Source: Candidatus Thermoplasmatota archaeon (lineage in GTDB: Archaea > Thermoplasmatota > Thermoplasmata > RBG-16-68-12 > JAGMCJ01). Taken from it: 62,635 nucleotides of DNA. The notes under the pieces were generated by a model, which worked only from the letters and a program-made list of their open reading frames with translations, made no database searches and had not been told where the DNA came from. A program made the position numbers and the translations under genes. The stretch spans positions 1 to 62,635 of the forward strand of contig JAJISE010000006.1 in NCBI GenBank assembly GCA_022848865.1, given 5' to 3'. Shown one piece after another: positions 1-62,635 of this stretch (position 1 is its first letter; the number at the start of each line of letters is the position of its first letter).

Positions 1-1
1 C

Positions 2-55
2 CTCGCCTTTCTCGCATTCGTGAAGACGGTGAACATCATAGTCAAGAAGACCTAG
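2..55 (+). CDS. C-terminal end of an upstream protein (partial)
   Basis: An open frame enters from the left edge and ends at the TAG at 53-55. It encodes 17 residues ending in KTVNIIVKKT. The hydrophobic stretch followed by lysines resembles a last membrane segment with a short cytoplasmic tail. Too little is present to name the protein. Confidence 0.45.
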   Translation, partial: LAFLAFVKTVNIIVKKT

Positions 56-224
56 GTCTCTCGGCGGCGGTTCATCAATGCAATATGGATCGGCAGGGCT
101 CCAGCGACCTGTGTGTCAGAGCGCACCGAGGGCCTTTCTCATGTAGTGGTGTGACGTTGTTGCATATTTCCACCGTATACCACTTATCTATTCGATATGT
201 TGCATCGGCTATTCCTAATCGTGG

Positions 225-252
225 GATAACTTTCGTTATCGGAGATGATAAT
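225..252. promoter_or_regulatory. Composite dyad operator (three half-sites)
   Basis: GATAAC (225-230) and GTTATC (235-240) form one inverted repeat with a 4-base spacer. GTTATC and GATAAT (247-252) form a second with a 6-base spacer. The site lies 45 bases before the start of the surface protein gene. The same half-site order and spacing recurs at 4351-4378. The remainder of 56-296 holds no gene; CTTATC/GATATG at 183-199 is a looser dyad with a 5-base spacer. Confidence 0.55.
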
Positions 253-296
253 ATGACGATAAGGATTAATACCCCCGGACCAGAAGGGGGAGAGTC

Positions 297-3200
297 ATGG
301 CGAAGAAGGGTCTCGGGTTCTGGAATATGCCATCTTCACGAGAACATAAGAAAGAAACAAGGACCCCTCGCAGGACTGGAGGGGAAGTCCACGCCCTAAG
401 CGCTCTTTCTCACAATGGATACATGAATGCTGGACGAAATGGCCTGACCAATGGGAGGACAAACGGCCAGGTGAATGGACATACTAACGGTCGAGTAAAC
501 GGGCGAACCAATGGCAGAGTAAACGGTCGAGTGAATGGAATGATCAACGGATCGGTCAACGGCCGAGTGAATGGCAAGGTGAACGGTCGCACGAACGGAT
601 TCATAAGAGGAACGATATCCAACGGCAAGGGCCTCCAGAAGAAGGGAGCCATACGGAGGTACTCCACCATCATCGTCTCTCTTGTGATTCTGTTCGCCAC
701 GATCACGGTGCTGATTCCGGAATCCCCACCAGGCCCGGCGACCTCGATCAAGATAGATGGCAAGTTCTCAGACTGGAGCGGGGTTCCTACATATACCCAG
801 GGATCCTCGACATCGGATCCAGACGTCGACATCAGCGAGTTCGCCCTCAAGAGTGAGAATGGCTTCATCTCCTTCTATGCTAGTGCAAGGGGAACGATCT
901 TCGAAGACCCCGAGGGTTTGGACTCTGTCTACATCTTCATCGACATGGACGGGGACCCGCAAACTGGCTACCAGGCCCAGGACATTGGTGCCGAGAGACT
1001 GGTCCAGATTGCAGGATCAGAAGGCTCGGTAAGCTACACCAGAGTTGCCACGTTTCAAGGAACCGACCCGCACAACTGGAGCGCGTGGCGATCCATCGGG
1101 AGCTGCGGAGCTGCAGTGGCCGAGAACGGTCTAGAGGTCCAGCTCCACCCAAACCAGATTATGGCGATTTCGACGAACTTCCAGGTTAGAATCACCATGG
1201 ACAACTACGATGGCGCAGCCTCCTGGTCCCATGTCCCCCTTGGCCCTCGATTCGGGGCACTGCAAGTGGTCCAGACTGGCCTGCTGGGCAGAGGAGTTCT
1301 GGAGACATCGACGCCTTACATACTCGAGCTGAGGCTCAGGGCCTTCGGATCGGACGTCGAGGTCGAGGGCCTGAACTTCCACAAGATCGGGAACTTCTCC
1401 CTGCACCCCATCGATCCCTTCACGGTCCCCGCCGACACGACGGTCAGGAAGTACGTATCGGTCAATTCGCAGACCATTGTGCCAGGGGAATTCGTTGAGG
1501 TCTCCCTGGCTTCCGTGGACGCGGACGCTACCGTCACGATACTGGGAAAGGGTCAGAGGACCTATGCCGTGACCAAACCGTCAGAGAAACGCATCGACGG
1601 CTTTTTCGGTGATTGGCAAGACGAGATCTTGGTTGACGTTGACGCGCGACTGACGGAGAACCCCAATGTGGACGTGAACGGCTACTCGACGAACCTCTCC
1701 AACCAGTACGTATTCGCGTATCTATCCGTCAAGGGTGAAATCCTTGGAGGGCTATTCACTCCTGAGAAGAGGGTGAAGGTCACCCAAGGTGAGCCGGGAG
1801 AACCCTCCCCACCCTCGAGAATCCCCAGAGTGGCCGGAGAAGACGTAGCACTCATTTACATTGACACGAATTCCTCGGTCTCGCAAGGATATCCCTTCGG
1901 CGGGCTGAGGGCCGACTATCTGGTGAGACTCACCGGAATCGGTGGCAAGATACTCGCGAAGGAACTCTTCGAATGGGACACTGGACGTTGGAAGAACGTC
2001 GGTTCCGTGGAGGCTGAAGCCGGCGACCGAGAGTTGGAGGTCTCCGTTTCTGCGGCCCGCCTAGGAGAGCTCAACAGCTCCAGAGTCTTCTTCCAGACCA
2101 CGGATTGGGCGCGCAACCAGGATGAGGCCTGGAGCAACACCACATGGGCAACGAGGGCGGGATCCAGGAGCATATACGTCATTGAGAGCACGACGTCATC
2201 CGTCAGCAGCACGGCCTATTCGCACCAGAGAAAGATCGTGTACGACGGTACATACTTCTGGGCGTTCTACTACGACGGTGACGAGGGGAAGACGATGTAC
2301 GAGTACAGCTCCTCGGGCGAAGGCTGGTCCAACAGCGCGGTCTCGGCGTTCTCCAGCTCAGGAGTCAACTACGCTTCGGTGTGGCTCGATAGCGGGAACT
2401 CCACCATATACATCGTTGGCGACACCTCTGCCAGTGACACGACCGTGATAACGAGGAAAGGAACGATCTCGGGAACGAGTATCTCCTGGGGCAGCGAGTA
2501 CACGGTCACGGCCTCTGGTAGCGATCTAGGCAGCAAGGTGGCCTTCATCTCGCGAAGCTCAACAGGCTACATCTGGATAGTCTCCTCCTGTCAGGAAACG
2601 AACTACAACATCGCGGGAGTCAGGTCCACTAACACGGACGATGTGTCCGCTTGGGACACGAGAACCGTTCTGAGGACCGCCGGCGACGTTTCCAACAACT
2701 ACGTGTTCCCGCAAATCGCTCCGCTCCTTGGCGGGGACATTTACGCTGTCTGGTATGCCGACGGCAACATAGAGGGAAGAGGCTATGATGCAGGGACTTC
2801 CTCCTGGGACTCGAACGAAGCCAGCATTGCCACGACCGCGGGAACCAAGGACAAGATGGGACCCTCCGTCGTTGCGAACTCATCGCAGACTCTTCATCTG
2901 ATATACTCGGACTCGAGTGGCTACATCCAGTATGTGTACAAGGAGACATCGGGATCCTGGACGGATGGCTCGTCCGATCCAGAGACGAGCAACCAGTTCA
3001 ATTTCTATCCAACCCTGAGCCTTCTCACGACGAACGACAATCTCTACGCATTCTACGTGAGAGGGAACCAGATATATTGTCAGGTCTGGGATGGCAACTC
3101 ATGGTCTGAAGTCACTCTGACATCTGACACCAATACGAAAACACACCTCACCTCGACCTACGCCGGTTCAGGCGATGGCGAGCTTCCGTGGATTTGGAGG

Positions 3201-3356
3201 CAGGAGACGTTAGACTACGAGATCGCCATCGAGAGAATACCGGAGTTTGAGCATCTCATCCTGCCGATAGTGTTGGCTGGACTAGTTCCGTTTGTGAGAA
3301 GACGGACTCGGTCCACGAGGACGCAAAGGAAGAGCTCAGAGGCTGCTGACAGCTAG
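297..3356 (+). CDS. Large surface protein with NG-repeat tail and PEF-CTERM-like anchor
   Basis: This 1019-residue protein of unknown function is probably displayed outside the cell. Residues 1-120 are basic and contain 14 Asn-Gly pairs spaced exactly four residues apart (48-101). A membrane segment follows at about 123-141. A long beta-rich region (about 145-980) then contains two similar segments opening with KIDGKFSDWSG and RIDGFFGDWQD, and propeller-like repeats. The tail has IPEF, a hydrophobic stretch and an RRR cluster, which resembles the PEF-CTERM signal processed by archaeosortases in archaea. The ATG at 297 follows a strong purine-rich ribosome site at about 283-293. The arrangement of a cytoplasmic repeat tail, a membrane helix and an extracellular body is inferred. 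The gene is monocistronic and sits directly behind the composite dyad at 225-252. Confidence 0.85.
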   Translation: MAKKGLGFWNMPSSREHKKETRTPRRTGGEVHALSALSHNGYMNAGRNGLTNGRTNGQVNGHTNGRVNGRTNGRVNGRVNGMINGSVNGRVNGKVNGRTNGFIRGTISNGKGLQKKGAIRRYSTIIVSLVILFATITVLIPESPPGPATSIKIDGKFSDWSGVPTYTQGSSTSDPDVDISEFALKSENGFISFYASARGTIFEDPEGLDSVYIFIDMDGDPQTGYQAQDIGAERLVQIAGSEGSVSYTRVATFQGTDPHNWSAWRSIGSCGAAVAENGLEVQLHPNQIMAISTNFQVRITMDNYDGAASWSHVPLGPRFGALQVVQTGLLGRGVLETSTPYILELRLRAFGSDVEVEGLNFHKIGNFSLHPIDPFTVPADTTVRKYVSVNSQTIVPGEFVEVSLASVDADATVTILGKGQRTYAVTKPSEKRIDGFFGDWQDEILVDVDARLTENPNVDVNGYSTNLSNQYVFAYLSVKGEILGGLFTPEKRVKVTQGEPGEPSPPSRIPRVAGEDVALIYIDTNSSVSQGYPFGGLRADYLVRLTGIGGKILAKELFEWDTGRWKNVGSVEAEAGDRELEVSVSAARLGELNSSRVFFQTTDWARNQDEAWSNTTWATRAGSRSIYVIESTTSSVSSTAYSHQRKIVYDGTYFWAFYYDGDEGKTMYEYSSSGEGWSNSAVSAFSSSGVNYASVWLDSGNSTIYIVGDTSASDTTVITRKGTISGTSISWGSEYTVTASGSDLGSKVAFISRSSTGYIWIVSSCQETNYNIAGVRSTNTDDVSAWDTRTVLRTAGDVSNNYVFPQIAPLLGGDIYAVWYADGNIEGRGYDAGTSSWDSNEASIATTAGTKDKMGPSVVANSSQTLHLIYSDSSGYIQYVYKETSGSWTDGSSDPETSNQFNFYPTLSLLTTNDNLYAFYVRGNQIYCQVWDGNSWSEVTLTSDTNTKTHLTSTYAGSGDGELPWIWRQETLDYEIAIERIPEFEHLILPIVLAGLVPFVRRRTRSTRTQRKSSEAADS
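438..599 (+). repeat. 12-base coding repeat encoding x-N-G-x units
   Basis: Fourteen consecutive 4-codon units each carry AAY GGN. The other two codons are mostly Arg, Thr or Val. Asn and Gly codons vary from unit to unit (AAT/AAC; GGA, GGC, GGG, GGT), so the DNA has drifted while the protein pattern stays exact. That indicates selection on the peptide rather than recent slippage. Confidence 0.9.
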
Positions 3357-3380
3357 CCTTCTCTGCAATCAAGCCAGCCT

Positions 3381-4034
3381 CTAGTATGCCTGTGATTCAG
3401 GCAAGCGTGGACCCGCATTATGCGCGAATTCTGAGATGAAGAGGAACGATACCCCAAGTGCCTGCAAGACAACTCCCAGCAGAACCGCCAGTTGGTTGAT
3501 GCTCCCGAATTCGTCGAAGGCCTCACCGACAACTGGTATCTCGAGGATGTCGTGGAGCAGGGAGAACCCGACGAAACCCACAACACCGACGACTATCAGA
3601 ATCAGTCCTATGTGCCAGTAGAGTCTGCCGGCCCTTCCGTCGTCTGAGATTTCATGGGTCTCGGCTTCGCCTCTGCTGCTGAGTATCGGATCTGTATCAA
3701 GTAAGTCCAGTTCCAGGCCTTCGATCTCTCTGAGTATCTCTTCCGCCGAAGGTTCGTGGGCCTCTGTCGTATCGTCAAGGCGAGAGTTGAGCTTCTTGAG
3801 TCCCGCAGGGGTGAGCCTGTACATGATCATCGCGAAATCCTTGCGCCCCCTTGAATGGGCCATTCTGGATGGCTCGACTAGGTGTTCCATCATCATCCTT
3901 TTCAGAGTCGGGCCCAGTACCGAGCTCTCTATCAGCGTGTTCTCAGAGAGCCGACCAGCGGTCCTCATCCCATCGGCAAGCCCCTCCAGGATCTTGAACT
4001 CAATGTCCTCAGGCCTCAACTTTTGCATCTCCAT
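3381..4034 (-). CDS. Membrane-anchored winged-helix protein
   Basis: The 217-residue product starts with a winged-helix-like region (about 1-85: LRPEDIEFKILEGLADG, then VLGPTLKRMMMEHLVEP and a YRLTPAGLKKL wing typical of PadR/ArsR-like folds). An acidic linker and two hydrophobic segments (about 135-155 and 175-197) follow, so DNA binding at the membrane is plausible. I chose the ATG at 4034 because the family-like sequence begins at MEMQKLRPEDIEF; upstream in-frame codons up to 4166 look like non-coding sequence and overlap the dyad at 4120-4137. A TATA-like TTTATTAG on this strand lies at about 4100-4107. The target and signal are unknown. Confidence 0.75.
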   Translation of the reverse strand: MEMQKLRPEDIEFKILEGLADGMRTAGRLSENTLIESSVLGPTLKRMMMEHLVEPSRMAHSRGRKDFAMIMYRLTPAGLKKLNSRLDDTTEAHEPSAEEILREIEGLELDLLDTDPILSSRGEAETHEISDDGRAGRLYWHIGLILIVVGVVGFVGFSLLHDILEIPVVGEAFDEFGSINQLAVLLGVVLQALGVSFLFISEFAHNAGPRLPESQAY

Positions 4035-4119
4035 TTTCAGATGTGAAACTACCGCTAAATGCACATCTTGGTTTGGTGGCAAGAAAACGAGATTGGTATC
4101 TAATAAACCTTCCTCGCAG

Positions 4120-4137
4120 TTTATCGCCGTTGATAAA
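4120..4137. promoter_or_regulatory. TTATC-N6-GATAA dyad upstream of the winged-helix gene
   Basis: TTTATC (4120-4125) and GATAAA (4132-4137) are perfectly complementary arms separated by GCCGTT. The site is about 86 bases before the minus-strand start at 4034, on the far side of its TATA-like sequence. This would suit an activator or autoregulatory site. Confidence 0.5.
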
Positions 4138-4350
4138 CACGCTACATATGTTTTGCTCGGAATCATGGATTTGGTTGTCCAATCTGCACGAAATTGACCG
4201 GTATATGAAGCGAGAGCTTACACCTCTCACAATGAGGCCGTGTTCCTTCTCCTCAGTCTCCACCTCCCTCATCAAATCTCACGGTATGTTAGGTATCAGT
4301 GTCTCACGAGTCGCATATGCGTATCATCCCTGCAATTTCGCACGGTGTAT

Positions 4351-4378
4351 GATATGTTCTGTTATCTGTGGTGATAAC
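4351..4378. promoter_or_regulatory. Composite dyad operator (three half-sites)
   Basis: Half-sites GATATG (4351-4356), GTTATC (4361-4366) and GATAAC (4373-4378) are separated by 4 and 6 bases, the same geometry as at 225-252. A TATA-like CTTATAGG follows at 4391-4398, pointing rightward. The stretch 4167-4803 holds no convincing protein gene in any frame, so the product of this putative promoter is unclear; it could be the small membrane protein at 4804 with a long leader, or an RNA. Confidence 0.5.
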
Positions 4379-4803
4379 CTGTGAGAAACGGACTTATAGG
4401 TCCATTCTCAAGTAAGCACGCTTCTAGAACGGTGGGCTTTGAGACTATGACAAGAGGACCACGTTGGCCAAAGACATGGCGTCGAGGAATCTACCCTGAT
4501 TGTTCGCGCATCTTGCATCATCACCATTCCAATCTTCGGCCCCCCGATGAGAAGAGAAGAGTGGCCTTGGGCCACGTGGTCTCAATAGTCTCAGGGAAGA
4601 GGGGATGTTCCATTGACGCAGAGCCCCCCTTCTGCGGGATCTCCCCGACCTTCTGCCCTCCCGAGAGTGGCGAGACGGAATCTAGGATTCAGGATGAAGT
4701 CTGGCCACTCTCACCCGTTTTTTCAGGCGTGGAACATCCGACACGCAAGCAACTTCTTTCTGTACGTGGAGAGAGCGGCCATCATCAATTGGGGTGACAT
4801 TGC

Positions 4804-5157
4804 ATGGTCAAAGGATCTCCCGAGCTAAGCACGAGGAAGGCCGGCGCGGAAATGAACGCCTCTGAGGACTCACCCAGTAGGGAAGGCCCAACAAGACAAC
4901 TGGGAACGAGAGTGGGAATCCTCAATGGGGAGAATGTCTTCGAGGCGATTGACCGGGACGCAAGGCGTGCAGAGCAGAAATCGTCGCGTGCGAATGACAA
5001 GGCCCTCGTACTCGGGATTGCCTTTTACGGCCTCGCAATCGTGTCTCTTGTGCTACTCGATGGTAAGCATATCCTCGCTTTCTTCTTCGCAGCCATGGGC
5101 ATATTCCTAACCGCACTAGGCGACTTCCTTAGAAGGAGGACCTCGGTCAGGCGCTAG
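4804..5157 (+). CDS. Small two-helix membrane protein, function unknown
   Basis: The 117-residue product has a hydrophilic N-terminal half (about 1-65), then two adjacent hydrophobic helices (about 68-85 and 88-106), and ends in a basic RRRTSVRR tail. This suggests a hairpin membrane protein with both ends in the cytoplasm. Either the ATG at 4804 or the one at 4852 (MNASED) could be the start; neither has a strong ribosome site. I recognise no family. Its only signalling link is its position between two putative DNA-binding proteins. Confidence 0.55.
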   Translation: MVKGSPELSTRKAGAEMNASEDSPSREGPTRQLGTRVGILNGENVFEAIDRDARRAEQKSSRANDKALVLGIAFYGLAIVSLVLLDGKHILAFFFAAMGIFLTALGDFLRRRTSVRR

Positions 5158-5221
5158 GCGAGAGCGGTATTCCGAGATGATCGAACTCGTCCTGAACCCT
5201 GGTGGGCGATTGTCCCAGGAG

Positions 5222-6283
5222 CTATCCATTCCGAGGCCCCGTTGCCAGGAGTTGTCTGACAAGCGGGCCATAGTCGTGGTCCTTCACCACAGATGAGTGG
5301 TCAAGAGAGAAGAGGAGTCTCTTCGGCGTATCCCAGAAGTACTCGTGCTCCTTGTAGGCTTCAGAGAGGTCGTGGAGCCTCCGCTTATAGTCCTCGAAAT
5401 CCCTGAAGGCGCTGACCGCCACTATCTTCCTAGAGGCGTATACACAGAAGAAGGCGGGTCCGAGAAGTTTCATGATTCTTGCAAGATTGTATTTCAGTGT
5501 TGCCGAGGACCTTGGGTGGAACCTGGCACTCGTAACAACGACTAGCCGGATGCCAATCCTTGACAAGTCTGGTGTGTAAATCCTTTCCAGAATCCTCTCG
5601 TCCCGAAACCTCCTCCTTGCCCTCCCCACGGTCATGCGAGAGATATCCAATCTCTTGGAATGCTCCGTGTCGTTGGCCTCAGGTTTTTCGACGAGACCGG
5701 AGAGCACGAGAGACTCCTTCCTCCCCAACTTGAGAGATTTCGTTCGAAAGATGGTCTTCCTGACCTCCTCCCCTTCCTTACCTTCGAAGAGGACGTCAAG
5801 GAGTGGGGTGAAATCGAAATATCGATAGACCTCGGACGTTCCCAAAGGGAACGCCATTACTTGCATGGGCTCCTCGATGAATCCTTGGGTCTGATACCTC
5901 TCCTCGATGGAATGTATATTGCGCATAGCCTGCGTGTAGCTCGGAGAGATCTGAATCATGAAATCCTGGCCTGGTTCCATGAAGGCGTGGACGATCTCAT
6001 CTCTCTCGAGCACATCCGAGACGCTCGTGAGTCGCTCTTCCAGGCTTGGGTATGAGACAAGAGATCCCAAGGAAACGACCATGACCTCGCATCCAAGTGC
6101 GGCGAAGTTCGGGACCTCGACTGACCGCAGGATTCGGTTCTCCACGAGCTTCCGGCGGATCGCGGTGACCGTCGGCGACTTCATGCCAAGTCTCGAAGCG
6201 AGATCCTTGTCGGTAGTCAAGGGATAGTGGACGAGTCCATGCATGACCCTCGCATCACTTCTCTTCGGCACCTCATTTGCCAT
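5222..6283 (-). CDS. Two-HTH transcription regulator (Lrp/TrmB-like)
   Basis: This 353-residue protein has two winged-helix segments. The first (about 8-52) has LTTDKDLASRLGMKSPTVTAIRRKL. The second (about 205-250) has NDTEHSKRLDISRMTVGRARRRF. Each is followed by an alpha/beta region that could be a ligand or dimerisation domain. It is a clear paralogue of the regulator at 56661-57911, which shares the TAIRR recognition helix and overall length. The start at 6283 (MANEVPKR) sits about 26 bases from a TATA-like ATAAATAG on this strand, suggesting a leaderless message; the open frame extends further upstream but crosses that promoter. The dyad at 6309-6326 overlaps the promoter, so autoregulation is likely. 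The effector is unknown. Confidence 0.75.
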   Translation of the reverse strand: MANEVPKRSDARVMHGLVHYPLTTDKDLASRLGMKSPTVTAIRRKLVENRILRSVEVPNFAALGCEVMVVSLGSLVSYPSLEERLTSVSDVLERDEIVHAFMEPGQDFMIQISPSYTQAMRNIHSIEERYQTQGFIEEPMQVMAFPLGTSEVYRYFDFTPLLDVLFEGKEGEEVRKTIFRTKSLKLGRKESLVLSGLVEKPEANDTEHSKRLDISRMTVGRARRRFRDERILERIYTPDLSRIGIRLVVVTSARFHPRSSATLKYNLARIMKLLGPAFFCVYASRKIVAVSAFRDFEDYKRRLHDLSEAYKEHEYFWDTPKRLLFSLDHSSVVKDHDYGPLVRQLLATGPRNG

Positions 6284-6308
6284 TGAGCATCGGAAGATAG
6301 GGGGGCTA

Positions 6309-6326
6309 TTTATCCGTTGCGATACA
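6309..6326. promoter_or_regulatory. TTATC-N6-GATA dyad over the regulator promoter
   Basis: TTTATC (6309-6314), spacer CGTTGC and GATACA (6321-6326) match the dyad seen elsewhere in the window. The site overlaps the TATA region of the minus-strand gene starting at 6283. Confidence 0.45.
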
Positions 6327-6660
6327 AATCCCATGGAGATGCAATTGCAGCGATTAGTGTCCCCCTCATGAATCGAACACTGCGGAAAGATGCCGATCAT
6401 TGGCGGCGCTCGTCAGTGATTGCTCCTCCACGTTCTCGAGCGTTCTGATGGACCCACCGGGACAGAGTGTCCTCCTGACACAAACAGGGAGAGTTCTTTG
6501 TCCGTTGACTGTAACTTCTTCGGAAAGCATTAGTCAAGAGACCACTCTCAGCCACTAGTTTGTGCAGAATGCATAATGCGAGGGGGGAACACATAAATAT
6601 CCGATGAATTATCTACCACCTATTCAGCAACAGAAGGTGTTGTGGCCTTCATCACAGGCC

Positions 6661-7365
6661 ATGGATAAGGGGTGCACACAGATGGATAGAAAGGAGCCAA
6701 ACCTAGAGAGGGTGAGCCCGAAGGATTCTGTCATGAGGCCGAGCGCTCGCACCAGGAGCATTCTTCTCCTCGTCTCGGACCTTCGGATATACCAGGACTT
6801 CGCGGAATGGGTGACGTCATCTGTCGAATCAGAGGACGAATCGATTCTCCACGTGTCGTTCAATGGGGCGATTTCTTTGGCCTCTGGAGAGTCACCGAGA
6901 ACCTTAGAAGTGCTTAGCATCGCTGATGTCCGGGATTGTGACAACGAGATAGAGATGACAAAGAGGACCCTCGATGCCCTTTCGAGGATGGAGAAATTCG
7001 ACAAGATCTTCTTCGATCCTCTATCGCCGCTTTCAGAGATGTTCTCGGAGGACTCCGCTCCCGCGTACATGCTGAAGGAACTCGTTCCTTTCCTCGATCA
7101 TCGAGGCTCACTGGGCTATTTCTGCCTGACATTAGATTCGCACGATAACGTGACGGTCGCCCAGTGCAAGGATTCGACCGATGTGTGCATTCAGGTAGCG
7201 CAGCAAGGGGAATCACTGCTCGTCCAGGCGCTAAGTGCAAAGGGAATCTACACGAAGGATTTCTTTCTTCCTCGTGTCTGCAGGAACTGGCCTGCAATCG
7301 AAGAGCGTGCGAGATTGTCATCGAGATTCCATCCAACGATGAAGACGGCCGTCGGCATCGACTGA
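6661..7365 (+). CDS. KaiC-like/RecA-fold protein without a P-loop
   Basis: The 234-residue product (from 6661) has a RecA-like beta-alpha pattern (SILLLVSDLRIYQDFAEWV, then FDKIFFDPLSPLSEMF and LGYFCLTLDSH) resembling the C-terminal half of archaeal KaiC-like signalling ATPases. I see no Walker A motif. A TATA box (ACATAAATAT, 6591-6600) predicts transcription from about 6620, so the in-frame ATG at 6604 is unlikely; 6661 and 6682 are candidates and 6682 has a purine-rich site before it. It converges on a small winged-helix gene. An ATP-independent partner role in the nearby kinase network is a guess. Confidence 0.55.
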   Translation: MDKGCTQMDRKEPNLERVSPKDSVMRPSARTRSILLLVSDLRIYQDFAEWVTSSVESEDESILHVSFNGAISLASGESPRTLEVLSIADVRDCDNEIEMTKRTLDALSRMEKFDKIFFDPLSPLSEMFSEDSAPAYMLKELVPFLDHRGSLGYFCLTLDSHDNVTVAQCKDSTDVCIQVAQQGESLLVQALSAKGIYTKDFFLPRVCRNWPAIEERARLSSRFHPTMKTAVGID

Positions 7366-7406
7366 GATTCCAGCCCCCTTCGCAGATCGACGAGGTTGAT
7401 AGTTTT

Positions 7407-7802
7407 CTATCGAGGCAGTCGAGGCGTCAGAAGTACATTCTCTCCAGACTCAGCCAGAGAGACTCGGACCTGGTGCCTGTTCCGTTTGACGACTATACTG
7501 ACACGCTTCGTGTTCGCGTAGTGAAAATCGTAAATGAGCCTCTTCTTCTCAGCATTCGACGGATTGAGGGACAGCCGAAACGACCCAAGCAAGTTCATGA
7601 GAATGAGCCTCTTGATCCTGCCGGAACACTCCGCGAGAGGAATCCCCAAGATGGTCGCAATGGTCAGCAACCTCCTGGGGCTCTCATGGGTGAACATCAG
7701 GATCCTTGCATCTGTTGTGTCGACTCCCTGGAATCCCTTCGGTGCCGTGGAATAGCTCTCATCGCACTCTGGACGGTGTGCAACAACCATCTGACTCGTC
7801 AT
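7407..7802 (-). CDS. Small winged-helix protein, paralogue of the TPR protein tail
   Basis: The 131-residue product carries the same winged-helix module as the C-terminus of the TPR protein at 7918-9942. Compare LGIPLAECSGRIKRL here with LGIPVAECHRRVKKL there; both follow an Asp-rich lead-in (TTDARILM, RSDRNILM) and precede a hydrophobic beta wing. It probably binds DNA. It is transcribed divergently from the TPR gene, so the two may compete for or share targets. ATGs at 7802 or 7790 are possible starts. Confidence 0.65.
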   Translation of the reverse strand: MTSQMVVAHRPECDESYSTAPKGFQGVDTTDARILMFTHESPRRLLTIATILGIPLAECSGRIKRLILMNLLGSFRLSLNPSNAEKKRLIYDFHYANTKRVSIVVKRNRHQVRVSLAESGENVLLTPRLPR

Positions 7803-7917
7803 TGTCTCTTCTCCCTGCGCGACCTATAGTGTTCGACGTGGACGTGATACAAGTAGGTTGTGCCGCTATTCCCATAGGTGATAATACTGAGAAAAACTTT
7901 ATTCATCAGCTATCCGT

Positions 7918-9942
7918 TTGACAACAAAATGCTTCAGAAGTCCCAATACCACTCAGAGGCTATCTCTGCAAGGAGAACTTCTGAATCGAGAGGCGCGAAG
8001 GTTGACCTTGAATCTGATGGAGAAGTGGGTGCGAATGTCCCCGTTTGACTCTTCAAAGCAGCTCAAGATACGTCTATTCTCGTCTGAGTGGCTTTGCTTC
8101 ATGTCCCAGCTTCTCGTTGCGATCAGAGAAGCAGTTCCAGAAGATGTCAAGAAGAAGAGCCCCCAGGAATGGCATGAGAGCGAAATCGAGAAGAACCCGA
8201 ATGACAAGAGCCTCTGGTTTGGCCTGGGCTCGCTACAGGCCAAGATGGGAGAGCACGAGAAGGCTGTTGAAGCTTTCGCGAGAGTCACCTGGCTCGACCC
8301 CTTTCATCTGAAGGCCTGGGATGCCAAAGGCAAAGCGCTGATACGATTGAGCCGGTTTCAGGAAGCCCTCGAATGCTATACAAGGGCAACCGAGCTTGAC
8401 AGCAGAGACGAGAGACTGTGGTTCCAGAAAGGAGAGACCCTCCTGAAGCTCAAGAAGTACAAAGAGGCCCTGATATGCTATGAGAGGGCGATGGAGGTCG
8501 ACCCGAACTTCTCAGATGCCTGGTATGGGAGGGGAGAGGCGTTGAAGGAACTCAACAGTCATACCAGAGCCAGCGCTTCTGATGGGCCTCTGAAGGAGAG
8601 CAACCAGCTTGACACCGATCCCGTCCTTTCAGAAGATGCAGGGATACCAGAAATACACGGAACCGTGGACCGAGGCCACTCGAGCCTCGGAGAGGCCTCC
8701 GAACGGCTCTCAGATATTGAGCCTCACAGAGAGGACCTCGTTCTGTCGGCGAGTATGCATAGATATAGCGGGAACCCCGAGGAGGCCCTCAGGCTGTACG
8801 ACAAGGCAATAGAGGTCGACCCAAACCTCCTGGATGCGTGGTACTCCAAAGGAACCCTGCTCTATGTCATGGACAGGTATGAGGAGGCCCTTGGTTGCTT
8901 CGAAGAGGCGCTGGAAATCGATCCCGACCATAAGTGGAGCAAGAAGAGGAGAGCGGAGATCGAGACGCTCCTCAGAGGCAGGACATCCAAGAAAACGGAG
9001 TCACCAGCGCCCAAGGAGAGAGGTGAGAGGGAGCCTGAGGGAGCCTCTCAGAAGACAATCGCCCCAGTCTCCAAGAGTCCTGGGGAAGAAGCGGCCAGGA
9101 GGGAGGAGCTCATGCAGAAGGCCGACGAGCGTGTCCATGCTGGGGATCTTGAAGTCGCACTCCTCTACTACGACAAGGTCCTTGAAACTGACCGAGACCA
9201 TTGGAAGGCGTGGAAGGGGAAGGGGCGGGTCTACTCGATGATGGGAAGAAGTGAGGACGCGACGGAGTGCATTGAGAGAGCCACCAGGCTTAACCCTGAG
9301 GACGAATCATTGTGGGTTGACGAGGGGAAGATGCTCAGCACAGGCGGGGATAGACCCGGAGCGCTGGCAGCTCTGAAGAGGGTACTGGAACTCGACCCCG
9401 AATTGGCGGATGCCTGGTTCGAGGCCGGGACGATCCTTCAGTCGCTTGGATTCTCAAGGGTCGCGCATAACGCCCTTCGGGAGGCGTTTGAGCAGTACCT
9501 TGCTGATATGTTGCGGGAGAGGGATGAGCCCCCTGAACCGGACCACGAGGTCCCACCCGCCCAGAAGCCAGAGAGGCACGGGAAGCAAGACGCCATTCGA
9601 TCGCGCCCGATGGACCTCGACAGGTCCGACCGCAACATCCTGATGGCCCTGTGGAGGCGAAGCAGATCGGTCAACGAACTCGCAAGGAATCTGGGCATTC
9701 CGGTGGCAGAATGCCACAGGCGTGTGAAGAAGCTGCATTCCCACGGCATCCTGAAACACTACACGTTCCAGAACGTCCTGAGTCCCGACAGACAGTCCGT
9801 CGATCTCTACAGGCTTGACAAACAGAAGGGAGTTGTTCTCTTGCAAGGGGAGAGACTGATGCTTGAGATACCGCTTGCCAGGGAGATCGGCCAGGACACC
9901 CACTCTCCGAAAAAGAGGACTGCTCCTGAGACAGGTTCTTGA
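7918..9942 (+). CDS. TPR-repeat protein with C-terminal winged-helix domain
   Basis: This product of up to 674 residues has tetratricopeptide repeats in three blocks (about 80-205, 275-350 and 395-530), with typical units such as ALICYERAMEVDP and ALRLYDKAIEVDP. Charged linkers separate the blocks. The tail (about 560-660) is a winged helix with LGIPVAECHRRVKKLHSHGIL. This suggests a regulator whose TPR part binds a protein partner. The frame opens with TTG at 7918; ATGs at 8017, 8035 and 8101 are alternatives, and the sequence before 8101 (MSQLLVAIRE) looks less protein-like. A half-dyad GATAAT lies at 7880-7885 upstream. Confidence 0.75.
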   Translation: MTTKCFRSPNTTQRLSLQGELLNREARRLTLNLMEKWVRMSPFDSSKQLKIRLFSSEWLCFMSQLLVAIREAVPEDVKKKSPQEWHESEIEKNPNDKSLWFGLGSLQAKMGEHEKAVEAFARVTWLDPFHLKAWDAKGKALIRLSRFQEALECYTRATELDSRDERLWFQKGETLLKLKKYKEALICYERAMEVDPNFSDAWYGRGEALKELNSHTRASASDGPLKESNQLDTDPVLSEDAGIPEIHGTVDRGHSSLGEASERLSDIEPHREDLVLSASMHRYSGNPEEALRLYDKAIEVDPNLLDAWYSKGTLLYVMDRYEEALGCFEEALEIDPDHKWSKKRRAEIETLLRGRTSKKTESPAPKERGEREPEGASQKTIAPVSKSPGEEAARREELMQKADERVHAGDLEVALLYYDKVLETDRDHWKAWKGKGRVYSMMGRSEDATECIERATRLNPEDESLWVDEGKMLSTGGDRPGALAALKRVLELDPELADAWFEAGTILQSLGFSRVAHNALREAFEQYLADMLRERDEPPEPDHEVPPAQKPERHGKQDAIRSRPMDLDRSDRNILMALWRRSRSVNELARNLGIPVAECHRRVKKLHSHGILKHYTFQNVLSPDRQSVDLYRLDKQKGVVLLQGERLMLEIPLAREIGQDTHSPKKRTAPETGS

Positions 9943-9953
9943 GAACGCCCCAT

Positions 9954-9979
9954 TGGGTTCAGGTTCGTTTCTGAACCCA
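9954..9979. terminator. Hairpin just after the TPR gene
   Basis: A perfect 9-base stem (9954-9962 with 9971-9979, core GGGTTCAG/CTGAACCC) encloses an 8-base loop 12 bases past the stop. There is no T-tract, so it could stabilise the 3' end rather than terminate transcription. The remaining sequence to 10385 holds a 79-codon frame starting at 10214 that I do not trust as a gene. Confidence 0.35.
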
Positions 9980-10385
9980 TGGCAAGACCTCGATGGATAT
10001 TCTGCTTCCGAATCGCTGGAAGCGGAGTCTCCCCGTTCGAAATGCATTTGACAAAGATTAAAGAGGAATCGCTGCAATCGCCTTGAAAGGCGCGGAATCC
10101 TCTCATCTGCGCTACACACTCAATGGGAAGTGCAACAAGAGCGCCAAGTAGTCTTCGATTGCCGAGTTACCAGAAGAAGAACACAGAGTGTCTGACCTTG
10201 GCCAAGGCGGAGAATGACACAGATGGACCGTAGTGCGAATCCAGGAATGGAGGGGGGCGAGACCATGCCCCTCCTCCTCGGACAGTTCGAGTTCCCTAAT
10301 ACTGAGGCTGGATTCGGTGCCTTCTGGCGTCTGCTTAGCGGGTCATTGGACGATTCCCTGAGCACATCGAAACGCTGCGGGACTC

Positions 10386-13340
10386 TTGGGGATGGGGGGA
10401 ACGCACCTTACGGGAGCGAGTTCTGCGATCATCGTTTCTCCTGGTGGTGGTAGGTTGAGCCACTTCGAGGAGAAGTTCAGGAGTATGTTCGACAACGCAA
10501 GTGACGGGATTCTGTTCTTGGACACGTCCGGAAGAATCCTCAATGTCAACGAAAGCGTTGTTCGGATGTTTGGGGATTCAAGTGATGAATTGGTGGGGAG
10601 GCGTCTTTCAGACATCGGTGTGTTGTCTCCAGAGCAGATATCGGAACTCGAGAAGTGTTCTAGTGACGCTCTTGCCGGAAAGAAGGTTCTTCTGCCCCTC
10701 CACATCAGGAACAGGAAAGGAGAGGAGATAGACATAGACTACTCAGCCAATCTCGTCAGATCGGGTGATAAAGTCGTGGGTGTCATGGTCACTGTCAGGG
10801 ACGTCACCAAGCGCAGGGAGCTGAAGGACAAGATTAGAGAGACCGAAAGGCAGCTTGGAGACCTGAACTCTTTGCTCCTAGCCATCAGGAATATCAATCA
10901 GTGCATTACGTCCGAAACAGACAAGAAGATACTTCTGGAGAGGGCATGCTATTCGTTGGCCGACACGAGAGGATACATGGACATATCCATTGCCTATCTG
11001 GACAAGGACACGAACGAGCTGCGTCCTGTCGCCCATCGTGGGAATCACGAACGAAGGCAGTGGAAGGCCAGCCCGACAGGCGAGGGTGACGCCCCGAAGT
11101 GTGTTAGATATCTGCTTGGAGAGCAGTCCAGTGTGTTGTACAGAAGCACGAGGGAAGAGTGTGGGGAATGCGATTGCTGCGACTACGAAGTAGACCATCA
11201 GTCTGTTCTCGTCCCCATAATGACCAGTGGCGGACCTGTCATCGGACTCATCCACGTCTGCTTCGAGACGGAAAGGGACATTCACAAGGATGAAATCGGC
11301 CTCCTCGAGGAGCTGGCAGCTGACTTGGCTCTTGGCATTTCCAAAATCGAGGCCGAGGAGGCCCTGCGAGAGTACAAGCAGGAGTTGGAAATCAGAAACA
11401 AAATCGATGAGATCTTCCTCACCATCTCGGATGAGAGAATGTACGGGGAAGTGCTTGATGTGGTTCTGAAGACAATGGGGAGCAAGTACGGCATCTTCGG
11501 ATACATCCACCGAGACGGAGCCTTCGTTTCCCCCTCCCTGACCAAAGACATCTGGGACCAATGCCAGATGAAAGACAAAGACATCGTCTTTCCCCGAGAG
11601 ACGTGGGGAGGTATATGGGGCCGGGCTCTCATGGAGAAGAGGACGCTTTGCTCCAACGGAGGCTTCAAGGTGCCAAAGGGTCACATTCCTGTCACCCGGG
11701 CTCTGGATGTGCCCATCATCCATCGAAACGAAGTCATAGGAAACCTGCTGGTCAGCAACAAGACAACGGACTACGACAATAAGGATGTGGAGTTGCTGGA
11801 GAACATAGCCAACGGCATAGCTCCAATCCTGAACGCAAGACTGCAGAGAGATAGACAGGAGGAGGATCGCAAGGAGGCTGAGGAGAACCTGCGACAATCA
11901 GAGGAAAGGTTCAGAAGCATCGTAGAGGGGGCTCCCGGTGTCCTCGTAATAGCAGATACAGAAGGTAACAACGTTTATGTCAGCCCGAATTCCGAAGAGA
12001 TTACAGGCCTCACTCCTGAGGAACTGCTGGGAGGATTCGTCTCGTGGGTCCATGAGGACGACAGGCCGAAGGCAGAAGAGGCCTTTGACCGAACCTTCTC
12101 CGAAGGAATTGGAGGCAGGGACTTCGAGTACAAGGCAGTGAGAAAGAATGGGGAAGTGTGGTATGCCTCGAGCTCCTGGGAACCGCTCAAGGATGCGCAA
12201 GGGGACTTCGCTGGCGTGGTCCTCCAGACAACCAACATCACAGAACGCAAAGAAGCCGAAGAGAAGATGAAAAGGTCCGAAGAGAGGTTCAGAAATCTCG
12301 TTGAGAACACTGAAGCGGCGATTGCGACCACAGACATTGAAGGGAAGTTCAACTACGTCAACGATGCGCTCTGCAGGACGATAGGGTACTCCAGAGAAGA
12401 GCTCCTTGGCGAATTCTTCGGTGACTTCATTCATCCTGACGACGGAGAGAAGATCGTGGAAGTGTTCCTGAGCGCCTTTGAGGATCCCGGAAAAACGGTA
12501 CATCTGGAGTTCTCCGTGATATGCAAGGATGGCCACGAAGTCCGGCTGAGTAGTACTCCGACTGCCCTCACGCGGGGTGACGAGGTCGTTGGATTCAGCG
12601 CAATCGTCACGGACATCACAGATCTCAAGCAGGCGGAGGAAACCAAGAACAGGTTGATCTCCAACATATCACACGAGCTCAGGACCCCGCTTACAAGCAT
12701 CGAAGGGTATGCCGGGTTCATGCTCTCAGGGAAGACCGGAAAGTTGCCTGAGAACCATAGGAAATCCGTTAGCATAATTGTCGAGGAATCAGAGCGGTTG
12801 AGGGTTCTGATAGACAACTTCCTCGACCTGATAACCATAGACGTCGAGGGGCTGGAGATGGAAACAGCGACCGTATCCATCGGTCGGATTATCGAGAGCT
12901 TGGTTTCTTCCATGACTCCAGAACTGAAGAAGAAGGAGATTCGGATCTCCAAACGTCTCCCGTCTAACTTACGTCCCCTCAGAGGAGATGAGTCGAGGCT
13001 GCACCAGTTGTTCTCCAACCTCCTCAGCAACGCCATCAAGTTTACGCCAGCGGGTGGTTCGGTTGAGATCAGGGCAAGCGCGAGCGACGAACATATTACC
13101 GTCGAAGTGGCAGACACGGGTACAGGAATCTCCGCCGAGGACATGCCACACATCTTTGATAGATTCTATCAAGCGGACAATTCATCCACGCGGGTACACA
13201 GGGGCGCGGGACTCGGTCTGGCGATATGCAAAGAGATTGTGGAAGCCCATACGGGGCGCATAGAGGTGGAGAGCGAGCCCAGAAGTGGCTCGGTCTTCCG
13301 TGTCATACTGCCTCTTGGCGAGGAGGATCCGGATGTCTAA
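10386..13340 (+). CDS. Multi-PAS/GAF sensor histidine kinase
   Basis: This 984-residue cytoplasmic kinase has the likely order PAS (about 25-140), GAF (160-315), GAF (335-490), PAS (505-620), PAS (630-745), HisKA and HATPase. The phosphoacceptor is His763 in SHELRTPLTS. The ATPase has NLLSNAIKF (N box), ADTGTGIS (G1), a FDRFYQ F box and GAGLGLAI (G2). No membrane segment is visible, so it should sense an internal signal. The first GAF has a cysteine group (CGECDCC) aligned with a Cys pair in the kinase at 21025-25092. It overlaps the response regulator at 13333 by 8 bases, a cognate pair. The TTG at 10456 (LSHFEEKF) is an alternative start, since the PAS fold begins there. Confidence 0.9.
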   Translation: MGMGGTHLTGASSAIIVSPGGGRLSHFEEKFRSMFDNASDGILFLDTSGRILNVNESVVRMFGDSSDELVGRRLSDIGVLSPEQISELEKCSSDALAGKKVLLPLHIRNRKGEEIDIDYSANLVRSGDKVVGVMVTVRDVTKRRELKDKIRETERQLGDLNSLLLAIRNINQCITSETDKKILLERACYSLADTRGYMDISIAYLDKDTNELRPVAHRGNHERRQWKASPTGEGDAPKCVRYLLGEQSSVLYRSTREECGECDCCDYEVDHQSVLVPIMTSGGPVIGLIHVCFETERDIHKDEIGLLEELAADLALGISKIEAEEALREYKQELEIRNKIDEIFLTISDERMYGEVLDVVLKTMGSKYGIFGYIHRDGAFVSPSLTKDIWDQCQMKDKDIVFPRETWGGIWGRALMEKRTLCSNGGFKVPKGHIPVTRALDVPIIHRNEVIGNLLVSNKTTDYDNKDVELLENIANGIAPILNARLQRDRQEEDRKEAEENLRQSEERFRSIVEGAPGVLVIADTEGNNVYVSPNSEEITGLTPEELLGGFVSWVHEDDRPKAEEAFDRTFSEGIGGRDFEYKAVRKNGEVWYASSSWEPLKDAQGDFAGVVLQTTNITERKEAEEKMKRSEERFRNLVENTEAAIATTDIEGKFNYVNDALCRTIGYSREELLGEFFGDFIHPDDGEKIVEVFLSAFEDPGKTVHLEFSVICKDGHEVRLSSTPTALTRGDEVVGFSAIVTDITDLKQAEETKNRLISNISHELRTPLTSIEGYAGFMLSGKTGKLPENHRKSVSIIVEESERLRVLIDNFLDLITIDVEGLEMETATVSIGRIIESLVSSMTPELKKKEIRISKRLPSNLRPLRGDESRLHQLFSNLLSNAIKFTPAGGSVEIRASASDEHITVEVADTGTGISAEDMPHIFDRFYQADNSSTRVHRGAGLGLAICKEIVEAHTGRIEVESEPRSGSVFRVILPLGEEDPDV

Positions 13341-13707
13341 GCAGAAGGTGATGGTTGTTGATGACGAGAAGAACGTCCTCGATCTTGTGGGAATGATACT
13401 GGAGGCGGAGGGATACGAAGTCTCCAAGGCAAACGACGGCATCGAGTGTCTCGACACGATAGATGAAGTGAACCCAGACCTGGTTCTGCTGGATGTCAGG
13501 ATGCCGGGGATGAACGGATGGATCGTCTTCGAGAAGCTGAAGGAGAACCCAAGAACCAAGGACATCCCGGTGGCGATGCTCACAGTCATGGCTCATCCAA
13601 GAGACAGGGAGAGGGCCCTGAACGAGTTGGGCGTGGACGACTACATAACGAAGCCCTTCGCTCCAGATGACCTCGTCCGGCGTGTTAAGAAGCTCCTTTC
13701 GCCATAG
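13333..13707 (+). CDS. Single-domain response regulator
   Basis: The 124-residue receiver has the acidic pair VVDDEKN, phosphoacceptor Asp54 in LLDVRMPGM, a Thr in MLTVM and the conserved Lys in ITKPF. It has no output domain and so acts through protein contacts, CheY-style. The ATG at 13333 lies within the last codons of the preceding kinase, indicating translational coupling. The kinase at 10386 is the likely phosphodonor. Confidence 0.9.
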   Translation: MSKQKVMVVDDEKNVLDLVGMILEAEGYEVSKANDGIECLDTIDEVNPDLVLLDVRMPGMNGWIVFEKLKENPRTKDIPVAMLTVMAHPRDRERALNELGVDDYITKPFAPDDLVRRVKKLLSP

Positions 13708-13814
13708 GACCTGCGCGTCCGATATCTGTGTGCGACAGTACGCCCTTAGAAGCATTAATACCGCCATTGGCATAGCAATCGGCAAGCGTCTCGTAACTCT
13801 CAAAGGTCTGAGCC

Positions 13815-14639
13815 ATGTCCAAAGGTAGCGGTATGCGCGGGGTTTTCACCCTCACAATCTCGAAGCAACACGGCGCTTGGTCGATCCTAATCGCCTGCTT
13901 TGTGTTGGGCACGTGGGTAGGAGGCAGTCTCGACCCCAGAACCGCTCTCCTGTTATGTTCGGTCGTATTCGGCTTTCTGGCGCGCCATTCAGCGGGAGTC
14001 TATTTGCGGTTTCCCGAGACGGACACACGGAGGAAGGGAGTGCTGATATGGACAACGTTCTACGCACTGGTCCTTCTGGGCACAGGAGGTTTGCTTGTCT
14101 TGGCCTACGGACTGTGGTCACTTCTCCTCTTCGGAATCCTCCTACTCGCAGTCGGTTTGACGTCACTAATGATAGCGCACCAGAAGAGGGATTACACGAA
14201 TAGCGGCGAGCTCATTGGAGTACTCGGTCTGACCCTTGTCGCCCCTGTGGCAGAGTATACTGCCCGAGGCATCTTCTCCGTGCAGACCTTCGCAGTGTGG
14301 GTGCTCTGCGCTTCCTTCTTCTGCGGGAGCGTCTTCCACGTGCGCTACCTGGTGCGCCGGCGGGCTGCGAGCATGGGACCGCTTCGACAGCGTCTCAAGG
14401 CGGGTCGGCCGTCAGTTCTGTATCATCTCGGTGCTCTTTGCGCCGCGGTCGTTCTCGGTCTTGCGGGCATGCTTCCTCCTCTTTCCCCTCTAGCCCTTCT
14501 GCCGGGCGCTCTTAGGGCGTGGACTGCGGTGGGGAGGAGGGTAAAGAGACCGTTACCCGTTCGGCGGATTGGTGTGATGGAGGTCTTCTACACGCTCGTC
14601 TTCTTGGTTATGGTCGTCTTGGCGTTCTACATATCGTAG
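13815..14639 (+). CDS. YwiC-like integral membrane protein
   Basis: This 274-residue protein has about seven or eight hydrophobic helices. Its N-terminus has SKQHGAWSILIACFVLG, matching the KQHGAW signature I associate with the YwiC-like family (bacterial and archaeal membrane proteins of unknown function). The ATG at 13833 (MRGVFTLTISK) is an alternative start. A TATA-like CATTAATAC lies near 13753. Its end overlaps, on the opposite strand, the tail of the frameshifted small gene at 14608-14848. Confidence 0.7.
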   Translation: MSKGSGMRGVFTLTISKQHGAWSILIACFVLGTWVGGSLDPRTALLLCSVVFGFLARHSAGVYLRFPETDTRRKGVLIWTTFYALVLLGTGGLLVLAYGLWSLLLFGILLLAVGLTSLMIAHQKRDYTNSGELIGVLGLTLVAPVAEYTARGIFSVQTFAVWVLCASFFCGSVFHVRYLVRRRAASMGPLRQRLKAGRPSVLYHLGALCAAVVLGLAGMLPPLSPLALLPGALRAWTAVGRRVKRPLPVRRIGVMEVFYTLVFLVMVVLAFYIS

Positions 14640-14848
14640 TAGCCTCGGTTCCGCCCATGCCTCGTCCCTTAATCCTCGCATCATACTCAGGTGCATCACT
14701 GAAAGCGTGGAGTCGGGCAGCTTCCACGTGCTCGATTTCCTCGAAACTGATCTCGCTCGTGATACTCTTCCTTCCACTTGATGCTCAATATGTCCTTCGC
14801 CAGGATGGTGACACGACGCTCTGCGCTATCGTTCCCGAAGGGAGACAT
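14608..14848 (-). pseudogene. Small frameshifted gene after the GTPase
   Basis: An ATG at 14848, inside the GTPase 3' end, opens a frame giving MSPFGNDSAERRVTILAKDI and on to Lys-Glu-Glu at residue 28, after which that frame turns arginine-rich and stops. From about 14769 a second frame (+1) is protein-like (SFEEIEHVEAARLHAFSD, then GRGMGG) and runs to TAA at 14608-14610, but has a stop just before this point and no start of its own. Joining the two at about 14762-14770 gives one plausible protein of about 80 residues. It is either a one-base assembly error or a recently broken gene. The family is not recognised. Confidence 0.5.
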
Positions 14849-15749
14849 CACTTATGGGAGCGACGGCCATTTTCTGTTTTCCGCGGGACAGAATCCAGTC
14901 CGCCAGCTCGATGAACGCTTTCTCGACGTTCTTCCCCGTCTTGGCACTCGTGAACGCGAAGGGCGAGCCCAGGCCTCGGCTGTACTTCGAGACGTCTACC
15001 AGCTCCATGTCGAACTCGTCCTCCAGGTCCATCTTGTTGACGAGGACGTAGACAGGTACGTCGCCAGCCACCTCGCGGACCGAAGCGGTCCATTCGTCTA
15101 TGCTCCTAAGCGTGTCCGCTCTCGTCACATCCGCGACCGCAAGTATCCCCTGCATGCCTTTGAAATGGGCCTGCAAGTAGAGCTCCGCGATGTTCCTCTC
15201 GCCCATGACGTCCCAGATCATCATGTCAACTCTCATATGCTTGCCCCGGGGCAGGGCGAGGTGGATCTCCTTCTTGGACACCTTCGCTCCTATCGTCTTC
15301 GCGTACTTGTCGTCGAACTGGTCCAGGACAAACCTTCGGATGAGGCTCGTCTTCCCCACCGCGGCATCGCCGACGAGACCCACCTTGAGCTTCGCCACGC
15401 TCTCCACCTTTCCAACGGATGGAGCTTCCGAGATCACTCTCATGTCGTAGTCCATTCTGGCCACCTTGAGAAGGTACTTCATCTTGACTATCGCGTCCCG
15501 AACCGTCTCCACCGCCCGAACATCGCCCGTGGAGAAGAAGTCCTTCGGAACGGTCAGTGTCGCCCTGTTCTCTTCGCATATCCAGCCGTGGGTCTCCAGA
15601 AGATCGGACAGCGTCTTGAACCTCGAGTCTCGACCAGTGACGACAACCTCGAAGACAATCCTCCCCCTACGGCTCACATCCTTGAGGTCCTCCTTCTTGG
15701 AGATCCCATCTAGCAGGACCTTCTTGCCATCCTGTCCCGATCCGTCCAA
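14826..15749 (-). CDS. Ras-like small GTPase with N-terminal extension
   Basis: This 307-residue protein has an N-terminal alpha/beta domain (about 20-105) of unknown type and a Ras/Rab-like G domain (about 118-295). G1 is GDAAVGKTS, G3 is DVMGE (where eukaryotic Ras-like proteins have DTAGQ), G4 is NKMD and G5 is TSAK. It resembles the GTPase at 27155-27748, which has DIMGQ at G3. There is no lipidation signal. It is divergent from the STAND protein at 15919 and may work with the neighbouring kinases as an MglA-type switch; that is inference. Confidence 0.85.
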   Translation of the reverse strand: MDGSGQDGKKVLLDGISKKEDLKDVSRRGRIVFEVVVTGRDSRFKTLSDLLETHGWICEENRATLTVPKDFFSTGDVRAVETVRDAIVKMKYLLKVARMDYDMRVISEAPSVGKVESVAKLKVGLVGDAAVGKTSLIRRFVLDQFDDKYAKTIGAKVSKKEIHLALPRGKHMRVDMMIWDVMGERNIAELYLQAHFKGMQGILAVADVTRADTLRSIDEWTASVREVAGDVPVYVLVNKMDLEDEFDMELVDVSKYSRGLGSPFAFTSAKTGKNVEKAFIELADWILSRGKQKMAVAPISDVSLRER

Positions 15750-15918
15750 GGACTGTCCTCCGCAGCGCCCCCGCGCTTTCCAAATGAACCCGGCTGGAAA
15801 CGCGGTCCTGCTCCAAGGATAATCCTGTGGTGTTTATAACTATATGGTGTCTACATGTAGTTTTTCCGAAAGAACCTAATATCTCAGGGTGCATCATCCC
15901 CTTGCAGGGGCAAGGGAG

Positions 15919-18567
15919 ATGGTGAGGAAGGGCTACGGCAAAGGGTACTACACGAAGAAGTACCTTCTGCAGATCAGTGAGAGGATCGTCCTCTTCCTGG
16001 ACAACCACGTCGGCATCTACGATCAAGCGGAGCTGCCCCTCACACTCACACAGTCAGGAATCGCAGACGCCCTCGAGATAAGGAGAAGCCAGGTGTCTCA
16101 GGTCATAGGCGGACTCGTGGAGAGCGAGTTCATCAGCGGGGAGCTGAGGCACGTGCAGAGAGGGAAGAGACGGAGGTTATGCTACTTCCTAACGTCCCGC
16201 GGAATGGACCGCGCGCGGGAAATCGAGACGGGGATAGGAGGCGGGCAGATAGAGCTGCTCAACGCCCCGGGTGGGAAGAGGACTGTCAGGCTTCGGGAGA
16301 TCCCCACCATTCTCGCGGATGGGTCCACGCTCCTGGACATCGTGACTCACACCCGCAAGTCAGCGTTCGACGTGGCGGAATACCAGAAGAGGAGGATGAA
16401 GAAGAGAAAGCCCGTCGCATCTGGGCTTCCGATGCTCCACAGGTTTTTCGGCAGACGGAAGGAGCTGACGCGGGTCGAAAGTTTCTTGAGTTCCAAGGAA
16501 CAGCGTATTCTGGCAATTCGGGGAATCGCGGGAATCGGCAAGAGCACGCTCGCGGCGAAGGTCATGAAGAAGTCGAAGGGCAAGACGAATCTGTTCTACT
16601 ATCAGCTCAAGGACTGGACCACGCTCCGGGGCCTCCTTCTGAGCCTCTCCAAGGTCCTCAGCGAACTGGAAAGGAATGACCTGAAGTTCTACTTGGATTC
16701 GAACAAGGAGATAGACCTGGACGAGGTAGGACTCATTGTGGAGGACTGCCTGCGCGGTCTGGACGGGATGATTGTCCTGGACGACTGTCAGTTCGCCAGG
16801 GGCAACGTACTCAACTTCTTGGAATCCGCCAAGGGATTCCTCGGAGCCTCAAATGGATTCAAGATGATCGTTCTGGGCAGGCAGATACCGCCGTTCTACG
16901 ACACCCGGGACGTGAGCGTCAAGAAGCACGTGGTCGAGATGGAACTGGGCGGACTCAGTGCGAGGGATTGCAGGGAGTTCCTGTCCTCGCGCAAGCTCCC
17001 AAAGGCCGAGTTCGACGAGATTATCAAGAAAACGGAAGGTCACCCCCTGTTCCTGGAACTCGTAGACTCCTCTGCGCAGGTCGTTGCCGGGGATGTGAAG
17101 AGATTTCTCAGGCAGGAGATAGCGTCCAAGCTGAGCGAGAAAGAGAGAGCGATACTATCAATCGCTTCAGTCTTCCGAGAACGAGTGAGTACGAGTGCGC
17201 TCTTTGCGGAAGAGAAGCTGGACCACGGTATGATCGACTCCCTAGTCTCTCAGTCCCTCCTTTCTGAGGGCGCTGACGAAAAGTACGTGATGCACGACGC
17301 CCTGAAGGAGTTCTTCTACGGTCAGCTCTCGGAGCCCAAGAGGTCTGAATACCATCGCCAGGCTGGTGAATACTACTCCGATTTCTCAGACCCGGAATCG
17401 GTCCTAGAGGCTCAATACCACCTTGTGAAGGGAGGCCTTTTCGAGCGGGCCGCAGAGCTCATGACACTGCATGGAGAGAGCCTCATCAGCGAGGGCTTCT
17501 CAGAGGACCTGCTTGAGATTCTCGAAGCAATGGAGGATTCAGATACTTGGGGTTCATTCGTGACGGACATCCATCTTCTAAGGGGGAGGATGCTCAGTCT
17601 CACGGGGAGGTGGAAGGAAGCCATTGAGGATTTCAAGGAAGCCGAGAGGATTTCCGCAAAAGAGGGAGATCTCGGTCTTGCGCTCGAAGCAGCCTCCCAC
17701 ATTGGGGAAATCATGAGGAGGCAAGGCCAGAGCAGGGATTCTCTGGAGATCTTCCAGAGAGCAGAGAAAGAAATCAACGAGCGGACGGATGTTTCGGTGA
17801 CAACCAGAGTATTCAGGAACCTGGCGATGCTGTACGCGGATCAAACAGACTTCGATAGGGGCTATGAGTACCTCGGCCTCATGGACGATTCTACATCCGA
17901 GCACCCCGATAGATCGGAAAGGTCAGACTATCTTGCTACGAAGGGCTCTATTCTCTCACTCCAGAACCTGCGCGAGGAGGCGATGGAGGCGTGGAAGCAG
18001 GCGGTCGGAATATGTGAGGGGAACCACGATGTGCTGAGACTTCCCAATGTATATAATGGTCTGGGCGTTTCACTCTACAGTCTCGAGAAGAACGACCTCG
18101 CGCTCGAGTACTTCAATCGTGCCATTAAGTTCGCGCAAAGAATCGGGGATTTGCGGGGCCAAGGAATCCTTCTGCTTAACACGGCATCCATCTACATAGA
18201 GAAACCCGATCTGTCGAGGGCTGAGAGGTATCTTGACAGTGCAATGGAGATATTCAATCGGCTGGAAGAGAAGAAGAATAGCGCGCTTGTCGAGCTGTCG
18301 CTGGCCTTCGTTGGCTACAGGCGAGGGGAAAGCGACAACGCCTCTAGCCACATACAGCGACATCTCGTACAGATCAAGGAGCACGGCGCCCCGGCTGACA
18401 TCATGGACTCCTTCAAGAGATCAGGTGAGCTATATAGGGAGATGGGAATGGTCGACCGAGCAAGGATGTGTTTTGAGACTGCCATCTCCATCTCCGAGCA
18501 GGTCGGCAAACCCATTGCGTCACTGGATCGTCTTCAGGAGCCGAAGGGCACGAGAAAGCTCGTGTGA
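15919..18567 (+). CDS. STAND-type NTPase regulator (wHTH, NTPase, TPR)
   Basis: This protein of about 882 residues has an N-terminal winged helix (about 15-95; ALEIRRSQVSQVIGGLVES), an NB-ARC-like NTPase with Walker A GIAGIGKST (about 202-210) and a Walker B-like MIVLDD, a second helical/winged part, and TPR-like repeats from about 530 to the end. This is the order seen in MalT/AfsR-like signal transduction ATPases, which stay folded back until an inducer binds the repeats. I chose the ATG at 15919 because a purine-rich site precedes it; a GTG at 15889 is in frame. A TATA-like TTTATAAC lies near 15833 in the region shared with the divergent GTPase gene. Confidence 0.8.
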   Translation: MVRKGYGKGYYTKKYLLQISERIVLFLDNHVGIYDQAELPLTLTQSGIADALEIRRSQVSQVIGGLVESEFISGELRHVQRGKRRRLCYFLTSRGMDRAREIETGIGGGQIELLNAPGGKRTVRLREIPTILADGSTLLDIVTHTRKSAFDVAEYQKRRMKKRKPVASGLPMLHRFFGRRKELTRVESFLSSKEQRILAIRGIAGIGKSTLAAKVMKKSKGKTNLFYYQLKDWTTLRGLLLSLSKVLSELERNDLKFYLDSNKEIDLDEVGLIVEDCLRGLDGMIVLDDCQFARGNVLNFLESAKGFLGASNGFKMIVLGRQIPPFYDTRDVSVKKHVVEMELGGLSARDCREFLSSRKLPKAEFDEIIKKTEGHPLFLELVDSSAQVVAGDVKRFLRQEIASKLSEKERAILSIASVFRERVSTSALFAEEKLDHGMIDSLVSQSLLSEGADEKYVMHDALKEFFYGQLSEPKRSEYHRQAGEYYSDFSDPESVLEAQYHLVKGGLFERAAELMTLHGESLISEGFSEDLLEILEAMEDSDTWGSFVTDIHLLRGRMLSLTGRWKEAIEDFKEAERISAKEGDLGLALEAASHIGEIMRRQGQSRDSLEIFQRAEKEINERTDVSVTTRVFRNLAMLYADQTDFDRGYEYLGLMDDSTSEHPDRSERSDYLATKGSILSLQNLREEAMEAWKQAVGICEGNHDVLRLPNVYNGLGVSLYSLEKNDLALEYFNRAIKFAQRIGDLRGQGILLLNTASIYIEKPDLSRAERYLDSAMEIFNRLEEKKNSALVELSLAFVGYRRGESDNASSHIQRHLVQIKEHGAPADIMDSFKRSGELYREMGMVDRARMCFETAISISEQVGKPIASLDRLQEPKGTRKLV

Positions 18568-18579
18568 CCCGTTCGTTGC

Positions 18580-18840
18580 CTAGTTCATGTTCGCTGTCGG
18601 TGGTCTTGGCTTGCTCGTTGCGTCCGTGGGATCTGTTCCGGCTTCGTACTCCTCCAGATTCGTGAAGTCATCAAGGTCCGGGTCGTCATCTGCTCCATAG
18701 CCAAGGTCCCCGAAATACTCCAGCTCCCACGGATCCGGAAGGCCGTCACCGTCGGAATCGTCGTCCGCTACAATGTTCCTCGAGGCCAGAACCACCACGA
18801 GGAACAAGGCCAGCACACCGAATGCTATCATTGCCTTCAT
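18580..18840 (-). CDS. Small secreted Ca-binding (EF-hand/TSP3-like) protein
   Basis: The 86-residue product begins with a signal peptide or anchor (AFGVLALFLVVVLA). The mature part carries two Asp-rich loops, DSDGDGLPDPWE and DDDPDLDDFTNLEEYEAGTDP, typical of thrombospondin type 3 or dockerin-like calcium-binding motifs. The ATG at 18840 follows a strong GGAGAGG ribosome site. A TATA-like TTTTATT lies on this strand near 18891-18897. It is probably exported and calcium-stabilised; the partner is unknown. Similar loops occur in the protease at 28462-30372. Confidence 0.75.
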   Translation of the reverse strand: MKAMIAFGVLALFLVVVLASRNIVADDDSDGDGLPDPWELEYFGDLGYGADDDPDLDDFTNLEEYEAGTDPTDATSKPRPPTANMN

Positions 18841-19069
18841 TTTTTTCCTCTCCTTTTTCTGAGAACTAATAATGAATCGGAGAGGGGTCGAATAAAAGGT
18901 TTCCTGGACATGTATTTTCTTGGAATTGCAGACCGAGTAGGCTAGATGCAAGTTCAGACGACTAATATCACGATAAGCGAGCAATAATGCCCCGAAAATC
19001 GCGGCACGAGAGCGATTGCACACCCATCAATACAAATACGCCTTTGGAATCTCCGATATTGGATTCCGC

Positions 19070-19603
19070 ATGGCCTTTACCGCTTTCCATTGCGCCCTCG
19101 TTTGGCCTCTGTTCATCCTGAAGCCTAAGAGGTTCGATTTCATCGGGCTCAGCGTCGGCGCAGTCATTCCGGATCTGTTCATACCCTTCTTCTACGTCCT
19201 TCCCGTGTACGAGGAACCCGCGAGGATTATGACTCATTCGCTGATAGGCGCCTTCACGTTCGATTTCGTCCTCGCCCTCATAGCGGCCCTGTACGTCGTG
19301 CCCAAAGTGATCAGATACTTCAAGAGGACATCCCCTGACCCGAGAGGCTACAAGTTCGCTGGAATCGATGTCCTCGAGCAGCGGGGCAGTCTGCTAGTCA
19401 TCGCATACTCGATACTGATAGGCACAACGAGCCACGTCCTCCTGGACATCCTGTATCACGGAGGCAGCCCGGTCTTCTATCCCCTGCCTTCCGTCATGTT
19501 CCCCCTCGACGAGGTGCTTCCCTGGGAGATTCTCGCGCACGGGACCATTCTGCTCGCGTTCGTCCATCTCGCCTACGTGTATTGGTGGAAGATGGGCAAG
19601 TAA
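19070..19603 (+). CDS. DUF4184-like membrane protein
   Basis: The 177-residue product starts MAFTAFHCALVWPL, close to the MPFTxxHPA opening of the DUF4184 / YdjM-like membrane family, and keeps a GAVIPDL motif and several histidines (HSLIG, SHVLLD, HGTILL) between four or five hydrophobic helices. Members resemble membrane-bound metal-dependent hydrolases, but no activity is established that I know of. The upstream frame from 19016 looks non-coding, so 19070 is preferred. Confidence 0.65.
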   Translation: MAFTAFHCALVWPLFILKPKRFDFIGLSVGAVIPDLFIPFFYVLPVYEEPARIMTHSLIGAFTFDFVLALIAALYVVPKVIRYFKRTSPDPRGYKFAGIDVLEQRGSLLVIAYSILIGTTSHVLLDILYHGGSPVFYPLPSVMFPLDEVLPWEILAHGTILLAFVHLAYVYWWKMGK

Positions 19604-19675
19604 CATCGGAGGTCGATTGCCGTCCCCAAAAGGCTTATCAACACCATAGTGAATCAAGGGATGAGGAGGGAACAG

Positions 19676-20047
19676 ATGAGCGTTCCAAAGAATAGGAGTG
19701 AGCCAGAGTCCCGAGAATCCAAGTTCATGGCGTACGTGCTGATGTTGCTCGGGATTGCGTTGATCCCCGTGGGCATCATACTGACACTGCTCCGGGAATG
19801 CGACTACCGTTGCGAGTTCGTGTACATGCAGCAGGGGATGGTAGTGGTCGGCGTGGGCCTCTTCCTGATATTCCTTGCCATACTTTTCATGCTGGTTGTT
19901 CCGGTGAAGAGGCCGGCAGCACCGATTCCGGTGGTACCGATGCCGGTAGTGCCGCCCGGCAACGTCTGCACGGGCTGTGGAGGACTTCTGATGTGGATAC
20001 CGGACCAGCAGCGCTGGTACTGCAACACGTGCAAGGTGTACAAGTAA
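19676..20047 (+). CDS. Two-helix membrane protein with C-terminal zinc ribbon
   Basis: The 123-residue product has two hydrophobic segments (about 18-40 and 57-80), a proline/valine-rich linker, and a CTGCGG ... CNTCK zinc ribbon at the C-terminus. Proteins of this layout are common and uncharacterised in Thermoplasmata-like genomes. The ATG at 19676 follows GAGGAGGG; GTG 19649 and ATG 19661 are in frame but lack a ribosome site. Confidence 0.7.
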   Translation: MSVPKNRSEPESRESKFMAYVLMLLGIALIPVGIILTLLRECDYRCEFVYMQQGMVVVGVGLFLIFLAILFMLVVPVKRPAAPIPVVPMPVVPPGNVCTGCGGLLMWIPDQQRWYCNTCKVYK

Positions 20048-20132
20048 GAACACGAGCTAGTTCGGGTCAGCGTGTTCTCCTTGCGATAGGTGGCGCGTAG
20101 ATTGACCATACCCATGGCGAAATAGAGAGCCA

Positions 20133-20150
20133 TGTATCATATCTGATAAT
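20133..20150. promoter_or_regulatory. TATC-N6-GATA dyad before the response regulator
   Basis: TGTATC (20133-20138), ATATCT and GATAAT (20145-20150) repeat the window's dyad. A TATA-like CCTTAAGC (about 20162) follows and the regulator starts at 20200. Downstream, GATACAAATC (20180-20189) is identical to the bases around the right arm of the 6309-6326 site. Confidence 0.45.
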
Positions 20151-20199
20151 GATGCCGACATCCTTAAGCCAAGCCGGATGATACAAATCACGGACCCAA

Positions 20200-21009
20200 A
20201 TGTTACAAGCTGGCGGTTCAAAAACGATTCTGGTCGTCGATGACGAGGATTTCGTGAGAGACACGCTCCGCATCCATCTCGAGCGAGCGGGCTATCGTGT
20301 CGTGACGGCACATGACGGGGAGGGCGCAATAGAGGCCTTGAAGGCACACGATATCTCGCTAATCATCACTGACATAAAGATGCCCGGGGTCGATGGATTC
20401 GGGGTTCTCAGTTACGTTCAACAGAACTACAGCTTCTTGCCCGTGGTCATGCTCACTGGGTATATAGACGTGGAGGTCGGCGTCGCCGCGATGAAGAGAG
20501 GCGCTTATGATTACGTTGCCAAGCCGGTCGGGAAGAAGGAGTTGATATCCACAGTCGCGAGAGCCTTCGAAGAGGTCGAGTCCGCAAGAGAAAGGGAATC
20601 GTTCCAACTCTCGGGAGTCTATCTGCTGACCGACGGCGGGAAGTTGATTCACCATAAGGCCGTCGCCTCCCGGTCGGAGTCTGATTCCGACATCTTTGGC
20701 TCCATGCTCACCGCGGTCAGGATGTTCATAGAAGATTCGTTCCACAAACCCAATCACGAAGTGAAGTCCTTTGAATATGGTGACTCAAAGATCCTAATGG
20801 AGGAGGGTGAGGGGTTCTTCCTCGTGGCCGTCGGAGAAGGCGACGATACGGGATTCGTGAGAAGGGAGATGAGGAGGACCGTCAGGAGAATAGAGAACAG
20901 ATATGGCGACTCAATCTTGAAATGGTCCGGTTCCGTAGATGAACTCGGTGATATTGAGGGGGAGTTTGGCGACCTGATCGAGGAACGTCGCGACGATGAG
21001 TTGCAGTGA
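20200..21009 (+). CDS. Response regulator with an uncharacterised C-terminal domain
   Basis: The receiver (about 8-125) has VVDDEDF, phosphoacceptor Asp58 in IITDIKMPG, MLTGY and AKPVG. The C-terminal half (about 140-260; GVYLLTDGGKLIHHK, then EEGEGFFLVAVGEGDD) looks like a Longin/roadblock-type alpha/beta fold rather than a DNA-binding domain. Roadblock-like folds often pair with small GTPases, two of which are encoded nearby; that link is inference. The gene is 15 bases before the large kinase at 21025, its likely partner. Confidence 0.85.
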   Translation: MLQAGGSKTILVVDDEDFVRDTLRIHLERAGYRVVTAHDGEGAIEALKAHDISLIITDIKMPGVDGFGVLSYVQQNYSFLPVVMLTGYIDVEVGVAAMKRGAYDYVAKPVGKKELISTVARAFEEVESARERESFQLSGVYLLTDGGKLIHHKAVASRSESDSDIFGSMLTAVRMFIEDSFHKPNHEVKSFEYGDSKILMEEGEGFFLVAVGEGDDTGFVRREMRRTVRRIENRYGDSILKWSGSVDELGDIEGEFGDLIEERRDDELQ

Positions 21010-21024
21010 ATGAGATGATGTAGC

Positions 21025-24000
21025 ATGGCAATGGGCAAGAACATCCCCGTAAGAGAGTCATTACAGGATGCTGTCCACGCCGAGCTCTGGGAATACATCT
21101 CTGACGCCGTCATTTGCACTGATGCGGACTTCATCATCACAGGATGGAATAGGGCCGCTGAAGAGATGTACGGCTGGCCTGCAGAAGAAGTGACTGGAAA
21201 AGACCTGCGTGAGGTCACAGGCCTGGAGGATTCAAACGACGAGAGGAAGGATGTCCTAGACAGTCTCTATCGGAATAACAACTGGAGGGGGGAAGTCATC
21301 CAGAGGACAAAAGATGGCAAGAGGATTCGTGGGTCAGCGTCGGTTGCGTTAGTGAGAGACGTGGAGGGGGAAGCGATCGGGGCCATCGTGGTCAGTCGCG
21401 ACATAACTGAGAACAAGAGGCTGGAAGAGGCCTTGAAGAAGTCTGAAAAGCGATACAGAGACATGTTGGAGAATGCCCCCGTTGGGATGTACAACACGAA
21501 CTTGAAGGGCGAGATCCTCCACACAAATCGTGCTATGGCGAGAATGCTCGGATTCGATTCCCCTGAGAATATGATTCATGAGGGCGTTCTCGCGAGGTAC
21601 AAGGATCCAGAGAGGAGAAGGATTATGCTCGCCATTCTCAAGGAAGAAGGGGAGGTCACCAGTTTCGATGTCGAGGTAGTGTGCCAGAACGGAGAAGAGA
21701 AAAACATGCTCCTGAGCGCAGTTCTCAATGGAGATGAGATCTCAGGAACGATGGTTGACATTACAGGGCACAAGGAGGCAGAGAAGAAGATCAACCACCT
21801 TAACCTTGTGTTGCGAGCTATCCGTAGGGTCAACCAGCTCATCACAATGGAGAGGAATCGCGACAAGTTGCTGAAAGGAGTTTGCGATAACCTCATTGAG
21901 AACCGTGGTTACTTCCACGCTTGGATCGCCCTACTAGATGAAGATGGACAACTCGTTACAGCCCACGAGTCGGGCTTGGGCAAGGACTTCGAGCCCGTGC
22001 TCAGAAAACTGAAGCGTGGGGAGTTGACCCCCTGTGGTCGAAGTGCGATGAAGAGATCGGGAACTGAAGTGATAGACAATCCCCTCGAATCCTGTAAAAG
22101 CTGCCCTCTTCCAAAGAAATACAAAGGAAGAGGAGCGTTGACCCTACGACTGGAACACAGGGGAGAGGTCTATGGCCTGATGTCTGTCTCTCTCCCAAGT
22201 GACCTCGTCAGAGACAAGGAAGAGCAAACACTGTTCGAAGAGGTTGTCGGCGACATCGCCTTCGCATTGCACACCCAAGGAATCGAAGAGGCGCGCAAGC
22301 TGCTGGAACAGGAGCTGAGGCATTCAGAGCAAAAGTACAGAGAAATGGTCGATCAAGCCCCCGATGGCATGACGACTATAAACAGGAAAGGAAAGGTCAC
22401 GGCATGCAACCGTGCGTTCTTGGAATCGACGGGCTTCACCGAGGAGGAGATCGTTGGCCAGCACTTCTCGAAGCTTCCAACCCTGCGAACGCGGGACATG
22501 CCGAAGTACCTGAAGGTTTTTGCATCCCTCATGAGCGGAAAGACCCCAAGACCGCTGGAAGTGACTTGGGTCGATCGAAACGGTATCGAACATGAAACTG
22601 AGGTTCGAATCAGCCCGATGAGGAAGGACGGCAAGGTTTACGCCTTCCAGTCGATAGCAAGGGACGTCACAGATCGGAAGAGGATGAGCCGGGCATTGCG
22701 TGAAAGCGAGGAGAAGTACAAGTTGCTCGTTGATAACGCCAACGAGGGTATCGTGGTCGTCCAGGACGGTCTGCTCAAGTTCTCCAATCCCAGAGCCGCG
22801 GAGGTCACGGGGTATACCATGAAGGAATTGGCGTCGAAGCCCTTCACGGAACTCATCCATCCAGAAGACCGAGAGATGGTGCTCGCCCGCCACAAACGGA
22901 GAATCAAGAGAAGGGATGTTCCCGACGTCTACACATTCAGAATCGTCGGCAAACGTGGAAACATCATATGGGTCGAGATTAACGCAGTGGTTTTCCGCTG
23001 GGAAGGAAAACCAGCGACGCTGAATCTCCTTAGTGACGTTACTGCCCACAAGAGGGCGGAGATGAAAGCCGATCGAGAGGCGCTCAATCTGCAGTATCTT
23101 TACAGGAGTGCCCTGGAGCTCACCGCCTTTCCACAGGAAGATGACATCTACGAGCACATCGCGAAACGACTGAGTGAGATAACCGGCAACTCCATCATCC
23201 TTGTCTCATCCTATGACGAGAATGCGGGCCTTCATGAGGTGCGCTCCGTCGTCGGACTCGGCAAGCTGAGTCGTGCAATCACGAAGCTGATGGGGAGAGA
23301 CATCGTCGGGATGCAGTTCAATACCCTCCAAGAACTAGATGAACTACTCGGAAGTGGAAGGGTGGTGAAGCTATCCCAAGGGATCCACGAACTGACGGAA
23401 GGTCGAATCTCGAAGAGGCTGTCCAAGATGTTCATGAAGATGGCAAAGATAGGCGACATCTATTCCATCGGCCTTGAAAGGAGAGAGACGGTCTTCGCTC
23501 ATGTGGTGATAATGACGCGTAAAGGAACCAAGCTGAAGAACAGGGCCCTGATTGAGACTTTCATCAGTCAGGTATCGATGGCCCTCCAGCAGAGGCGTGT
23601 GACGGAGGAGCTGAAGCGAAGCAAGGAAATGCTTGTTGAGGCTCAGCGGATCTCTCACGTGGGAAATTGGACCTGGAACATAAAGGCAGACGAGTTGACA
23701 TGGTCTGACGAGATCTACCGCATCTTCGGCCTGAGTCCTCGGGAGTTTGGTGCGACATACGAGGCGTTCCTGGATCTCGTCCATCCCGAAGACATCGACC
23801 TCGTTCAAAGGTCGGTTGACGGGGCTTTGAACAAGAGGAAGCCGTTCAGCATCGATCACCGGATCGTGTTATCCAGTGGGGAAGTGCGTTTCGTCCACGA
23901 AGAGGGAGAGGTGATTGCCAAAGCGAAGGGCCAGCCGGTTAGGATGATCGGGACGGTCCACGACATCACAGACAGGAAAGAGGCCGCAGAGCGAATCAAG

Positions 24001-25092
24001 AGTTCGGAAGAGAGGTTCAGATTGGTTTTCGAGCACGCTCCAGACGGCTACATACTTACGGACTTGGACGGCACGACTGTCGATGTGAATAGGAGCATCG
24101 TGGAAATGCTTGGTTTCGAGAAGGATGAATGGCTTGACCAGCGTTTCGGAGAAATGGCCATCCTGCCTGGGGGCGAGGTCCGTCGGTTCGCGGAAGTCCT
24201 CGGACCAAAGGTCGAAGGGAAAGAGACCAGTCTAGTGGAATTCACTCTCATCCGAAAAGATGGGAACCATGTTCAGGCAGAGATCCGCTGGGTCCCCATC
24301 ACGTTGGGTGGCGAAAAGATGATCCTGGGTATTGTCAGGGACATTACTGAAGCCAAGAAAGCGGAGCAGAGGCTAATTAGGTCTGAGAAACTGGCTGGGA
24401 TAGGCACTCTGGTTTCCGGGATTGCTCATGAGGTTAACAACCCGCTCGCCGGGGTGACGGGCTACGCAGAGGCGATACTCGACGAGGACGATCCGACGCT
24501 GATCAAGGACCATGCCCGAAAGATAGTGGACGCAGCCGGAAGAGCATCTGGAATCGTCCGATGGCTTTCGAGATACTCAAGGGATGGAATGGATCTCAAT
24601 ATGATCGACATGGACTTGAACGATGTCATTCAGGAGTCTCTAGAGGCAATCAGGATAACACAGAAACCTCAGAACATCGACATCGTGGCGGATCTAGGGG
24701 ACCTACCTCCTGTGGAGGGGAGTCACGATGCTCTTCAACAGGTTTTCATCAACCTTCTCCAGAACAGCGTGGATGCCCTTGGGAATGGCGGGCAGATCGT
24801 CCTCTCGACGAGAGCCAAAGGAGACCTTGTCGAGGCCGAGATATCCGACTCTGGGATCGGCATTCCTGAGGAGCAGTTATCCCGAATATTCGACCCGTTC
24901 TTCACGACGAAGGATGTAGGGAAGGGGACGGGACTGGGACTCTATGTGGTGTCAATGATAGTGAAGAGGCACAGAGGAAGCATAGATGTAGCTAGCACCG
25001 AGGGAGAGGGGACAACGATTACTCTAACGTTTCCCGCGAAGAACGAGGAGTCTGAGGACCCGGGCAAGCTCAGAATGACGGTTCAGGAGTGA
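21025..25092 (+). CDS. Very large multi-PAS/GAF histidine kinase
   Basis: This 1355-residue cytoplasmic kinase has the likely order PAS (20-135), PAS (140-250), GAF (255-420), PAS (430-545), PAS (550-670), GAF (690-850), PAS (860-985), PAS (990-1115), HisKA and HATPase. The phosphoacceptor is His1135 in IAHEVNNPL. The ATPase has NLLQNSVDAL, DSGIGIPEE and GTGLGLYV. The HEVNNPL box places it in the NtrB/PilS-like HisKA type, unlike the HELRTPL kinase at 10386. The first GAF carries a Cys pair (CKSC) where the other kinase has CGECDCC. It is cotranscribed with the regulator at 20200 and the KaiC-like genes that follow. Confidence 0.92.
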   Translation: MAMGKNIPVRESLQDAVHAELWEYISDAVICTDADFIITGWNRAAEEMYGWPAEEVTGKDLREVTGLEDSNDERKDVLDSLYRNNNWRGEVIQRTKDGKRIRGSASVALVRDVEGEAIGAIVVSRDITENKRLEEALKKSEKRYRDMLENAPVGMYNTNLKGEILHTNRAMARMLGFDSPENMIHEGVLARYKDPERRRIMLAILKEEGEVTSFDVEVVCQNGEEKNMLLSAVLNGDEISGTMVDITGHKEAEKKINHLNLVLRAIRRVNQLITMERNRDKLLKGVCDNLIENRGYFHAWIALLDEDGQLVTAHESGLGKDFEPVLRKLKRGELTPCGRSAMKRSGTEVIDNPLESCKSCPLPKKYKGRGALTLRLEHRGEVYGLMSVSLPSDLVRDKEEQTLFEEVVGDIAFALHTQGIEEARKLLEQELRHSEQKYREMVDQAPDGMTTINRKGKVTACNRAFLESTGFTEEEIVGQHFSKLPTLRTRDMPKYLKVFASLMSGKTPRPLEVTWVDRNGIEHETEVRISPMRKDGKVYAFQSIARDVTDRKRMSRALRESEEKYKLLVDNANEGIVVVQDGLLKFSNPRAAEVTGYTMKELASKPFTELIHPEDREMVLARHKRRIKRRDVPDVYTFRIVGKRGNIIWVEINAVVFRWEGKPATLNLLSDVTAHKRAEMKADREALNLQYLYRSALELTAFPQEDDIYEHIAKRLSEITGNSIILVSSYDENAGLHEVRSVVGLGKLSRAITKLMGRDIVGMQFNTLQELDELLGSGRVVKLSQGIHELTEGRISKRLSKMFMKMAKIGDIYSIGLERRETVFAHVVIMTRKGTKLKNRALIETFISQVSMALQQRRVTEELKRSKEMLVEAQRISHVGNWTWNIKADELTWSDEIYRIFGLSPREFGATYEAFLDLVHPEDIDLVQRSVDGALNKRKPFSIDHRIVLSSGEVRFVHEEGEVIAKAKGQPVRMIGTVHDITDRKEAAERIKSSEERFRLVFEHAPDGYILTDLDGTTVDVNRSIVEMLGFEKDEWLDQRFGEMAILPGGEVRRFAEVLGPKVEGKETSLVEFTLIRKDGNHVQAEIRWVPITLGGEKMILGIVRDITEAKKAEQRLIRSEKLAGIGTLVSGIAHEVNNPLAGVTGYAEAILDEDDPTLIKDHARKIVDAAGRASGIVRWLSRYSRDGMDLNMIDMDLNDVIQESLEAIRITQKPQNIDIVADLGDLPPVEGSHDALQQVFINLLQNSVDALGNGGQIVLSTRAKGDLVEAEISDSGIGIPEEQLSRIFDPFFTTKDVGKGTGLGLYVVSMIVKRHRGSIDVASTEGEGTTITLTFPAKNEESEDPGKLRMTVQE

Positions 25093-25096
25093 TTTT

Positions 25097-25819
25097 GTGG
25101 CGGAGAGATTCCCAGGTGTTTCTGGACTTCTGCTCAAGGGCCCACCTGGAGTTGGAAAGCTCGAATGGTCCCTCGAACTGATCAAACACTCGCTCAAGGA
25201 AGGGAGGAAGGTCGTCATGGTCTGTGTGGACTACCCGCCAGAAGCGATCAAAGAACGAGCACTCAGGTTCGACATCGACCTTGGAGGGCACGAGGGTGAA
25301 GACCTCGTGTTCATTGACTGCGTTACCCTATCTCTGAGCAACGTAAGGGAGGGAACTCCGTCCAGAGGCACCCTGTATGTGACGAGCCTGTCTAACGTCG
25401 AGGGGATAGGGATGAGCATTTCCAAAGCTGCCAACCAGCTCGGCGGTTCACCGGACCTCTTCGTCTACTCCCTGTCACCCTTGTTCCTGCACAATTCGAC
25501 CTCCGTGCTCATGAAGTTCTTCCAAATCGTTACGTCGAAGCTGAGAAGTTGGCGGGGGTTCGGCGTCTTTGCGCTTCACGATGATGCACAGGAAGGGGCT
25601 GAAGACACCCTTGCCATGTTGGCGGATGGAGTAGTCGAGATGAGGTTCAAACCCAACCTCCAGAGGGAGATGAGAATCCATCACATAAAGGGAGTAACGA
25701 CGAGCCCGAAGTGGGTCCAGTTCGACATAGGCGGTGAGTTCCTGGAGGTCGTCTTGACTGAGAGAGGTCCTGGGCTAGAGTTTCTGAGCGAGAGCGAAGC
25801 CGCTGATGAATTGCTTTGA
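25097..25819 (+). CDS. KaiC-like protein with altered Walker A
   Basis: The 240-residue RecA/KaiC-like product has a P-loop-like GPPGVGKLE in which the Ser/Thr after Lys is replaced by Leu, so Mg-ATP binding may be impaired. The rest of the fold (VVMVCVDYPPEAI, a switch-like hydrophobic strand and a C-terminal beta region) is kept. The start is GTG at 25097 after AGGAGTGAT, 4 bases past the kinase stop, so it is coupled to that gene. Archaeal KaiC-like proteins commonly act in signalling; here a scaffold or nucleotide-sensor role is inferred. Confidence 0.75.
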   Translation: MAERFPGVSGLLLKGPPGVGKLEWSLELIKHSLKEGRKVVMVCVDYPPEAIKERALRFDIDLGGHEGEDLVFIDCVTLSLSNVREGTPSRGTLYVTSLSNVEGIGMSISKAANQLGGSPDLFVYSLSPLFLHNSTSVLMKFFQIVTSKLRSWRGFGVFALHDDAQEGAEDTLAMLADGVVEMRFKPNLQREMRIHHIKGVTTSPKWVQFDIGGEFLEVVLTERGPGLEFLSESEAADELL

Positions 25820-25834
25820 CAGGAGAACGTCCAC

Positions 25835-27001
25835 ATGAGTAGGGCAAGAACAGGTATTGAAACGGTTGATGAATGGCTCGGAGGCGGGTTCCCGAGACCA
25901 TCAACGTCCCTTCTGCTGAGCAACAGCCCTACCGAGAAGAGAGAGCTTGCCGAGAAATTCGTGGTCTCGGGAATGGTCGACGGCGAGGTGTGCGTTTACG
26001 TGGACTTCTTCAGGTCCCCGAGCCTTGCGAGGTCCCAGTTCAGGAGCCACGGTGTCACTGAGCAGTCCCGTCTCATCATAGTCGACGCCGTCTCCAATCA
26101 GATTATGGTGCCCTCTGAGGAGAAGTACGTCATTCGCGATGCGCTCGATCTGAACCAAATCCAGAGCGTCATCAGAGAGGCCCTCGAGAATGAGAGACCA
26201 GGCCGAGTGGTTATCGATTCCCTCGAGTTCCTCCTCGACAGGTTCCCAAAGGAATCGGTTATTGAGTTCTGGCACTTCTTGCGCGGGGCCTCAGAGGACA
26301 CGGGAACCTCATCTCTGGTATTGTTCATGAACTGGACCCTGGAGGATAGGGAGCTCAACAGGATAAGGCAATCCGCAGACTGCGTCCTGGAGTTCGAGAC
26401 AAGAACGGCAGGTCACGAACTGCAGAACCTAGTTAAGATACACGAGAAAAGGGAGCTCGGGATCTCGGAAAGCGACTGGGTGCGGTTCGCAATCAGGGAA
26501 CCGGTGGGCGGTCCCGCACAACCCACGAGAATCCTTGTCATTGGATCCAAGGACTCTGGTAAGAACGATTTCGTGAGCTCGCTGTGCTCACGAACCGTTG
26601 TCGACGAGACAGGGCACATCGGGAGAGGGAGAGACAGGAGAAGGCTGGATGTCTCGGACATCGACATCGAGGTGCTCGGTGACCCTGCCGATGAGAGCTT
26701 CGCAGTCACGTTCAGGCTGTTCAGTCGAGAGGTGAGTGGCGTGTTCCTTGTTGTGGACAGCACGAACCCTGAGGACATCGAACGAGGGCGGGCGATAGTC
26801 GCCTCCAGCCATCGAAATGTCCGCCTTGTCGTAATCGTGACCAAGCGGCAACTGGATGACGCGATGCCAGTGGACGAGATAGAAACCAGAATGGAGCTTC
26901 CTGAGAATGTGTCTGTAATCGAGGCCCCTGGAACCGAGGAAATGGATGCGCCAATGGCATTGGAGCGTCTGTTCAGACGACAGGAGGCAAGGATATCGTG
27001 A
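25835..27001 (+). CDS. Degenerate KaiC-like domain fused to a GTPase-like domain
   Basis: Residues 1-225 match a KaiC-like domain (TGIETVDEWLGGGFP is the usual opening), but the P-loop position reads SNSPTEKRE and lacks GK[ST]. Residues 235-388 form a second P-loop domain (ILVIGSKDSGKNDFV) resembling archaeal SRPRB/COG2229-like GTPases, again with Asn-Asp where Thr/Ser is expected; VTKRQLDD takes the place of NKxD. The gene follows AGGAGAA and lies in the kinase operon. The product joins two eroded nucleotide-binding modules. The fusion may be a regulatory adaptor. Confidence 0.75.
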   Translation: MSRARTGIETVDEWLGGGFPRPSTSLLLSNSPTEKRELAEKFVVSGMVDGEVCVYVDFFRSPSLARSQFRSHGVTEQSRLIIVDAVSNQIMVPSEEKYVIRDALDLNQIQSVIREALENERPGRVVIDSLEFLLDRFPKESVIEFWHFLRGASEDTGTSSLVLFMNWTLEDRELNRIRQSADCVLEFETRTAGHELQNLVKIHEKRELGISESDWVRFAIREPVGGPAQPTRILVIGSKDSGKNDFVSSLCSRTVVDETGHIGRGRDRRRLDVSDIDIEVLGDPADESFAVTFRLFSREVSGVFLVVDSTNPEDIERGRAIVASSHRNVRLVVIVTKRQLDDAMPVDEIETRMELPENVSVIEAPGTEEMDAPMALERLFRRQEARIS

Positions 27002-27080
27002 GAACCACGCTGGAGACAACACGCGTTCACCCTCGTACTCGTGTGGCGAGAGGACACCAGTCAACCCACGAACGGTCCGT

Positions 27081-27118
27081 GGAATCGGGATTGATAATGT
27101 GGGATGACCCCTTAAATA
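27081..27118 (+). promoter_or_regulatory. Promoter of the Ras-like GTPase with degenerate dyad
   Basis: GGAATC (27081-27086), a 6-base spacer and GATAAT (27093-27098) form a weaker copy of the dyad. A TATA box CTTAAATA (27111-27118) lies 37 bases before the ATG at 27155. GATATC ATAGAT GA just after the TATA box shares the exact spacer of the site at 27838-27855. Confidence 0.45.
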
Positions 27119-27154
27119 CGGATATCATAGATGAACGAAACTAGGAGATGAAAG

Positions 27155-27748
27155 ATGGAACCAAACCTCCGCGGGGAAGTCAAGCTCAAGGTCTGCCTGA
27201 TAGGTGACGGTGGAGTGGGAAAGACCAGTTTGATAAGGAGGTTCGTCTTCAGTGAGTTCGATGAGCGCTATCTCTACACGCTGGGCACGAATGTCTCCAA
27301 GAAAGAGGTCACGCTTGTCTGGAAGGGGGAGGAGGTCAAGGCCACTCTGACGGTCTGGGACATAATGGGACAGAAGAGCCTCAGGCACCTGTTCACGGAA
27401 TCCTATTTCAAGGATGCAGACGGGGGAATCGCTGTTTGCGACTCCACGCGGTCCGATACGCTCGACGACTTGACCGAATGGGTCGACAAGATGTTCTCAG
27501 TGAGTGGCGAGGTTCCAATCACGATACTCGCGAACAAGATGGATCTGAGAGACCAGATAAGAATCGAGGAAAGAGCGCTCGAGGAGTTCGCGGCGGCCTA
27601 CGGGGCTCCGTACCTCTTCACGAGTGCAAAGACCGGAGAGAACGTGGAGAGGGCCTTCGCAAAGACAGCGGAGCTGATGGCAGGTCGCGCCGCCTCCATG
27701 AATCCGGAGCGAGACTCGAAAACGCACGATTCGTCGGCCACAGTATAG
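27155..27748 (+). CDS. Ras/Rab-like small GTPase
   Basis: This 197-residue protein is a nearly bare G domain with GDGGVGKTS (G1), a conserved Thr in TLGTNVSKK (G2), DIMGQ (G3), NKMD (G4) and SAK (G5). The Ala/Gly of the eukaryotic DTAGQ box is Met-Gly here, as in the paralogue at 14826. It ends in a polar tail with no cysteine for prenylation. It has its own promoter, downstream of the KaiC/GTPase fusion. It is likely part of the same signalling set. Confidence 0.88.
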   Translation: MEPNLRGEVKLKVCLIGDGGVGKTSLIRRFVFSEFDERYLYTLGTNVSKKEVTLVWKGEEVKATLTVWDIMGQKSLRHLFTESYFKDADGGIAVCDSTRSDTLDDLTEWVDKMFSVSGEVPITILANKMDLRDQIRIEERALEEFAAAYGAPYLFTSAKTGENVERAFAKTAELMAGRAASMNPERDSKTHDSSATV

Positions 27749-27837
27749 GATCCCTTGTCTACTGGCCGCAAGAATCTTCATTCTCCCTCAGCATCCAGAA
27801 GTCAAATATGTGCCACAGGCTTGTTCTCGGCTGCGAC

Positions 27838-27855
27838 ATTATCATAGATGATAAC
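27838..27855. promoter_or_regulatory. TTATC-N6-GATAA dyad, best-conserved single copy
   Basis: ATTATC (27838-27843), ATAGAT and GATAAC (27850-27855) can be read as a 7-base perfect palindrome TTATCAT/ATGATAA around AG. It lies 23 bases before the ATG at 27879. Confidence 0.55.
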
Positions 27856-27878
27856 AGTCAGGGGAGATTTATGTTCAG

Positions 27879-28229
27879 ATGATTAGACATCATCTCGAGT
27901 CAATGCGAAGGAATGAGAGACACTCGACTTTCTACGTTTCGTTTCCGGCCCTCTATTCTGCAACGCTGGAAGCGATGAGAGAAGCTGGAGTTGAGATTAT
28001 CTCGGTGAGCTATGATGAGGGTCGCATTCAAGGAATTGTCCCAACTAACTCGATTCTGAGAAGCAGGATCAAAGCCAGGCTGTTTCGGTCATCTGAGGCT
28101 GTCCTCCTGGGCTTGGAGACTGCCGACCGCATTATTGGAAAGGACGGAATAGCAACGGAGACATCTGAGGACATTCTGAGGTTCTTGGAAGACAGGTTCG
28201 AGCCGCTCAACCGCGTCACGAACAGGTGA
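27879..28229 (+). CDS. Small soluble protein of unknown function
   Basis: The 116-residue product is an alpha/beta protein with no membrane segment. It opens with STFYVSFPALYSATLEAMREAG and has a strand-turn-strand (VEIISVSYDEGRIQGIVP) followed by helices. The pattern loosely recalls small lipocalin or Bet v1/DUF1499-like domains, but I do not recognise a family. AGGGGAG lies 12 bases before the ATG at 27879; ATG 27903 is also possible. It is controlled by the dyad at 27838-27855 and is last in the signalling island. Confidence 0.6.
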   Translation: MIRHHLESMRRNERHSTFYVSFPALYSATLEAMREAGVEIISVSYDEGRIQGIVPTNSILRSRIKARLFRSSEAVLLGLETADRIIGKDGIATETSEDILRFLEDRFEPLNRVTNR

Positions 28230-28234
28230 AGACC

Positions 28235-28342
28235 TCACTTCTCAGGCATCACGGAGTAGACCATCCTCTCTTCAAGAAGACCCCTGATTCCAACAGAGAC
28301 CATCATCCCGATTCCAAGGTCTTCCTCGGGGCCATCCAGTGA
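28235..28342 (-). pseudogene. Remnant of a DUF35 gene (3' end only)
   Basis: Thirty-five in-frame sense codons plus stop on this strand read LDGPEEDLGIGMMVSVG and on to RMVYSVMPEK. They align without gaps to most of the C-terminus of the intact DUF35 protein at 30377-30778 (LDGSEEDIKIGMNVVVG ... DRMIYSVSVK) at roughly 60% identity. No upstream part (Zn ribbon, OB strands) remains. Its divergence suggests an old duplication. The protease gene lies between this fragment and the intact copy. Confidence 0.7.
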
Positions 28343-28461
28343 CTGTGAATGGTGAGCAGCACAAGATTCTTAAGCCCGTAGCTGATATGTGGTTTCGGCT
28401 TCTAAGCCAGGGGGCGCAGAGGGAGGAACGATTTCGCTTTGTCTCCCAAGGAGGAGGTAGT

Positions 28462-30372
28462 ATGAGGAACGCAAGGTTTCTTTCAATGGCGGTGTTGACA
28501 GCATTTCTCTTGAGTGCGACTACTGTAGCGCTGCCGCGTGATGTGGGTGGACCCCAGGTCGATGGCGACCTGGGACTTCCTGGTATTCAGTCGGGTTTGG
28601 GAGGGTCACTCCCGCTGTACAGTTCGAACCCGAACAGCTCTTGGACGCACAAACTCAACCACACCGGGGGTTTCAGCAAGACCACCACCAACGCTTCCCT
28701 CAACGGGACCAAGATCACATACAGCGGAATGGGAATAGGCGGCGACTTCGAGCTCACTGTGAAGGGGATCTTCAAGAACGCGAATCTCGAGATTGAGGTC
28801 TCTAACCTCGAAGTCGGTGGCAGCCTGACTGTGAATGTGGTGAGCAATCCCTTCTTACAGGACCTGAAGGTTAACGTTGGCGGGAACAAGGTCGGGGGAG
28901 ACCTTCATGTGCTCGTGGAGGACAACGCCGTCTCCAACCTGGAGGTCAACATCGGCGAGAACAGGGCCTGCTTGGGAATGATGGTCCAGGTCATCAAGAA
29001 CTCTATCGATTATCAGTTCCTCGCGAACTTCAGGAAAAACGTAGTGAAAGACGACATGATACTCGAGATCAACCAGAACCACCGTCCACCGGGATGGCCG
29101 GAACTCTTCCACACCATGACGGTCTTCATAGTCGACAACCACGTCGTCCAGCTGGCCATGCGCATCTACATCCAGCAGAACGACATGGCGAAAGAAGGCT
29201 TCCCGAAGATGTACATAGAGATCAGGGTCAATGGCGCAGGAACTGACATGTGGACCCGCATTCTGGCCAATCGCGCTTATCCCACAGGGGAGATCGAGGT
29301 TCAGATGCACGACAACGCCTGCGACGTTCGCCAGGACATATTCATCTTCGCCAACAAGGCGCTGGAAGTCAAGGTGAACATCGTCCGTAACTACGGTTGC
29401 GGGTCCTCATATGTCGCCGTTCAGGATGATGCCGTGGGACCCATTGTGAAGGAACCCACGAAGTGCATGCAACAGACCGGCGGAGACGGAGACGGCGATG
29501 GTCTGACCGACCTGTACGAGCTGATGGTCGGCACCTACATGACGAATCCCGACACGGATGGCGATGGGATTTGGGACGGCTGGCACGATAAGAACAAGAA
29601 CAAGGTCTGGGACGGAGACGAGAGACACGGAGAGATAGGTGACCCGGACCACCCCGCTCAGAAGTTCTCTGGGAGCGTGGACAGGCTCGTGCGCCCGCCA
29701 GAACACGAACCGAACCCGATATGTTGCGACATCTACGTGGAGATAGACCAGACCAAGGGTCAGAAGAAGTTCCCCAAGCAGTCGGTTGACCTCCTCCAGA
29801 AGAAGTTCAAGAAGCACCGCATCAAGATTCACATAGACAACGGCTGGCCTGGCAAGGGAGGCGGCGGTCAGACACTGCCGGCGAAACTGGACACGCACAA
29901 GGGGACGAAGTTCTTGCACTTCAGGCAGCTGCTCGGAGCGAAGAACGACTTCTACGACTTCAAGGAGAAGGCGAAGTACTTCGACCCGATGCGCGAGGAC
30001 ATCTTCCACTACGCGATCATTGGTCCGTACATCTCGTACGAGGCGGGCGGGTCAATGGTCTACAACAAGAATGTCACTGGCATCGCGGAGAAGGGTGGCG
30101 ACGACTTCGCGCTTGCTGGTAAGGCAATCGACAGCTTCATCAAGAAGAAGTACGTGAAGAAGGACTGGAAGAGCGTCAAGCCCAAGATGCTGGCAAGGTC
30201 GTTGATGCACGAGCTCGGGCACAACATGGACCTTCTGGACACATACGCGAAGGCGGACGAACCGCTCACAGTGATGTACGGCTACATCAGCACGGTCAAG
30301 CCGCTGGATTACAAGCAGTCAGCGGAATGGGCGGCACTGAGACCTGACAAGGTCATAGAAACGAGCGACTAG
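28462..30372 (+). CDS. Secreted metzincin-like metalloprotease with beta-repeat and Ca loops
   Basis: This 636-residue protein starts with a signal peptide (about 1-27). Next comes a beta-repeat region (about 55-320) with many Asn-rich strands, which may form a parallel beta solenoid. Asp-rich calcium loops (GDGDGDGLTDLYE, then NPDTDGDGIWDGW) follow at about 340-390. The C-terminal domain has HELGH at 583-587 followed by NMDLLD, fitting HExxHxxxxxD with Asp as third ligand, and a downstream VMYGY as a possible Met-turn. This is a metzincin-like zinc peptidase. The ATG at 28462 follows GGAGGAGG. Its target is unknown; surface or extracellular protein turnover is likely. Confidence 0.82.
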   Translation: MRNARFLSMAVLTAFLLSATTVALPRDVGGPQVDGDLGLPGIQSGLGGSLPLYSSNPNSSWTHKLNHTGGFSKTTTNASLNGTKITYSGMGIGGDFELTVKGIFKNANLEIEVSNLEVGGSLTVNVVSNPFLQDLKVNVGGNKVGGDLHVLVEDNAVSNLEVNIGENRACLGMMVQVIKNSIDYQFLANFRKNVVKDDMILEINQNHRPPGWPELFHTMTVFIVDNHVVQLAMRIYIQQNDMAKEGFPKMYIEIRVNGAGTDMWTRILANRAYPTGEIEVQMHDNACDVRQDIFIFANKALEVKVNIVRNYGCGSSYVAVQDDAVGPIVKEPTKCMQQTGGDGDGDGLTDLYELMVGTYMTNPDTDGDGIWDGWHDKNKNKVWDGDERHGEIGDPDHPAQKFSGSVDRLVRPPEHEPNPICCDIYVEIDQTKGQKKFPKQSVDLLQKKFKKHRIKIHIDNGWPGKGGGGQTLPAKLDTHKGTKFLHFRQLLGAKNDFYDFKEKAKYFDPMREDIFHYAIIGPYISYEAGGSMVYNKNVTGIAEKGGDDFALAGKAIDSFIKKKYVKKDWKSVKPKMLARSLMHELGHNMDLLDTYAKADEPLTVMYGYISTVKPLDYKQSAEWAALRPDKVIETSD

Positions 30373-30376
30373 GATC

Positions 30377-30778
30377 TCACTTCACGCTTACGGAGTAGAT
30401 CATCCTGTCCTCAGGCAGGTCCTTGATCCCGACCACGACATTCATGCCGATTTTGATGTCCTCTTCACTTCCATCAAGCCAGCCGATGAGCCTGCCGCCA
30501 CCTTCGACGTCCACGAGGCATATCGTGTAGGGAGCATCGTCCTCGAACCCGGCGGGCGCCACATGAATCGTCGTGAACGTGACGAGCGTGCCCTTGTTCT
30601 CGCAGTCCACGAACTCCATCTCCTCGTCCAAGCACACGGGACAGTCCATCCTCGGCGGGAGATAGATCTCATTGCACTTCTTGCACCGCGTCCCGGATAT
30701 CTTCCCTTCCTTCAGCCTCTCCTCGATCCCATCGACCTTCGAGAAAGGTACGAATTCGATCTTGCCTAGTTTGCCCAA
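30377..30778 (-). CDS. DUF35 Zn-ribbon/OB-fold acyl-CoA-binding protein
   Basis: The 133-residue product has the DUF35 layout: an N-terminal helix, a Zn ribbon (CKKCNEIYLPPRMDCPVC) and an OB fold. In archaea these proteins bind acyl-CoA and bridge thiolase with partner enzymes (as in the acetoacetyl-CoA thiolase/HMG-CoA synthase complex). The start is TTG at 30778: AGGAGGTGA precedes it by a few bases and family similarity begins there. It follows the thiolase gene by 4 bases, so the two proteins probably form a complex. A truncated copy is at 28235-28342. Confidence 0.85.
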   Translation of the reverse strand: MGKLGKIEFVPFSKVDGIEERLKEGKISGTRCKKCNEIYLPPRMDCPVCLDEEMEFVDCENKGTLVTFTTIHVAPAGFEDDAPYTICLVDVEGGGRLIGWLDGSEEDIKIGMNVVVGIKDLPEDRMIYSVSVK

Positions 30779-30782
30779 ACAA

Positions 30783-31925
30783 TCACCTCCTGAATATGTT
30801 GACGAAGCAGTACTGTCCGATACCACCGACGTTGTGCATCAGCGCGACCTCGGCCCCGTCGACCTGTCGCTCGCCCGCCTCGCCTCTCAGTTGTTTCACG
30901 GCCTCGACCGCCATGGAGACGCCCGTTGCGCCGACAGGATGACCCTTGCTCTTCAGACCGCCATCGACGTTCACGGGGATCCTCCCGCCAATATACGTCT
31001 CACCCTCTTCGATCATCTTGCCGCCTCCACCCTTTTCGCTGAACCCAAGGTCCTCGTAGGCAAGGATCTCAGCGATCGTGAAGCAGTCATGCACATCGGC
31101 CACGTCAACGTTCTCGGGCCCGATGCCTGCCATCTTGTATGCGTTTCGCGCCGCCTCGACGGCGCTGGGAATCTCACTGAGATTCTCTCTCCTGAGAACG
31201 GACATAGGTGCAGTTGCAGAGCCTAGTCCCGCGATCCACACAGGCGTGTCAGCCTTCTTTGCGTTCTCCTCGTTCGTGACTATCATGCACGCGGCGCCAT
31301 CCGCGTTGGCGCAGCAGTCGTAGAGGGAGAGCGGAGTGGCGACCATCCTCGAGCCGAGAGCCTTCTCGGCGGTTATCTCCTTCTGGAACATCGCATTCGG
31401 ATTCTTCGTGCCGTAGTGATGGTTCTTCACGGCGACCGCAGCCATCTGCTCTCTCGTGGTGCCGTACTCGTACATGTGCCTGTGAGCGAACATGGCATAG
31501 TATCCGGGGAATGTCGTCCCGAATCCGGATTCCCACTGAACATCCCCGACCCTGCCCATGAGCGCGAGGATCTCAGGCGTGGACAGCTCCAGCATCTTCT
31601 GCACGCCGAGCACGGCGACGGTGTCATAGATACCCGCCCGAATGTAGGCGTCGGCGGTAGCGAGAGCAGCGCTGCTCGACGCGCAGGCGGCCTCTACCAG
31701 GAACGTCGGCTTGGGGTTCATGCCGAGGTACTCAGCGACGACACCTGACAGCGATCGCTGCCTGTGATACTCAGGAGAGGAACCGACGATGAGCGCGTCG
31801 AGGTCCTTCTGATGCAGCCCGCAGTCCTTGAGGGCCTCCCTGAAAGGCTCGAACGCGAGCTCCTGTACCGTGACTTCCCTTTTCCCGAACTTGCCATGAC
31901 CTATCCCAACAACGCCTGTCCGCAT
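30783..31925 (-). CDS. Thiolase (SCP-x/acetyl-CoA acetyltransferase type)
   Basis: This 380-residue condensing/thiolytic enzyme of the archaeal and SCP-x thiolase branch has catalytic Cys81 in EAACASSSAA, the HDCFTIAE segment, GHPVGATG with its His, and a terminal HNVGGIGQ. It acts on acyl-CoA substrates in the cytoplasm. It is 9 bases downstream of the SDR gene and just upstream of DUF35, the usual partner. With the divergent CoA-transferase it points to acyl-CoA degradation or ketone-type metabolism rather than mevalonate synthesis, since no HMG-CoA synthase is present. Confidence 0.88.
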   Translation of the reverse strand: MRTGVVGIGHGKFGKREVTVQELAFEPFREALKDCGLHQKDLDALIVGSSPEYHRQRSLSGVVAEYLGMNPKPTFLVEAACASSSAALATADAYIRAGIYDTVAVLGVQKMLELSTPEILALMGRVGDVQWESGFGTTFPGYYAMFAHRHMYEYGTTREQMAAVAVKNHHYGTKNPNAMFQKEITAEKALGSRMVATPLSLYDCCANADGAACMIVTNEENAKKADTPVWIAGLGSATAPMSVLRRENLSEIPSAVEAARNAYKMAGIGPENVDVADVHDCFTIAEILAYEDLGFSEKGGGGKMIEEGETYIGGRIPVNVDGGLKSKGHPVGATGVSMAVEAVKQLRGEAGERQVDGAEVALMHNVGGIGQYCFVNIFRR

Positions 31926-31934
31926 GTGGTCACC

Positions 31935-32678
31935 TCATATGTACTGACCGCCGTCTACCTTAATGACCTCTCCGGTCGTGTGCCTGGACTTCTCGCTGCA
32001 AAGGAAGACGACGCAGTTCGCCACGTCCTCGGGCTTGCCGATCCGGCCGAAGACGGTCTCGTCCCTCGCTATCTGCAGGAACTTCTCCGGGATCTGCGAC
32101 ATCATCTCCGTCTCGATCATGCCCGGCGCGACTGCGTTAACGTTCACGCTGGACCGCCCGAGCTCCTTCGCCAGAGCTTTGGTGAGCGCGATTATGCCTC
32201 CCTTCGAGGCGGAGTAGTTCGTCTGGCCGAACTTGCCCCTCAGGCCGTTGATGCTGGTGATGTTGACTATCTTGCCGGAGCCCTGTTCCTTGAATATCGG
32301 CGTGGCGGCTCGTATGTAGTTGAAGTAGCCCTTGAGGTTCACCTCGATGACGCGGTCCCACTGTTCCTCTGTCATCTTCCAGATCACGCCGTCCCAGTTT
32401 ATGCCAGCGTTGCACACGAGTATGTCGAGCCCGCCGAACTCCTTGACGACCTTTTCGATCATGTTCTGCGCGTCCTCGAAGCTCGCGACATCCGCCTGAA
32501 CGACGAGGCCCTTCCTCCCCATCTTCTCGATCTCGGCGACGACAGCCTTCGCCTCTTCGTCGTGCTTCCTGTAGTTTATCGCGACGTTCGCGCCTTGCTC
32601 GGCGAGCTTGAGCGCAATGGCGGTCCCGATTCCCAGGCTCCCTCCGGTCACAATTGCATTCTTCCCTTCCAGTTCCAT
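31935..32678 (-). CDS. Short-chain dehydrogenase (FabG-like 3-oxoacyl reductase)
   Basis: This 247-residue classical SDR has TGGSLGIG for NAD(P) binding, NAGI, a catalytic Ser in NITSING, YSASK, a PG motif (VAPGMIETEM) and a terminal VDGGQYI. Its length matches FabG or acetoacetyl-CoA reductase. As the first gene of an operon with thiolase and DUF35, it likely oxidises or reduces a 3-hydroxy/3-oxoacyl-CoA. Its promoter region (32679-32758) is shared with the divergent CoA-transferase operon. Confidence 0.87.
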   Translation of the reverse strand: MELEGKNAIVTGGSLGIGTAIALKLAEQGANVAINYRKHDEEAKAVVAEIEKMGRKGLVVQADVASFEDAQNMIEKVVKEFGGLDILVCNAGINWDGVIWKMTEEQWDRVIEVNLKGYFNYIRAATPIFKEQGSGKIVNITSINGLRGKFGQTNYSASKGGIIALTKALAKELGRSSVNVNAVAPGMIETEMMSQIPEKFLQIARDETVFGRIGKPEDVANCVVFLCSEKSRHTTGEVIKVDGGQYI

Positions 32679-32758
32679 TGTATCCCCCTCAAAGAAAGTT
32701 TAATAGGCGGAGCGCGTTAATGCGGCGACTCTATTTAATCCTTAGCGAGGGGAGGTTA

Positions 32759-33655
32759 ATGGCCAGAACGGAGAAGGTTTTGAGTGCGAAAGAGGCGGTC
32801 GAGCGCTTCGTGAAGGACGGATGCTTCGTTGCCATCGGCGGGATGCACATGCACAACAACACGATGGCGCTCATTCGCGAGGTCATCCGGCAGAACGTCG
32901 GAGTCGGAAGGCTGATCACGAGCCCCTCTGGCTCCGTGAACGCGGACATGCTCATCGGCGCGGGTCTTGTGGACGAGCTCTACTGCGCATATGTCGGTAT
33001 GGAGCACCTCGGACTCGCTCCCAACTTCAGGAAGTTCGCGGAGAGCGGAAAGCTGAAGGTCCGCGAGTGCGATGAGGCGTTCGTCACGTACACGCTCCGA
33101 GCGGGGGCCAGCTCCATGCCCTTCATTCCGCTGCCGAAAGGTCTGGAGGCGACGTCCGTGCCGTCCATGAACGAGGATGACTACAGGTGGACGTCGGACC
33201 CCTTTGGCGGGGAGAAGGTCGCGTGCCTTCCTGCGCTGCAACCAGATGTCGCCCTGGTTCACTGCCAGAAGGCGGACCAGTACGGGAACGCGATATTCGA
33301 GGGCAGCAAGTTCAACGACTTCCTCATGATCAAGGCGAGCGACAAGGTCATACTCCAGGTAGAGGAGGTCGTGCCGCACGAGTATATGCTCGAGAATGCC
33401 ATGCGCGTCGATGTTCCCGCGTTTGTCGTGGATGCCGTTGTCAATACGCCGTTCGGCTGTCATCCCACAGCGTCGCACAAGTACTACCGGTACGACGAGG
33501 ATCACATCAAGGAATACCTGGGAGCGTGCAAGGAGGATTTCGACGCATACCTGGACAGATACGTTCGCGGGCCGAAGGACAACGAAGAATACCTGGAGAT
33601 GATCGGCGGGCGCGAGAAGGCCAAGGAGCTGATGGAGGGGGGCGTCCCATGGTAG
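32759..33655 (+). CDS. CoA-transferase family I, subunit A (glutaconate/IpdA-like)
   Basis: The 298-residue alpha subunit has KDGCFVAIGGMHMHNNTM, then ALQPDVALVHCQKADQYGNA, typical of GctA/IpdA and 3-oxoacid CoA-transferase A subunits. The ATG at 32759 follows GAGGGGAGG; upstream in-frame sequence is the promoter with a TATA-like ATTTAATC. Subunit B overlaps its 3' end by 7 bases. The substrate is not readable from sequence; an acyl-CoA from the divergent thiolase/SDR pathway is the natural guess. Confidence 0.85.
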   Translation: MARTEKVLSAKEAVERFVKDGCFVAIGGMHMHNNTMALIREVIRQNVGVGRLITSPSGSVNADMLIGAGLVDELYCAYVGMEHLGLAPNFRKFAESGKLKVRECDEAFVTYTLRAGASSMPFIPLPKGLEATSVPSMNEDDYRWTSDPFGGEKVACLPALQPDVALVHCQKADQYGNAIFEGSKFNDFLMIKASDKVILQVEEVVPHEYMLENAMRVDVPAFVVDAVVNTPFGCHPTASHKYYRYDEDHIKEYLGACKEDFDAYLDRYVRGPKDNEEYLEMIGGREKAKELMEGGVPW

Positions 33656-34395
33656 AGGTGAAGACAGCGGAGCTGATGGCTTCGGTCCTCTCGAAGCACC
33701 TTTGCGACGGTGAGGTCGCGATCATGGGTGCTTTTAGCGGGATTCCGATGCTGGCTTCCCGCCTGGCACAGATGACGCACGCACCGAATCTCTCCTACAT
33801 AACGGGAGGGAGCGGGGCGGTGAACCCGCTACTTGAGCCACTTCCAGCGTCCTCTTGCGACGATCGGCTGCTGAAGGCCGAGTGTGTTCTGCCGCTCTCT
33901 GATGTCATAGACTTCGAGGCGAGAACGGAGATTGATATATTCTTTGCCGGCGGCCTTCAGATCGATGAGCGGGGGAACTGCAATCTAATCGGCATCGGTA
34001 GGCCAGGGGAGATCAAGTTCCGCGGTCCCGGTTCTGTCGGACTGCCCTTCCTTTCGCGGTCGAGGAGGTTCGCGGTCTACGCGATGAACCACACTGCGCG
34101 GACGTTCGTGGAGAAGGTGGATTTCGTTAGCGGGCCCGGGTTCGTCGACGGCAAGGACTTCCCTGGCGGTGGGCCGTCGCTCGTGGTCACACCTCTGTGT
34201 GTGATGGACTTCGATGAGGAGAGAATGCGGCTGAAGTCCGTTCATCCGGGCGTTTCGGTGGACGATGTCGTGCAGAATACGGGTTTTGAGCTGAGAATCC
34301 CCGATGACGTGCCTCAGACGGGACTTCCAACTGAAGAGGAACTGGAGCTCATGCGGGAAATCGACCCGCTTGGTGTTGCGAGAAACTCGCTGTAG
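33649..34395 (+). CDS. CoA-transferase family I, subunit B (IpdB-like)
   Basis: The 248-residue beta subunit overlaps subunit A, so the two are translationally coupled. The ENG segment that carries the catalytic Glu in many family I transferases is not evident; the sequence there reads TGGSGAVNP. Hydrolase-like members such as IpdAB of actinobacterial steroid breakdown also depart from the classical site, so the pair may be a hydrolase or an atypical transferase. Other family marks (GGLQIDERGNCN, GPGSVGLPFLSR) are present. The assignment to the fold is firm; the reaction is open. Confidence 0.82.
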   Translation: MVEVKTAELMASVLSKHLCDGEVAIMGAFSGIPMLASRLAQMTHAPNLSYITGGSGAVNPLLEPLPASSCDDRLLKAECVLPLSDVIDFEARTEIDIFFAGGLQIDERGNCNLIGIGRPGEIKFRGPGSVGLPFLSRSRRFAVYAMNHTARTFVEKVDFVSGPGFVDGKDFPGGGPSLVVTPLCVMDFDEERMRLKSVHPGVSVDDVVQNTGFELRIPDDVPQTGLPTEEELELMREIDPLGVARNSL

Positions 34396-34472
34396 GTGGC
34401 GATTGTCACATCGATCATCCAGAACATCGAAGTTGGACTTCTGGGAAGCTGGGTCTCGTTGTGGCCGGGATT

Positions 34473-35135
34473 CTATTTCGGTGAAGAATATTCAGACCAA
34501 GGGTCCCTACGAGTCCTGCGACGTAAGTTCGTCAAAACAATTAGAGTGCCTATGATAACAAGCGTCGGCCCTACCATGGACAGGACGAAATGAGGGGGAT
34601 ATCCCATCCTCCAAGGTGGCAGGAATATGATAAGACCAATCCCAACAAAGGTCAGGGCGAAACCTGTTGTCATCGCTCTGATGTCGGGTCTGACTTCCTT
34701 ACCGGGCGCTCCAATCGATTGTCTCAGGCCGTATGTGATGAGGACGATGCCCGCAATCATCAAGACCAGACTTCCCGGTGCCCCAAGAACAAGATGGCCG
34801 ACGAAGCGGAAGACATCGGTGAGATCCTTAAAGTACCAGACAGCCAGAAAGAGCATCCAGAAGAGCCCCGAGAGAAGAATCAAGGAACCCAGCGTGATGA
34901 GCAGCTCTCTGAAGCCGAACTCCCGCGGGACGCGCCCTTTGTCGGAAGAAGTCACCAGAGCAAGAGTTACCGTGGCGATGACAATGAAGGCGAAACCAGT
35001 CAAACGCACCGAAGCTCTGTATTCACTGCCGGAGTGTGCTCCTATCCCAAAGATCGTGATGACTATGACGAGATAGATTCCCACCGCCAAGAGGATCAAA
35101 GACAAAGTGATGGAAACCTCTCTGACTCTCTCCAT
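34473..35135 (-). CDS. Multi-pass membrane protein, function unknown
   Basis: The 220-residue product has about six hydrophobic helices grouped in pairs with short loops, and a basic polar C-terminal tail. I recognise no family. The ATG at 35135 (MERVREVS) directly precedes the first helix. The gene runs in the same direction as the rubrerythrin gene that ends 92 bases upstream of it. Confidence 0.65.
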   Translation of the reverse strand: MERVREVSITLSLILLAVGIYLVIVITIFGIGAHSGSEYRASVRLTGFAFIVIATVTLALVTSSDKGRVPREFGFRELLITLGSLILLSGLFWMLFLAVWYFKDLTDVFRFVGHLVLGAPGSLVLMIAGIVLITYGLRQSIGAPGKEVRPDIRAMTTGFALTFVGIGLIIFLPPWRMGYPPHFVLSMVGPTLVIIGTLIVLTNLRRRTRRDPWSEYSSPK

Positions 35136-35226
35136 CCTCAAGCCTATCCCTCGATTCACAGAACAGTCTGGGGGTATATTGCTCTTTCGAGGGGAAATCA
35201 CGAATAGGGTGCTGAGGCGAAGAAGC

Positions 35227-35766
35227 CTACTTGCCCAGATTCTTGGCGTGCAGGTCCAGGTGGTCGGTCTCGATCTCGACAAGCGCGCCGAAGAACTCCT
35301 TCAACCTGGGCTCTGTCGCCCTGTCCCTGAACGTCGAGTACGCCTTGATCGCGCGGTCCTCACGATCCCAGCCCTCCTGCGTGTTCTCCTTGAACTCCTG
35401 GCTGCATGTCCCAGCCTCGATCGGCGGCTTGGAGATCTTCAGGAACTTGCTTATCGCGCTCGCGTGCTCGCTCTCCACCTTCCTCAGCGACTTGAACTTG
35501 GCGAAACCGTACTCGTCCCCGCTGTTCTTGGCGACGTTCTCCGCGCACGTGTAGAACGACGTATTCCCCAGCTCCAGCTTCAACGCCGCCTCCAGGTCAT
35601 CGCGGGCCTGGTCACTCAGCTCGACGTCGAACTCTTGCGGGTTCCACTTTTCCGCTTCCACAAAATACCGGGCCTTTGCACCGCAGAAGGGGCACCTTGA
35701 AGGCGGTTCGACCCCCATGAACGGGTCGCCGCAGATCCTGCATCTGAATACCTTCACCTTTGTCAT
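35227..35766 (-). CDS. Reverse rubrerythrin
   Basis: The 179-residue product has an N-terminal rubredoxin-type Fe site (CRICG ... CPFCG, residues 9-30) followed by a ferritin-like diiron domain (ELGNTSFYTCAENVA, ESEHASAI, EIETDHLDLH). Domain order is the opposite of classical rubrerythrin and defines reverse rubrerythrins, which reduce peroxide or oxygen in anaerobes. The ATG at 35766 begins the rubredoxin motif region. It supports an anaerobic lifestyle with oxidative stress defence. It stands alone between the ADH and the membrane protein. Confidence 0.88.
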   Translation of the reverse strand: MTKVKVFRCRICGDPFMGVEPPSRCPFCGAKARYFVEAEKWNPQEFDVELSDQARDDLEAALKLELGNTSFYTCAENVAKNSGDEYGFAKFKSLRKVESEHASAISKFLKISKPPIEAGTCSQEFKENTQEGWDREDRAIKAYSTFRDRATEPRLKEFFGALVEIETDHLDLHAKNLGK

Positions 35767-35839
35767 GCTTCTCACCATTTGATTGGGCGAATCGGGCACA
35801 GCAGGAGGATTATAATACGCTTTCCACCGATCGAATTGG

Positions 35840-36865
35840 CTATGGTATGGCAATCGCCCTTATCAGGCTCGGATCGCCCCCTTCGAGGAGCGCGAAGCCC
35901 TCGTTAATCTCATCCAGCTTGAACCTGTGTGTAACGAACTCCTTGACGTCCATCTTGCCGTGCTTCACCAGATCGATGACCTTGGGGAAGTCCTGAAGAC
36001 CGCAGCCGAGCGAGCCCTTGATCTCGATCTCGCGGAACATTATCTTGCCAGCGTTCAGGGAGACGTCCTTGTGCGTATAGCCGACAACGATGACCTTGCC
36101 TCCCCAGCGCACGGAGTTGAAGGCCTGCTCTATCGTCGTGGGGTTGCCTATCACTTCAATGGCTATGTCCGCACCCACGCCCGTGAGCCGTCTGATCTTC
36201 TTTGCGACATCCTCCTCCTCCTTCGCATTCAGAACCTCGACTGCACCGACCTTCTTCGCCATCTCGAGCTTCTCGTCGAAGATGTCGACCGCAATGACAT
36301 TGCCACCCGCAAGGGTAGCCATCTTGACAGTTGACAGGCCTACGCCCCCGCACCCGAATATCGCGACGTTGTCCCCCGCCTGGACCTCCGCCCGGTTGAC
36401 GACCGCATGATACGGAGTTGAGATCGCATCCGAGATTATCGCGCCCTCCTCGAGGGGAACCTCGTCCGGGAGCTTGAAGGCGAAAGCGGCGGGAAATGCC
36501 ACGTACTCCGCGAAGCCTCCGTCCCTGTGATTTCCGACCATGATCTGGTTCGTGCACAGCGTTCCCCGCCCGGTCCGGCACATGATGCATTCGCCGCACG
36601 AGAACACCGGCGGGATGAGCACCTTGTCACCCTTCTCCACGCCCTCGACCGCCGAACCCATGTCCTCGACCGTCCCGCTGATCTCGTGGCCGAGTATGAT
36701 CGGCGGCTTCTTGAACGTCGGAACCCCGTGCAGGTAGTGCAGGTCCGTCCGGCAGAGCCCGCAGGCGGCGACCTTCACCAGCAGGTCGCAGTCATCGACC
36801 TTCGGCATCGGAACGTCCTCGATCTTCAGTGGCTGACCCTTCTCATAGAACACAGCAGCTTTCAT
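35840..36865 (-). CDS. Zinc-dependent alcohol dehydrogenase (MDR)
   Basis: The 341-residue enzyme has catalytic zinc ligands in CGLCRTDLHYL and GHEISG, a full structural zinc site (CGECIMCRTGRGTLC) and the NAD(P) motif GCGGVGLS. It likely interconverts alcohols and aldehydes. The ATG at 36865 follows CGGGGAGG, with a TATA box TTTATAAC upstream on this strand (about 36894-36901). It is divergent from the MoaD/AOR operon, so alcohol, aldehyde and acid steps may be linked: ADH makes the aldehyde that AOR oxidises. Confidence 0.9.
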   Translation of the reverse strand: MKAAVFYEKGQPLKIEDVPMPKVDDCDLLVKVAACGLCRTDLHYLHGVPTFKKPPIILGHEISGTVEDMGSAVEGVEKGDKVLIPPVFSCGECIMCRTGRGTLCTNQIMVGNHRDGGFAEYVAFPAAFAFKLPDEVPLEEGAIISDAISTPYHAVVNRAEVQAGDNVAIFGCGGVGLSTVKMATLAGGNVIAVDIFDEKLEMAKKVGAVEVLNAKEEEDVAKKIRRLTGVGADIAIEVIGNPTTIEQAFNSVRWGGKVIVVGYTHKDVSLNAGKIMFREIEIKGSLGCGLQDFPKVIDLVKHGKMDVKEFVTHRFKLDEINEGFALLEGGDPSLIRAIAIP

Positions 36866-36964
36866 AGTCCTCCCCGCGTGGGAATGATTAGCGGTTATAA
36901 AGAATTTGACCCTTACAGGTGGGGGCAGTTGCACTCTGCGCCGTTTGGGGGATGAGCCAAGATA

Positions 36965-36971
36965 TTTATAC
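36965..36971 (+). promoter_or_regulatory. TATA box of the AOR operon
   Basis: TTTATAC is centred 26 bases before the GTG at 36993, which predicts a leaderless message for the MoaD-like gene. Confidence 0.6.
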
Positions 36972-36992
36972 GGGCGGTGGATAGAACGGAAT

Positions 36993-37268
36993 GTGCGCGT
37001 CAGGCTCCGCCTTTTGAGCTCCCTCAGGCAGATCGTTGGCGAATCGGAGTTGGAGGTCGAATTCGCTGGCGGTAGCGTCGAGAGTTTGGTCAAAGAGGCA
37101 GGAAGGAAGAACACCCAGCTCGGCGAGGCTATACTCGCCAAGGACGGGAGCATCGACTACTCCATCAATGTCATACTTAACGGAAGACCGCTGACGGAGA
37201 CCGCGATGAAGGAGGAGATGGAGGACGGCGATGAAGTGACCCTGCTCGCCGCGGCGGCAGGCGGATAA
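36993..37268 (+). CDS. MoaD/ThiS-like sulfur carrier protein
   Basis: The 91-residue beta-grasp protein ends in Ala-Gly-Gly, the diglycine tail that is adenylated and thiocarboxylated in MoaD-type carriers. Standing directly before an AOR gene, it likely supplies sulfur for the tungstopterin dithiolene; MoaD-like genes next to AOR are common in archaea. The GTG start at 36993 is chosen because family similarity (RVRLRLLSSLRQIVG) begins there and the TATA box is 26 bases upstream. Confidence 0.85.
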   Translation: MRVRLRLLSSLRQIVGESELEVEFAGGSVESLVKEAGRKNTQLGEAILAKDGSIDYSINVILNGRPLTETAMKEEMEDGDEVTLLAAAAGG

Positions 37269-37312
37269 TTTCTTATGGACGGCTTGCATAAGTCTCAAAA
37301 AAGGGGAAGCAG

Positions 37313-39151
37313 GTGCTCGACAGAAAGATCGGGATAGTGGACCTCTCGAGGAACAGCGTCAAGATTCTTGACATGCCCAAGGACATCCGGGCGAGATATC
37401 TTGGCGGGAGGGGGATCAACACCTACCTTCTGCACAAGCTCCTTCGGAAAGGGGTGGACCCGCTGTCCCCGAGCAACGTTCTCATTCTAGGGGCCGGACT
37501 GCTCACAGGGACGCTCGTTCCGAACTCTTCAAGATTCAACGTCTCAACCAAGAGCCCTGAGACAGGGTTCCTTGGCGACTCCAACTGCGGCGGGTTCTTC
37601 GCCCCAGAGATGCGCTACGCGGGATTCGACCACATCATTCTCAAGGGGAAGGCCAAGAAGCCCCAGTACGTCTACGTCGAGGACGGGAACATCGAGATCC
37701 GAGATGCGAGGGACTACTGGGGAATGAACACGAACGATGCTCAGGTCTCGTTCCGCAAGGACCTCGGAGACGTGGAAATCGCGTGCTGCGGCACCGCGGG
37801 CGAGAACCTCGTGCGCTTCGCTAACCTGAGGACGGGTGTGAAGAACTCAGCGGGAAGATGCGGCACCGGAGCGGTCATGGGCTCCAAGAACGTGAAGGCC
37901 GTCGTCGCCTACGGGACGATGGGGTTGAAGATCAAGCACCCGCAGAAGCTGCTCGACGTCGTGAAGGAGGTAGAGGACTACATTCTCGGTTCTAAGATCA
38001 CACCGATACTCGGCAGCGTCGGAACGCCTCTTCTGTACGAGGTGAGCAACGAACTCGGTGCGATACGGACGAAGAACAGCCAGCTCAACCAGTGGTCGGA
38101 CAGCCTGAACGCCGAGAACATCGAGAAGGAAGTCGAGAAGATGATAGGCTGCTCCTCGTGCATCGTTCACTGTCGTCACAGGAACAAGCTTGGCGGGGAG
38201 GGCCCGGAGTACACGTCCGTCGGGCTCCTCGGAGCGAACGTCGGCATAGACGACGTCAAGCAGATGATAGAGCTGCAGAACATCGCCAACGACCTCGGAC
38301 TAGATGTGTCCTCTGCGGGAACTATCCTCGCATGGGCGTTCGAGCTCTTCGAGCGGGGGATGATTGACGAGAAGATGACCGGAGAGAAGCTGGAGTTCGG
38401 CAACTTCGAGCAGGCGAGGTCGCTCCTGCACGACATTGCTGGGCGGGAGGGCTTCGGTGACATACTCGCAGAGAGTACGCAGGCCGCCAAGAAGTTCGGG
38501 AAGAAATCAGAGGACTATCTGATAGCGGTCAAGAACCTCCCGCAGAGCGACCCGCACGACGTGCGCTACATCAAGGCCTTCGCGCTCGGGATCGCGACGG
38601 CGTCCAGAGGAGCCGACCACCTGAGGAGCAGGCCCACGCTCGAGATCTTCCTACGACTGCCAAAGGAAGTGAAGGAGCGCATATACGGGAAGGGCGTCTC
38701 CCTGGACCCGACTTCGTATGAGGGGAAGGAGAAGACGGTTGTCTTCTCTGAGAACATCTTCGCTGTGATCGACTGCCTCGGGATATGCAAGTTCATCTGC
38801 CACGGGTTCAACAGCCCGCACTTCCTCGACTACCCGCGGTTCGAGACACTGCTGGAAGCGGCGACGGGGATGAAGTACGGACGGAGGAAGATGGAAGCCG
38901 TCGGCAAGCGCGTCGTGGACACCGAGAGGATGTTCAACATCCGACAGGGGCTGACGAGGAAGGACGACACGCTGCCCAAGCGGTACTTCGACGACCCGAT
39001 GCCTCTCGGAGCCCCGAAAGGCCATCACATAGACAGGAAGGAGTTCGACGGCATGCTCAGCCGCTACTACAAGCTGCGCGGCTGGGACGAGGCCGGCATG
39101 CTGGCGCCCTCGCGTGTGGAGGAGATCGAGAGCGTGGGAGGGCTGCCGTGA
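37313..39151 (+). CDS. aor: Aldehyde:ferredoxin oxidoreductase (tungsten enzyme)
   Basis: The 612-residue product has the AOR family length. Hallmarks are LGGRGINTYLL and GAGLLTGTLVPNSSRFNVS near the N-terminus, CSSCIVHC (from about 279) with DCLGIC late in the protein as the four [4Fe-4S] ligands, and RCGTGAVMGSKN. It oxidises aldehydes to carboxylic acids using a tungsten bis-pterin cofactor and passes electrons to ferredoxin or a partner Fe-S protein. It starts at GTG 37313 after AAGGGGAAG. It overlaps the next Fe-S gene by four bases (GTGA), indicating a stable two-subunit enzyme of the kind seen in AorAB. Confidence 0.92.
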   Translation: MLDRKIGIVDLSRNSVKILDMPKDIRARYLGGRGINTYLLHKLLRKGVDPLSPSNVLILGAGLLTGTLVPNSSRFNVSTKSPETGFLGDSNCGGFFAPEMRYAGFDHIILKGKAKKPQYVYVEDGNIEIRDARDYWGMNTNDAQVSFRKDLGDVEIACCGTAGENLVRFANLRTGVKNSAGRCGTGAVMGSKNVKAVVAYGTMGLKIKHPQKLLDVVKEVEDYILGSKITPILGSVGTPLLYEVSNELGAIRTKNSQLNQWSDSLNAENIEKEVEKMIGCSSCIVHCRHRNKLGGEGPEYTSVGLLGANVGIDDVKQMIELQNIANDLGLDVSSAGTILAWAFELFERGMIDEKMTGEKLEFGNFEQARSLLHDIAGREGFGDILAESTQAAKKFGKKSEDYLIAVKNLPQSDPHDVRYIKAFALGIATASRGADHLRSRPTLEIFLRLPKEVKERIYGKGVSLDPTSYEGKEKTVVFSENIFAVIDCLGICKFICHGFNSPHFLDYPRFETLLEAATGMKYGRRKMEAVGKRVVDTERMFNIRQGLTRKDDTLPKRYFDDPMPLGAPKGHHIDRKEFDGMLSRYYKLRGWDEAGMLAPSRVEEIESVGGLP

Positions 39152-39600
39152 AGGTGCTCAACTTCTACCCCGAGCGCTGCACGGGATGCAGGGAGTGCGC
39201 GATGGCCTGCTCTCTCGTGAAGTTCGGTGAGTGCAATCCTCGCAAGTCGGCGGTGACGGTCATCAGGGACGAGTTCAAGCGGTACGAGTACGCCGTCTTC
39301 TGCCTGCAGTGCGACGAGCCGGTCTGCGAGGACGTCTGCCACCAGAACGCCTACACGGTCGTGGACGGAGTGGTCAAGCACGATGACGACAGGTGCATCC
39401 ACTGCCGCCTGTGCGCGGCGATGTGCCCGTACTCCGCCATCACGGTGCACGGGAAGGACATCGTGAAGTGCGACCTCTGCGATGGGGACCCGACGTGCGT
39501 GAAGTACTGCGCCACGAACGCGCTCGTATACGAGGAAGAGACGAAGGAGATGGCGCTGAAACGCAAAGAGATGGTTGAGCGGATCCTCGGGACACCCTAA
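39148..39600 (+). CDS. Four-cluster ferredoxin subunit of AOR
   Basis: The 150-residue product carries four cysteine groups: CTGCRECAMAC, CLQCDEPVCEDVC, CIHCRLCAAMC and CDLCDGDPTCVKYC. This is the layout of CooF/HycB-like electron-transfer subunits with four [4Fe-4S] clusters. It starts at GTG 39148, overlapping the AOR stop. It matches the small AorA-type subunit that conducts electrons from AOR to an FAD subunit. Confidence 0.9.
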   Translation: MKVLNFYPERCTGCRECAMACSLVKFGECNPRKSAVTVIRDEFKRYEYAVFCLQCDEPVCEDVCHQNAYTVVDGVVKHDDDRCIHCRLCAAMCPYSAITVHGKDIVKCDLCDGDPTCVKYCATNALVYEEETKEMALKRKEMVERILGTP

Positions 39601-39617
39601 TGGGGTCAGGGGCTACG

Positions 39618-40847
39618 TTACTCTCGAACTCGAGGCCCCGCGAAGACGGGAGATAGGAACCTATCATCCAGTATGTCATCCTGCAGCTCGGATATGTCCT
39701 CACCCTTCCGCATCAGACTCATCATGTAACCCGAGTTCCTGAGAGTACCAACGAACTGCATCCCCGCAAGCTTCCCGCCTCGCAGCAACATCTTCTTCAC
39801 AACTCGGTCAGTAACGAACTTCTCTTCGCTCAGGTTCTTGTCTTCAAAGGAAGCCATGCCCATCGAGAGTGCGGAGACGCCGAAGACGTCGATGATGTTC
39901 ACGGTGAATGACCCGCTGAACGTGGTCTCCACACCCGCCATGTTCTCTCCCGCTATGCGGCCCTGAAGGACAGCGTTCGGCCATATCGCGTTCATCATCC
40001 TCTTCCCCCGCAGAGGGTCAAAGGACTCGGTGAGGTCGCCCGCCGCGTAGACGTCCCGCCTGCTCGTCCTCATGTGCTCGTTCACGAGTATGCCCGTGTT
40101 CTTGCGGATGCCAGAGCCCGCCAGGAATCCGATGTTCGGGCGGACGCCGATTCCCATGACGACCATCTCGCAGGGAAGGCGCTTCTTACCGATTTCAACG
40201 CCCTCGACCTTCTTCCCGCCAATGATCCGCGTGACCTGACACCCGAGACGGAAACGGATGCCCTCGCCCTCCATGATCCTCTGCAGCCTCCCGCCAATGT
40301 CAGGATCAAGCATCCTCGGAAGCACGGAGTCGAGCATCTCGACCACGGTGATTCCGAGTCCCCGCCTCCTGAGTGCTGTGGCAGCTTCGATGCCGATGAA
40401 GCCGGCGCCTATCACGACCGCGTGTTTCTTGTTCCTCATGTATCTCTGAATTCGTCTGACGTCCTCCAGTGACGTGAGAGTGAAGACGCCGCGCTTCTCA
40501 ATCCCATCAATCGGAGGGACGAGAGGAAGGGACCCCGTGGCGATGAGCAGTCTGTCGTATTTCAGCTTCCGCCCGTCGATGACGATACGCCCATCTGTCG
40601 GCAGAACCTTCGTTACTTCCTTCCCAAGTCTCAGGTCCACACCTAGGTCATCGAAATGCCCGCGCGGGAATCGGACTATCTTGGATGGTTCAATCTCCCC
40701 CGCCAAAACCGCGGGCAGAGAGCAGAGCGAGTACGGCGACCGCTTCTGCTTGGCCACAATCATGACCTCGGACTGCCTGTCGTGCTTCCTTATCGTCTCT
40801 GCGGCGCTCACACCCGCCGCACCGCAACCGATTATGACGTGTCTCAT
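39618..40847 (-). CDS. FAD/NAD(P)-dependent disulfide-type oxidoreductase
   Basis: The 409-residue pyridine nucleotide-disulfide family enzyme has FAD motif GCGAAG, a redox cysteine at residue 42 in SPYSLCSLP (aligned with the CoA-disulfide reductase Cys), NAD motif VIGAGFIGIEAA, and YAAGDLTE. Its size (about 45 kDa) and position suit an AorC-like subunit giving AOR access to NAD(P)H, but it converges on the AOR operon instead of being in it. It could also be a CoA-disulfide reductase or NADH oxidase. Only 17 bases separate the converging stops. Confidence 0.8.
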   Translation of the reverse strand: MRHVIIGCGAAGVSAAETIRKHDRQSEVMIVAKQKRSPYSLCSLPAVLAGEIEPSKIVRFPRGHFDDLGVDLRLGKEVTKVLPTDGRIVIDGRKLKYDRLLIATGSLPLVPPIDGIEKRGVFTLTSLEDVRRIQRYMRNKKHAVVIGAGFIGIEAATALRRRGLGITVVEMLDSVLPRMLDPDIGGRLQRIMEGEGIRFRLGCQVTRIIGGKKVEGVEIGKKRLPCEMVVMGIGVRPNIGFLAGSGIRKNTGILVNEHMRTSRRDVYAAGDLTESFDPLRGKRMMNAIWPNAVLQGRIAGENMAGVETTFSGSFTVNIIDVFGVSALSMGMASFEDKNLSEEKFVTDRVVKKMLLRGGKLAGMQFVGTLRNSGYMMSLMRKGEDISELQDDILDDRFLSPVFAGPRVRE

Positions 40848-40937
40848 GCTCGCCTGACGATGCTGCCGCGGATATATAAGTGATAAGTGCGAAAGGACTA
40901 ACTACGGGATAGGCGATTCTCGACCGACCGTGATGGG

Positions 40938-41249
40938 ATGACCTACTACGATGACCCCGAGAGGCGGAGAGCGCGGGCCGTCGCGGCCACGATATTGCTC
41001 TTTGTAGCCGGCGTCATCTTGATCGTGCTCTACTTCATCATGACGCAGGTTCTGCCCGGAGGCTCTGATTCCGGTTACGCGCAATGGGATGAGCTGGGAG
41101 AGATGTTCGTCGATATGGGCATCATACTGGGTGTACTGGGCGTCCTTTTCATCATTCTGGGCTTCGTATCGGCGGTCTACAGCACCCTGATGGTGCGGAG
41201 GCCTCGGAAGAAGATGCCGCGCAAGGTCCTGAGACCCAAGTACAGATAG
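40938..41249 (+). CDS. Small two-helix membrane protein
   Basis: The 103-residue product has a charged N-terminus, two long hydrophobic helices (about 15-38 and 58-82) and a very basic tail. I recognise no family. A TATA-like TATATAAG lies at about 40873-40880. It precedes hypE in the same direction but hypE has its own TATA-like sequence (CGTATAATAG, 41263-41272). Confidence 0.6.
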   Translation: MTYYDDPERRRARAVAATILLFVAGVILIVLYFIMTQVLPGGSDSGYAQWDELGEMFVDMGIILGVLGVLFIILGFVSAVYSTLMVRRPRKKMPRKVLRPKYR

Positions 41250-41301
41250 GCCGTCAGAAAGCGTATAATAGCCCGATTGACTAATGCCCCTGGGGAGAGA
41301 C

Positions 41302-42366
41302 ATGCCGACTGATAGGATCACAATGGCCCACGGCGCAGGAGGGGCGGTGATGGGGTCGCTCATCAAGGACAGGATTCTCAAGCACCTGGGTGGAACGGCG
41401 GATGACAGGCGGATCGAGCTGGCACTCGAGGAGCTCGATGACTCCGCTGTCGTGGACGGCATCGTCTTGAGCACGGACTCCTACGTCGTCAAGCCGATCT
41501 TCTTCCCAGGCGGGGACATAGGCAGCCTTGCGGTTGCGGGAACGATAAACGACCTCTCCGCGGTCGGCGCTGAACCTCTTGCACTCTCCTGTGGCCTGAT
41601 AGTCGAGGAGGGATTCCCGCTCGAGGACTTCGACCGCCTGATCGCGAGTAGTGGCAGGACGGGCAGGGAGGCGGGAGTACCCATCGTGACAGGCGACCTC
41701 AAGGTCATGGAGAAGGGCGCGCTCGATCAGATCGTGGTCAACACCTCCGGCGTAGGGAAGAGAAGCCCCTACCTGGACTCCAACATCGAGGAGGTCAAGC
41801 GGTACAGGGAGTTCGATTCGAAGTGGATAAGGGACTCGAACGTGCGCGTGGGCGATGTGATAATCGTCTCGGGCTACCTAGGCGATCATGGGATAACGGT
41901 GCTCTCCTTCCGCGAGGGCTACGGCTTCGAATCGAAGCTTCAAAGCGACGTCGCTCCTCTGAACAAGATGATCGGCGGGGCTCTGGAAGAGGGCGGCATC
42001 GTTGCCATGAAGGACCCGACGCGCGGTGGGTTCTCGAACACGCTGAACGAGTGGGCAGAGAAGTCCAACGTGGGGATAGCGGTGAGGGAAACGGACATCC
42101 CGATCCGTGAGGAGGTCCACTCCGCGTGCGAGATGCTGGGATTCGACCCGCTGGACATAGGCAACGAAGGCAAGATCGTTGTGGCGGTGGTCAAGGAGAA
42201 AGCAGAGACGGTCCTCGACGCCCTGAAGTCCTTCGAGGAGGGAAAAGATGCTGTGATCGTCGGCGAGGCGACTTCGGACGTTAGGGGCGTGGTTCTGGAG
42301 ACGCTCGTTGGCGGGAAGAGGATTATAGACATGCCCGTCGGTGACCCGATACCGAGGATTTGCTGA
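41302..42366 (+). CDS. hypE: Hydrogenase maturation factor HypE
   Basis: The 354-residue AIR-synthase-fold enzyme dehydrates the thiocarboxamide on its own C-terminal cysteine to a thiocyanate, the source of the CN ligands of [NiFe] hydrogenase. Seen here are MAHGAGG, the ATP-binding DDSAVVDGIVLSTDSY, GTINDLSAVGAEP and the essential C-terminal PRIC. I chose the ATG at 41302 because GGGGAGAG precedes it and the family starts at this point; the in-frame ATG at 41284 lies at the predicted transcription start. It is apart from the other hyp genes, on the opposite strand. Confidence 0.93.
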   Translation: MPTDRITMAHGAGGAVMGSLIKDRILKHLGGTADDRRIELALEELDDSAVVDGIVLSTDSYVVKPIFFPGGDIGSLAVAGTINDLSAVGAEPLALSCGLIVEEGFPLEDFDRLIASSGRTGREAGVPIVTGDLKVMEKGALDQIVVNTSGVGKRSPYLDSNIEEVKRYREFDSKWIRDSNVRVGDVIIVSGYLGDHGITVLSFREGYGFESKLQSDVAPLNKMIGGALEEGGIVAMKDPTRGGFSNTLNEWAEKSNVGIAVRETDIPIREEVHSACEMLGFDPLDIGNEGKIVVAVVKEKAETVLDALKSFEEGKDAVIVGEATSDVRGVVLETLVGGKRIIDMPVGDPIPRIC

Positions 42367-42382
42367 CAACGGGACGCGAACT

Positions 42383-42844
42383 CTACGGCAAGACACTCGG
42401 ATTCACGAACCAGTCGATGGTCCATCCGCCAGTTTCTCGGATGAGACAGACCATCCCTGCCTTGGGGAAGTCAACAGCGGCGCAGTCAGGAATGCCGAAC
42501 ACGAGGTGGCTGACCAGGCGGTTCATGAAGGGCAAGTGGCCGACAAGCATGACATCGTCCTCCTCGCTCGCGAGCGTCTCCGCTGCGGGAAGAACGTCGT
42601 CCGTCGGTGCTATGCCTGAAATCGGGACTACGCCCTTTGGCGGGGAGAGATGCTTCCCGATGATCTCGGCGGTCTCCTCTGCCCGCTTCTTCCCGCTGTG
42701 TCGAATCTGATTCACCTTCACTCCTGCGTCGAGGGCGAACTTGCCAACTCTGTCCGCTTGCCTCTCACCGAGGTCCGATAGAGACCTCTCAGGATCCTCT
42801 GCCTCGCTCTTCGGGTCAGCGTGCCGCACGAGATATAGGTTCAT
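42383..42844 (-). CDS. SixA-like phosphohistidine phosphatase
   Basis: This 153-residue protein of the histidine phosphatase superfamily has catalytic RHA (LYLVRHADPKSE) and a second His in VGHLPFMNRL. Its size matches SixA, which dephosphorylates phosphohistidine in signalling proteins. The ATG at 42844 follows GGGAGGAG. Given the many histidine kinases in this window, a role in phosphorelay damping is possible. It lies at the end of the hyp operon but 84 bases after hypD. Confidence 0.82.
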   Translation of the reverse strand: MNLYLVRHADPKSEAEDPERSLSDLGERQADRVGKFALDAGVKVNQIRHSGKKRAEETAEIIGKHLSPPKGVVPISGIAPTDDVLPAAETLASEEDDVMLVGHLPFMNRLVSHLVFGIPDCAAVDFPKAGMVCLIRETGGWTIDWFVNPSVLP

Positions 42845-42928
42845 TCTCACTCCTCCCTTTCTCCGATTGGCGAACGTCCTCCCGCCTTTTATCCGTTCCT
42901 CCCTGCGAGAACCACATGAGATACGAGC

Positions 42929-44017
42929 TCACTTGGCCTCGGCGTACTTGGAGTACTTGTACAGGATGTTGCAGCTGCCCTCGGCGCTCACCATGCACGG
43001 CCCGACGGGGTTCGTAGGCGTGCAGGTCTTCGCGAACAACGGGCACTCCTCGGAACGAATGATGCCCCGCAGGACCTCTCCGCATCTGCAACCCTTGGGC
43101 TCCTTGAACTCCTTGTCCTTGAGCTCTGCCAGATCGTCCTCGAACCTTTGGCGAGCGTCGTATTCCTGGTATTCGTCCGACAGAACGAGTCCGCTCCCGG
43201 GAATGGTCGGGAATCCTCTCCACTTGGTGTCGGCGGGCTCGAAGACCTCATCCATGACCTTGATCGCGGCGGGGTTGCCCTCGGGCTTCACCACGCGCTT
43301 GTATTCGATATCCACTCTTGCCGCTCCCTCCTCCTTCTGCTTGGCGAGCATGTAGACGCCCATGAGAAGGTCGAGCGGCTCGAAGCCAGCGATGACCTGA
43401 GGTATGCCGTGCTCCTCGGACAGGAACTCATACGGCCTGGAGCCGATGATAGTGCTCACGTGCCCCGGTTCGATGAGACCGTCGAGCCTCACCTCGCCCA
43501 TCTCCACTATCGCCTTCAGTGCTGGCGGAATGACTCTGTGACAGCTCAGGAGTGAGAAGTTCTTGGGCGGTCTCCTGGAAACTGCCACTGCTATGCTCGG
43601 AGTCGTGGTCTCGAAGCCCACTCCGATGAAGACGACCTCATTGCTGATCTTATCCGCCAGATCCACGGCGTCGTTCACGCCGTAAACGATTCGGATATCG
43701 TGGCCCTCCGTCTTCGCGTCCGAAAGCGACTCTTCCACACCGGGGACCTTGATCATGTCGCCGAAGACGGTAATAGTCTTCCCGGCCTTCGCGAGAGCGA
43801 TGGACTCCTCGATCTCCTTGGCGGTCGTGACGCAGACCGGGCATCCTGGACCCTGTCTGATGTCGACGCCAACGTCCTCGAGCAACGGTTGCAGCCCGTG
43901 CCGCACGAGCGTATCCTGGTGCGTCCCGCATACATGCATCAACGTGATCTGCAGGTCCATCTCCCTGAGCTTCTGGAGTATTCTGTCCGCCATCTCCTTG
44001 TCGCGAAACCTGAACAT
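42929..44017 (-). CDS. hypD: Hydrogenase maturation factor HypD
   Basis: The 362-residue Fe-S protein assembles the Fe(CN)2CO unit with HypC. Conserved parts are MHVCGTHQDT, GPGCPVCVTT, GFETTTPS and a C-terminal cysteine set (CRCGEVLRG, CPLFAKTCTP) for the [4Fe-4S] cluster. Its ATG overlaps the hypA stop by one base. Confidence 0.95.
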   Translation of the reverse strand: MFRFRDKEMADRILQKLREMDLQITLMHVCGTHQDTLVRHGLQPLLEDVGVDIRQGPGCPVCVTTAKEIEESIALAKAGKTITVFGDMIKVPGVEESLSDAKTEGHDIRIVYGVNDAVDLADKISNEVVFIGVGFETTTPSIAVAVSRRPPKNFSLLSCHRVIPPALKAIVEMGEVRLDGLIEPGHVSTIIGSRPYEFLSEEHGIPQVIAGFEPLDLLMGVYMLAKQKEEGAARVDIEYKRVVKPEGNPAAIKVMDEVFEPADTKWRGFPTIPGSGLVLSDEYQEYDARQRFEDDLAELKDKEFKEPKGCRCGEVLRGIIRSEECPLFAKTCTPTNPVGPCMVSAEGSCNILYKYSKYAEAK

Positions 44018-44391
44018 CAGTCCACAACCAGCTTTAGATTCGTGACTATGCAGTCCCTTCCGCTAACGATTTCCACGTTCTCGCCGCACTTGGGACAGGA
44101 GAAGCGGGGCAGTCGGAGGTGGTCGAGCGGGTCGTCCGACCTTCCAATGGGACCCTCGTAGCCGCACTTCCCGCACTTGACCTTGGCCTTCTTCTCCTTG
44201 ATGATGAGCTTGGAGCCCTTGAGCGGGCCGTCCTTTGAGAGCACCTCGTACGAGAAGAGGCACTGTTCCTTTCCCAGCAGAGTGAGCTCGCCGATCTCGA
44301 GCTCGACCTCCTCGACAGCACTTGCATCGTGCTTCCTAATCTCTTCCAGAACAACCTCCACGAGGCTTGACATGACGGAGAACTCATGCAA
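44017..44391 (-). CDS. hypA: Nickel metallochaperone HypA
   Basis: The 124-residue product delivers nickel to hydrogenase. The family requires His2 as nickel ligand in a Met-His-Glu start; here the only way to obtain it is the TTG at 44391, giving MHEFSVMSSLVE. The zinc site is CGKCGYEG ... CPKCGENV. It overlaps hypC by 8 bases and hypD by one. Confidence 0.92.
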   Translation of the reverse strand: MHEFSVMSSLVEVVLEEIRKHDASAVEEVELEIGELTLLGKEQCLFSYEVLSKDGPLKGSKLIIKEKKAKVKCGKCGYEGPIGRSDDPLDHLRLPRFSCPKCGENVEIVSGRDCIVTNLKLVVD

Positions 44392-44605
44392 CGTTCCCAC
44401 CGAGGATCTGATCGAAGAAGGCGAGGGTCTCCTGGGCCTCCTCCTTATCGAGGACTTGAATCGCGAATCCCGCATGAACAATGACATACTGGCCGACCAC
44501 CGCATCGGTCAGCGAGACATCGACCTCTCTCTTGATTCCGCCGAAGTCGACCGTGGCGACGTCGCCCTTTATGTCAAGGACCTTGGCGGGTATGGCTAGA
44601 CACAC
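44384..44605 (-). CDS. hypC: Hydrogenase maturation chaperone HypC
   Basis: The 73-residue product begins MCLAIPAKVLDI when the GTG at 44605 is used, placing the essential Cys2 that binds the Fe unit at the right place. It partners HypD. The 85 bases between it and hypF show no gene. Confidence 0.92.
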   Translation of the reverse strand: MCLAIPAKVLDIKGDVATVDFGGIKREVDVSLTDAVVGQYVIVHAGFAIQVLDKEEAQETLAFFDQILGGNVA

Positions 44606-44689
44606 GATGGATAGAATGGAGGTTGCGGTTATAAAGCTGACGAGGAGCAATGATGGAGTTGAGCGATGTACACAGAAGTCGTGACAGCG

Positions 44690-46909
44690 CTACTCCCTGA
44701 CGCCCACGATTACGTTCTGCCCAGTCGAGATCCCGCCATCCCCGTTCGGTATCCTGTTGTGAAGGACGACCTCCAGACCTCTCTCCTTCGCGAGTTCCGT
44801 CACCATCATCACGATCGAGAGATTGTACGTCACCCCACCTGAGAGACCGATCCTCTTTGAGCCGATCTCGTCCGCCTTTGCTGCCGAGAGCTCGACAAAC
44901 TCCTTCATCAGACAGTGAATGAATGAATGTGCAACGTCCGCCTTGAGCTGTGGCGTCGCCTCCTCCTTGCTCATGATCGAATCCAGCTGCGCGAAGAGCG
45001 GGAGTGTCTGAATCTCCAGACCATTCGTGCCCCTCGCCTCGGTCTCGAAGTCGAACCTGTTCCTCCCTCTAGCAAGAAGCCGTTCGAGCTTCATAGCGGG
45101 CTCGCCATCGTAGGTGGTTTTGTTGCAGACGCCGAGATACGCAGCAAGTGCGTCCAAGACCCGCCCGAAGCTGCTTGTCTTGGGTGCTTTCTCCATGGCC
45201 TTCCTCAAGACCCTGCTCTTCTCCGCATCGAAGATGTCCTTCGGCTGGCGAAGGCTCTCGAATATGCCGAACACGAGCCTGTCCGGTTCGAAAACCGCCC
45301 TGTCTCCCCCTATCAGCGGGATGTACTGCAGGTGCGCGAACCTCTCGTAGCCGTCGAGCCTCGCGGAGAGCGCCTCACCGCCCCAGATCTTGCCGTCCTC
45401 TCCGTAGCCGGCGCCGTCGAACGTCAGCGTGACCAGCTCGTCCAGACCGTGCTCCGCCATCAAAGAGGCCGCGTGAGCCCAATGGTGTTGGATCTCCACG
45501 ACCTCGGCCATGAACTCCTTCGCGAACTCCTTGCCGACCCTTCTCGTCGTGTACATCGGATGAAGGTCGATTCCCACGGCATCGAGGCCATCAATCCCCG
45601 CCAAGTCCATGAGCTTCCTCGTAGCATCCATCTGGAAGTCGAAGACGCCGTAGTGTGTCGTATTCCCTATGTACTGGCTCACCAACAGCTCGCCGTTCCT
45701 GGATATGGATGACGTGACGTTCCTCTCGGCACCGACGCCGAGGACCTTCTTCTTGTGCAGTATCGGAATAGGCTTCGGGACGAAACCCCTCGACTTCCTG
45801 ACGAAGAACCTGCTCCCGTTGAAAGGGATTACGACCGAGTCGTCAACGCGGTTGATGATCTCGCGGTTGTGCAGCAGATAGATTTCCACACCGAGCCTGA
45901 ATGCCTCGTCATGGGTGAGCGCCATCGGCTCGCCGGGCGGGTTCGCGGACGTCATAATCAGGGCGTCGTGGTCGATGTCTCGGAAGATGAGATGCTGCAC
46001 TCCCGTATAGGGGATGTACAGGCCGATGCTATCAAGACCAGGGGCCACATCCTCGAGCAGCTCGTCGTGCTCCCCATATCTCTTGGGAACGAGGACAATC
46101 GGTGTTTCGGGGGAGGTCATAAGCCTCTTCGCCTCTTCCGAGATGTGAGCATACTTCTCCGCGGTCTCGACATCGCGCACCATAACTGCGAAGGGTTTGT
46201 ACGGACGATTGTACCAGCTTCGGAGCCTCTTTGTCTGCTCCAGCGTGCAGACCATATGCGTGCCTCCCCAGCTCTTCACGATTCCGAGCTTGCCCTTGTC
46301 GATCATCTCGGAGAACCTCCTTACGGAGTCGTTGGCGGGGAGCTGCACGCACTGGTCGTTGTAGAGAAGGTACCTTGGTCCGTCGTGCGGGCAGGATATG
46401 GTCTGCGCATGGAACCGCCTGTTGAGCGGATCCGCATACTCCTTTTTGCACGTCGGACAGAGCTCGAAAAGGGACATCGATGTGTTCTTCCTGTCGTACG
46501 GGAAGTCCCTTATCACTGAGAACCGCGCACCGCAGTTCGTGCAGTTCGTGAACGGGAAACCGAACCTCCGGTCCTTCGTGCTGAATATCTCGCCTATGCA
46601 GTCGTCGCACAGTGCGATGTCGGGCGGTATGGACGCCTCCTTCGAGCCCGCGACGCTGTTCACGATCTCGAATGTCTCGAAGACATCCTCACACGACCCG
46701 GAATCCTTCTCGATGTTGTCTATCCTCGCCAAGGGCGGTAGCTCTGCCTTCAGCGTGTTCAGGAACTCGTCCTCGCCCCGGTCCAGGCAGACCTCGACGT
46801 TCGAGCCGTTGTTCCTCACGTATCCCTTCAAGCCGAGCGACGTAGCGACCCGGTAGACGGTGGGCCGAAAGCCCACGCCTTGAACCACACCATAGAGATA
46901 GAGCTTCAT
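44690..46909 (-). CDS. hypF: Carbamoyltransferase HypF
   Basis: The 739-residue product transfers a carbamoyl group to HypE. Domains in order are acylphosphatase (GVVQGVGFRP), a zinc-finger pair (CDDC ... CTNCG; CPTC ... CPHD), a YrdC-like nucleotide-binding domain (about 190-370) and a Kae1-like carbamoyltransferase domain with QHHWAHAASLM and TFDGAGYG. In the second finger the last Cys expected in CPxCGP is Asp (CPHDGP), so one ligand is missing. It follows hypB by 10 bases. Confidence 0.93.
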   Translation of the reverse strand: MKLYLYGVVQGVGFRPTVYRVATSLGLKGYVRNNGSNVEVCLDRGEDEFLNTLKAELPPLARIDNIEKDSGSCEDVFETFEIVNSVAGSKEASIPPDIALCDDCIGEIFSTKDRRFGFPFTNCTNCGARFSVIRDFPYDRKNTSMSLFELCPTCKKEYADPLNRRFHAQTISCPHDGPRYLLYNDQCVQLPANDSVRRFSEMIDKGKLGIVKSWGGTHMVCTLEQTKRLRSWYNRPYKPFAVMVRDVETAEKYAHISEEAKRLMTSPETPIVLVPKRYGEHDELLEDVAPGLDSIGLYIPYTGVQHLIFRDIDHDALIMTSANPPGEPMALTHDEAFRLGVEIYLLHNREIINRVDDSVVIPFNGSRFFVRKSRGFVPKPIPILHKKKVLGVGAERNVTSSISRNGELLVSQYIGNTTHYGVFDFQMDATRKLMDLAGIDGLDAVGIDLHPMYTTRRVGKEFAKEFMAEVVEIQHHWAHAASLMAEHGLDELVTLTFDGAGYGEDGKIWGGEALSARLDGYERFAHLQYIPLIGGDRAVFEPDRLVFGIFESLRQPKDIFDAEKSRVLRKAMEKAPKTSSFGRVLDALAAYLGVCNKTTYDGEPAMKLERLLARGRNRFDFETEARGTNGLEIQTLPLFAQLDSIMSKEEATPQLKADVAHSFIHCLMKEFVELSAAKADEIGSKRIGLSGGVTYNLSIVMMVTELAKERGLEVVLHNRIPNGDGGISTGQNVIVGVRE

Positions 46910-46919
46910 TCAGTGAGCC

Positions 46920-47579
46920 TCAGTCCATTGGCAATCCCAGTGCGCGCATCAGATCCTCGATACCCTCCCCGTGCTTTGCGTCCGTGTAGACGACCGTAGC
47001 CTTCGAGCCCAGTTCCCTCGCGTCCTTCCCGAGGGTCTTTGGATCGACCTCCATCGCCTCTGCGAGGTCCGTCTTGTTGATGGCGATGACGTCCGAGAGC
47101 CCGAAGATAAGAGGATGCTTCATGATCATGTCGTCGCCCTCGGTCACAGAGACGACGACCATCCTCTTGTCCGTTCCCAATGCGAAGTCCGCCGGGCACA
47201 CGAGGTTCCCGACGTTCTCTACGAAAAGAACACTAATGCCATCCAGGTCCATGTGCTCGAGCGCGTGGTCGACCAGATGCGCGTCGAGGTGGCACTCCTT
47301 GCCCGTATTGACGTTCTCCACCGGTACGCCGTGCTTCTTGAACCGCTGATAGTCGGCGTTCCCGGCAACATCGCCCGCGATCACCGCGGCGGAGATGCCC
47401 CTGCCCTGGAGAATATCGATCATCTTCTCCGCCAAGAGCGTCTTTCCCGCCCCTATCGAACCCATTATGTCGATGGACACTATCCCTTTTTCGCGGAGAA
47501 AAGCCCTGTTCTTCTGTGCGATTTCCCTGTTCGCTTGGAGAAGGTCGACCCCTGACCTGACCTCCACTAGTTTGTGCAT
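46920..47579 (-). CDS. hypB: GTPase HypB for nickel insertion
   Basis: The 219-residue SIMIBI GTPase has Walker A GSIGAGKT, GDVAGNAD, a metal-binding CHLDAHLV and NKTD. It lacks both the N-terminal CxxCGC motif and a His-rich stretch, like other archaeal HypB proteins. The ATG at 47579 is about 30 bases from a TATA box, implying a very short leader. It is first in the hypBFCAD operon. Confidence 0.94.
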   Translation of the reverse strand: MHKLVEVRSGVDLLQANREIAQKNRAFLREKGIVSIDIMGSIGAGKTLLAEKMIDILQGRGISAAVIAGDVAGNADYQRFKKHGVPVENVNTGKECHLDAHLVDHALEHMDLDGISVLFVENVGNLVCPADFALGTDKRMVVVSVTEGDDMIMKHPLIFGLSDVIAINKTDLAEAMEVDPKTLGKDARELGSKATVVYTDAKHGEGIEDLMRALGLPMD

Positions 47580-47604
47580 TGGCTTGTGGAGAATTATCCT
47601 GAAT

Positions 47605-47614
47605 GGTATATAGC
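47605..47614 (-). promoter_or_regulatory. TATA box of the hyp operon
   Basis: GCTATATACC on the minus strand is centred about 30 bases before the hypB start at 47579. Confidence 0.55.
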
Positions 47615-47694
47615 TCTTTTGCCACGATGGATATCGAACCCGGGCATACGCGTTTCGTCATACCTTGCGTCTGTCACGCACGACTTCCGCTCAC

Positions 47695-47704
47695 CTATAA
47701 ATAC
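47695..47704 (+). promoter_or_regulatory. TATA box of the double FAD-oxidase gene
   Basis: CTATAAATAC predicts transcription from about 47725. Between there and the gene lies a 30-codon frame (47737-47829, MGRKGVIDSF...) that overlaps the oxidase start and could be a leader peptide. Confidence 0.5.
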
Positions 47705-47812
47705 GGAAATGGGTTATTGAGCGCAGGTGCTTCGAGATGGGGAGGAAGGGCGTTATCGATTCGTTCAGAAAGGGAGATCATCTCGCTTTGCACATTCTGA
47801 TTCTAGCGGGGA

Positions 47813-50629
47813 ATGAGGATGAGCGTTAGCAGGCAAGAACTGGCAGCGGCCATCGGGGCCGGCAGGGTCGCGGAGGACCCGACAACTGGAAAACCGGTGG
47901 CGAAGATAACGACGACGCAGGAGCTTGTCAAGCTCGTAGGGTTCTGCTCGAGCAAGAAAGCGAACCTCGTCGTGAAGAGGAGCAAGGACTTCTGGGCATC
48001 CGGTTCTGGGAATGGAGATGTGCTTCTCGACATGGACCAGCTTAACAGGTCCGTGAGGGTCGATCCGAACGACCTCTTCGTCAGCTGCGGGCCTGGTACC
48101 GCGGTCGCCGAGCTCATCGACGAACTCGAGAAGCAAGGCATGACGCTCGCAGCGCTCCCCGCCTCGAACGAGATGTCCGTGGGGGAGTGGCTGCTCTGGA
48201 GAAGGGCAAGCTTCGGAACGATAGCGAACGGCGACGTGTCGAACGAGATACGCTCCGTCGACCTCGTCCTCGGAGACGGCAAGGCGCTAGAAACGGGGTA
48301 CGAGGCAATCTCCAACTTCGGTACAGGCTACGACCTCAACCGCCTGACGGTCGGTTCCTGCGGGATCTTTGGGATACCCGCCTGGGTCCATTTCTTCATT
48401 CGACCGATGCCTCCCGAGGTGAGGCTTCTGAAATACTCCCTGTCCGTCGACCAGCTGTCCGCCTTCCTCGGCAAAGTCTCGGGGATCTACGACGTTCACG
48501 ACATCACGATTTCAGCGGGAGTTGACTCCGGACCCAAGCCTATAGTGCGAATCGCAATCCTCCGCGCGGGAGAGGCCAACGACGAGATTGAGGAAAGGAT
48601 CGATGAGATCGGAGAGGGCCACAGCGCGACGAAGCTGGAATCGGAGAAACCGAACTCGTTCAGGTTCCTCTCGAAGAGGGGGAAGTTCGAGTTCGCGGAC
48701 GAGATGGTCCTGCCGCAGAAGGGAATCCCTGATCTGCTTGAGACCATGAAAGAACCACTCGCCAGAATGGAGCTCGACTTCACAATCTTGACATCGGGTC
48801 TCTGCGCAGTCCGGGCGCTGGTCGTTCCCGCCAGAGCGAGACTCGGGCACGAGGACATCGACTCAGCCAAGAGGAAGTTCCAGGAGTCCGTGTTCACGAC
48901 GGGCGGATTCATCCGCGACGTGGACCTCTGGACTCAGGACATGCAGGAGGGCGGCGCGTCGGCCTTCTGCGCGCTCAAGAGCGCCTTCGATCCCCGCATC
49001 GTGACATCGAAACACATCGTTGGAAAGGTCTCGAGCCAACATGCCGTTGGAGCTTGCGCGCGGGCCTCGTCATCGAGGATTGGGGAATCCTCCAGGGGGA
49101 TAATGAGGGTCCTCCCGAGGAAGAGGGGGAAGCTGGACAATGGGCTGAGCAGGAAACTCGTTGAACTCATTGGCGAGGACAACGTCGCCCTAGACATGTT
49201 CAGGCGCTTGCTCTACTCACACGATCTGGCGCCTCTTCCGAAGCTCGTAGGCATCCCGTTCGAGGTCCTTCCCGATGCGGTCGTGAGGCCGAGGAACGTG
49301 GAGGACGTGCAGAAGCTGGTCGAGTTCGCCAGGGAGCACAAGATTCCGATCATACCGCGAGGAGGGGCGAGCTGGGGCTTCGGCGGGGCGGTTCCCAACC
49401 AGGGGGGCATCGTGCTCGACATGTCCCGCATGAACAAGATACTCGAGATCGATGAGGACAGCCGCATCGCCATCTGCGAGTCTGCCGTCACCTGGCTCGA
49501 TATCTCCGAGGCCGCCGAGCTCAAGGGGCTGTTCCTGCCCACTTATCCCGGCAGCGCAAGGATCGCAACGGTCGGAGGCTGGATGAACACCGGAGGCGCG
49601 GGAATCGGGGCCTACGGGGCTGGAACGTCGGTCCAGCTTATTGAGCACATGCAGGCGGTCCTCGGTGACGGTAGAATCCTGAACACCGACGTGGACGGCG
49701 CCTCTGGCAAAGGACCCGACCTGAACGCCCTCATATCGGGGTCAGAAGGAGGACTCGGCATAGTCACGAAGGCTGCCGTCAGACTGCGGCCGATGCCCGA
49801 GGAGATCCGACCCCTTGCGTATTCGTTCGACAAGCTCCCGGCGATGGGGAAACCGCTGAGGGAGATCGGCCACTCGCAATCCCTCCCGTACAACGTGTCC
49901 TTCTCCGACGGCAACTACTTCGATTTCGTCCGCCTGCTCGGCAGGGAAGCCCCGGAGGTCGGTTCTCTTCTGAGCGTCACACTGGCGGGCTCAGCGAAGT
50001 CGAATGAGGCGGAGGAGGCGATGATCGATGGAATCGTCGAGAAGGGGGGAGGAAAGAAAGAGTCCGAGGATTTGGCGGTGCACGAATGGGAGGAGCGCAC
50101 GTACGAGATGAGGATCAGGAGGCTCGGGCCGGGCGGGGCTCTGGGCGAGGTTGTCCTTCCCGTGACCGCGTTCTCGGAGATGATGAAATCCGCCGCCAAG
50201 ATAGCTAAGGAGCTCAAAATGCTCTCCACCCTGAAGGGGGTTCTCATCGACAGGAACTGCGTTGCGTTCATGCCCTTCTACGTCGCGGACGAGCGGTATG
50301 CCATCGCCTCGTTGGCGTCGATGGGGTTCGTCAAGCACATCCTCGACAGGGCTGTGGAGCTTGGCGGGCGCGGTTCCGGTCTCGGCCTCTGGTTCTCGTG
50401 GAACCTGGACAATCTGCACGGCAAACTGGGCGGGGACATAATGACGAGCGTGAAGCTGACGCTCGACCCCGACGATATTGTCAATCCGGGGAAGTTCTTC
50501 GAGATGAGGATGCGCTACGGGGTAGGTATCCCCGGTCCGCTGATGGCCGTGGGCCTCGACATGCTGGCGATGGTGAAGAAGGCGTTTCCAAAGACAAAAA
50601 TAGGCGGGCTACCCTCTGGAGTACGATAG
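47813..50629 (+). CDS. Tandem double FAD-linked oxidase (GlcD-like fusion)
   Basis: The 938-residue product is about twice the usual GlcD/Dld length (450-470). Residues 1-440 resemble a vanillyl-alcohol-oxidase-type FAD domain whose binding segments are altered (KRSKDFWASGSGNGDVLLDM in place of the usual PRGGGTS). Residues 455-938 form a complete module with IPIIPRGGASWGFGGAV, GWMNTGGAGIGAYGAG and a C-terminal DPDDIVNPGKFF. It likely oxidises a 2-hydroxyacid and passes electrons to the Fe-S protein encoded one base downstream. ATG 47819 is an alternative start. The N-terminal half may have become structural. Confidence 0.85.
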   Translation: MRMSVSRQELAAAIGAGRVAEDPTTGKPVAKITTTQELVKLVGFCSSKKANLVVKRSKDFWASGSGNGDVLLDMDQLNRSVRVDPNDLFVSCGPGTAVAELIDELEKQGMTLAALPASNEMSVGEWLLWRRASFGTIANGDVSNEIRSVDLVLGDGKALETGYEAISNFGTGYDLNRLTVGSCGIFGIPAWVHFFIRPMPPEVRLLKYSLSVDQLSAFLGKVSGIYDVHDITISAGVDSGPKPIVRIAILRAGEANDEIEERIDEIGEGHSATKLESEKPNSFRFLSKRGKFEFADEMVLPQKGIPDLLETMKEPLARMELDFTILTSGLCAVRALVVPARARLGHEDIDSAKRKFQESVFTTGGFIRDVDLWTQDMQEGGASAFCALKSAFDPRIVTSKHIVGKVSSQHAVGACARASSSRIGESSRGIMRVLPRKRGKLDNGLSRKLVELIGEDNVALDMFRRLLYSHDLAPLPKLVGIPFEVLPDAVVRPRNVEDVQKLVEFAREHKIPIIPRGGASWGFGGAVPNQGGIVLDMSRMNKILEIDEDSRIAICESAVTWLDISEAAELKGLFLPTYPGSARIATVGGWMNTGGAGIGAYGAGTSVQLIEHMQAVLGDGRILNTDVDGASGKGPDLNALISGSEGGLGIVTKAAVRLRPMPEEIRPLAYSFDKLPAMGKPLREIGHSQSLPYNVSFSDGNYFDFVRLLGREAPEVGSLLSVTLAGSAKSNEAEEAMIDGIVEKGGGKKESEDLAVHEWEERTYEMRIRRLGPGGALGEVVLPVTAFSEMMKSAAKIAKELKMLSTLKGVLIDRNCVAFMPFYVADERYAIASLASMGFVKHILDRAVELGGRGSGLGLWFSWNLDNLHGKLGGDIMTSVKLTLDPDDIVNPGKFFEMRMRYGVGIPGPLMAVGLDMLAMVKKAFPKTKIGGLPSGVR

Positions 50630-50630
50630 C

Positions 50631-51806
50631 ATGGTGGACATCGGCGAGATAGAGCTCGATATCTATGCATGTCTGCAATGCGGCTACTGCAAGGGGACGT
50701 GTCCAGCGTACGACATGTTCGGATGGGAGTCGGACAGCCCAAGGGGGAAGATGTTCTACCTGAAGCAGCTTCAGGAGCGAAGCATACTCGACAAGAACCC
50801 CAAGGAGATGGATCCGCAGTTCTTCGAGGCGCTCTTCCACTGCACATCATGCGGGGCGTGCGACGAGGTCTGCCATGTCGACATCAAGCTCTCCGACGTA
50901 TGGGAGCAGGTGAAGGAGGAGTTCGTCCGGGCAGGATTCGAGGGCCTTCCAGGCCATAAGGAATTGGCCAAGAGGATATACAATCCCGAGAAAAGGAACC
51001 CCTTTCTGGATCCCAACGACCTGGAGAAGGACAAGCTCAAGAACAGGACCGCCTGGGTCCCGGAGGACCTGAAGACCAGCGACAACCCAGAGGTCCTCTA
51101 CTTCGTGGGTTGCACGGAGGCCTACAGGATGCAGTTCCTTGCCGAGGCGACGGCGAGGCTCATCGAGGCCACCGGGGTCAGGTTCGACGTTCTTGGGACC
51201 GATGAGTGGTGCTGCGGCTCCCCCTTGCTTCGAACGGGACAGGGGGACGGGATAAAGGCCGAGTATGTCAACCACAACGTCCGAGAGGTCGAGCGGAGAG
51301 GCGCGACCACGCTCGTCACTGCGTGCGCTGGCTGCTTCAAGACGATCAAGGAGAATTACCCTCTCTATCACGGCAAGCTGAACTTCGAGGTGAAGCACAT
51401 CACCGAGTTCCTGGCGGATTCTATCAAAGCTAAGAAGCTCGAGTTCACGAAGGAGTTCCCCAAGAAGGTCGCCTACCATGATCCATGCCATCTCGGCAGG
51501 CACGCGAAAGTCTTCGACGCACCGAGGGAGGTCCTCAAGGCGATACCGGGACTGGAGCTCCTGGAGATGAGAAGGAATAGGGAGAACTCGAGATGCTGCG
51601 GTGCGGGCGGCGGCTTCAAGATCGCCTTCAACGAGCATGCGGAGAGCATCGCCGCGGAGAGGGTCTTGGAGGCTGTCGAGACGGGCGCTGAGCTCATAGC
51701 GACCCCGTGTCCCTTCTGCGTCGTCAACCTCAACGCGGGAGCGAAGAAGGCCGGCATCGACATGAAGACCATGGACGTCGTCCAGATAGCCCACCAGTGC
51801 CTCTGA
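50631..51806 (+). CDS. HdrD/GlpC-like Fe-S protein with two CCG domains
   Basis: The 391-residue product has two N-terminal [4Fe-4S] motifs (CLQCGYCKGTCP, CTSCGACDEVCH) and two CCG domains (CCGSP with CAGC; CCGAGGG with CPFC). This is the GlpC/HdrD layout, which takes electrons from a flavin partner to a quinone, methanophenazine or heterodisulfide-type acceptor. It begins one base after the oxidase stop. No membrane segment is seen, so a soluble acceptor is likely. Confidence 0.9.
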   Translation: MVDIGEIELDIYACLQCGYCKGTCPAYDMFGWESDSPRGKMFYLKQLQERSILDKNPKEMDPQFFEALFHCTSCGACDEVCHVDIKLSDVWEQVKEEFVRAGFEGLPGHKELAKRIYNPEKRNPFLDPNDLEKDKLKNRTAWVPEDLKTSDNPEVLYFVGCTEAYRMQFLAEATARLIEATGVRFDVLGTDEWCCGSPLLRTGQGDGIKAEYVNHNVREVERRGATTLVTACAGCFKTIKENYPLYHGKLNFEVKHITEFLADSIKAKKLEFTKEFPKKVAYHDPCHLGRHAKVFDAPREVLKAIPGLELLEMRRNRENSRCCGAGGGFKIAFNEHAESIAAERVLEAVETGAELIATPCPFCVVNLNAGAKKAGIDMKTMDVVQIAHQCL

Positions 51807-51829
51807 CGCACTCGCCCCAGCCAATATCG

Positions 51830-51839
51830 TTTTATATCC
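51830..51839 (+). promoter_or_regulatory. TATA box before the glycosyltransferase gene
   Basis: TTTTATATCC lies about 35 bases before the ATG at 51869, which also has a CAGGGAG ribosome site. Confidence 0.5.
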
Positions 51840-51868
51840 ACCGCGATTGAACCTTCAGGGAGTCTGAG

Positions 51869-52993
51869 ATGAAAGTCGCCATGCTCACGCACAGCACCAA
51901 GCCCCGTGGGGGAGTGGTCCACGCCCTCCACCTCTCCGAGGCCCTCACGGACCTCGGGGTGGACGTTCATCTGTTCTCGTTGAGGAAATGGCGGGAGGAA
52001 TCATACGCGCACGGGTTCTTCAGGGAGGTCTCCGTTCCGTTCGACGTATTCCCCTACCGCGCTCGCGGCAACCTCAACGAGGATGTCAAGAGGATGATCT
52101 CCACGTACGATGAGAACCTCCCGCTCGATTTCGACATATATCACACTCAGGACTGCATCGGAGGGAACGCACTCAACCTGCTGAAGAAGAAAGTCAGCGC
52201 CCCGACCATTCGGACGGTGCATCACGTTGACGAGTTTCGCGGCCCAGTACTAACGAAGTTCCAGGAGGATTCCATAAATCTGTGCGATGTGAAGGTTACG
52301 GTCTCGGAATACTGGAAGAAGAAGCTGAAGAAGGAGTACGGCGTGGACTCCCACGTCGTCCATAACGGCGTGGATGTGAAGAGGTTCGATCCTGAACGAT
52401 ACCCGAAACCTGAGCGGGCTGGTGTGGACATCCTCTTTGTCGGCGGGCTCGAGGCCAGAAAGGGCCTGGAGCATCTCTTCCTAGCGGTGGAGAACCTGCT
52501 GCCTCAACATCCAGATACGAGGCTGACGGTGCTGGGGAGGAGCGGGATGACATCGGCACAGGAATTCGACGAGAGAAGGCTCTTCTCCATCCTCGCGAAG
52601 AGACTTGGAATAGGCAGGAATGTTCGCTTTCTGGAACAGGTGAGCGATGAGCAACTGCCCAGCCTGTACGCGCTCTGCGATCTCCTCGTGCTCCCCTCGC
52701 GAATGGAGGGGTGGGGGCTGGCTCTGATGGAGGCGATGGCCATGATGAAGCCCGTGGTCGCAACGAGGGTGGGAGGCATTCCTGAACTCGTAGAGGACGG
52801 AAAGACAGGATATCTGGTGGACCTCGGCGACGTCCTGGGGCTTTCCGAGGCGATTGCCAAGCTGATTGACAACCCTGCACTGAGGAAGAAGATGGGCCGC
52901 CAAGGCAGGCGGTCCGCGAAGAAGTATACGTGGGACAACGCGGCAAGAAAGACGCTGCAATTGTATAAGACAGCCTTGGCGGGGTCGACATGA
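51869..52993 (+). CDS. GT4 glycosyltransferase, MSMEG_0565-like
   Basis: The 374-residue GT-B enzyme opens with KVAMLTHSTKPRGGVVHALH and contains RTVHHVDEFRGPVLTKFQ. Both strings recall the MSMEG_0565 family, a glycosyltransferase tied to the bacterial Nit1C locus. The retaining GT4 EX7E motif is EGWGLALMEAM. The nucleotide-sugar donor is unknown. It overlaps the OsmC gene by 4 bases and sits close to radical SAM and AIRS-like genes of the same bacterial locus. Confidence 0.85.
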   Translation: MKVAMLTHSTKPRGGVVHALHLSEALTDLGVDVHLFSLRKWREESYAHGFFREVSVPFDVFPYRARGNLNEDVKRMISTYDENLPLDFDIYHTQDCIGGNALNLLKKKVSAPTIRTVHHVDEFRGPVLTKFQEDSINLCDVKVTVSEYWKKKLKKEYGVDSHVVHNGVDVKRFDPERYPKPERAGVDILFVGGLEARKGLEHLFLAVENLLPQHPDTRLTVLGRSGMTSAQEFDERRLFSILAKRLGIGRNVRFLEQVSDEQLPSLYALCDLLVLPSRMEGWGLALMEAMAMMKPVVATRVGGIPELVEDGKTGYLVDLGDVLGLSEAIAKLIDNPALRKKMGRQGRRSAKKYTWDNAARKTLQLYKTALAGST

Positions 52994-53421
52994 AGACATT
53001 CCGGTCAAGCGCCAGATGGATCGGTGAGAAGCAGGGAGAACTGACGTTCGAGAACGGTGAGAAGGTCGATTTCTCCTCTCCAGTGGACTTCGGCGGGATG
53101 GATGGCTTCGTCGTCCCCGAGGAACTCTTGATCGCCTCCTTGAACGCCTGCCTCCACGTGACCTTTCTCACGTTCGCCCAGAAGATGAGGATCGAGGTCC
53201 GGTCCTTCGAGTCGGAGGCGGAGGGCCATCTGGATGAGACAAACGACACGATACGGTTCGTCGGGTGCACGGTTCGCCTGCGGGTGCTGGTGGCGTCTGA
53301 GAGGGATGTCAAACGCGCAGAGAAAGCCGTCTCCTTGGCAGAGAAGAGATGCTTCATCTCGAACTCAGTGAGTTTCGAAGTGAGCATGGAGTCCACGATC
53401 CGCGTCGGCGAGATCGAATAA
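52990..53421 (+). CDS. OsmC-family protein
   Basis: The 143-residue alpha/beta product has the two reactive cysteines of OsmC/Ohr peroxidases, in LNACLHV and RCFISNSV. It probably reduces organic hydroperoxides or handles reactive thiols. It starts inside the glycosyltransferase stop, so the two are coupled. Confidence 0.85.
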   Translation: MKTFRSSARWIGEKQGELTFENGEKVDFSSPVDFGGMDGFVVPEELLIASLNACLHVTFLTFAQKMRIEVRSFESEAEGHLDETNDTIRFVGCTVRLRVLVASERDVKRAEKAVSLAEKRCFISNSVSFEVSMESTIRVGEIE

Positions 53422-53422
53422 C

Positions 53423-53761
53423 CTACTTCAGGAGGGCCTCTGCCACATCAATTGCGTCTTTGGCGAACACGAGAGAGGGTCCCCCGCCCATCTCGACGCC
53501 AATCGCGCCCGCCTCTAGAATCTCGTCCTTCGAGGCTCCCGCATCAATCGCCTTCTTGACGTGCGCTAGCACGCACGACTCCGACCGGACGGCGACGGAG
53601 CAAGCCACCGCGACTATCTCCTTTGTCTTTCGCGGCAGATGTCCGTCCTTGTAGGTCGACTGCAAGAGCGAACGGAAACCCTCATAGAGGTCGGGCATCT
53701 CCTTCCGAATCTTCTCCTGGCATTCGTTCCTGTCCTCGATTGCCTTGGCTACAGGTTTCAT
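53423..53761 (-). CDS. Carboxymuconolactone decarboxylase/AhpD-like protein
   Basis: The 112-residue CMD-domain product has RSESCVLAHVKKA at the active site. AhpD-type members carry CxxC followed by His; here the first Cys is Ser (SESC), leaving one Cys and the His. The start at 53761 (MKPVAK) follows GGAGG. It ends one base from the stop of the convergent OsmC gene. Both are redox-type proteins. Confidence 0.82.
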   Translation of the reverse strand: MKPVAKAIEDRNECQEKIRKEMPDLYEGFRSLLQSTYKDGHLPRKTKEIVAVACSVAVRSESCVLAHVKKAIDAGASKDEILEAGAIGVEMGGGPSLVFAKDAIDVAEALLK

Positions 53762-53868
53762 CAAATTTCCTCCGTCCTCGGCATCCCGCACGTGCTACTT
53801 AAGCCCTCGGAGGACGTGAAAGCGCGCCCGCCGGGACTTCGGAAAAGGAAATATGCTCAGAAGGGATT

Positions 53869-54060
53869 ATGGCGACGAGGGTGTTCATGACGATGAGGTT
53901 CATCAACTCGTTCGAAGTCGTCGACCTGACGGAGAAGGATGATGACCGTTGGGTGACGCTGAGAGACATGAGGGGAGAGAAGGTCAATGTCAGGGTGTCA
54001 GAGTACACGGCTTCGGATCTCCACATCGGCGGGGTGGTGGGCCTTTATCTGGAGGTCTAG
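53869..54060 (+). CDS. Small beta-rich protein, function unknown
   Basis: The 63-residue product (SFEVVDLTEKDDDRWVTLRD, then VNVRVSEYTASDLHIGG) looks like a single small beta barrel. AGAAGGG precedes the ATG at 53869; ATG 53887 is possible. It converges on the GNAT gene, with stops overlapping by 4 bases. The short conserved-looking sequence favours a real gene. Confidence 0.55.
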   Translation: MATRVFMTMRFINSFEVVDLTEKDDDRWVTLRDMRGEKVNVRVSEYTASDLHIGGVVGLYLEV

Positions 54061-54539
54061 ATCTCCCTTTCGTATCTCTGGACCAGCATACCCTTGGCTT
54101 GCTCGAAGGGCTCTCCCACTTTCCGGAATGAGTATCTCCTCACGCACAGCTCACCAATGCCGTGACCGATGAGGATGTTGACCACGTTCTTCCTGCAGTT
54201 CGTTCTCTTGGCCAATTCCAAGAACTGATCGTACATGGCCTCTGCCAGACCCGCCGCCCTGCAGCTCGGATGGATAGACTGGTGCTCTCCGAAACACGTG
54301 TCCCCGCGGATTCTCGCTTTGTAGACGCCGACGATCCTCTCATCGAGCGCTATCCCGAAATAGCGGTGGCCGCTCTTCATCTCCCCGACGATCTCCTCTG
54401 CGGAGAGCATCCTTCTCCGCCGCCATTCCTCAGGATACTCCTTCGCCTGAGGCCAGACTGCTCGGAAGAGGTCTTCTATGTCCTTTGCGTCCGTAGGGCC
54501 AAACTCTTCTACCACCCACTCCTCATTCATCTCCCGCAC
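54057..54539 (-). CDS. GNAT-family N-acetyltransferase
   Basis: The 160-residue GNAT fold has an acetyl-CoA loop region (SIHPSCRAAGLAEAMYDQFL, the RxxGxA-type pattern). The bacterial Nit1C locus also encodes a GNAT protein, but this one is too divergent for me to call it the same subfamily. It overlaps the AIRS-like gene by 17 bases, in an operon of radical SAM, AIRS-like and GNAT genes. Confidence 0.78.
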   Translation of the reverse strand: MREMNEEWVVEEFGPTDAKDIEDLFRAVWPQAKEYPEEWRRRRMLSAEEIVGEMKSGHRYFGIALDERIVGVYKARIRGDTCFGEHQSIHPSCRAAGLAEAMYDQFLELAKRTNCRKNVVNILIGHGIGELCVRRYSFRKVGEPFEQAKGMLVQRYEREI

Positions 54540-55506
54540 CCGAAGGTTGAGCAGGGGTCGCGCCGGTGATTATCTCATTCTCAAGGTCGAACAACACGCG
54601 TGACTCGTCCCCGAGGGAGACCCGCATCTTCCTCTCTCCAGTCGCGCGGCCCACGACAGCGGTGCCCAGTTCCCTCTCCCGCAGTATGTCCAGTGTCTCA
54701 TCGGTCCTGGTCCTATCACAGGTCAAGATGAACCCGCATCCAGGATACGTGAGGACCCAGGACGACATATCAACGCTTTCGGGCTTGGGAATCGCACCCA
54801 CGTCCACGTCCGCTCCCACACCGGAGGTCTCGAGCAACATTGCGATAGTACCCAGAACGCCTGGATTGGATATGTCCTTCGCTGCGGACGCAGACCCCTT
54901 GTCCGCGATCTCGACGAGGGCTCCCAGCCTGAGCAGAACATCCTCCGAGGACTTCCCGCTCGTGGAATCGAAATTCAGGAATCGGGATTTCATCCTTCCA
55001 ACGAGGTCTGTTGCGACAACGATGTCGTCACCGGCCTTGCAGCCGAAGCTGGACAGTGGGTTCTGAGCGGCCCCGAGAATGAACAGCGAGATGGCAGGCG
55101 AGTCGGACGCAGGCTGCACGTGTCCCCCGACGATTGGGACTCTGAACTTCAACGAACCTGCTTTCATGCCCTTGGCCAAGAGCCTTCCTTCTTGTTCGTC
55201 TCGGAAGGTGAGCGTGTTCACGATCGCCAAGGGCCTCCCTCCCATCGCGTACACGTCATTGACGTTCGCGAGGACGGAGCAATAGCCCGCCCACTCGGGG
55301 TCCTCGAGGAGTCTGGACCATATGCTCTCGGCTGCGAGAAGAAGGTAATGCCCCTCATGGTCGATGACGGCGCAGTCCTCCCCGAAACCGTGAATGGTCT
55401 GTCCCATATTCTCGACGGGGCCGAGCTCCTCGATTATCGGGGAAATCGGTCTCTTCCTCGTGAGCCCTTCGTAGTTCCTCACGAGGTCGACGATGTCCTT
55501 CAACAT
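54523..55506 (-). CDS. AIR synthase-related protein (Sll0787/MSMEG_0567-like)
   Basis: The 327-residue PurM/HypE-fold protein has GEDCAVIDHEGHYLLLAAES, then VLANVNDVYAMGGRPLAIVN and VPIVGGHVQP. This pattern matches the AIRS-like proteins of the Nit1C locus better than PurM, ThiL, SelD or HypE. PurM-fold enzymes activate a carbonyl oxygen with ATP; the substrate here is unknown. It follows the radical SAM gene by 4 bases. Confidence 0.85.
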   Translation of the reverse strand: MLKDIVDLVRNYEGLTRKRPISPIIEELGPVENMGQTIHGFGEDCAVIDHEGHYLLLAAESIWSRLLEDPEWAGYCSVLANVNDVYAMGGRPLAIVNTLTFRDEQEGRLLAKGMKAGSLKFRVPIVGGHVQPASDSPAISLFILGAAQNPLSSFGCKAGDDIVVATDLVGRMKSRFLNFDSTSGKSSEDVLLRLGALVEIADKGSASAAKDISNPGVLGTIAMLLETSGVGADVDVGAIPKPESVDMSSWVLTYPGCGFILTCDRTRTDETLDILRERELGTAVVGRATGERKMRVSLGDESRVLFDLENEIITGATPAQPSGAGDE

Positions 55507-55510
55507 GCTA

Positions 55511-56566
55511 TCATCTGTAGTAGTCCATCAGGGCTGAGCATCCCCCGCAGCGCACGCACCCCGCCAAGTTCTTCGCCGGATTGATTCCGTGCTCTTTCAT
55601 GCTATCACATGCGTAGGAGTAGAACTCCTCCATGACCTCCGGTCTTGGCGGGATGGAATCCCGAAGCGGTGTTTCGTCCAACGGTCTGAGCGGGACGACG
55701 AAGGGGATGACACCCGCCTCACACATCTTGTCGATCCCCGCCAAGGTCTCGATCCGGTCCTCTCCAAGCCCCAGGATGACGTAGGAGCTCACCTGATTGG
55801 GACCGAAGACGTCGAGGGCGTTCTCCCACGCCTCGAAGTAGACATCGTAGTCGCCCGCCTTGCCTGGACACACTCTTTCGAGGGTCTTTCTATCGAGGGA
55901 TTCGATATGGATGCCAATGCTGTCCGCTCCCGCAGAATGCATCGATTCGATCTCTTCCTTGGAAACCGGCTCGATCTGCACGTGGACGCCCATCCTCGCG
56001 TTATCCTTCACAGCTCTAGTTACGCTCGAGAGCATCCTCGAGCCTTTGTCCCTCAGATTGGCTGTGCCCGTTGTGAGCGTGATGTGGTCGAAGCCTTCGC
56101 CCTCCGCCGCTTCGGCAACCTCGGCAAGATGATGTGGCTTCTTCACTTCCATTGTCATCCCGTGTTTCAGCGAGAGCTCGATTCCGCAGAACTTGCACTG
56201 GTCGCCCATCTCCCACCTCACGCATCTCTGATAGACAGTCGAGCCAAGACATCTGTTCCCGTGAGCCAATGCGATCATCCGCATTCTTACACCATCAGAT
56301 GTCGGCGCATCATAGAATCTGGGGTTGTCCAGAAGGTCCACCTTCGTCTCCTTGCCTCCGTCGCTGACGTAGTGTTTGTCGTCACGTTCGAGCAGATGGA
56401 TCGGAGAGTCCTCCGCAAACCCGAATATGGGGACGTTCGTGACCGAATCGTGCACAAGGAGGTACCTCCCACCAGCAGGTCCCGCGCCCCACTTCCTTCC
56501 CTCCTTCAGCTCGTCAGGGGCCTTCATTCCGAGACAGAGAAGTCTGTTCTTGAGGGTGGCTTCCAT
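55511..56566 (-). CDS. Radical SAM protein, MSMEG_0568 family-like
   Basis: The 351-residue product has GAGPAGG near the N-terminus, a noncanonical cluster motif CVRWEMGDQCKFC (C-x8-C-x2-C in place of CxxxCxxC), IELSLKHGMTM, TTGT, VSSYVILGLGED and a C-terminal GCVRCGGCSAL. These match my memory of the MSMEG_0568 radical SAM family from Nit1C, which has the same long spacing and GCxRCGxCSAL tail. It leads an operon with AIRS-like and GNAT genes. ATG 56566 has GGAG at good distance; ATG 56572 is in frame. The reaction is unknown. Confidence 0.87.
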   Translation of the reverse strand: MEATLKNRLLCLGMKAPDELKEGRKWGAGPAGGRYLLVHDSVTNVPIFGFAEDSPIHLLERDDKHYVSDGGKETKVDLLDNPRFYDAPTSDGVRMRMIALAHGNRCLGSTVYQRCVRWEMGDQCKFCGIELSLKHGMTMEVKKPHHLAEVAEAAEGEGFDHITLTTGTANLRDKGSRMLSSVTRAVKDNARMGVHVQIEPVSKEEIESMHSAGADSIGIHIESLDRKTLERVCPGKAGDYDVYFEAWENALDVFGPNQVSSYVILGLGEDRIETLAGIDKMCEAGVIPFVVPLRPLDETPLRDSIPPRPEVMEEFYSYACDSMKEHGINPAKNLAGCVRCGGCSALMDYYR

Positions 56567-56660
56567 CTCCATTTCTCCAGGATGTTCCCTTAAGAGAAGG
56601 AACACGAGCTATAAACGTTTTATTCGGTGGACCCGGGAGTCCGAAGGACAGTGCCCGCGC

Positions 56661-57911
56661 TCACTTCCGCACACTCTCCACGGCCTCCTTGATGAGGCTG
56701 GAGAAGTCGCAGTTTACGGGGATATTGGCCTCACTGAGTGCGATCAGTTCGGACCTGGGTTCAGCATCGAGGAATCCCTTCTCTGTATAGAATGACAGGA
56801 GACCCTTCTTTGCCTTGAAGTGCTCGTCGTAGTTCCTGAAGGCTCCGCAACCGATGGTCTCGACGTTGGCTGAGAAGTTGAGGAATTGGGGAACCTGCTC
56901 GGCACTTCTCTGAACCACCTCGGTCCTCAGCCTGAGAGGTGCCTTTAGGCTGTACTTGATGTGGCCGAATGCGAGTATCTCGTATCCTAGCTTCCGAAGG
57001 TCCACGATCCTGGCGGTTCGCGTCAGACCGGTCCTCTCGAACTTCTTCCTCATGGTCGATATGACCTGTCTCGACGCATCGATCTTCTCAGACAGGGCAA
57101 CATCCGTCTCCTCCGGACGCTCAACGAGGCCTCTGAGAACCGTCCTCTCTTTCTTCGTGAGTCTCCTGATGTCGACCCTCTGGAAGGGGGCTTCAACGAT
57201 CGCTTTGTCCTTAATGTCAAAAAGCCCGCGAAGAATCCAGGAGTAGTCGAAATGCCTAATGTGCTTGCTGGTTTCAAACGGGAAGACCACCGATGTCCCT
57301 TCAGCTCCACGAAACAGGTCCGTTTCCGCGAACTCGATCTCAATCGCTTCCGCCCACCTTCTGTAGGACGTGTAGTTCCTCACGGCTGAGACATGAAAGA
57401 AGAAACCTGGTGACGTCACAAGGTAATACAGGCCCTTGTTCTCTCTCCTCAACGCATCCACGAAGCGGTTCCTCAAGGCGTCGTCCGCGGAAGGACTGAA
57501 CTTCCCGTACCCGACGACGGTCAGTTCGAACCCGAGTTTGTTGGCTGCAGGGATCCTGACAGTCTTGAAGTAGCCAGATTCGTGCAATCGTCTTCTAATG
57601 GCGGTGATGGTTGAATGCTTGACCTCCATCTCCTCGGAGAGCTCACGGTCGTTCATGGTCGGATGCCTCACAAGCCCGTAGAGGACCTTTCTCTCGTTTG
57701 TCGTCAAACCCTTCTTCACGAACAGTTCAAAGGTCCCGACATATTTGAAGTCTATGAATTTGTTAGGACTTCCCCCAATACTGCACTCAATGTCCTTCGT
57801 GGATCGTGCAACTCGTGCAGATATCTCAGGAAGCGCGCCGTGGTCCGCGTGGCGGAAGCATGCTACCCTCGGAACAGTCGCGTCCGCCTGTGTTGTGCAC
57901 CCCCAGAACAT
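56661..57911 (-). CDS. Two-HTH transcription regulator (Lrp/TrmB-like)
   Basis: This protein of about 416 residues is a paralogue of the regulator at 5222-6283. The first HTH reads LTTNERKVLYGLVRHPTMND, then VKHSTITAIRRRL; the second is around ALSEKIDASRQVISTMRKKF. It shares a promoter region with the radical SAM gene at 57958 and likely controls it. The start is uncertain: TATA sequence at 57924-57932 predicts transcription from about 57902, and family similarity begins only near residue 65, so a GTG there is possible. Confidence 0.72.
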   Translation of the reverse strand: MFWGCTTQADATVPRVACFRHADHGALPEISARVARSTKDIECSIGGSPNKFIDFKYVGTFELFVKKGLTTNERKVLYGLVRHPTMNDRELSEEMEVKHSTITAIRRRLHESGYFKTVRIPAANKLGFELTVVGYGKFSPSADDALRNRFVDALRRENKGLYYLVTSPGFFFHVSAVRNYTSYRRWAEAIEIEFAETDLFRGAEGTSVVFPFETSKHIRHFDYSWILRGLFDIKDKAIVEAPFQRVDIRRLTKKERTVLRGLVERPEETDVALSEKIDASRQVISTMRKKFERTGLTRTARIVDLRKLGYEILAFGHIKYSLKAPLRLRTEVVQRSAEQVPQFLNFSANVETIGCGAFRNYDEHFKAKKGLLSFYTEKGFLDAEPRSELIALSEANIPVNCDFSSLIKEAVESVRK

Positions 57912-57923
57912 TGCCAAGCAACC

Positions 57924-57932
57924 ATTATATAG
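57924..57932. promoter_or_regulatory. Divergent TATA region
   Basis: ATTATATAG can serve as TATA box in both directions: rightward for the radical SAM gene (start 57952/57958) and leftward for the regulator. Binding of the regulator here would affect both genes. Confidence 0.5.
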
Positions 57933-57957
57933 ACAGACTGATTTAATTGCAGTGGAG

Positions 57958-58965
57958 ATGTGGCCAATACGGGACGTGAGATATCAGGTTACACATGCCT
58001 GCGATCTCCATTGCCCCCACTGTTTTGCGAAAGCCGATAAACCGCTGCCCGACGAGTTGACGCTCGAGGAAGCGAAGGCAATGGTTCTCGACCTGAAGGA
58101 GAGTGGGATGAGAATGATCACACTCACGGGCGGCGAGCCACTATGTCGAGAGGAGTTCACGCTTGACCTGGCTTCCTTCCTGGGCGAGCAGAGAATCCGC
58201 TACAGGGTCTTCACGAACGGCCTCCGCATGACGGAAGAAATCGCATCCCGTCTGAAGGAGAGCGACACCTACGAGGTTCAGGTGAGCTTCGACGGTCTGA
58301 GAGAGACCCATGATGCGTTTCGCGGAACCGAGGGGTCCTTCGACAAAGCGATTGGGGCTCTCGAAATCGCCAGAGACGCGGGGCTGAGGACAACGGTCAG
58401 AGTCACGGTCACGAGAAGGAACTCAGAGGAGATCCTCGACCTCCTGGACATCGTCTATCCGCTGGGTATATCTGCCTTCAGGATTAGACCGTTCGTCCCC
58501 GTCGGAAGAGGAAAGGAGCACAAGGAGTTCATCCCCAAAAGGACAGACTTCGAGAATTCCTTCGGTCGTCTCGCAAAGGTGAAGGAAAGGTACCCGATCC
58601 AGATCACGTTCATAGTTCCCCATTTCATCTTCGTCTTCGACAGCAGCAGGAAGTATCATTCCGAAAGGGAGTTCGACGGCATGCCCTGTGTGTGCGGAAA
58701 GACCCTGGCAGCGATTACGCCAGACGGAGGGGTCAGACCGTGTGGTTACTTCTCCTCCGACCTGGGGAATGTAAGGGAGATGAAGTTCTCTGAGATATGG
58801 GAGAACAACGAGTTCCTTCAGAGAATGAGGAACCTCGAGAGACTGGAGGACAGGTGCATGGAGTGCGAGTTCCTGAGCCTTTGCCGTGGCGGTTGCAGGG
58901 CGTCCGCGTACGAGAACACGGGAAGGCTCGATGCGACCGATCCCCTTTGTCCGTTGGTGGAGTGA
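57958..58965 (+). CDS. Radical SAM/SPASM-domain enzyme
   Basis: The 335-residue product has the canonical CDLHCPHC (Cys15, Cys19, Cys22), GGEP, and a C-terminal SPASM-type cysteine set (CVCGKTL, RPCGYF, CMECEFLSLCRGGC, CPL) for auxiliary clusters. SPASM enzymes modify peptides or build heme and tungsten-enzyme partners. No precursor peptide gene is evident. It starts at ATG 57958 or GTG 57952, both about 25-30 bases from the TATA box. The next gene starts immediately after its stop. Confidence 0.85.
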   Translation: MWPIRDVRYQVTHACDLHCPHCFAKADKPLPDELTLEEAKAMVLDLKESGMRMITLTGGEPLCREEFTLDLASFLGEQRIRYRVFTNGLRMTEEIASRLKESDTYEVQVSFDGLRETHDAFRGTEGSFDKAIGALEIARDAGLRTTVRVTVTRRNSEEILDLLDIVYPLGISAFRIRPFVPVGRGKEHKEFIPKRTDFENSFGRLAKVKERYPIQITFIVPHFIFVFDSSRKYHSEREFDGMPCVCGKTLAAITPDGGVRPCGYFSSDLGNVREMKFSEIWENNEFLQRMRNLERLEDRCMECEFLSLCRGGCRASAYENTGRLDATDPLCPLVE

Positions 58966-59811
58966 ATGTTGAGACCAGAGCACTGCAGAGAGGTTGGCAT
59001 CAAGGACGTTGACTTCCCGCTCAACCCGGAGAGCATCGTGAAGGCCTGGAAAGGGGAGAGGATCTACTTCAGAACGAAGTACCTCGTCCTCAGGAGTGGA
59101 GACGAGCACTGCGTCCTTGGAGTCAAATCGGCGGCATCCAGTGTCATGAATGATGTTGACAGCATCGATATCATATCCCTTCCAAATGAGACCGTGTGGG
59201 TGGAAGACGCGGAGATAGATGTCCTGAGCCCGACACAGCTTGTCCGTGTCGCCCTTCAGCATCCCGGCAAGACAGTAGTCGTGAAGGGAAGGTTCGACCA
59301 CGTGAGCTTCGTCAAGGATCCCGAGGCCATGAGGATACGGGTATTCGATGTGGTCCCGCCGGCCTCGAAACTGGTCAGCCTCGTCAGGGATGCCGCCGAC
59401 TCGCAGGCCATCAGTGTGGCGGTGGACGTCGAGGAAGATCTTGTGGACATAAACGTCCTGGCAGAGGATGTGAAGACTGAGGAAATCCTTCTTCCTTGCG
59501 AAGGAGAGTTGGCGACGGAGAAGACGGTTCTCTATCTGGCGAAGGGTCCTGCCGTGCGCGACGCGACTCTCATCGGGTGCGAGTTCTCCAAGAAGGTCGC
59601 TAGGGAGCTCTATGGCAGGGATCTGCCATTCATTCAGATGTGCCCGTGGAGATTAGTCAATCGAACCGATGTACCGACGATAGTGAAGTGTTGCGAGCTC
59701 CAATCGGGCTTCAAGATCGACGGCAATGTGGCGATTGTCCCATGGGGTGCTAAGACCGAGGATGTCGCTCAGGCAGTGGAACACCTGCTCAGTGGGAGCG
59801 AGACCGGATGA
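58966..59811 (+). CDS. Uncharacterised protein in the radical SAM/NadA-like operon
   Basis: The 281-residue soluble alpha/beta product starts CREVGIKDVDFPLNP. Its C-terminal part contains LIGCEFSKKVARELYG, QMCPWRLVNRTDVP and KCCELQSG before a terminal WGAKTEDVAQAVEHLL. The clustered cysteines (CPW, KCC) could bind metal. It resembles an uncharacterised family I recall from haloarchaea, but I cannot name it with confidence. It is fused by position between SPASM and NadA-like genes and overlaps the latter by 4 bases, so a shared pathway is likely. Confidence 0.7.
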   Translation: MLRPEHCREVGIKDVDFPLNPESIVKAWKGERIYFRTKYLVLRSGDEHCVLGVKSAASSVMNDVDSIDIISLPNETVWVEDAEIDVLSPTQLVRVALQHPGKTVVVKGRFDHVSFVKDPEAMRIRVFDVVPPASKLVSLVRDAADSQAISVAVDVEEDLVDINVLAEDVKTEEILLPCEGELATEKTVLYLAKGPAVRDATLIGCEFSKKVARELYGRDLPFIQMCPWRLVNRTDVPTIVKCCELQSGFKIDGNVAIVPWGAKTEDVAQAVEHLLSGSETG

Positions 59812-60872
59812 TTGTCATCTCGCACAACTACCAGGACGGTCCCACCCAGGAAGTCTCAGATCACATCTTCGGAACGACAAGCATAGTAAGGAGAGCGCGA
59901 GAGTTCAAGGGGAAGCAGGTGCTCTTCTGCGGCGTCATGTACATGGCGGAGGACATGTACAACATGGTGGACGGTGACATCGAGATATTCCTCCCCGAGA
60001 TACAGGTCAGGGATGGAGAGATCGACAGACCGAGATGTCCGATGATCAAGAAGCAGACGGGAACCGAGATCGTCACAGCAAGACATCTCCAAGAAGCGAG
60101 AAAGCACGAACCCGATATGATCCTATCGTACATCAACACACCTTCGAGCATAAAGGCGAAGACGGATGGCGTCTACAACGGGACCGTGGGTCTCGACGTC
60201 ATCAGGAGAATCGCCGAGGACCGCGGAGGCAAGGGCAGCGTGGCCTTCATCGGAGATCATAACATGAACGAGTGGATCGCAGATGTCGTGAGACCTGAGT
60301 TCCCAGAGTTCAAGGTGATTTCGGTGCCCGCGCTTGGCGTCCAATGTCCCAGTCACGTGAAGATCGATGAGGCACTCTTCATTGAGACGTATCAATCTCT
60401 GAAATCGAGATTCGGTGACGACCTCGGGTTGGAAATGCACGCTGAGGTGACGAAAGAGCTTCGGGAGTTCGGGTTCGAGAACGACGCCTACTTCGGCGGG
60501 ACGGGGGGGTTGGTTCACAGGCCCATGGAGTCTGACATCAACCACTGGCTCGTGGGCACGGTCGAGGGCGTTGTGGACAGACTCAGACGCGAATCGACTA
60601 AGGATATCTATTCTCTCGGAATCAAATGCCCGAACATGTCATTCACCACTCCTGAAAAGGTCTCGATCGCGAGAGAGTTGCTAGAAGGCGGTGGCCCCGT
60701 CGCAGAGGCTCGCTACGTCACGTCGGACATGCCCTATTTCGATGTAGAGATCCTGCGGCCAGATGTCGTGAAGGGAGTGATGAAAGGCTCCTCGCGGATA
60801 CCAGCGGTGAGAATCACTGTGAAACAGGGGATCAGTGAAAAAGCAAAGCAGGCCCTGGAGCTACTCCTCTGA
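59808..60872 (+). CDS. Quinolinate synthase (NadA)-like protein with altered cluster site
   Basis: The 354-residue product keeps the NadA plan: SHNYQ, CGVMYMAED, RPRCPMIKKQTG (Cys77, first cluster ligand), SYINTPSSIKAKTD and a late CPNMSFTTPEK (Cys274, third ligand). The second ligand, normally in a HPEC motif, reads HAEV (Val214). An extra Cys180 in VQCPSH is present. Either the cluster binds differently or the protein no longer makes quinolinate. No nadB/nadX or nadC lies nearby; instead the operon holds a SPASM enzyme and an unknown protein. It ends 2 bases before the stop of the convergent microprotein gene. Confidence 0.82.
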   Translation: MIVISHNYQDGPTQEVSDHIFGTTSIVRRAREFKGKQVLFCGVMYMAEDMYNMVDGDIEIFLPEIQVRDGEIDRPRCPMIKKQTGTEIVTARHLQEARKHEPDMILSYINTPSSIKAKTDGVYNGTVGLDVIRRIAEDRGGKGSVAFIGDHNMNEWIADVVRPEFPEFKVISVPALGVQCPSHVKIDEALFIETYQSLKSRFGDDLGLEMHAEVTKELREFGFENDAYFGGTGGLVHRPMESDINHWLVGTVEGVVDRLRRESTKDIYSLGIKCPNMSFTTPEKVSIARELLEGGGPVAEARYVTSDMPYFDVEILRPDVVKGVMKGSSRIPAVRITVKQGISEKAKQALELLL

Positions 60873-60874
60873 TA

Positions 60875-60997
60875 TCATTCTTCCATGGGACACTTAGCAC
60901 CGCAAACGTCGCATTCGAGACATTCCTTGACTTCCCTCGTCACGGAATTGCCGTCCCCGGAGGATGTGTGTCCGTCTGCTGCAGGGTTCATGTTCAT
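60875..60997 (-). CDS. 40-residue ferredoxin-like microprotein
   Basis: A short frame encodes 40 residues with CLECDVCGAKCP at 26-37, the canonical CxxCxxCxxxCP motif of a [4Fe-4S] ferredoxin. The first ATG at 60997 lies 25 bases from the centre of a clear TATA box, fitting a leaderless message. The first 20 residues are polar and Gly/Ser-rich. A complete ferredoxin needs about 55 residues and usually two motifs, so this may be a one-cluster or zinc-binding microprotein. It converges head-on with the NadA-like gene, whose own cluster site lacks a Cys. Confidence 0.6.
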   Translation of the reverse strand: MNMNPAADGHTSSGDGNSVTREVKECLECDVCGAKCPMEE

Positions 60998-61016
60998 CCA
61001 TCAATACTCTACGTTT

Positions 61017-61027
61017 CCTTATATACC
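61017..61027 (-). promoter_or_regulatory. TATA box of the ferredoxin-like microprotein
   Basis: GGTATATAAGG on the minus strand is centred 25 bases before the ATG at 60997. The remaining 61028-61231 contains a TATA-like GCATAAATATGC (61146-61157) for hdrA and no other gene I trust. Confidence 0.55.
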
Positions 61028-61231
61028 TTTGCCCGCGAATATCATGAAATCACCGCTTTCCGTGCATTGTGTGACGAGATACCCCTGTCGCATGGCGTTT
61101 TGCGGTGTTCCATCTGCGTTACCTGTTGTTTCTATCACGGAAGGCATAAATATGCATCTAGCGATAGGAAAGATTGAAGACTAGAACCGCCATTTGGCTA
61201 CGTCGCCAATAGGCGTGAGGATCGGAAAAAC

Positions 61232-62635
61232 ATGAGCGACCGAGTGTTGGTGCTGGGAGGAGGAATCGCAGGAATCCAATCCGCCCTCGACCTTGCGGAA
61301 TCGGGCGCCGATGTGACGATTCTCGAAAGCTCTCCCTTCATCGGGGGCCGTATGGCCCAGCTGGACAAGACGTTCCCCACGAACGACTGCTCCATGTGCA
61401 TACTGTCTCCCAAGCTCGTTGAGGCGGGGAGGCATCCGAACATAGAGCTTGTCACCAACGCGGACCTGATCGCACTGGAGGGAGAGAAGGGCAACTTCAC
61501 GGCGACGATACGCAAGAAGCCCAGATACGTGAACGAGGAGAAGTGCGTCGCCTGCGGAATCTGTGCGGAGAAGTGTCCCGTCAAGCTTCCGAGCGAGTAC
61601 GATGCTTCCACTTCCGAGAGAAAGGCCATCTACCGAGCGTATCCTCAGTCCGTGCCTTCCACTTACGTCATAGACAAGGACAACTGCATATACTTCAAAA
61701 CGGGCAAGTGCAGGGCCTGCGAGAAGTTCTGCGAGGCCAAGGCCATCGACTTCGATCAGAGCGAGGAGGAAGTGAGGATAGAAGTCGCCTCCGTCATCAT
61801 AGCATCCGGAGCGGATGTCTTCGATCCCTCCGAGATACACGAGTACGGCTACGGCGTGCTTCCGAACGTCATCACGAGCCTCGAGTTCGAGAGGCTTCTC
61901 AGCGCATCAGGTCCAACGCAGGGAGAGATAGTCAGGCCCTCCGACGGGAAGGAGCCTGAGAACATCGCTTTCATACAGTGCGTCGGCTCCCGGTCCACGG
62001 TCTACGGAGGAGAGTACTGTTCCTCCGTGTGCTGCATGTATGCGCTCAAGGAAGCTATCGTTGCGAAGGAGCACTCTGAAAGAATCAATGCACACATCTT
62101 CGCGATGGACCTGCGCGCGTACGGCAGGGAGTTCGAGGACTATCGCATCAGGGCGGAGGAAGAGTACGGAATCCAGATAACCAGGAATAACAGAATCGCC
62201 TCGCTCGAGGAGCCGCTAGAAGGAAACGACATCATAGTCAGATACGTCGAAGAGGGTGAGATCAGGGAGAAGGTCTTTGACTTGGTCGTCCTTGCAGTGG
62301 GCCTCCAGCCACATCGTGATTTCTCCAGGTTGAGCGAGGTCTTGGGGCTCGACCTCGACAAGTATGGATTTTGCCTGACTCAAGGATTCGAGCCCGTTCA
62401 ATCATCCCGGCCCGGCGTTTACGTTGCCGGCGTTCTTGAAGGTCCCAAAGACATCCCTGACAGTGTCTGTCAGGCCTCCGCTGCAGCGGATTTGTCCTCT
62501 CAGGGGGGCGAGGAGGAGGTGGATCGTGGGAGCAAGGATCTTCCGGACGAGATCGATGTCTCCGGAAAGGAGTCCCGCGTTGGCGTCTTCATCTGCCACT
62601 GCGGCATCAACATCGGCAGTGTCGTCGATGTCCCC
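61232..62635 (+). CDS. hdrA: Heterodisulfide reductase subunit A (partial, runs off the window)
   Basis: The first 468 codons of HdrA are present, in frame to the window edge. It has the FAD motif VLGGGIAGIQSALDLA, NDCSMCILSPKLVE with the HdrA-specific cysteines, two [4Fe-4S] groups (CVACGICAEKCP; CRACEKFCEAKAI) and a second nucleotide-binding region (FIQCVGSR, CSSVCCMYALKEA). The late GVFICHCGINIG opens another cysteine region. HdrA is the flavin centre of electron-bifurcating Hdr complexes. Whether hdrBC or a hydrogenase (mvhADG) follows is outside this window. ATG 61232 has a weak GAGG upstream. Confidence 0.9.
   Translation, partial: MSDRVLVLGGGIAGIQSALDLAESGADVTILESSPFIGGRMAQLDKTFPTNDCSMCILSPKLVEAGRHPNIELVTNADLIALEGEKGNFTATIRKKPRYVNEEKCVACGICAEKCPVKLPSEYDASTSERKAIYRAYPQSVPSTYVIDKDNCIYFKTGKCRACEKFCEAKAIDFDQSEEEVRIEVASVIIASGADVFDPSEIHEYGYGVLPNVITSLEFERLLSASGPTQGEIVRPSDGKEPENIAFIQCVGSRSTVYGGEYCSSVCCMYALKEAIVAKEHSERINAHIFAMDLRAYGREFEDYRIRAEEEYGIQITRNNRIASLEEPLEGNDIIVRYVEEGEIREKVFDLVVLAVGLQPHRDFSRLSEVLGLDLDKYGFCLTQGFEPVQSSRPGVYVAGVLEGPKDIPDSVCQASAAADLSSQGGEEEVDRGSKDLPDEIDVSGKESRVGVFICHCGINIGSVVDVP

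Follow-up and report, generated by a model that had tools for sequence, protein, structure and literature searches.

A nitrilase-free relative of the bacterial Nit1C core in a Thermoplasmatota archaeon

What does a Nit1C-like gene group do in an archaeon when no nitrilase accompanies it? The bacterial Nit1C cluster (nitBCDEFGH) was defined by Podar et al. in 2005 (PMC1199592), and growth of Pseudomonas on cyanide requires it (PMC11049912; PMC6368324). For twenty years the cluster has been read via its nitrilase, and the role of its radical SAM (rSAM), AIR-synthase-like (AIRS) and GNAT enzymes has remained unexplained. The question arose from a window of 62,635 nucleotides, the whole stretch of DNA analysed here, in which a sequence-only reading had picked out four Nit1C-like candidates. 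A recheck of the sequence bore out the genes, motifs and overlaps (-17 and +4 bases) that it had described. The genes considered here are:

47813..50629, plus strand: GlcD-like FAD oxidase with two FAD-binding halves (TIGR00387, 226 bits; cut-off 568)
50631..51806, plus strand: HdrD/TfrB-like Fe-S protein (NF004898, 245.5 bits; cut-off 385)
51869..52993, plus strand: MSMEG_0565-like glycosyltransferase (TIGR04047, 274.2 bits; cut-off 259.85)
52990..53421, plus strand: OsmC-like thiol protein (PF02566, 64.4 bits), its gene overlapping the glycosyltransferase gene by 4 bases
53423..53791, minus strand: CMD/AhpD-like protein (PF02627, 67 bits)
53869..54060, plus strand: putative small ORF of 63 aa, genus-level
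54057..54539, minus strand: GNAT acyltransferase from an archaeal family that accompanies the rSAM (Pfam PF00583, Acetyltransf_1, 30.1 bits)
54523..55506, minus strand: AIR-synthase-like ATP enzyme (PurM superfamily), between methanogenesis marker 2 and Sll0787
55511..56566, minus strand: MSMEG_0568-like rSAM enzyme (TIGR04043, 305.8 bits; cut-off 303.7)
56661..57917, minus strand: double winged-HTH regulator-like protein (TrmB/Lrp-type matches)
57805..58965, plus strand: second radical SAM/SPASM enzyme, AhbD/NirJ2-like but below cut-offs (TIGR04545, 221.4; cut-off 500)
58966..59811, plus strand: XcbA family protein (DUF7714; NF052538, 211.3 bits, passing the cut-off of 150)
59808..60872, plus strand: NadA-like Fe-S protein (NF006878, 94.3; cut-off 294)
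61232..62635, plus strand: HdrA-like protein, running off the contig end

Profile searches divide the four candidates. The glycosyltransferase and the rSAM pass the Nit1C models, as had been claimed for both; the glycosyltransferase scores 143.5 bits against its next-best family, while the rSAM lies barely above its cut-off and has relatives on either side of it. The AIRS and GNAT proteins do not pass. The former, described as Sll0787-like, is indeed an AIR-synthase relative (nearest folds PurL, HypE, ThiL and SelD), but its 267.6 bits against the Sll0787 model TIGR04049 are below the cut-off of 321.3 and below its score of 314.9 bits against TIGR03267 (methanogenesis marker 2), which itself is short of the cut-off of 365. 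The concern that these proteins might score best to unrelated families thus falls away for the rSAM and holds in part for the AIRS protein. The GNAT was expected to match the MSMEG_0567 model; it has no NCBIfam match to E 0.01, hence none to TIGR04045, and is recognized only as Acetyltransf_1. The bacterial partner GNATs match TIGR04045, and hhalign relates the archaeal family to them at 50% probability.

The rSAM carries the C112-x8-C121-x2-C124 motif described and the tail GCVRCGGCSAL (searches were run on 55511-56557, three residues shorter, and cysteines are numbered from the 348-aa form). Outside the SAM-cluster motif there is an extra set of cysteines, C334-x2-C337-x2-C340, that is invariant in 28 aligned sequences: GCx2Cx2C is found in 28/28 family members versus 0/4 methanogen paralogues. 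This C-terminal site could hold a second Fe-S cluster. The AlphaFold2 model (pLDDT 94.2) has lipoyl synthase, BioB and HydE as its nearest solved folds, with TM-scores to lipoyl synthase of 0.52-0.60, which is moderate and common to most BioB-like enzymes. A literature search found no paper naming MSMEG_0568 together with radical SAM.

The rSAM, AIRS and GNAT genes form one minus-strand operon in which AIRS and GNAT overlap by 17 bases and rSAM and AIRS are spaced by 4 bases. Around this trio, synteny between two families of the order (f1 and f46) extends over a block of about 13 kb, which comprises genes for GlcD, HdrD-like, glycosyltransferase and OsmC; GNAT, AIRS and rSAM; and the second rSAM, XcbA, NadA-like protein and HdrA. 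In three genomes from the other family (G302, G362 and G363), protein identities across the trio and its neighbours range from 37 to 69%: 44% for the GlcD-like protein, 68-69% for the HdrD-like protein, 53-55% for the glycosyltransferase, 37-38% for OsmC, 54-57% for the second radical SAM/SPASM enzyme, 44-47% for XcbA, 59-63% for the NadA-like protein (four cysteines conserved) and 64-65% to the HdrA-like proteins that follow the NadA-like gene. Neighbour conservation in relatives, on which the sequence-only reading depended, therefore holds for the GlcD-to-HdrA block. Other genes turn over. The CMD/AhpD-like gene is absent from the block in all three genomes, and an unrelated ORF of about 200 aa takes the place of the genus-level winged-HTH gene in f46. 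The 63-aa ORF has no match in family searches, and its synonymous changes are not separable from those of the antisense frame. We exclude these three as members of the system since they are unconserved beyond the genus, and the CMD/AhpD-like protein is probably a genus-level neighbour with no part in the core. Of the three proposed new members only OsmC is kept; neither CMD nor the small protein extends past the genus. Hyp genes adjoin the block, and in UBA186 and two Lokiarchaeota they adjoin the core as well; these genes are not kept in f46, and a hydrogenase-maturation link is no more than a lead. Viral and phage searches gave no useful match.

Beyond this order the trio recurs in changing arrangements. 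The order is rSAM-AIRS-GNAT in Thermoplasmata, AIRS-GNAT-rSAM in UBA186 and in a member of the Bathyarchaeota phylum (L264), and GNAT-rSAM-AIRS in another Bathyarchaeota locus (L043); the GNAT adjoins the rSAM conservedly in Thermoplasmata, Bathyarchaeota, Theionarchaea and UBA186. Rosetta-stone fusions join rSAM to GNAT in 20 fetched bacterial stretches and GNAT to AIRS in Mycobacterium. Given the synteny in another family and this recurrence in other archaeal phyla, the linkage of the three genes is more than chance. In bacteria, the rSAM occurs in 39 of the 395 genomes of the phylum of a Desulfobacterales MAG. In Desulfobacterota the core is free of nitrilase and its rSAM is often fused to the GNAT, with an HdrD-like protein and a sulfonate-type ABC transporter as neighbours; a NitT/SsuA-type transporter adjoins the AIRS gene in Theionarchaea as well. 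NitC, NitB, NitG and NitH were found in none of 37 fetched stretches (two duplicates and two archaeal stretches among them). We left the lokiarchaeal rSAMs out of the trio loci because they are 37-42% identical, mostly adjoin methylmalonyl-CoA mutase, and have no AIRS gene close by, the nearest lying elsewhere in those genomes.

Is the nitrilase simply elsewhere, as had been suggested? The genome, which is 95.8% complete, encodes a single CN_hydrolase, and this protein belongs to another family, scoring 42.4 bits against the Nit6803 model TIGR04048 (cut-off 502.6). Profile searches thus find no Nit6803-type nitrilase in the genome, and NitB, NitG and the flavoprotein NitH were not found within the block. 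Nor does a nitrilase lie near the core in any fetched archaeal or Desulfobacterota locus. In rSAM trees the canonical Nit1C enzymes form a clade (support 100/99) inside nitrilase-free bacterial and archaeal rSAMs, in a topology whose deep forks are weakly supported, especially the placement of the window's order. Because the canonical clusters are nested in this way, the nitrilase of Nit1C looks, from the sequences, like a late addition. The claim of a nitrilase-free locus with a core homologous to Nit1C stands, and of the two explanations first offered, action on another substrate is favoured by the nitrilase-free core in several archaeal lineages and dozens of anaerobic bacteria and by this nesting.

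Based on these data, we propose, with confidence that is about evenly balanced, that the archaeal trio represents, in nitrilase-free form, a biosynthetic core of three enzymes that bacterial Nit1C also contains. This core would be older than Nit1C and serve small-molecule synthesis rather than cyanide assimilation. The rSAM would act on a small substrate, functionalising a carbon that is otherwise unreactive, and might insert sulfur taken from the putative second cluster at its C terminus. PurL and HypE spend ATP on activating the oxygen of an amide or carboxylate, and the AIRS-like protein might do likewise to give an amidine, thioamide or nitrile. The GNAT would then acylate an amine with acyl-CoA as donor, so that the product may be a small acylated metabolite bearing nitrogen and probably sulfur; the sulfur theme is drawn from neighbour genes rather than from chemistry. 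In the window's order the core would be joined by the glycosyltransferase together with OsmC, HdrD-like, GlcD-like and HdrA proteins for thiol/disulfide redox reactions, and in Desulfobacterota by the sulfonate-type importer and HdrD-like protein. Bacteria would later have gained the nitrilase plus NitB, NitG and NitH.

A rather doubtful alternative sees in the locus a leftover, or a relative, of the cofactor metabolism of methanogens. The rSAM and AIRS would then act in the pathway of markers 2, 4 and 11, and XcbA, HdrA and the HdrD-like protein would belong to a coenzyme-M-like thiol system that outlasted methyl-CoM reductase. The window AIRS scores best to marker 2, and its homologue at locus L042, where a neighbour scores 985 bits to HdrA2, passes that model (366.9; cut-off 365). 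At three loci in two other archaeal phyla, a TIGR04043 rSAM lies downstream of Mmp4/MtxX and Mmp11 (308-325 bits for the two rSAMs scored; scored proteins are above their cut-offs), and XcbA is present in nearly all Methanomassiliicoccales-type families sampled. MCR_alpha (mcrA) was found in none of seven genomes tested, and marker genes kept after Mcr loss have been described (PMC9635834). However, the window AIRS falls outside the methanogen marker-2 clade (support 100/97), which together with the absence of mcrA rules it out as a true marker 2; the approximately 22% of the G363 genome examined yielded neither Mmp4 nor Mmp11, and the bacterial carriers are non-methanogens. Comparisons suggest that the core is an older pathway, at home in microbes that avoid oxygen and akin to unsolved methanogen genes. 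We tentatively extend our proposal to a possible ancient pathway, present in anaerobes among both archaea and bacteria, whose chemistry would be shared with markers 2, 4 and 11 and whose product would be a small metabolite or cofactor not yet described, with the cyanide-linked Nit1C of aerobic bacteria as a late, nitrilase-recruiting offshoot.

It is also conceivable, if unlikely, that the trio alone is a unit and that slow rearrangement has left the GT/OsmC/HdrD/GlcD and second-rSAM/XcbA/NadA-like operons beside it as independent neighbours; in that case they would say nothing about the product. The block comprises three separate transcription units, and where the trio occurs in Bathyarchaeota, Theionarchaea and UBA186 these flanking genes do not accompany it. 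In addition, archaeal and bacterial HdrD-like proteins do not cluster together in a tree, so their shared link to the core may be convergent, and we do not count them as a co-inherited part across domains. Against independence, the block content is kept between f1 and f46 while the CMD, HTH, hyp and other genes turn over, and the glycosyltransferase passes the Nit1C model (279.4 bits for its L042 homologue) and adjoins AIRS in canonical clusters. Finally, a working Nit1C that draws nitrogen from nitriles or cyanide, with its nitrilase elsewhere or replaced, is very improbable: two proteins pass Nit1C models and Pseudomonas needs the cluster for cyanide, but the CN_hydrolase result, the lack of NitB, NitG and NitH in the block, the different GNAT family and the nitrilase-free surroundings of the core in every fetched archaeal and Desulfobacterota locus all weaken it.

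A nitrilase-free core in anaerobes separates the trio from cyanide and makes the product of the trio alone the target. Through the likeness to marker 2 and the operon link to markers 4 and 11, two unexplained gene sets would be joined, each testable via the other.

Compared with bacterial Nit1C (sll0783-sll0787; MSMEG_0565-0572), the window has homologous rSAM and AIRS-like enzymes that share an operon with a GNAT, and next to them a glycosyltransferase of TIGR04047, an optional member in Nit1C. It differs in lacking a Nit6803 match in the genome and NitB, NitG and NitH in the block, in its non-TIGR04045 GNAT and sub-threshold AIRS, and in its anaerobe-type redox neighbours. The nitrilase-free operons of Desulfobacterota, Dehalococcoidia and relatives have the same three activities and a nearby HdrD-like Fe-S protein; these differ in having a TIGR04045 GNAT, often fused to the rSAM, and an SsuA/TauA-type ABC transporter, and in lacking the GT/OsmC/XcbA/NadA-like block. 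The methanogenesis markers share with the window the AIRS likeness to marker 2 and, in other archaea, markers 4 and 11 preceding a homologous rSAM, while the window AIRS is below the marker-2 cut-off and outside its clade in a genome without mcrA. With lipoyl synthase, biotin synthase and HydE, the window rSAM shares the barrel of sulfur-insertion or second-cluster enzymes; it is set apart by moderate TM-scores, 15-22% identity and its extra C-terminal GCx2Cx2C motif.

Gene calls on the window returned the four candidate genes of an earlier sequence-only reading with the same positions, overlaps and motifs. That reading traced all four to the bacterial Nit1C cluster (nitBCDEFGH / sll0783-0787 / MSMEG_0565-0572), and profile searches uphold this for two of them. 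The radical SAM protein (rSAM) scores 305.8 bits against TIGR04043 (cut-off 303.7), a margin of two bits, and the glycosyltransferase (GT) 274.2 bits against TIGR04047 (cut-off 259.85; next family 143.5). Scores of the AIRS-like protein lie below cut-off for both the methanogenesis marker 2 model (TIGR03267; 314.9) and the Sll0787 model (267.6), and the sole match of the GNAT is to the general Pfam GNAT family, with none among the NCBIfam models. Based on these scores, we assign rSAM and GT to Nit1C families and regard the AIRS-like protein and GNAT as relatives that are either linked at the superfamily level or intermediate between families. The locus had also been described as lacking the nitrilase, and a search of the genome (a 2.03 Mb MAG, 95.8% complete) found no Nit6803-type match: its sole CN_hydrolase gene scores 42.4 bits against that model (cut-off 502.6).

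Within the order, rSAM occurs in 4/5 genomes of the genus and 3/5 of a second family, f46, and no true homologue turned up in 27 genomes of the other families. A synteny survey, suggested by the sequence-only reading, showed that eleven genes of the window have the same arrangement in G302, G362 and G363 of f46.

Genes of the conserved block, with protein identity between the window and G302/G362/G363
GlcD, 44%
HdrD-like, 68-69%
51869-52993, + strand, GT (MSMEG_0565-like), 53-55%
OsmC, 37-38%
54057-54539, - strand, GNAT, 50-56%
54523-55506, - strand, AIRS-like, 49-52%
55511-56566, - strand, rSAM, 53-56%
rSAM2, 54-57%
58966-59811, XcbA, 44-47%
59808-60872, NadA-like, 59-63%
HdrA, 64-65%

OsmC and a CMD protein had both been proposed as extra members; OsmC is syntenic, and CMD, like the HTH protein and the hyp genes, does not retain its position in f46. 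The linker between the block halves also differs there, with large proteins in G302 (Ig-like, PKD and FG-GAP domains) and G363. The hydrogenase maturation genes hypE, hypD, hypA-like, hypF and hypB (41284-47579) adjoin the block in the window, and hyp genes also lie beside rSAM in UBA186 (L080) and Lokiarchaeota (L066, L069). An aldehyde ferredoxin oxidoreductase family protein (37313-39151) is encoded upstream. The NadA-like protein has four conserved cysteines and scores well under NadA cut-offs; given that G363 has a separate NadA-like gene (L285), the block copy may serve another role. The XcbA family (39/293 genomes of the phylum) is present in most sampled Methanomassiliicoccales-type families; methyl-CoM reductase was searched for and is absent from the window's genome and six other carrier genomes.

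The trio of rSAM, AIRS and GNAT genes recurs in other archaea, ordered AIRS-GNAT-rSAM in UBA186 and L264 (a member of the Bathyarchaeota phylum) and GNAT-rSAM-AIRS in Bathyarchaeota L043. In Theionarchaea, GNAT and rSAM are together and the AIRS gene lies apart, adjoining an SsuA-type binding protein, permease and ATPase. That the set is kept while its order is shuffled favours function over slow drift. Most lokiarchaeal rSAMs lie near methylmalonyl-CoA mutase genes. In three loci from two other archaeal phyla (L194, L195, L263; at about 7.3-10.7 kb in each), rSAM follows methanogenesis markers Mmp4/MtxX and Mmp11. All three proteins exceed their cut-offs in L195 and L263, and L194 and L195 share 79-83% identity in the two markers. 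To our knowledge, an MSMEG_0568-like rSAM has not previously been described as an operon partner of these markers. Neither marker was found in the ~22% of the G363 genome read. At L042, a gene (11037-12008) scores 366.9 against the marker 2 model, over its cut-off, although mcrA is absent from the genome; annotation can therefore be misled by the name of this model. Methanomassiliicoccales loci L159, L160, L161, L162 and L167 carry a distant, NF045502-like radical SAM paralogue directly 3' of an apparent cysteinyl-tRNA synthetase, with a cysteine-synthase-like gene and XcbA nearby.

In bacteria, rSAM is found in 39/395 genomes of the phylum of a Desulfobacterales MAG, where the operon typically runs HdrD-like, SsuA/NMT1 binding protein, permease, ATPase, rSAM, GNAT, AIRS. 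Across 37 fetched stretches (including two duplicates and two archaeal), a TIGR04045-like GNAT (the bacterial Nit1C family) is near rSAM in 32, AIRS in 24 and HdrD-like in 22; 20 stretches carry an rSAM-GNAT fusion, and NitB, NitC, NitG and NitH occur in none. Mycobacterium has a GNAT-AIRS fusion. Bacterial plasmids carry canonical clusters, NitB-NitC-rSAM-GNAT-AIRS-(GT)-NitG-NitH, and two Paraburkholderia clusters (L184, L186) end with genes for an LnmK-like acyltransferase/decarboxylase and methylmalonyl-CoA mutase, at 12.4-15 kb. A relative of rSAM, 26% identical, is encoded on an unannotated contig of a gut phage (MT835476, 82599-83627).

Two rSAM trees place the canonical Nit1C sequences in a supported clade (100/99) that sits inside the nitrilase-free bacterial loci; these in turn join archaeal sequences further down, and the deep forks are weak. 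The simplest reading of this nesting is that the nitrilase was a late addition. Support for the exact placement of the window lineage is weak. The window's AIRS-like protein falls outside the marker-2 clade (100/97) of the AIRS tree, within an unresolved group of trio proteins.

The rSAM structure model (pLDDT 94.2) most resembles lipoyl synthase, biotin synthase and HydE. Its SAM-cluster motif is C-x8-C-x2-C; the loop spans 3 to 9 residues in relatives, with the canonical 3 in Dehalococcoidia. A C-terminal GCx2Cx2C, present in 28/28 aligned family members and 0/4 methanogen paralogues, could be a second-cluster site. The AIRS model (pLDDT 89.6) is nearest to PurL, HypE, ThiL and SelD, which phosphorylate their substrates with ATP, at an amide-type oxygen in PurL and HypE. 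From these folds, the candidate cluster motif and PurL/HypE chemistry, we infer three successive steps: rSAM would perform a radical functionalisation, perhaps sulfur insertion, the AIRS-like protein would drive amide activation with ATP, and GNAT would acylate. Sulfur chemistry is also suggested, circumstantially, by the neighbouring genes for a sulfonate-type transporter, HdrD-like, OsmC and XcbA proteins; archaeal and bacterial HdrD-like proteins do not group with each other.

Methanogenesis markers persisting after Mcr loss have been described, with their roles unpredicted (PMC9635834). Podar et al. (PMC1199592) defined Nit1C as a cluster of seven genes, one of them a nitrilase gene, and found the nearest relatives of its rSAM and AIRS proteins in archaea, assigning no function. 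In Pseudomonas, the cluster is tied to cyanide assimilation via the nitrilase NitC (PMC11049912; PMC6368324). The window locus has its core in common with Nit1C; because it does not pass the models for the nitrilase, the GNAT and the AIRS protein, we do not class it as Nit1C.
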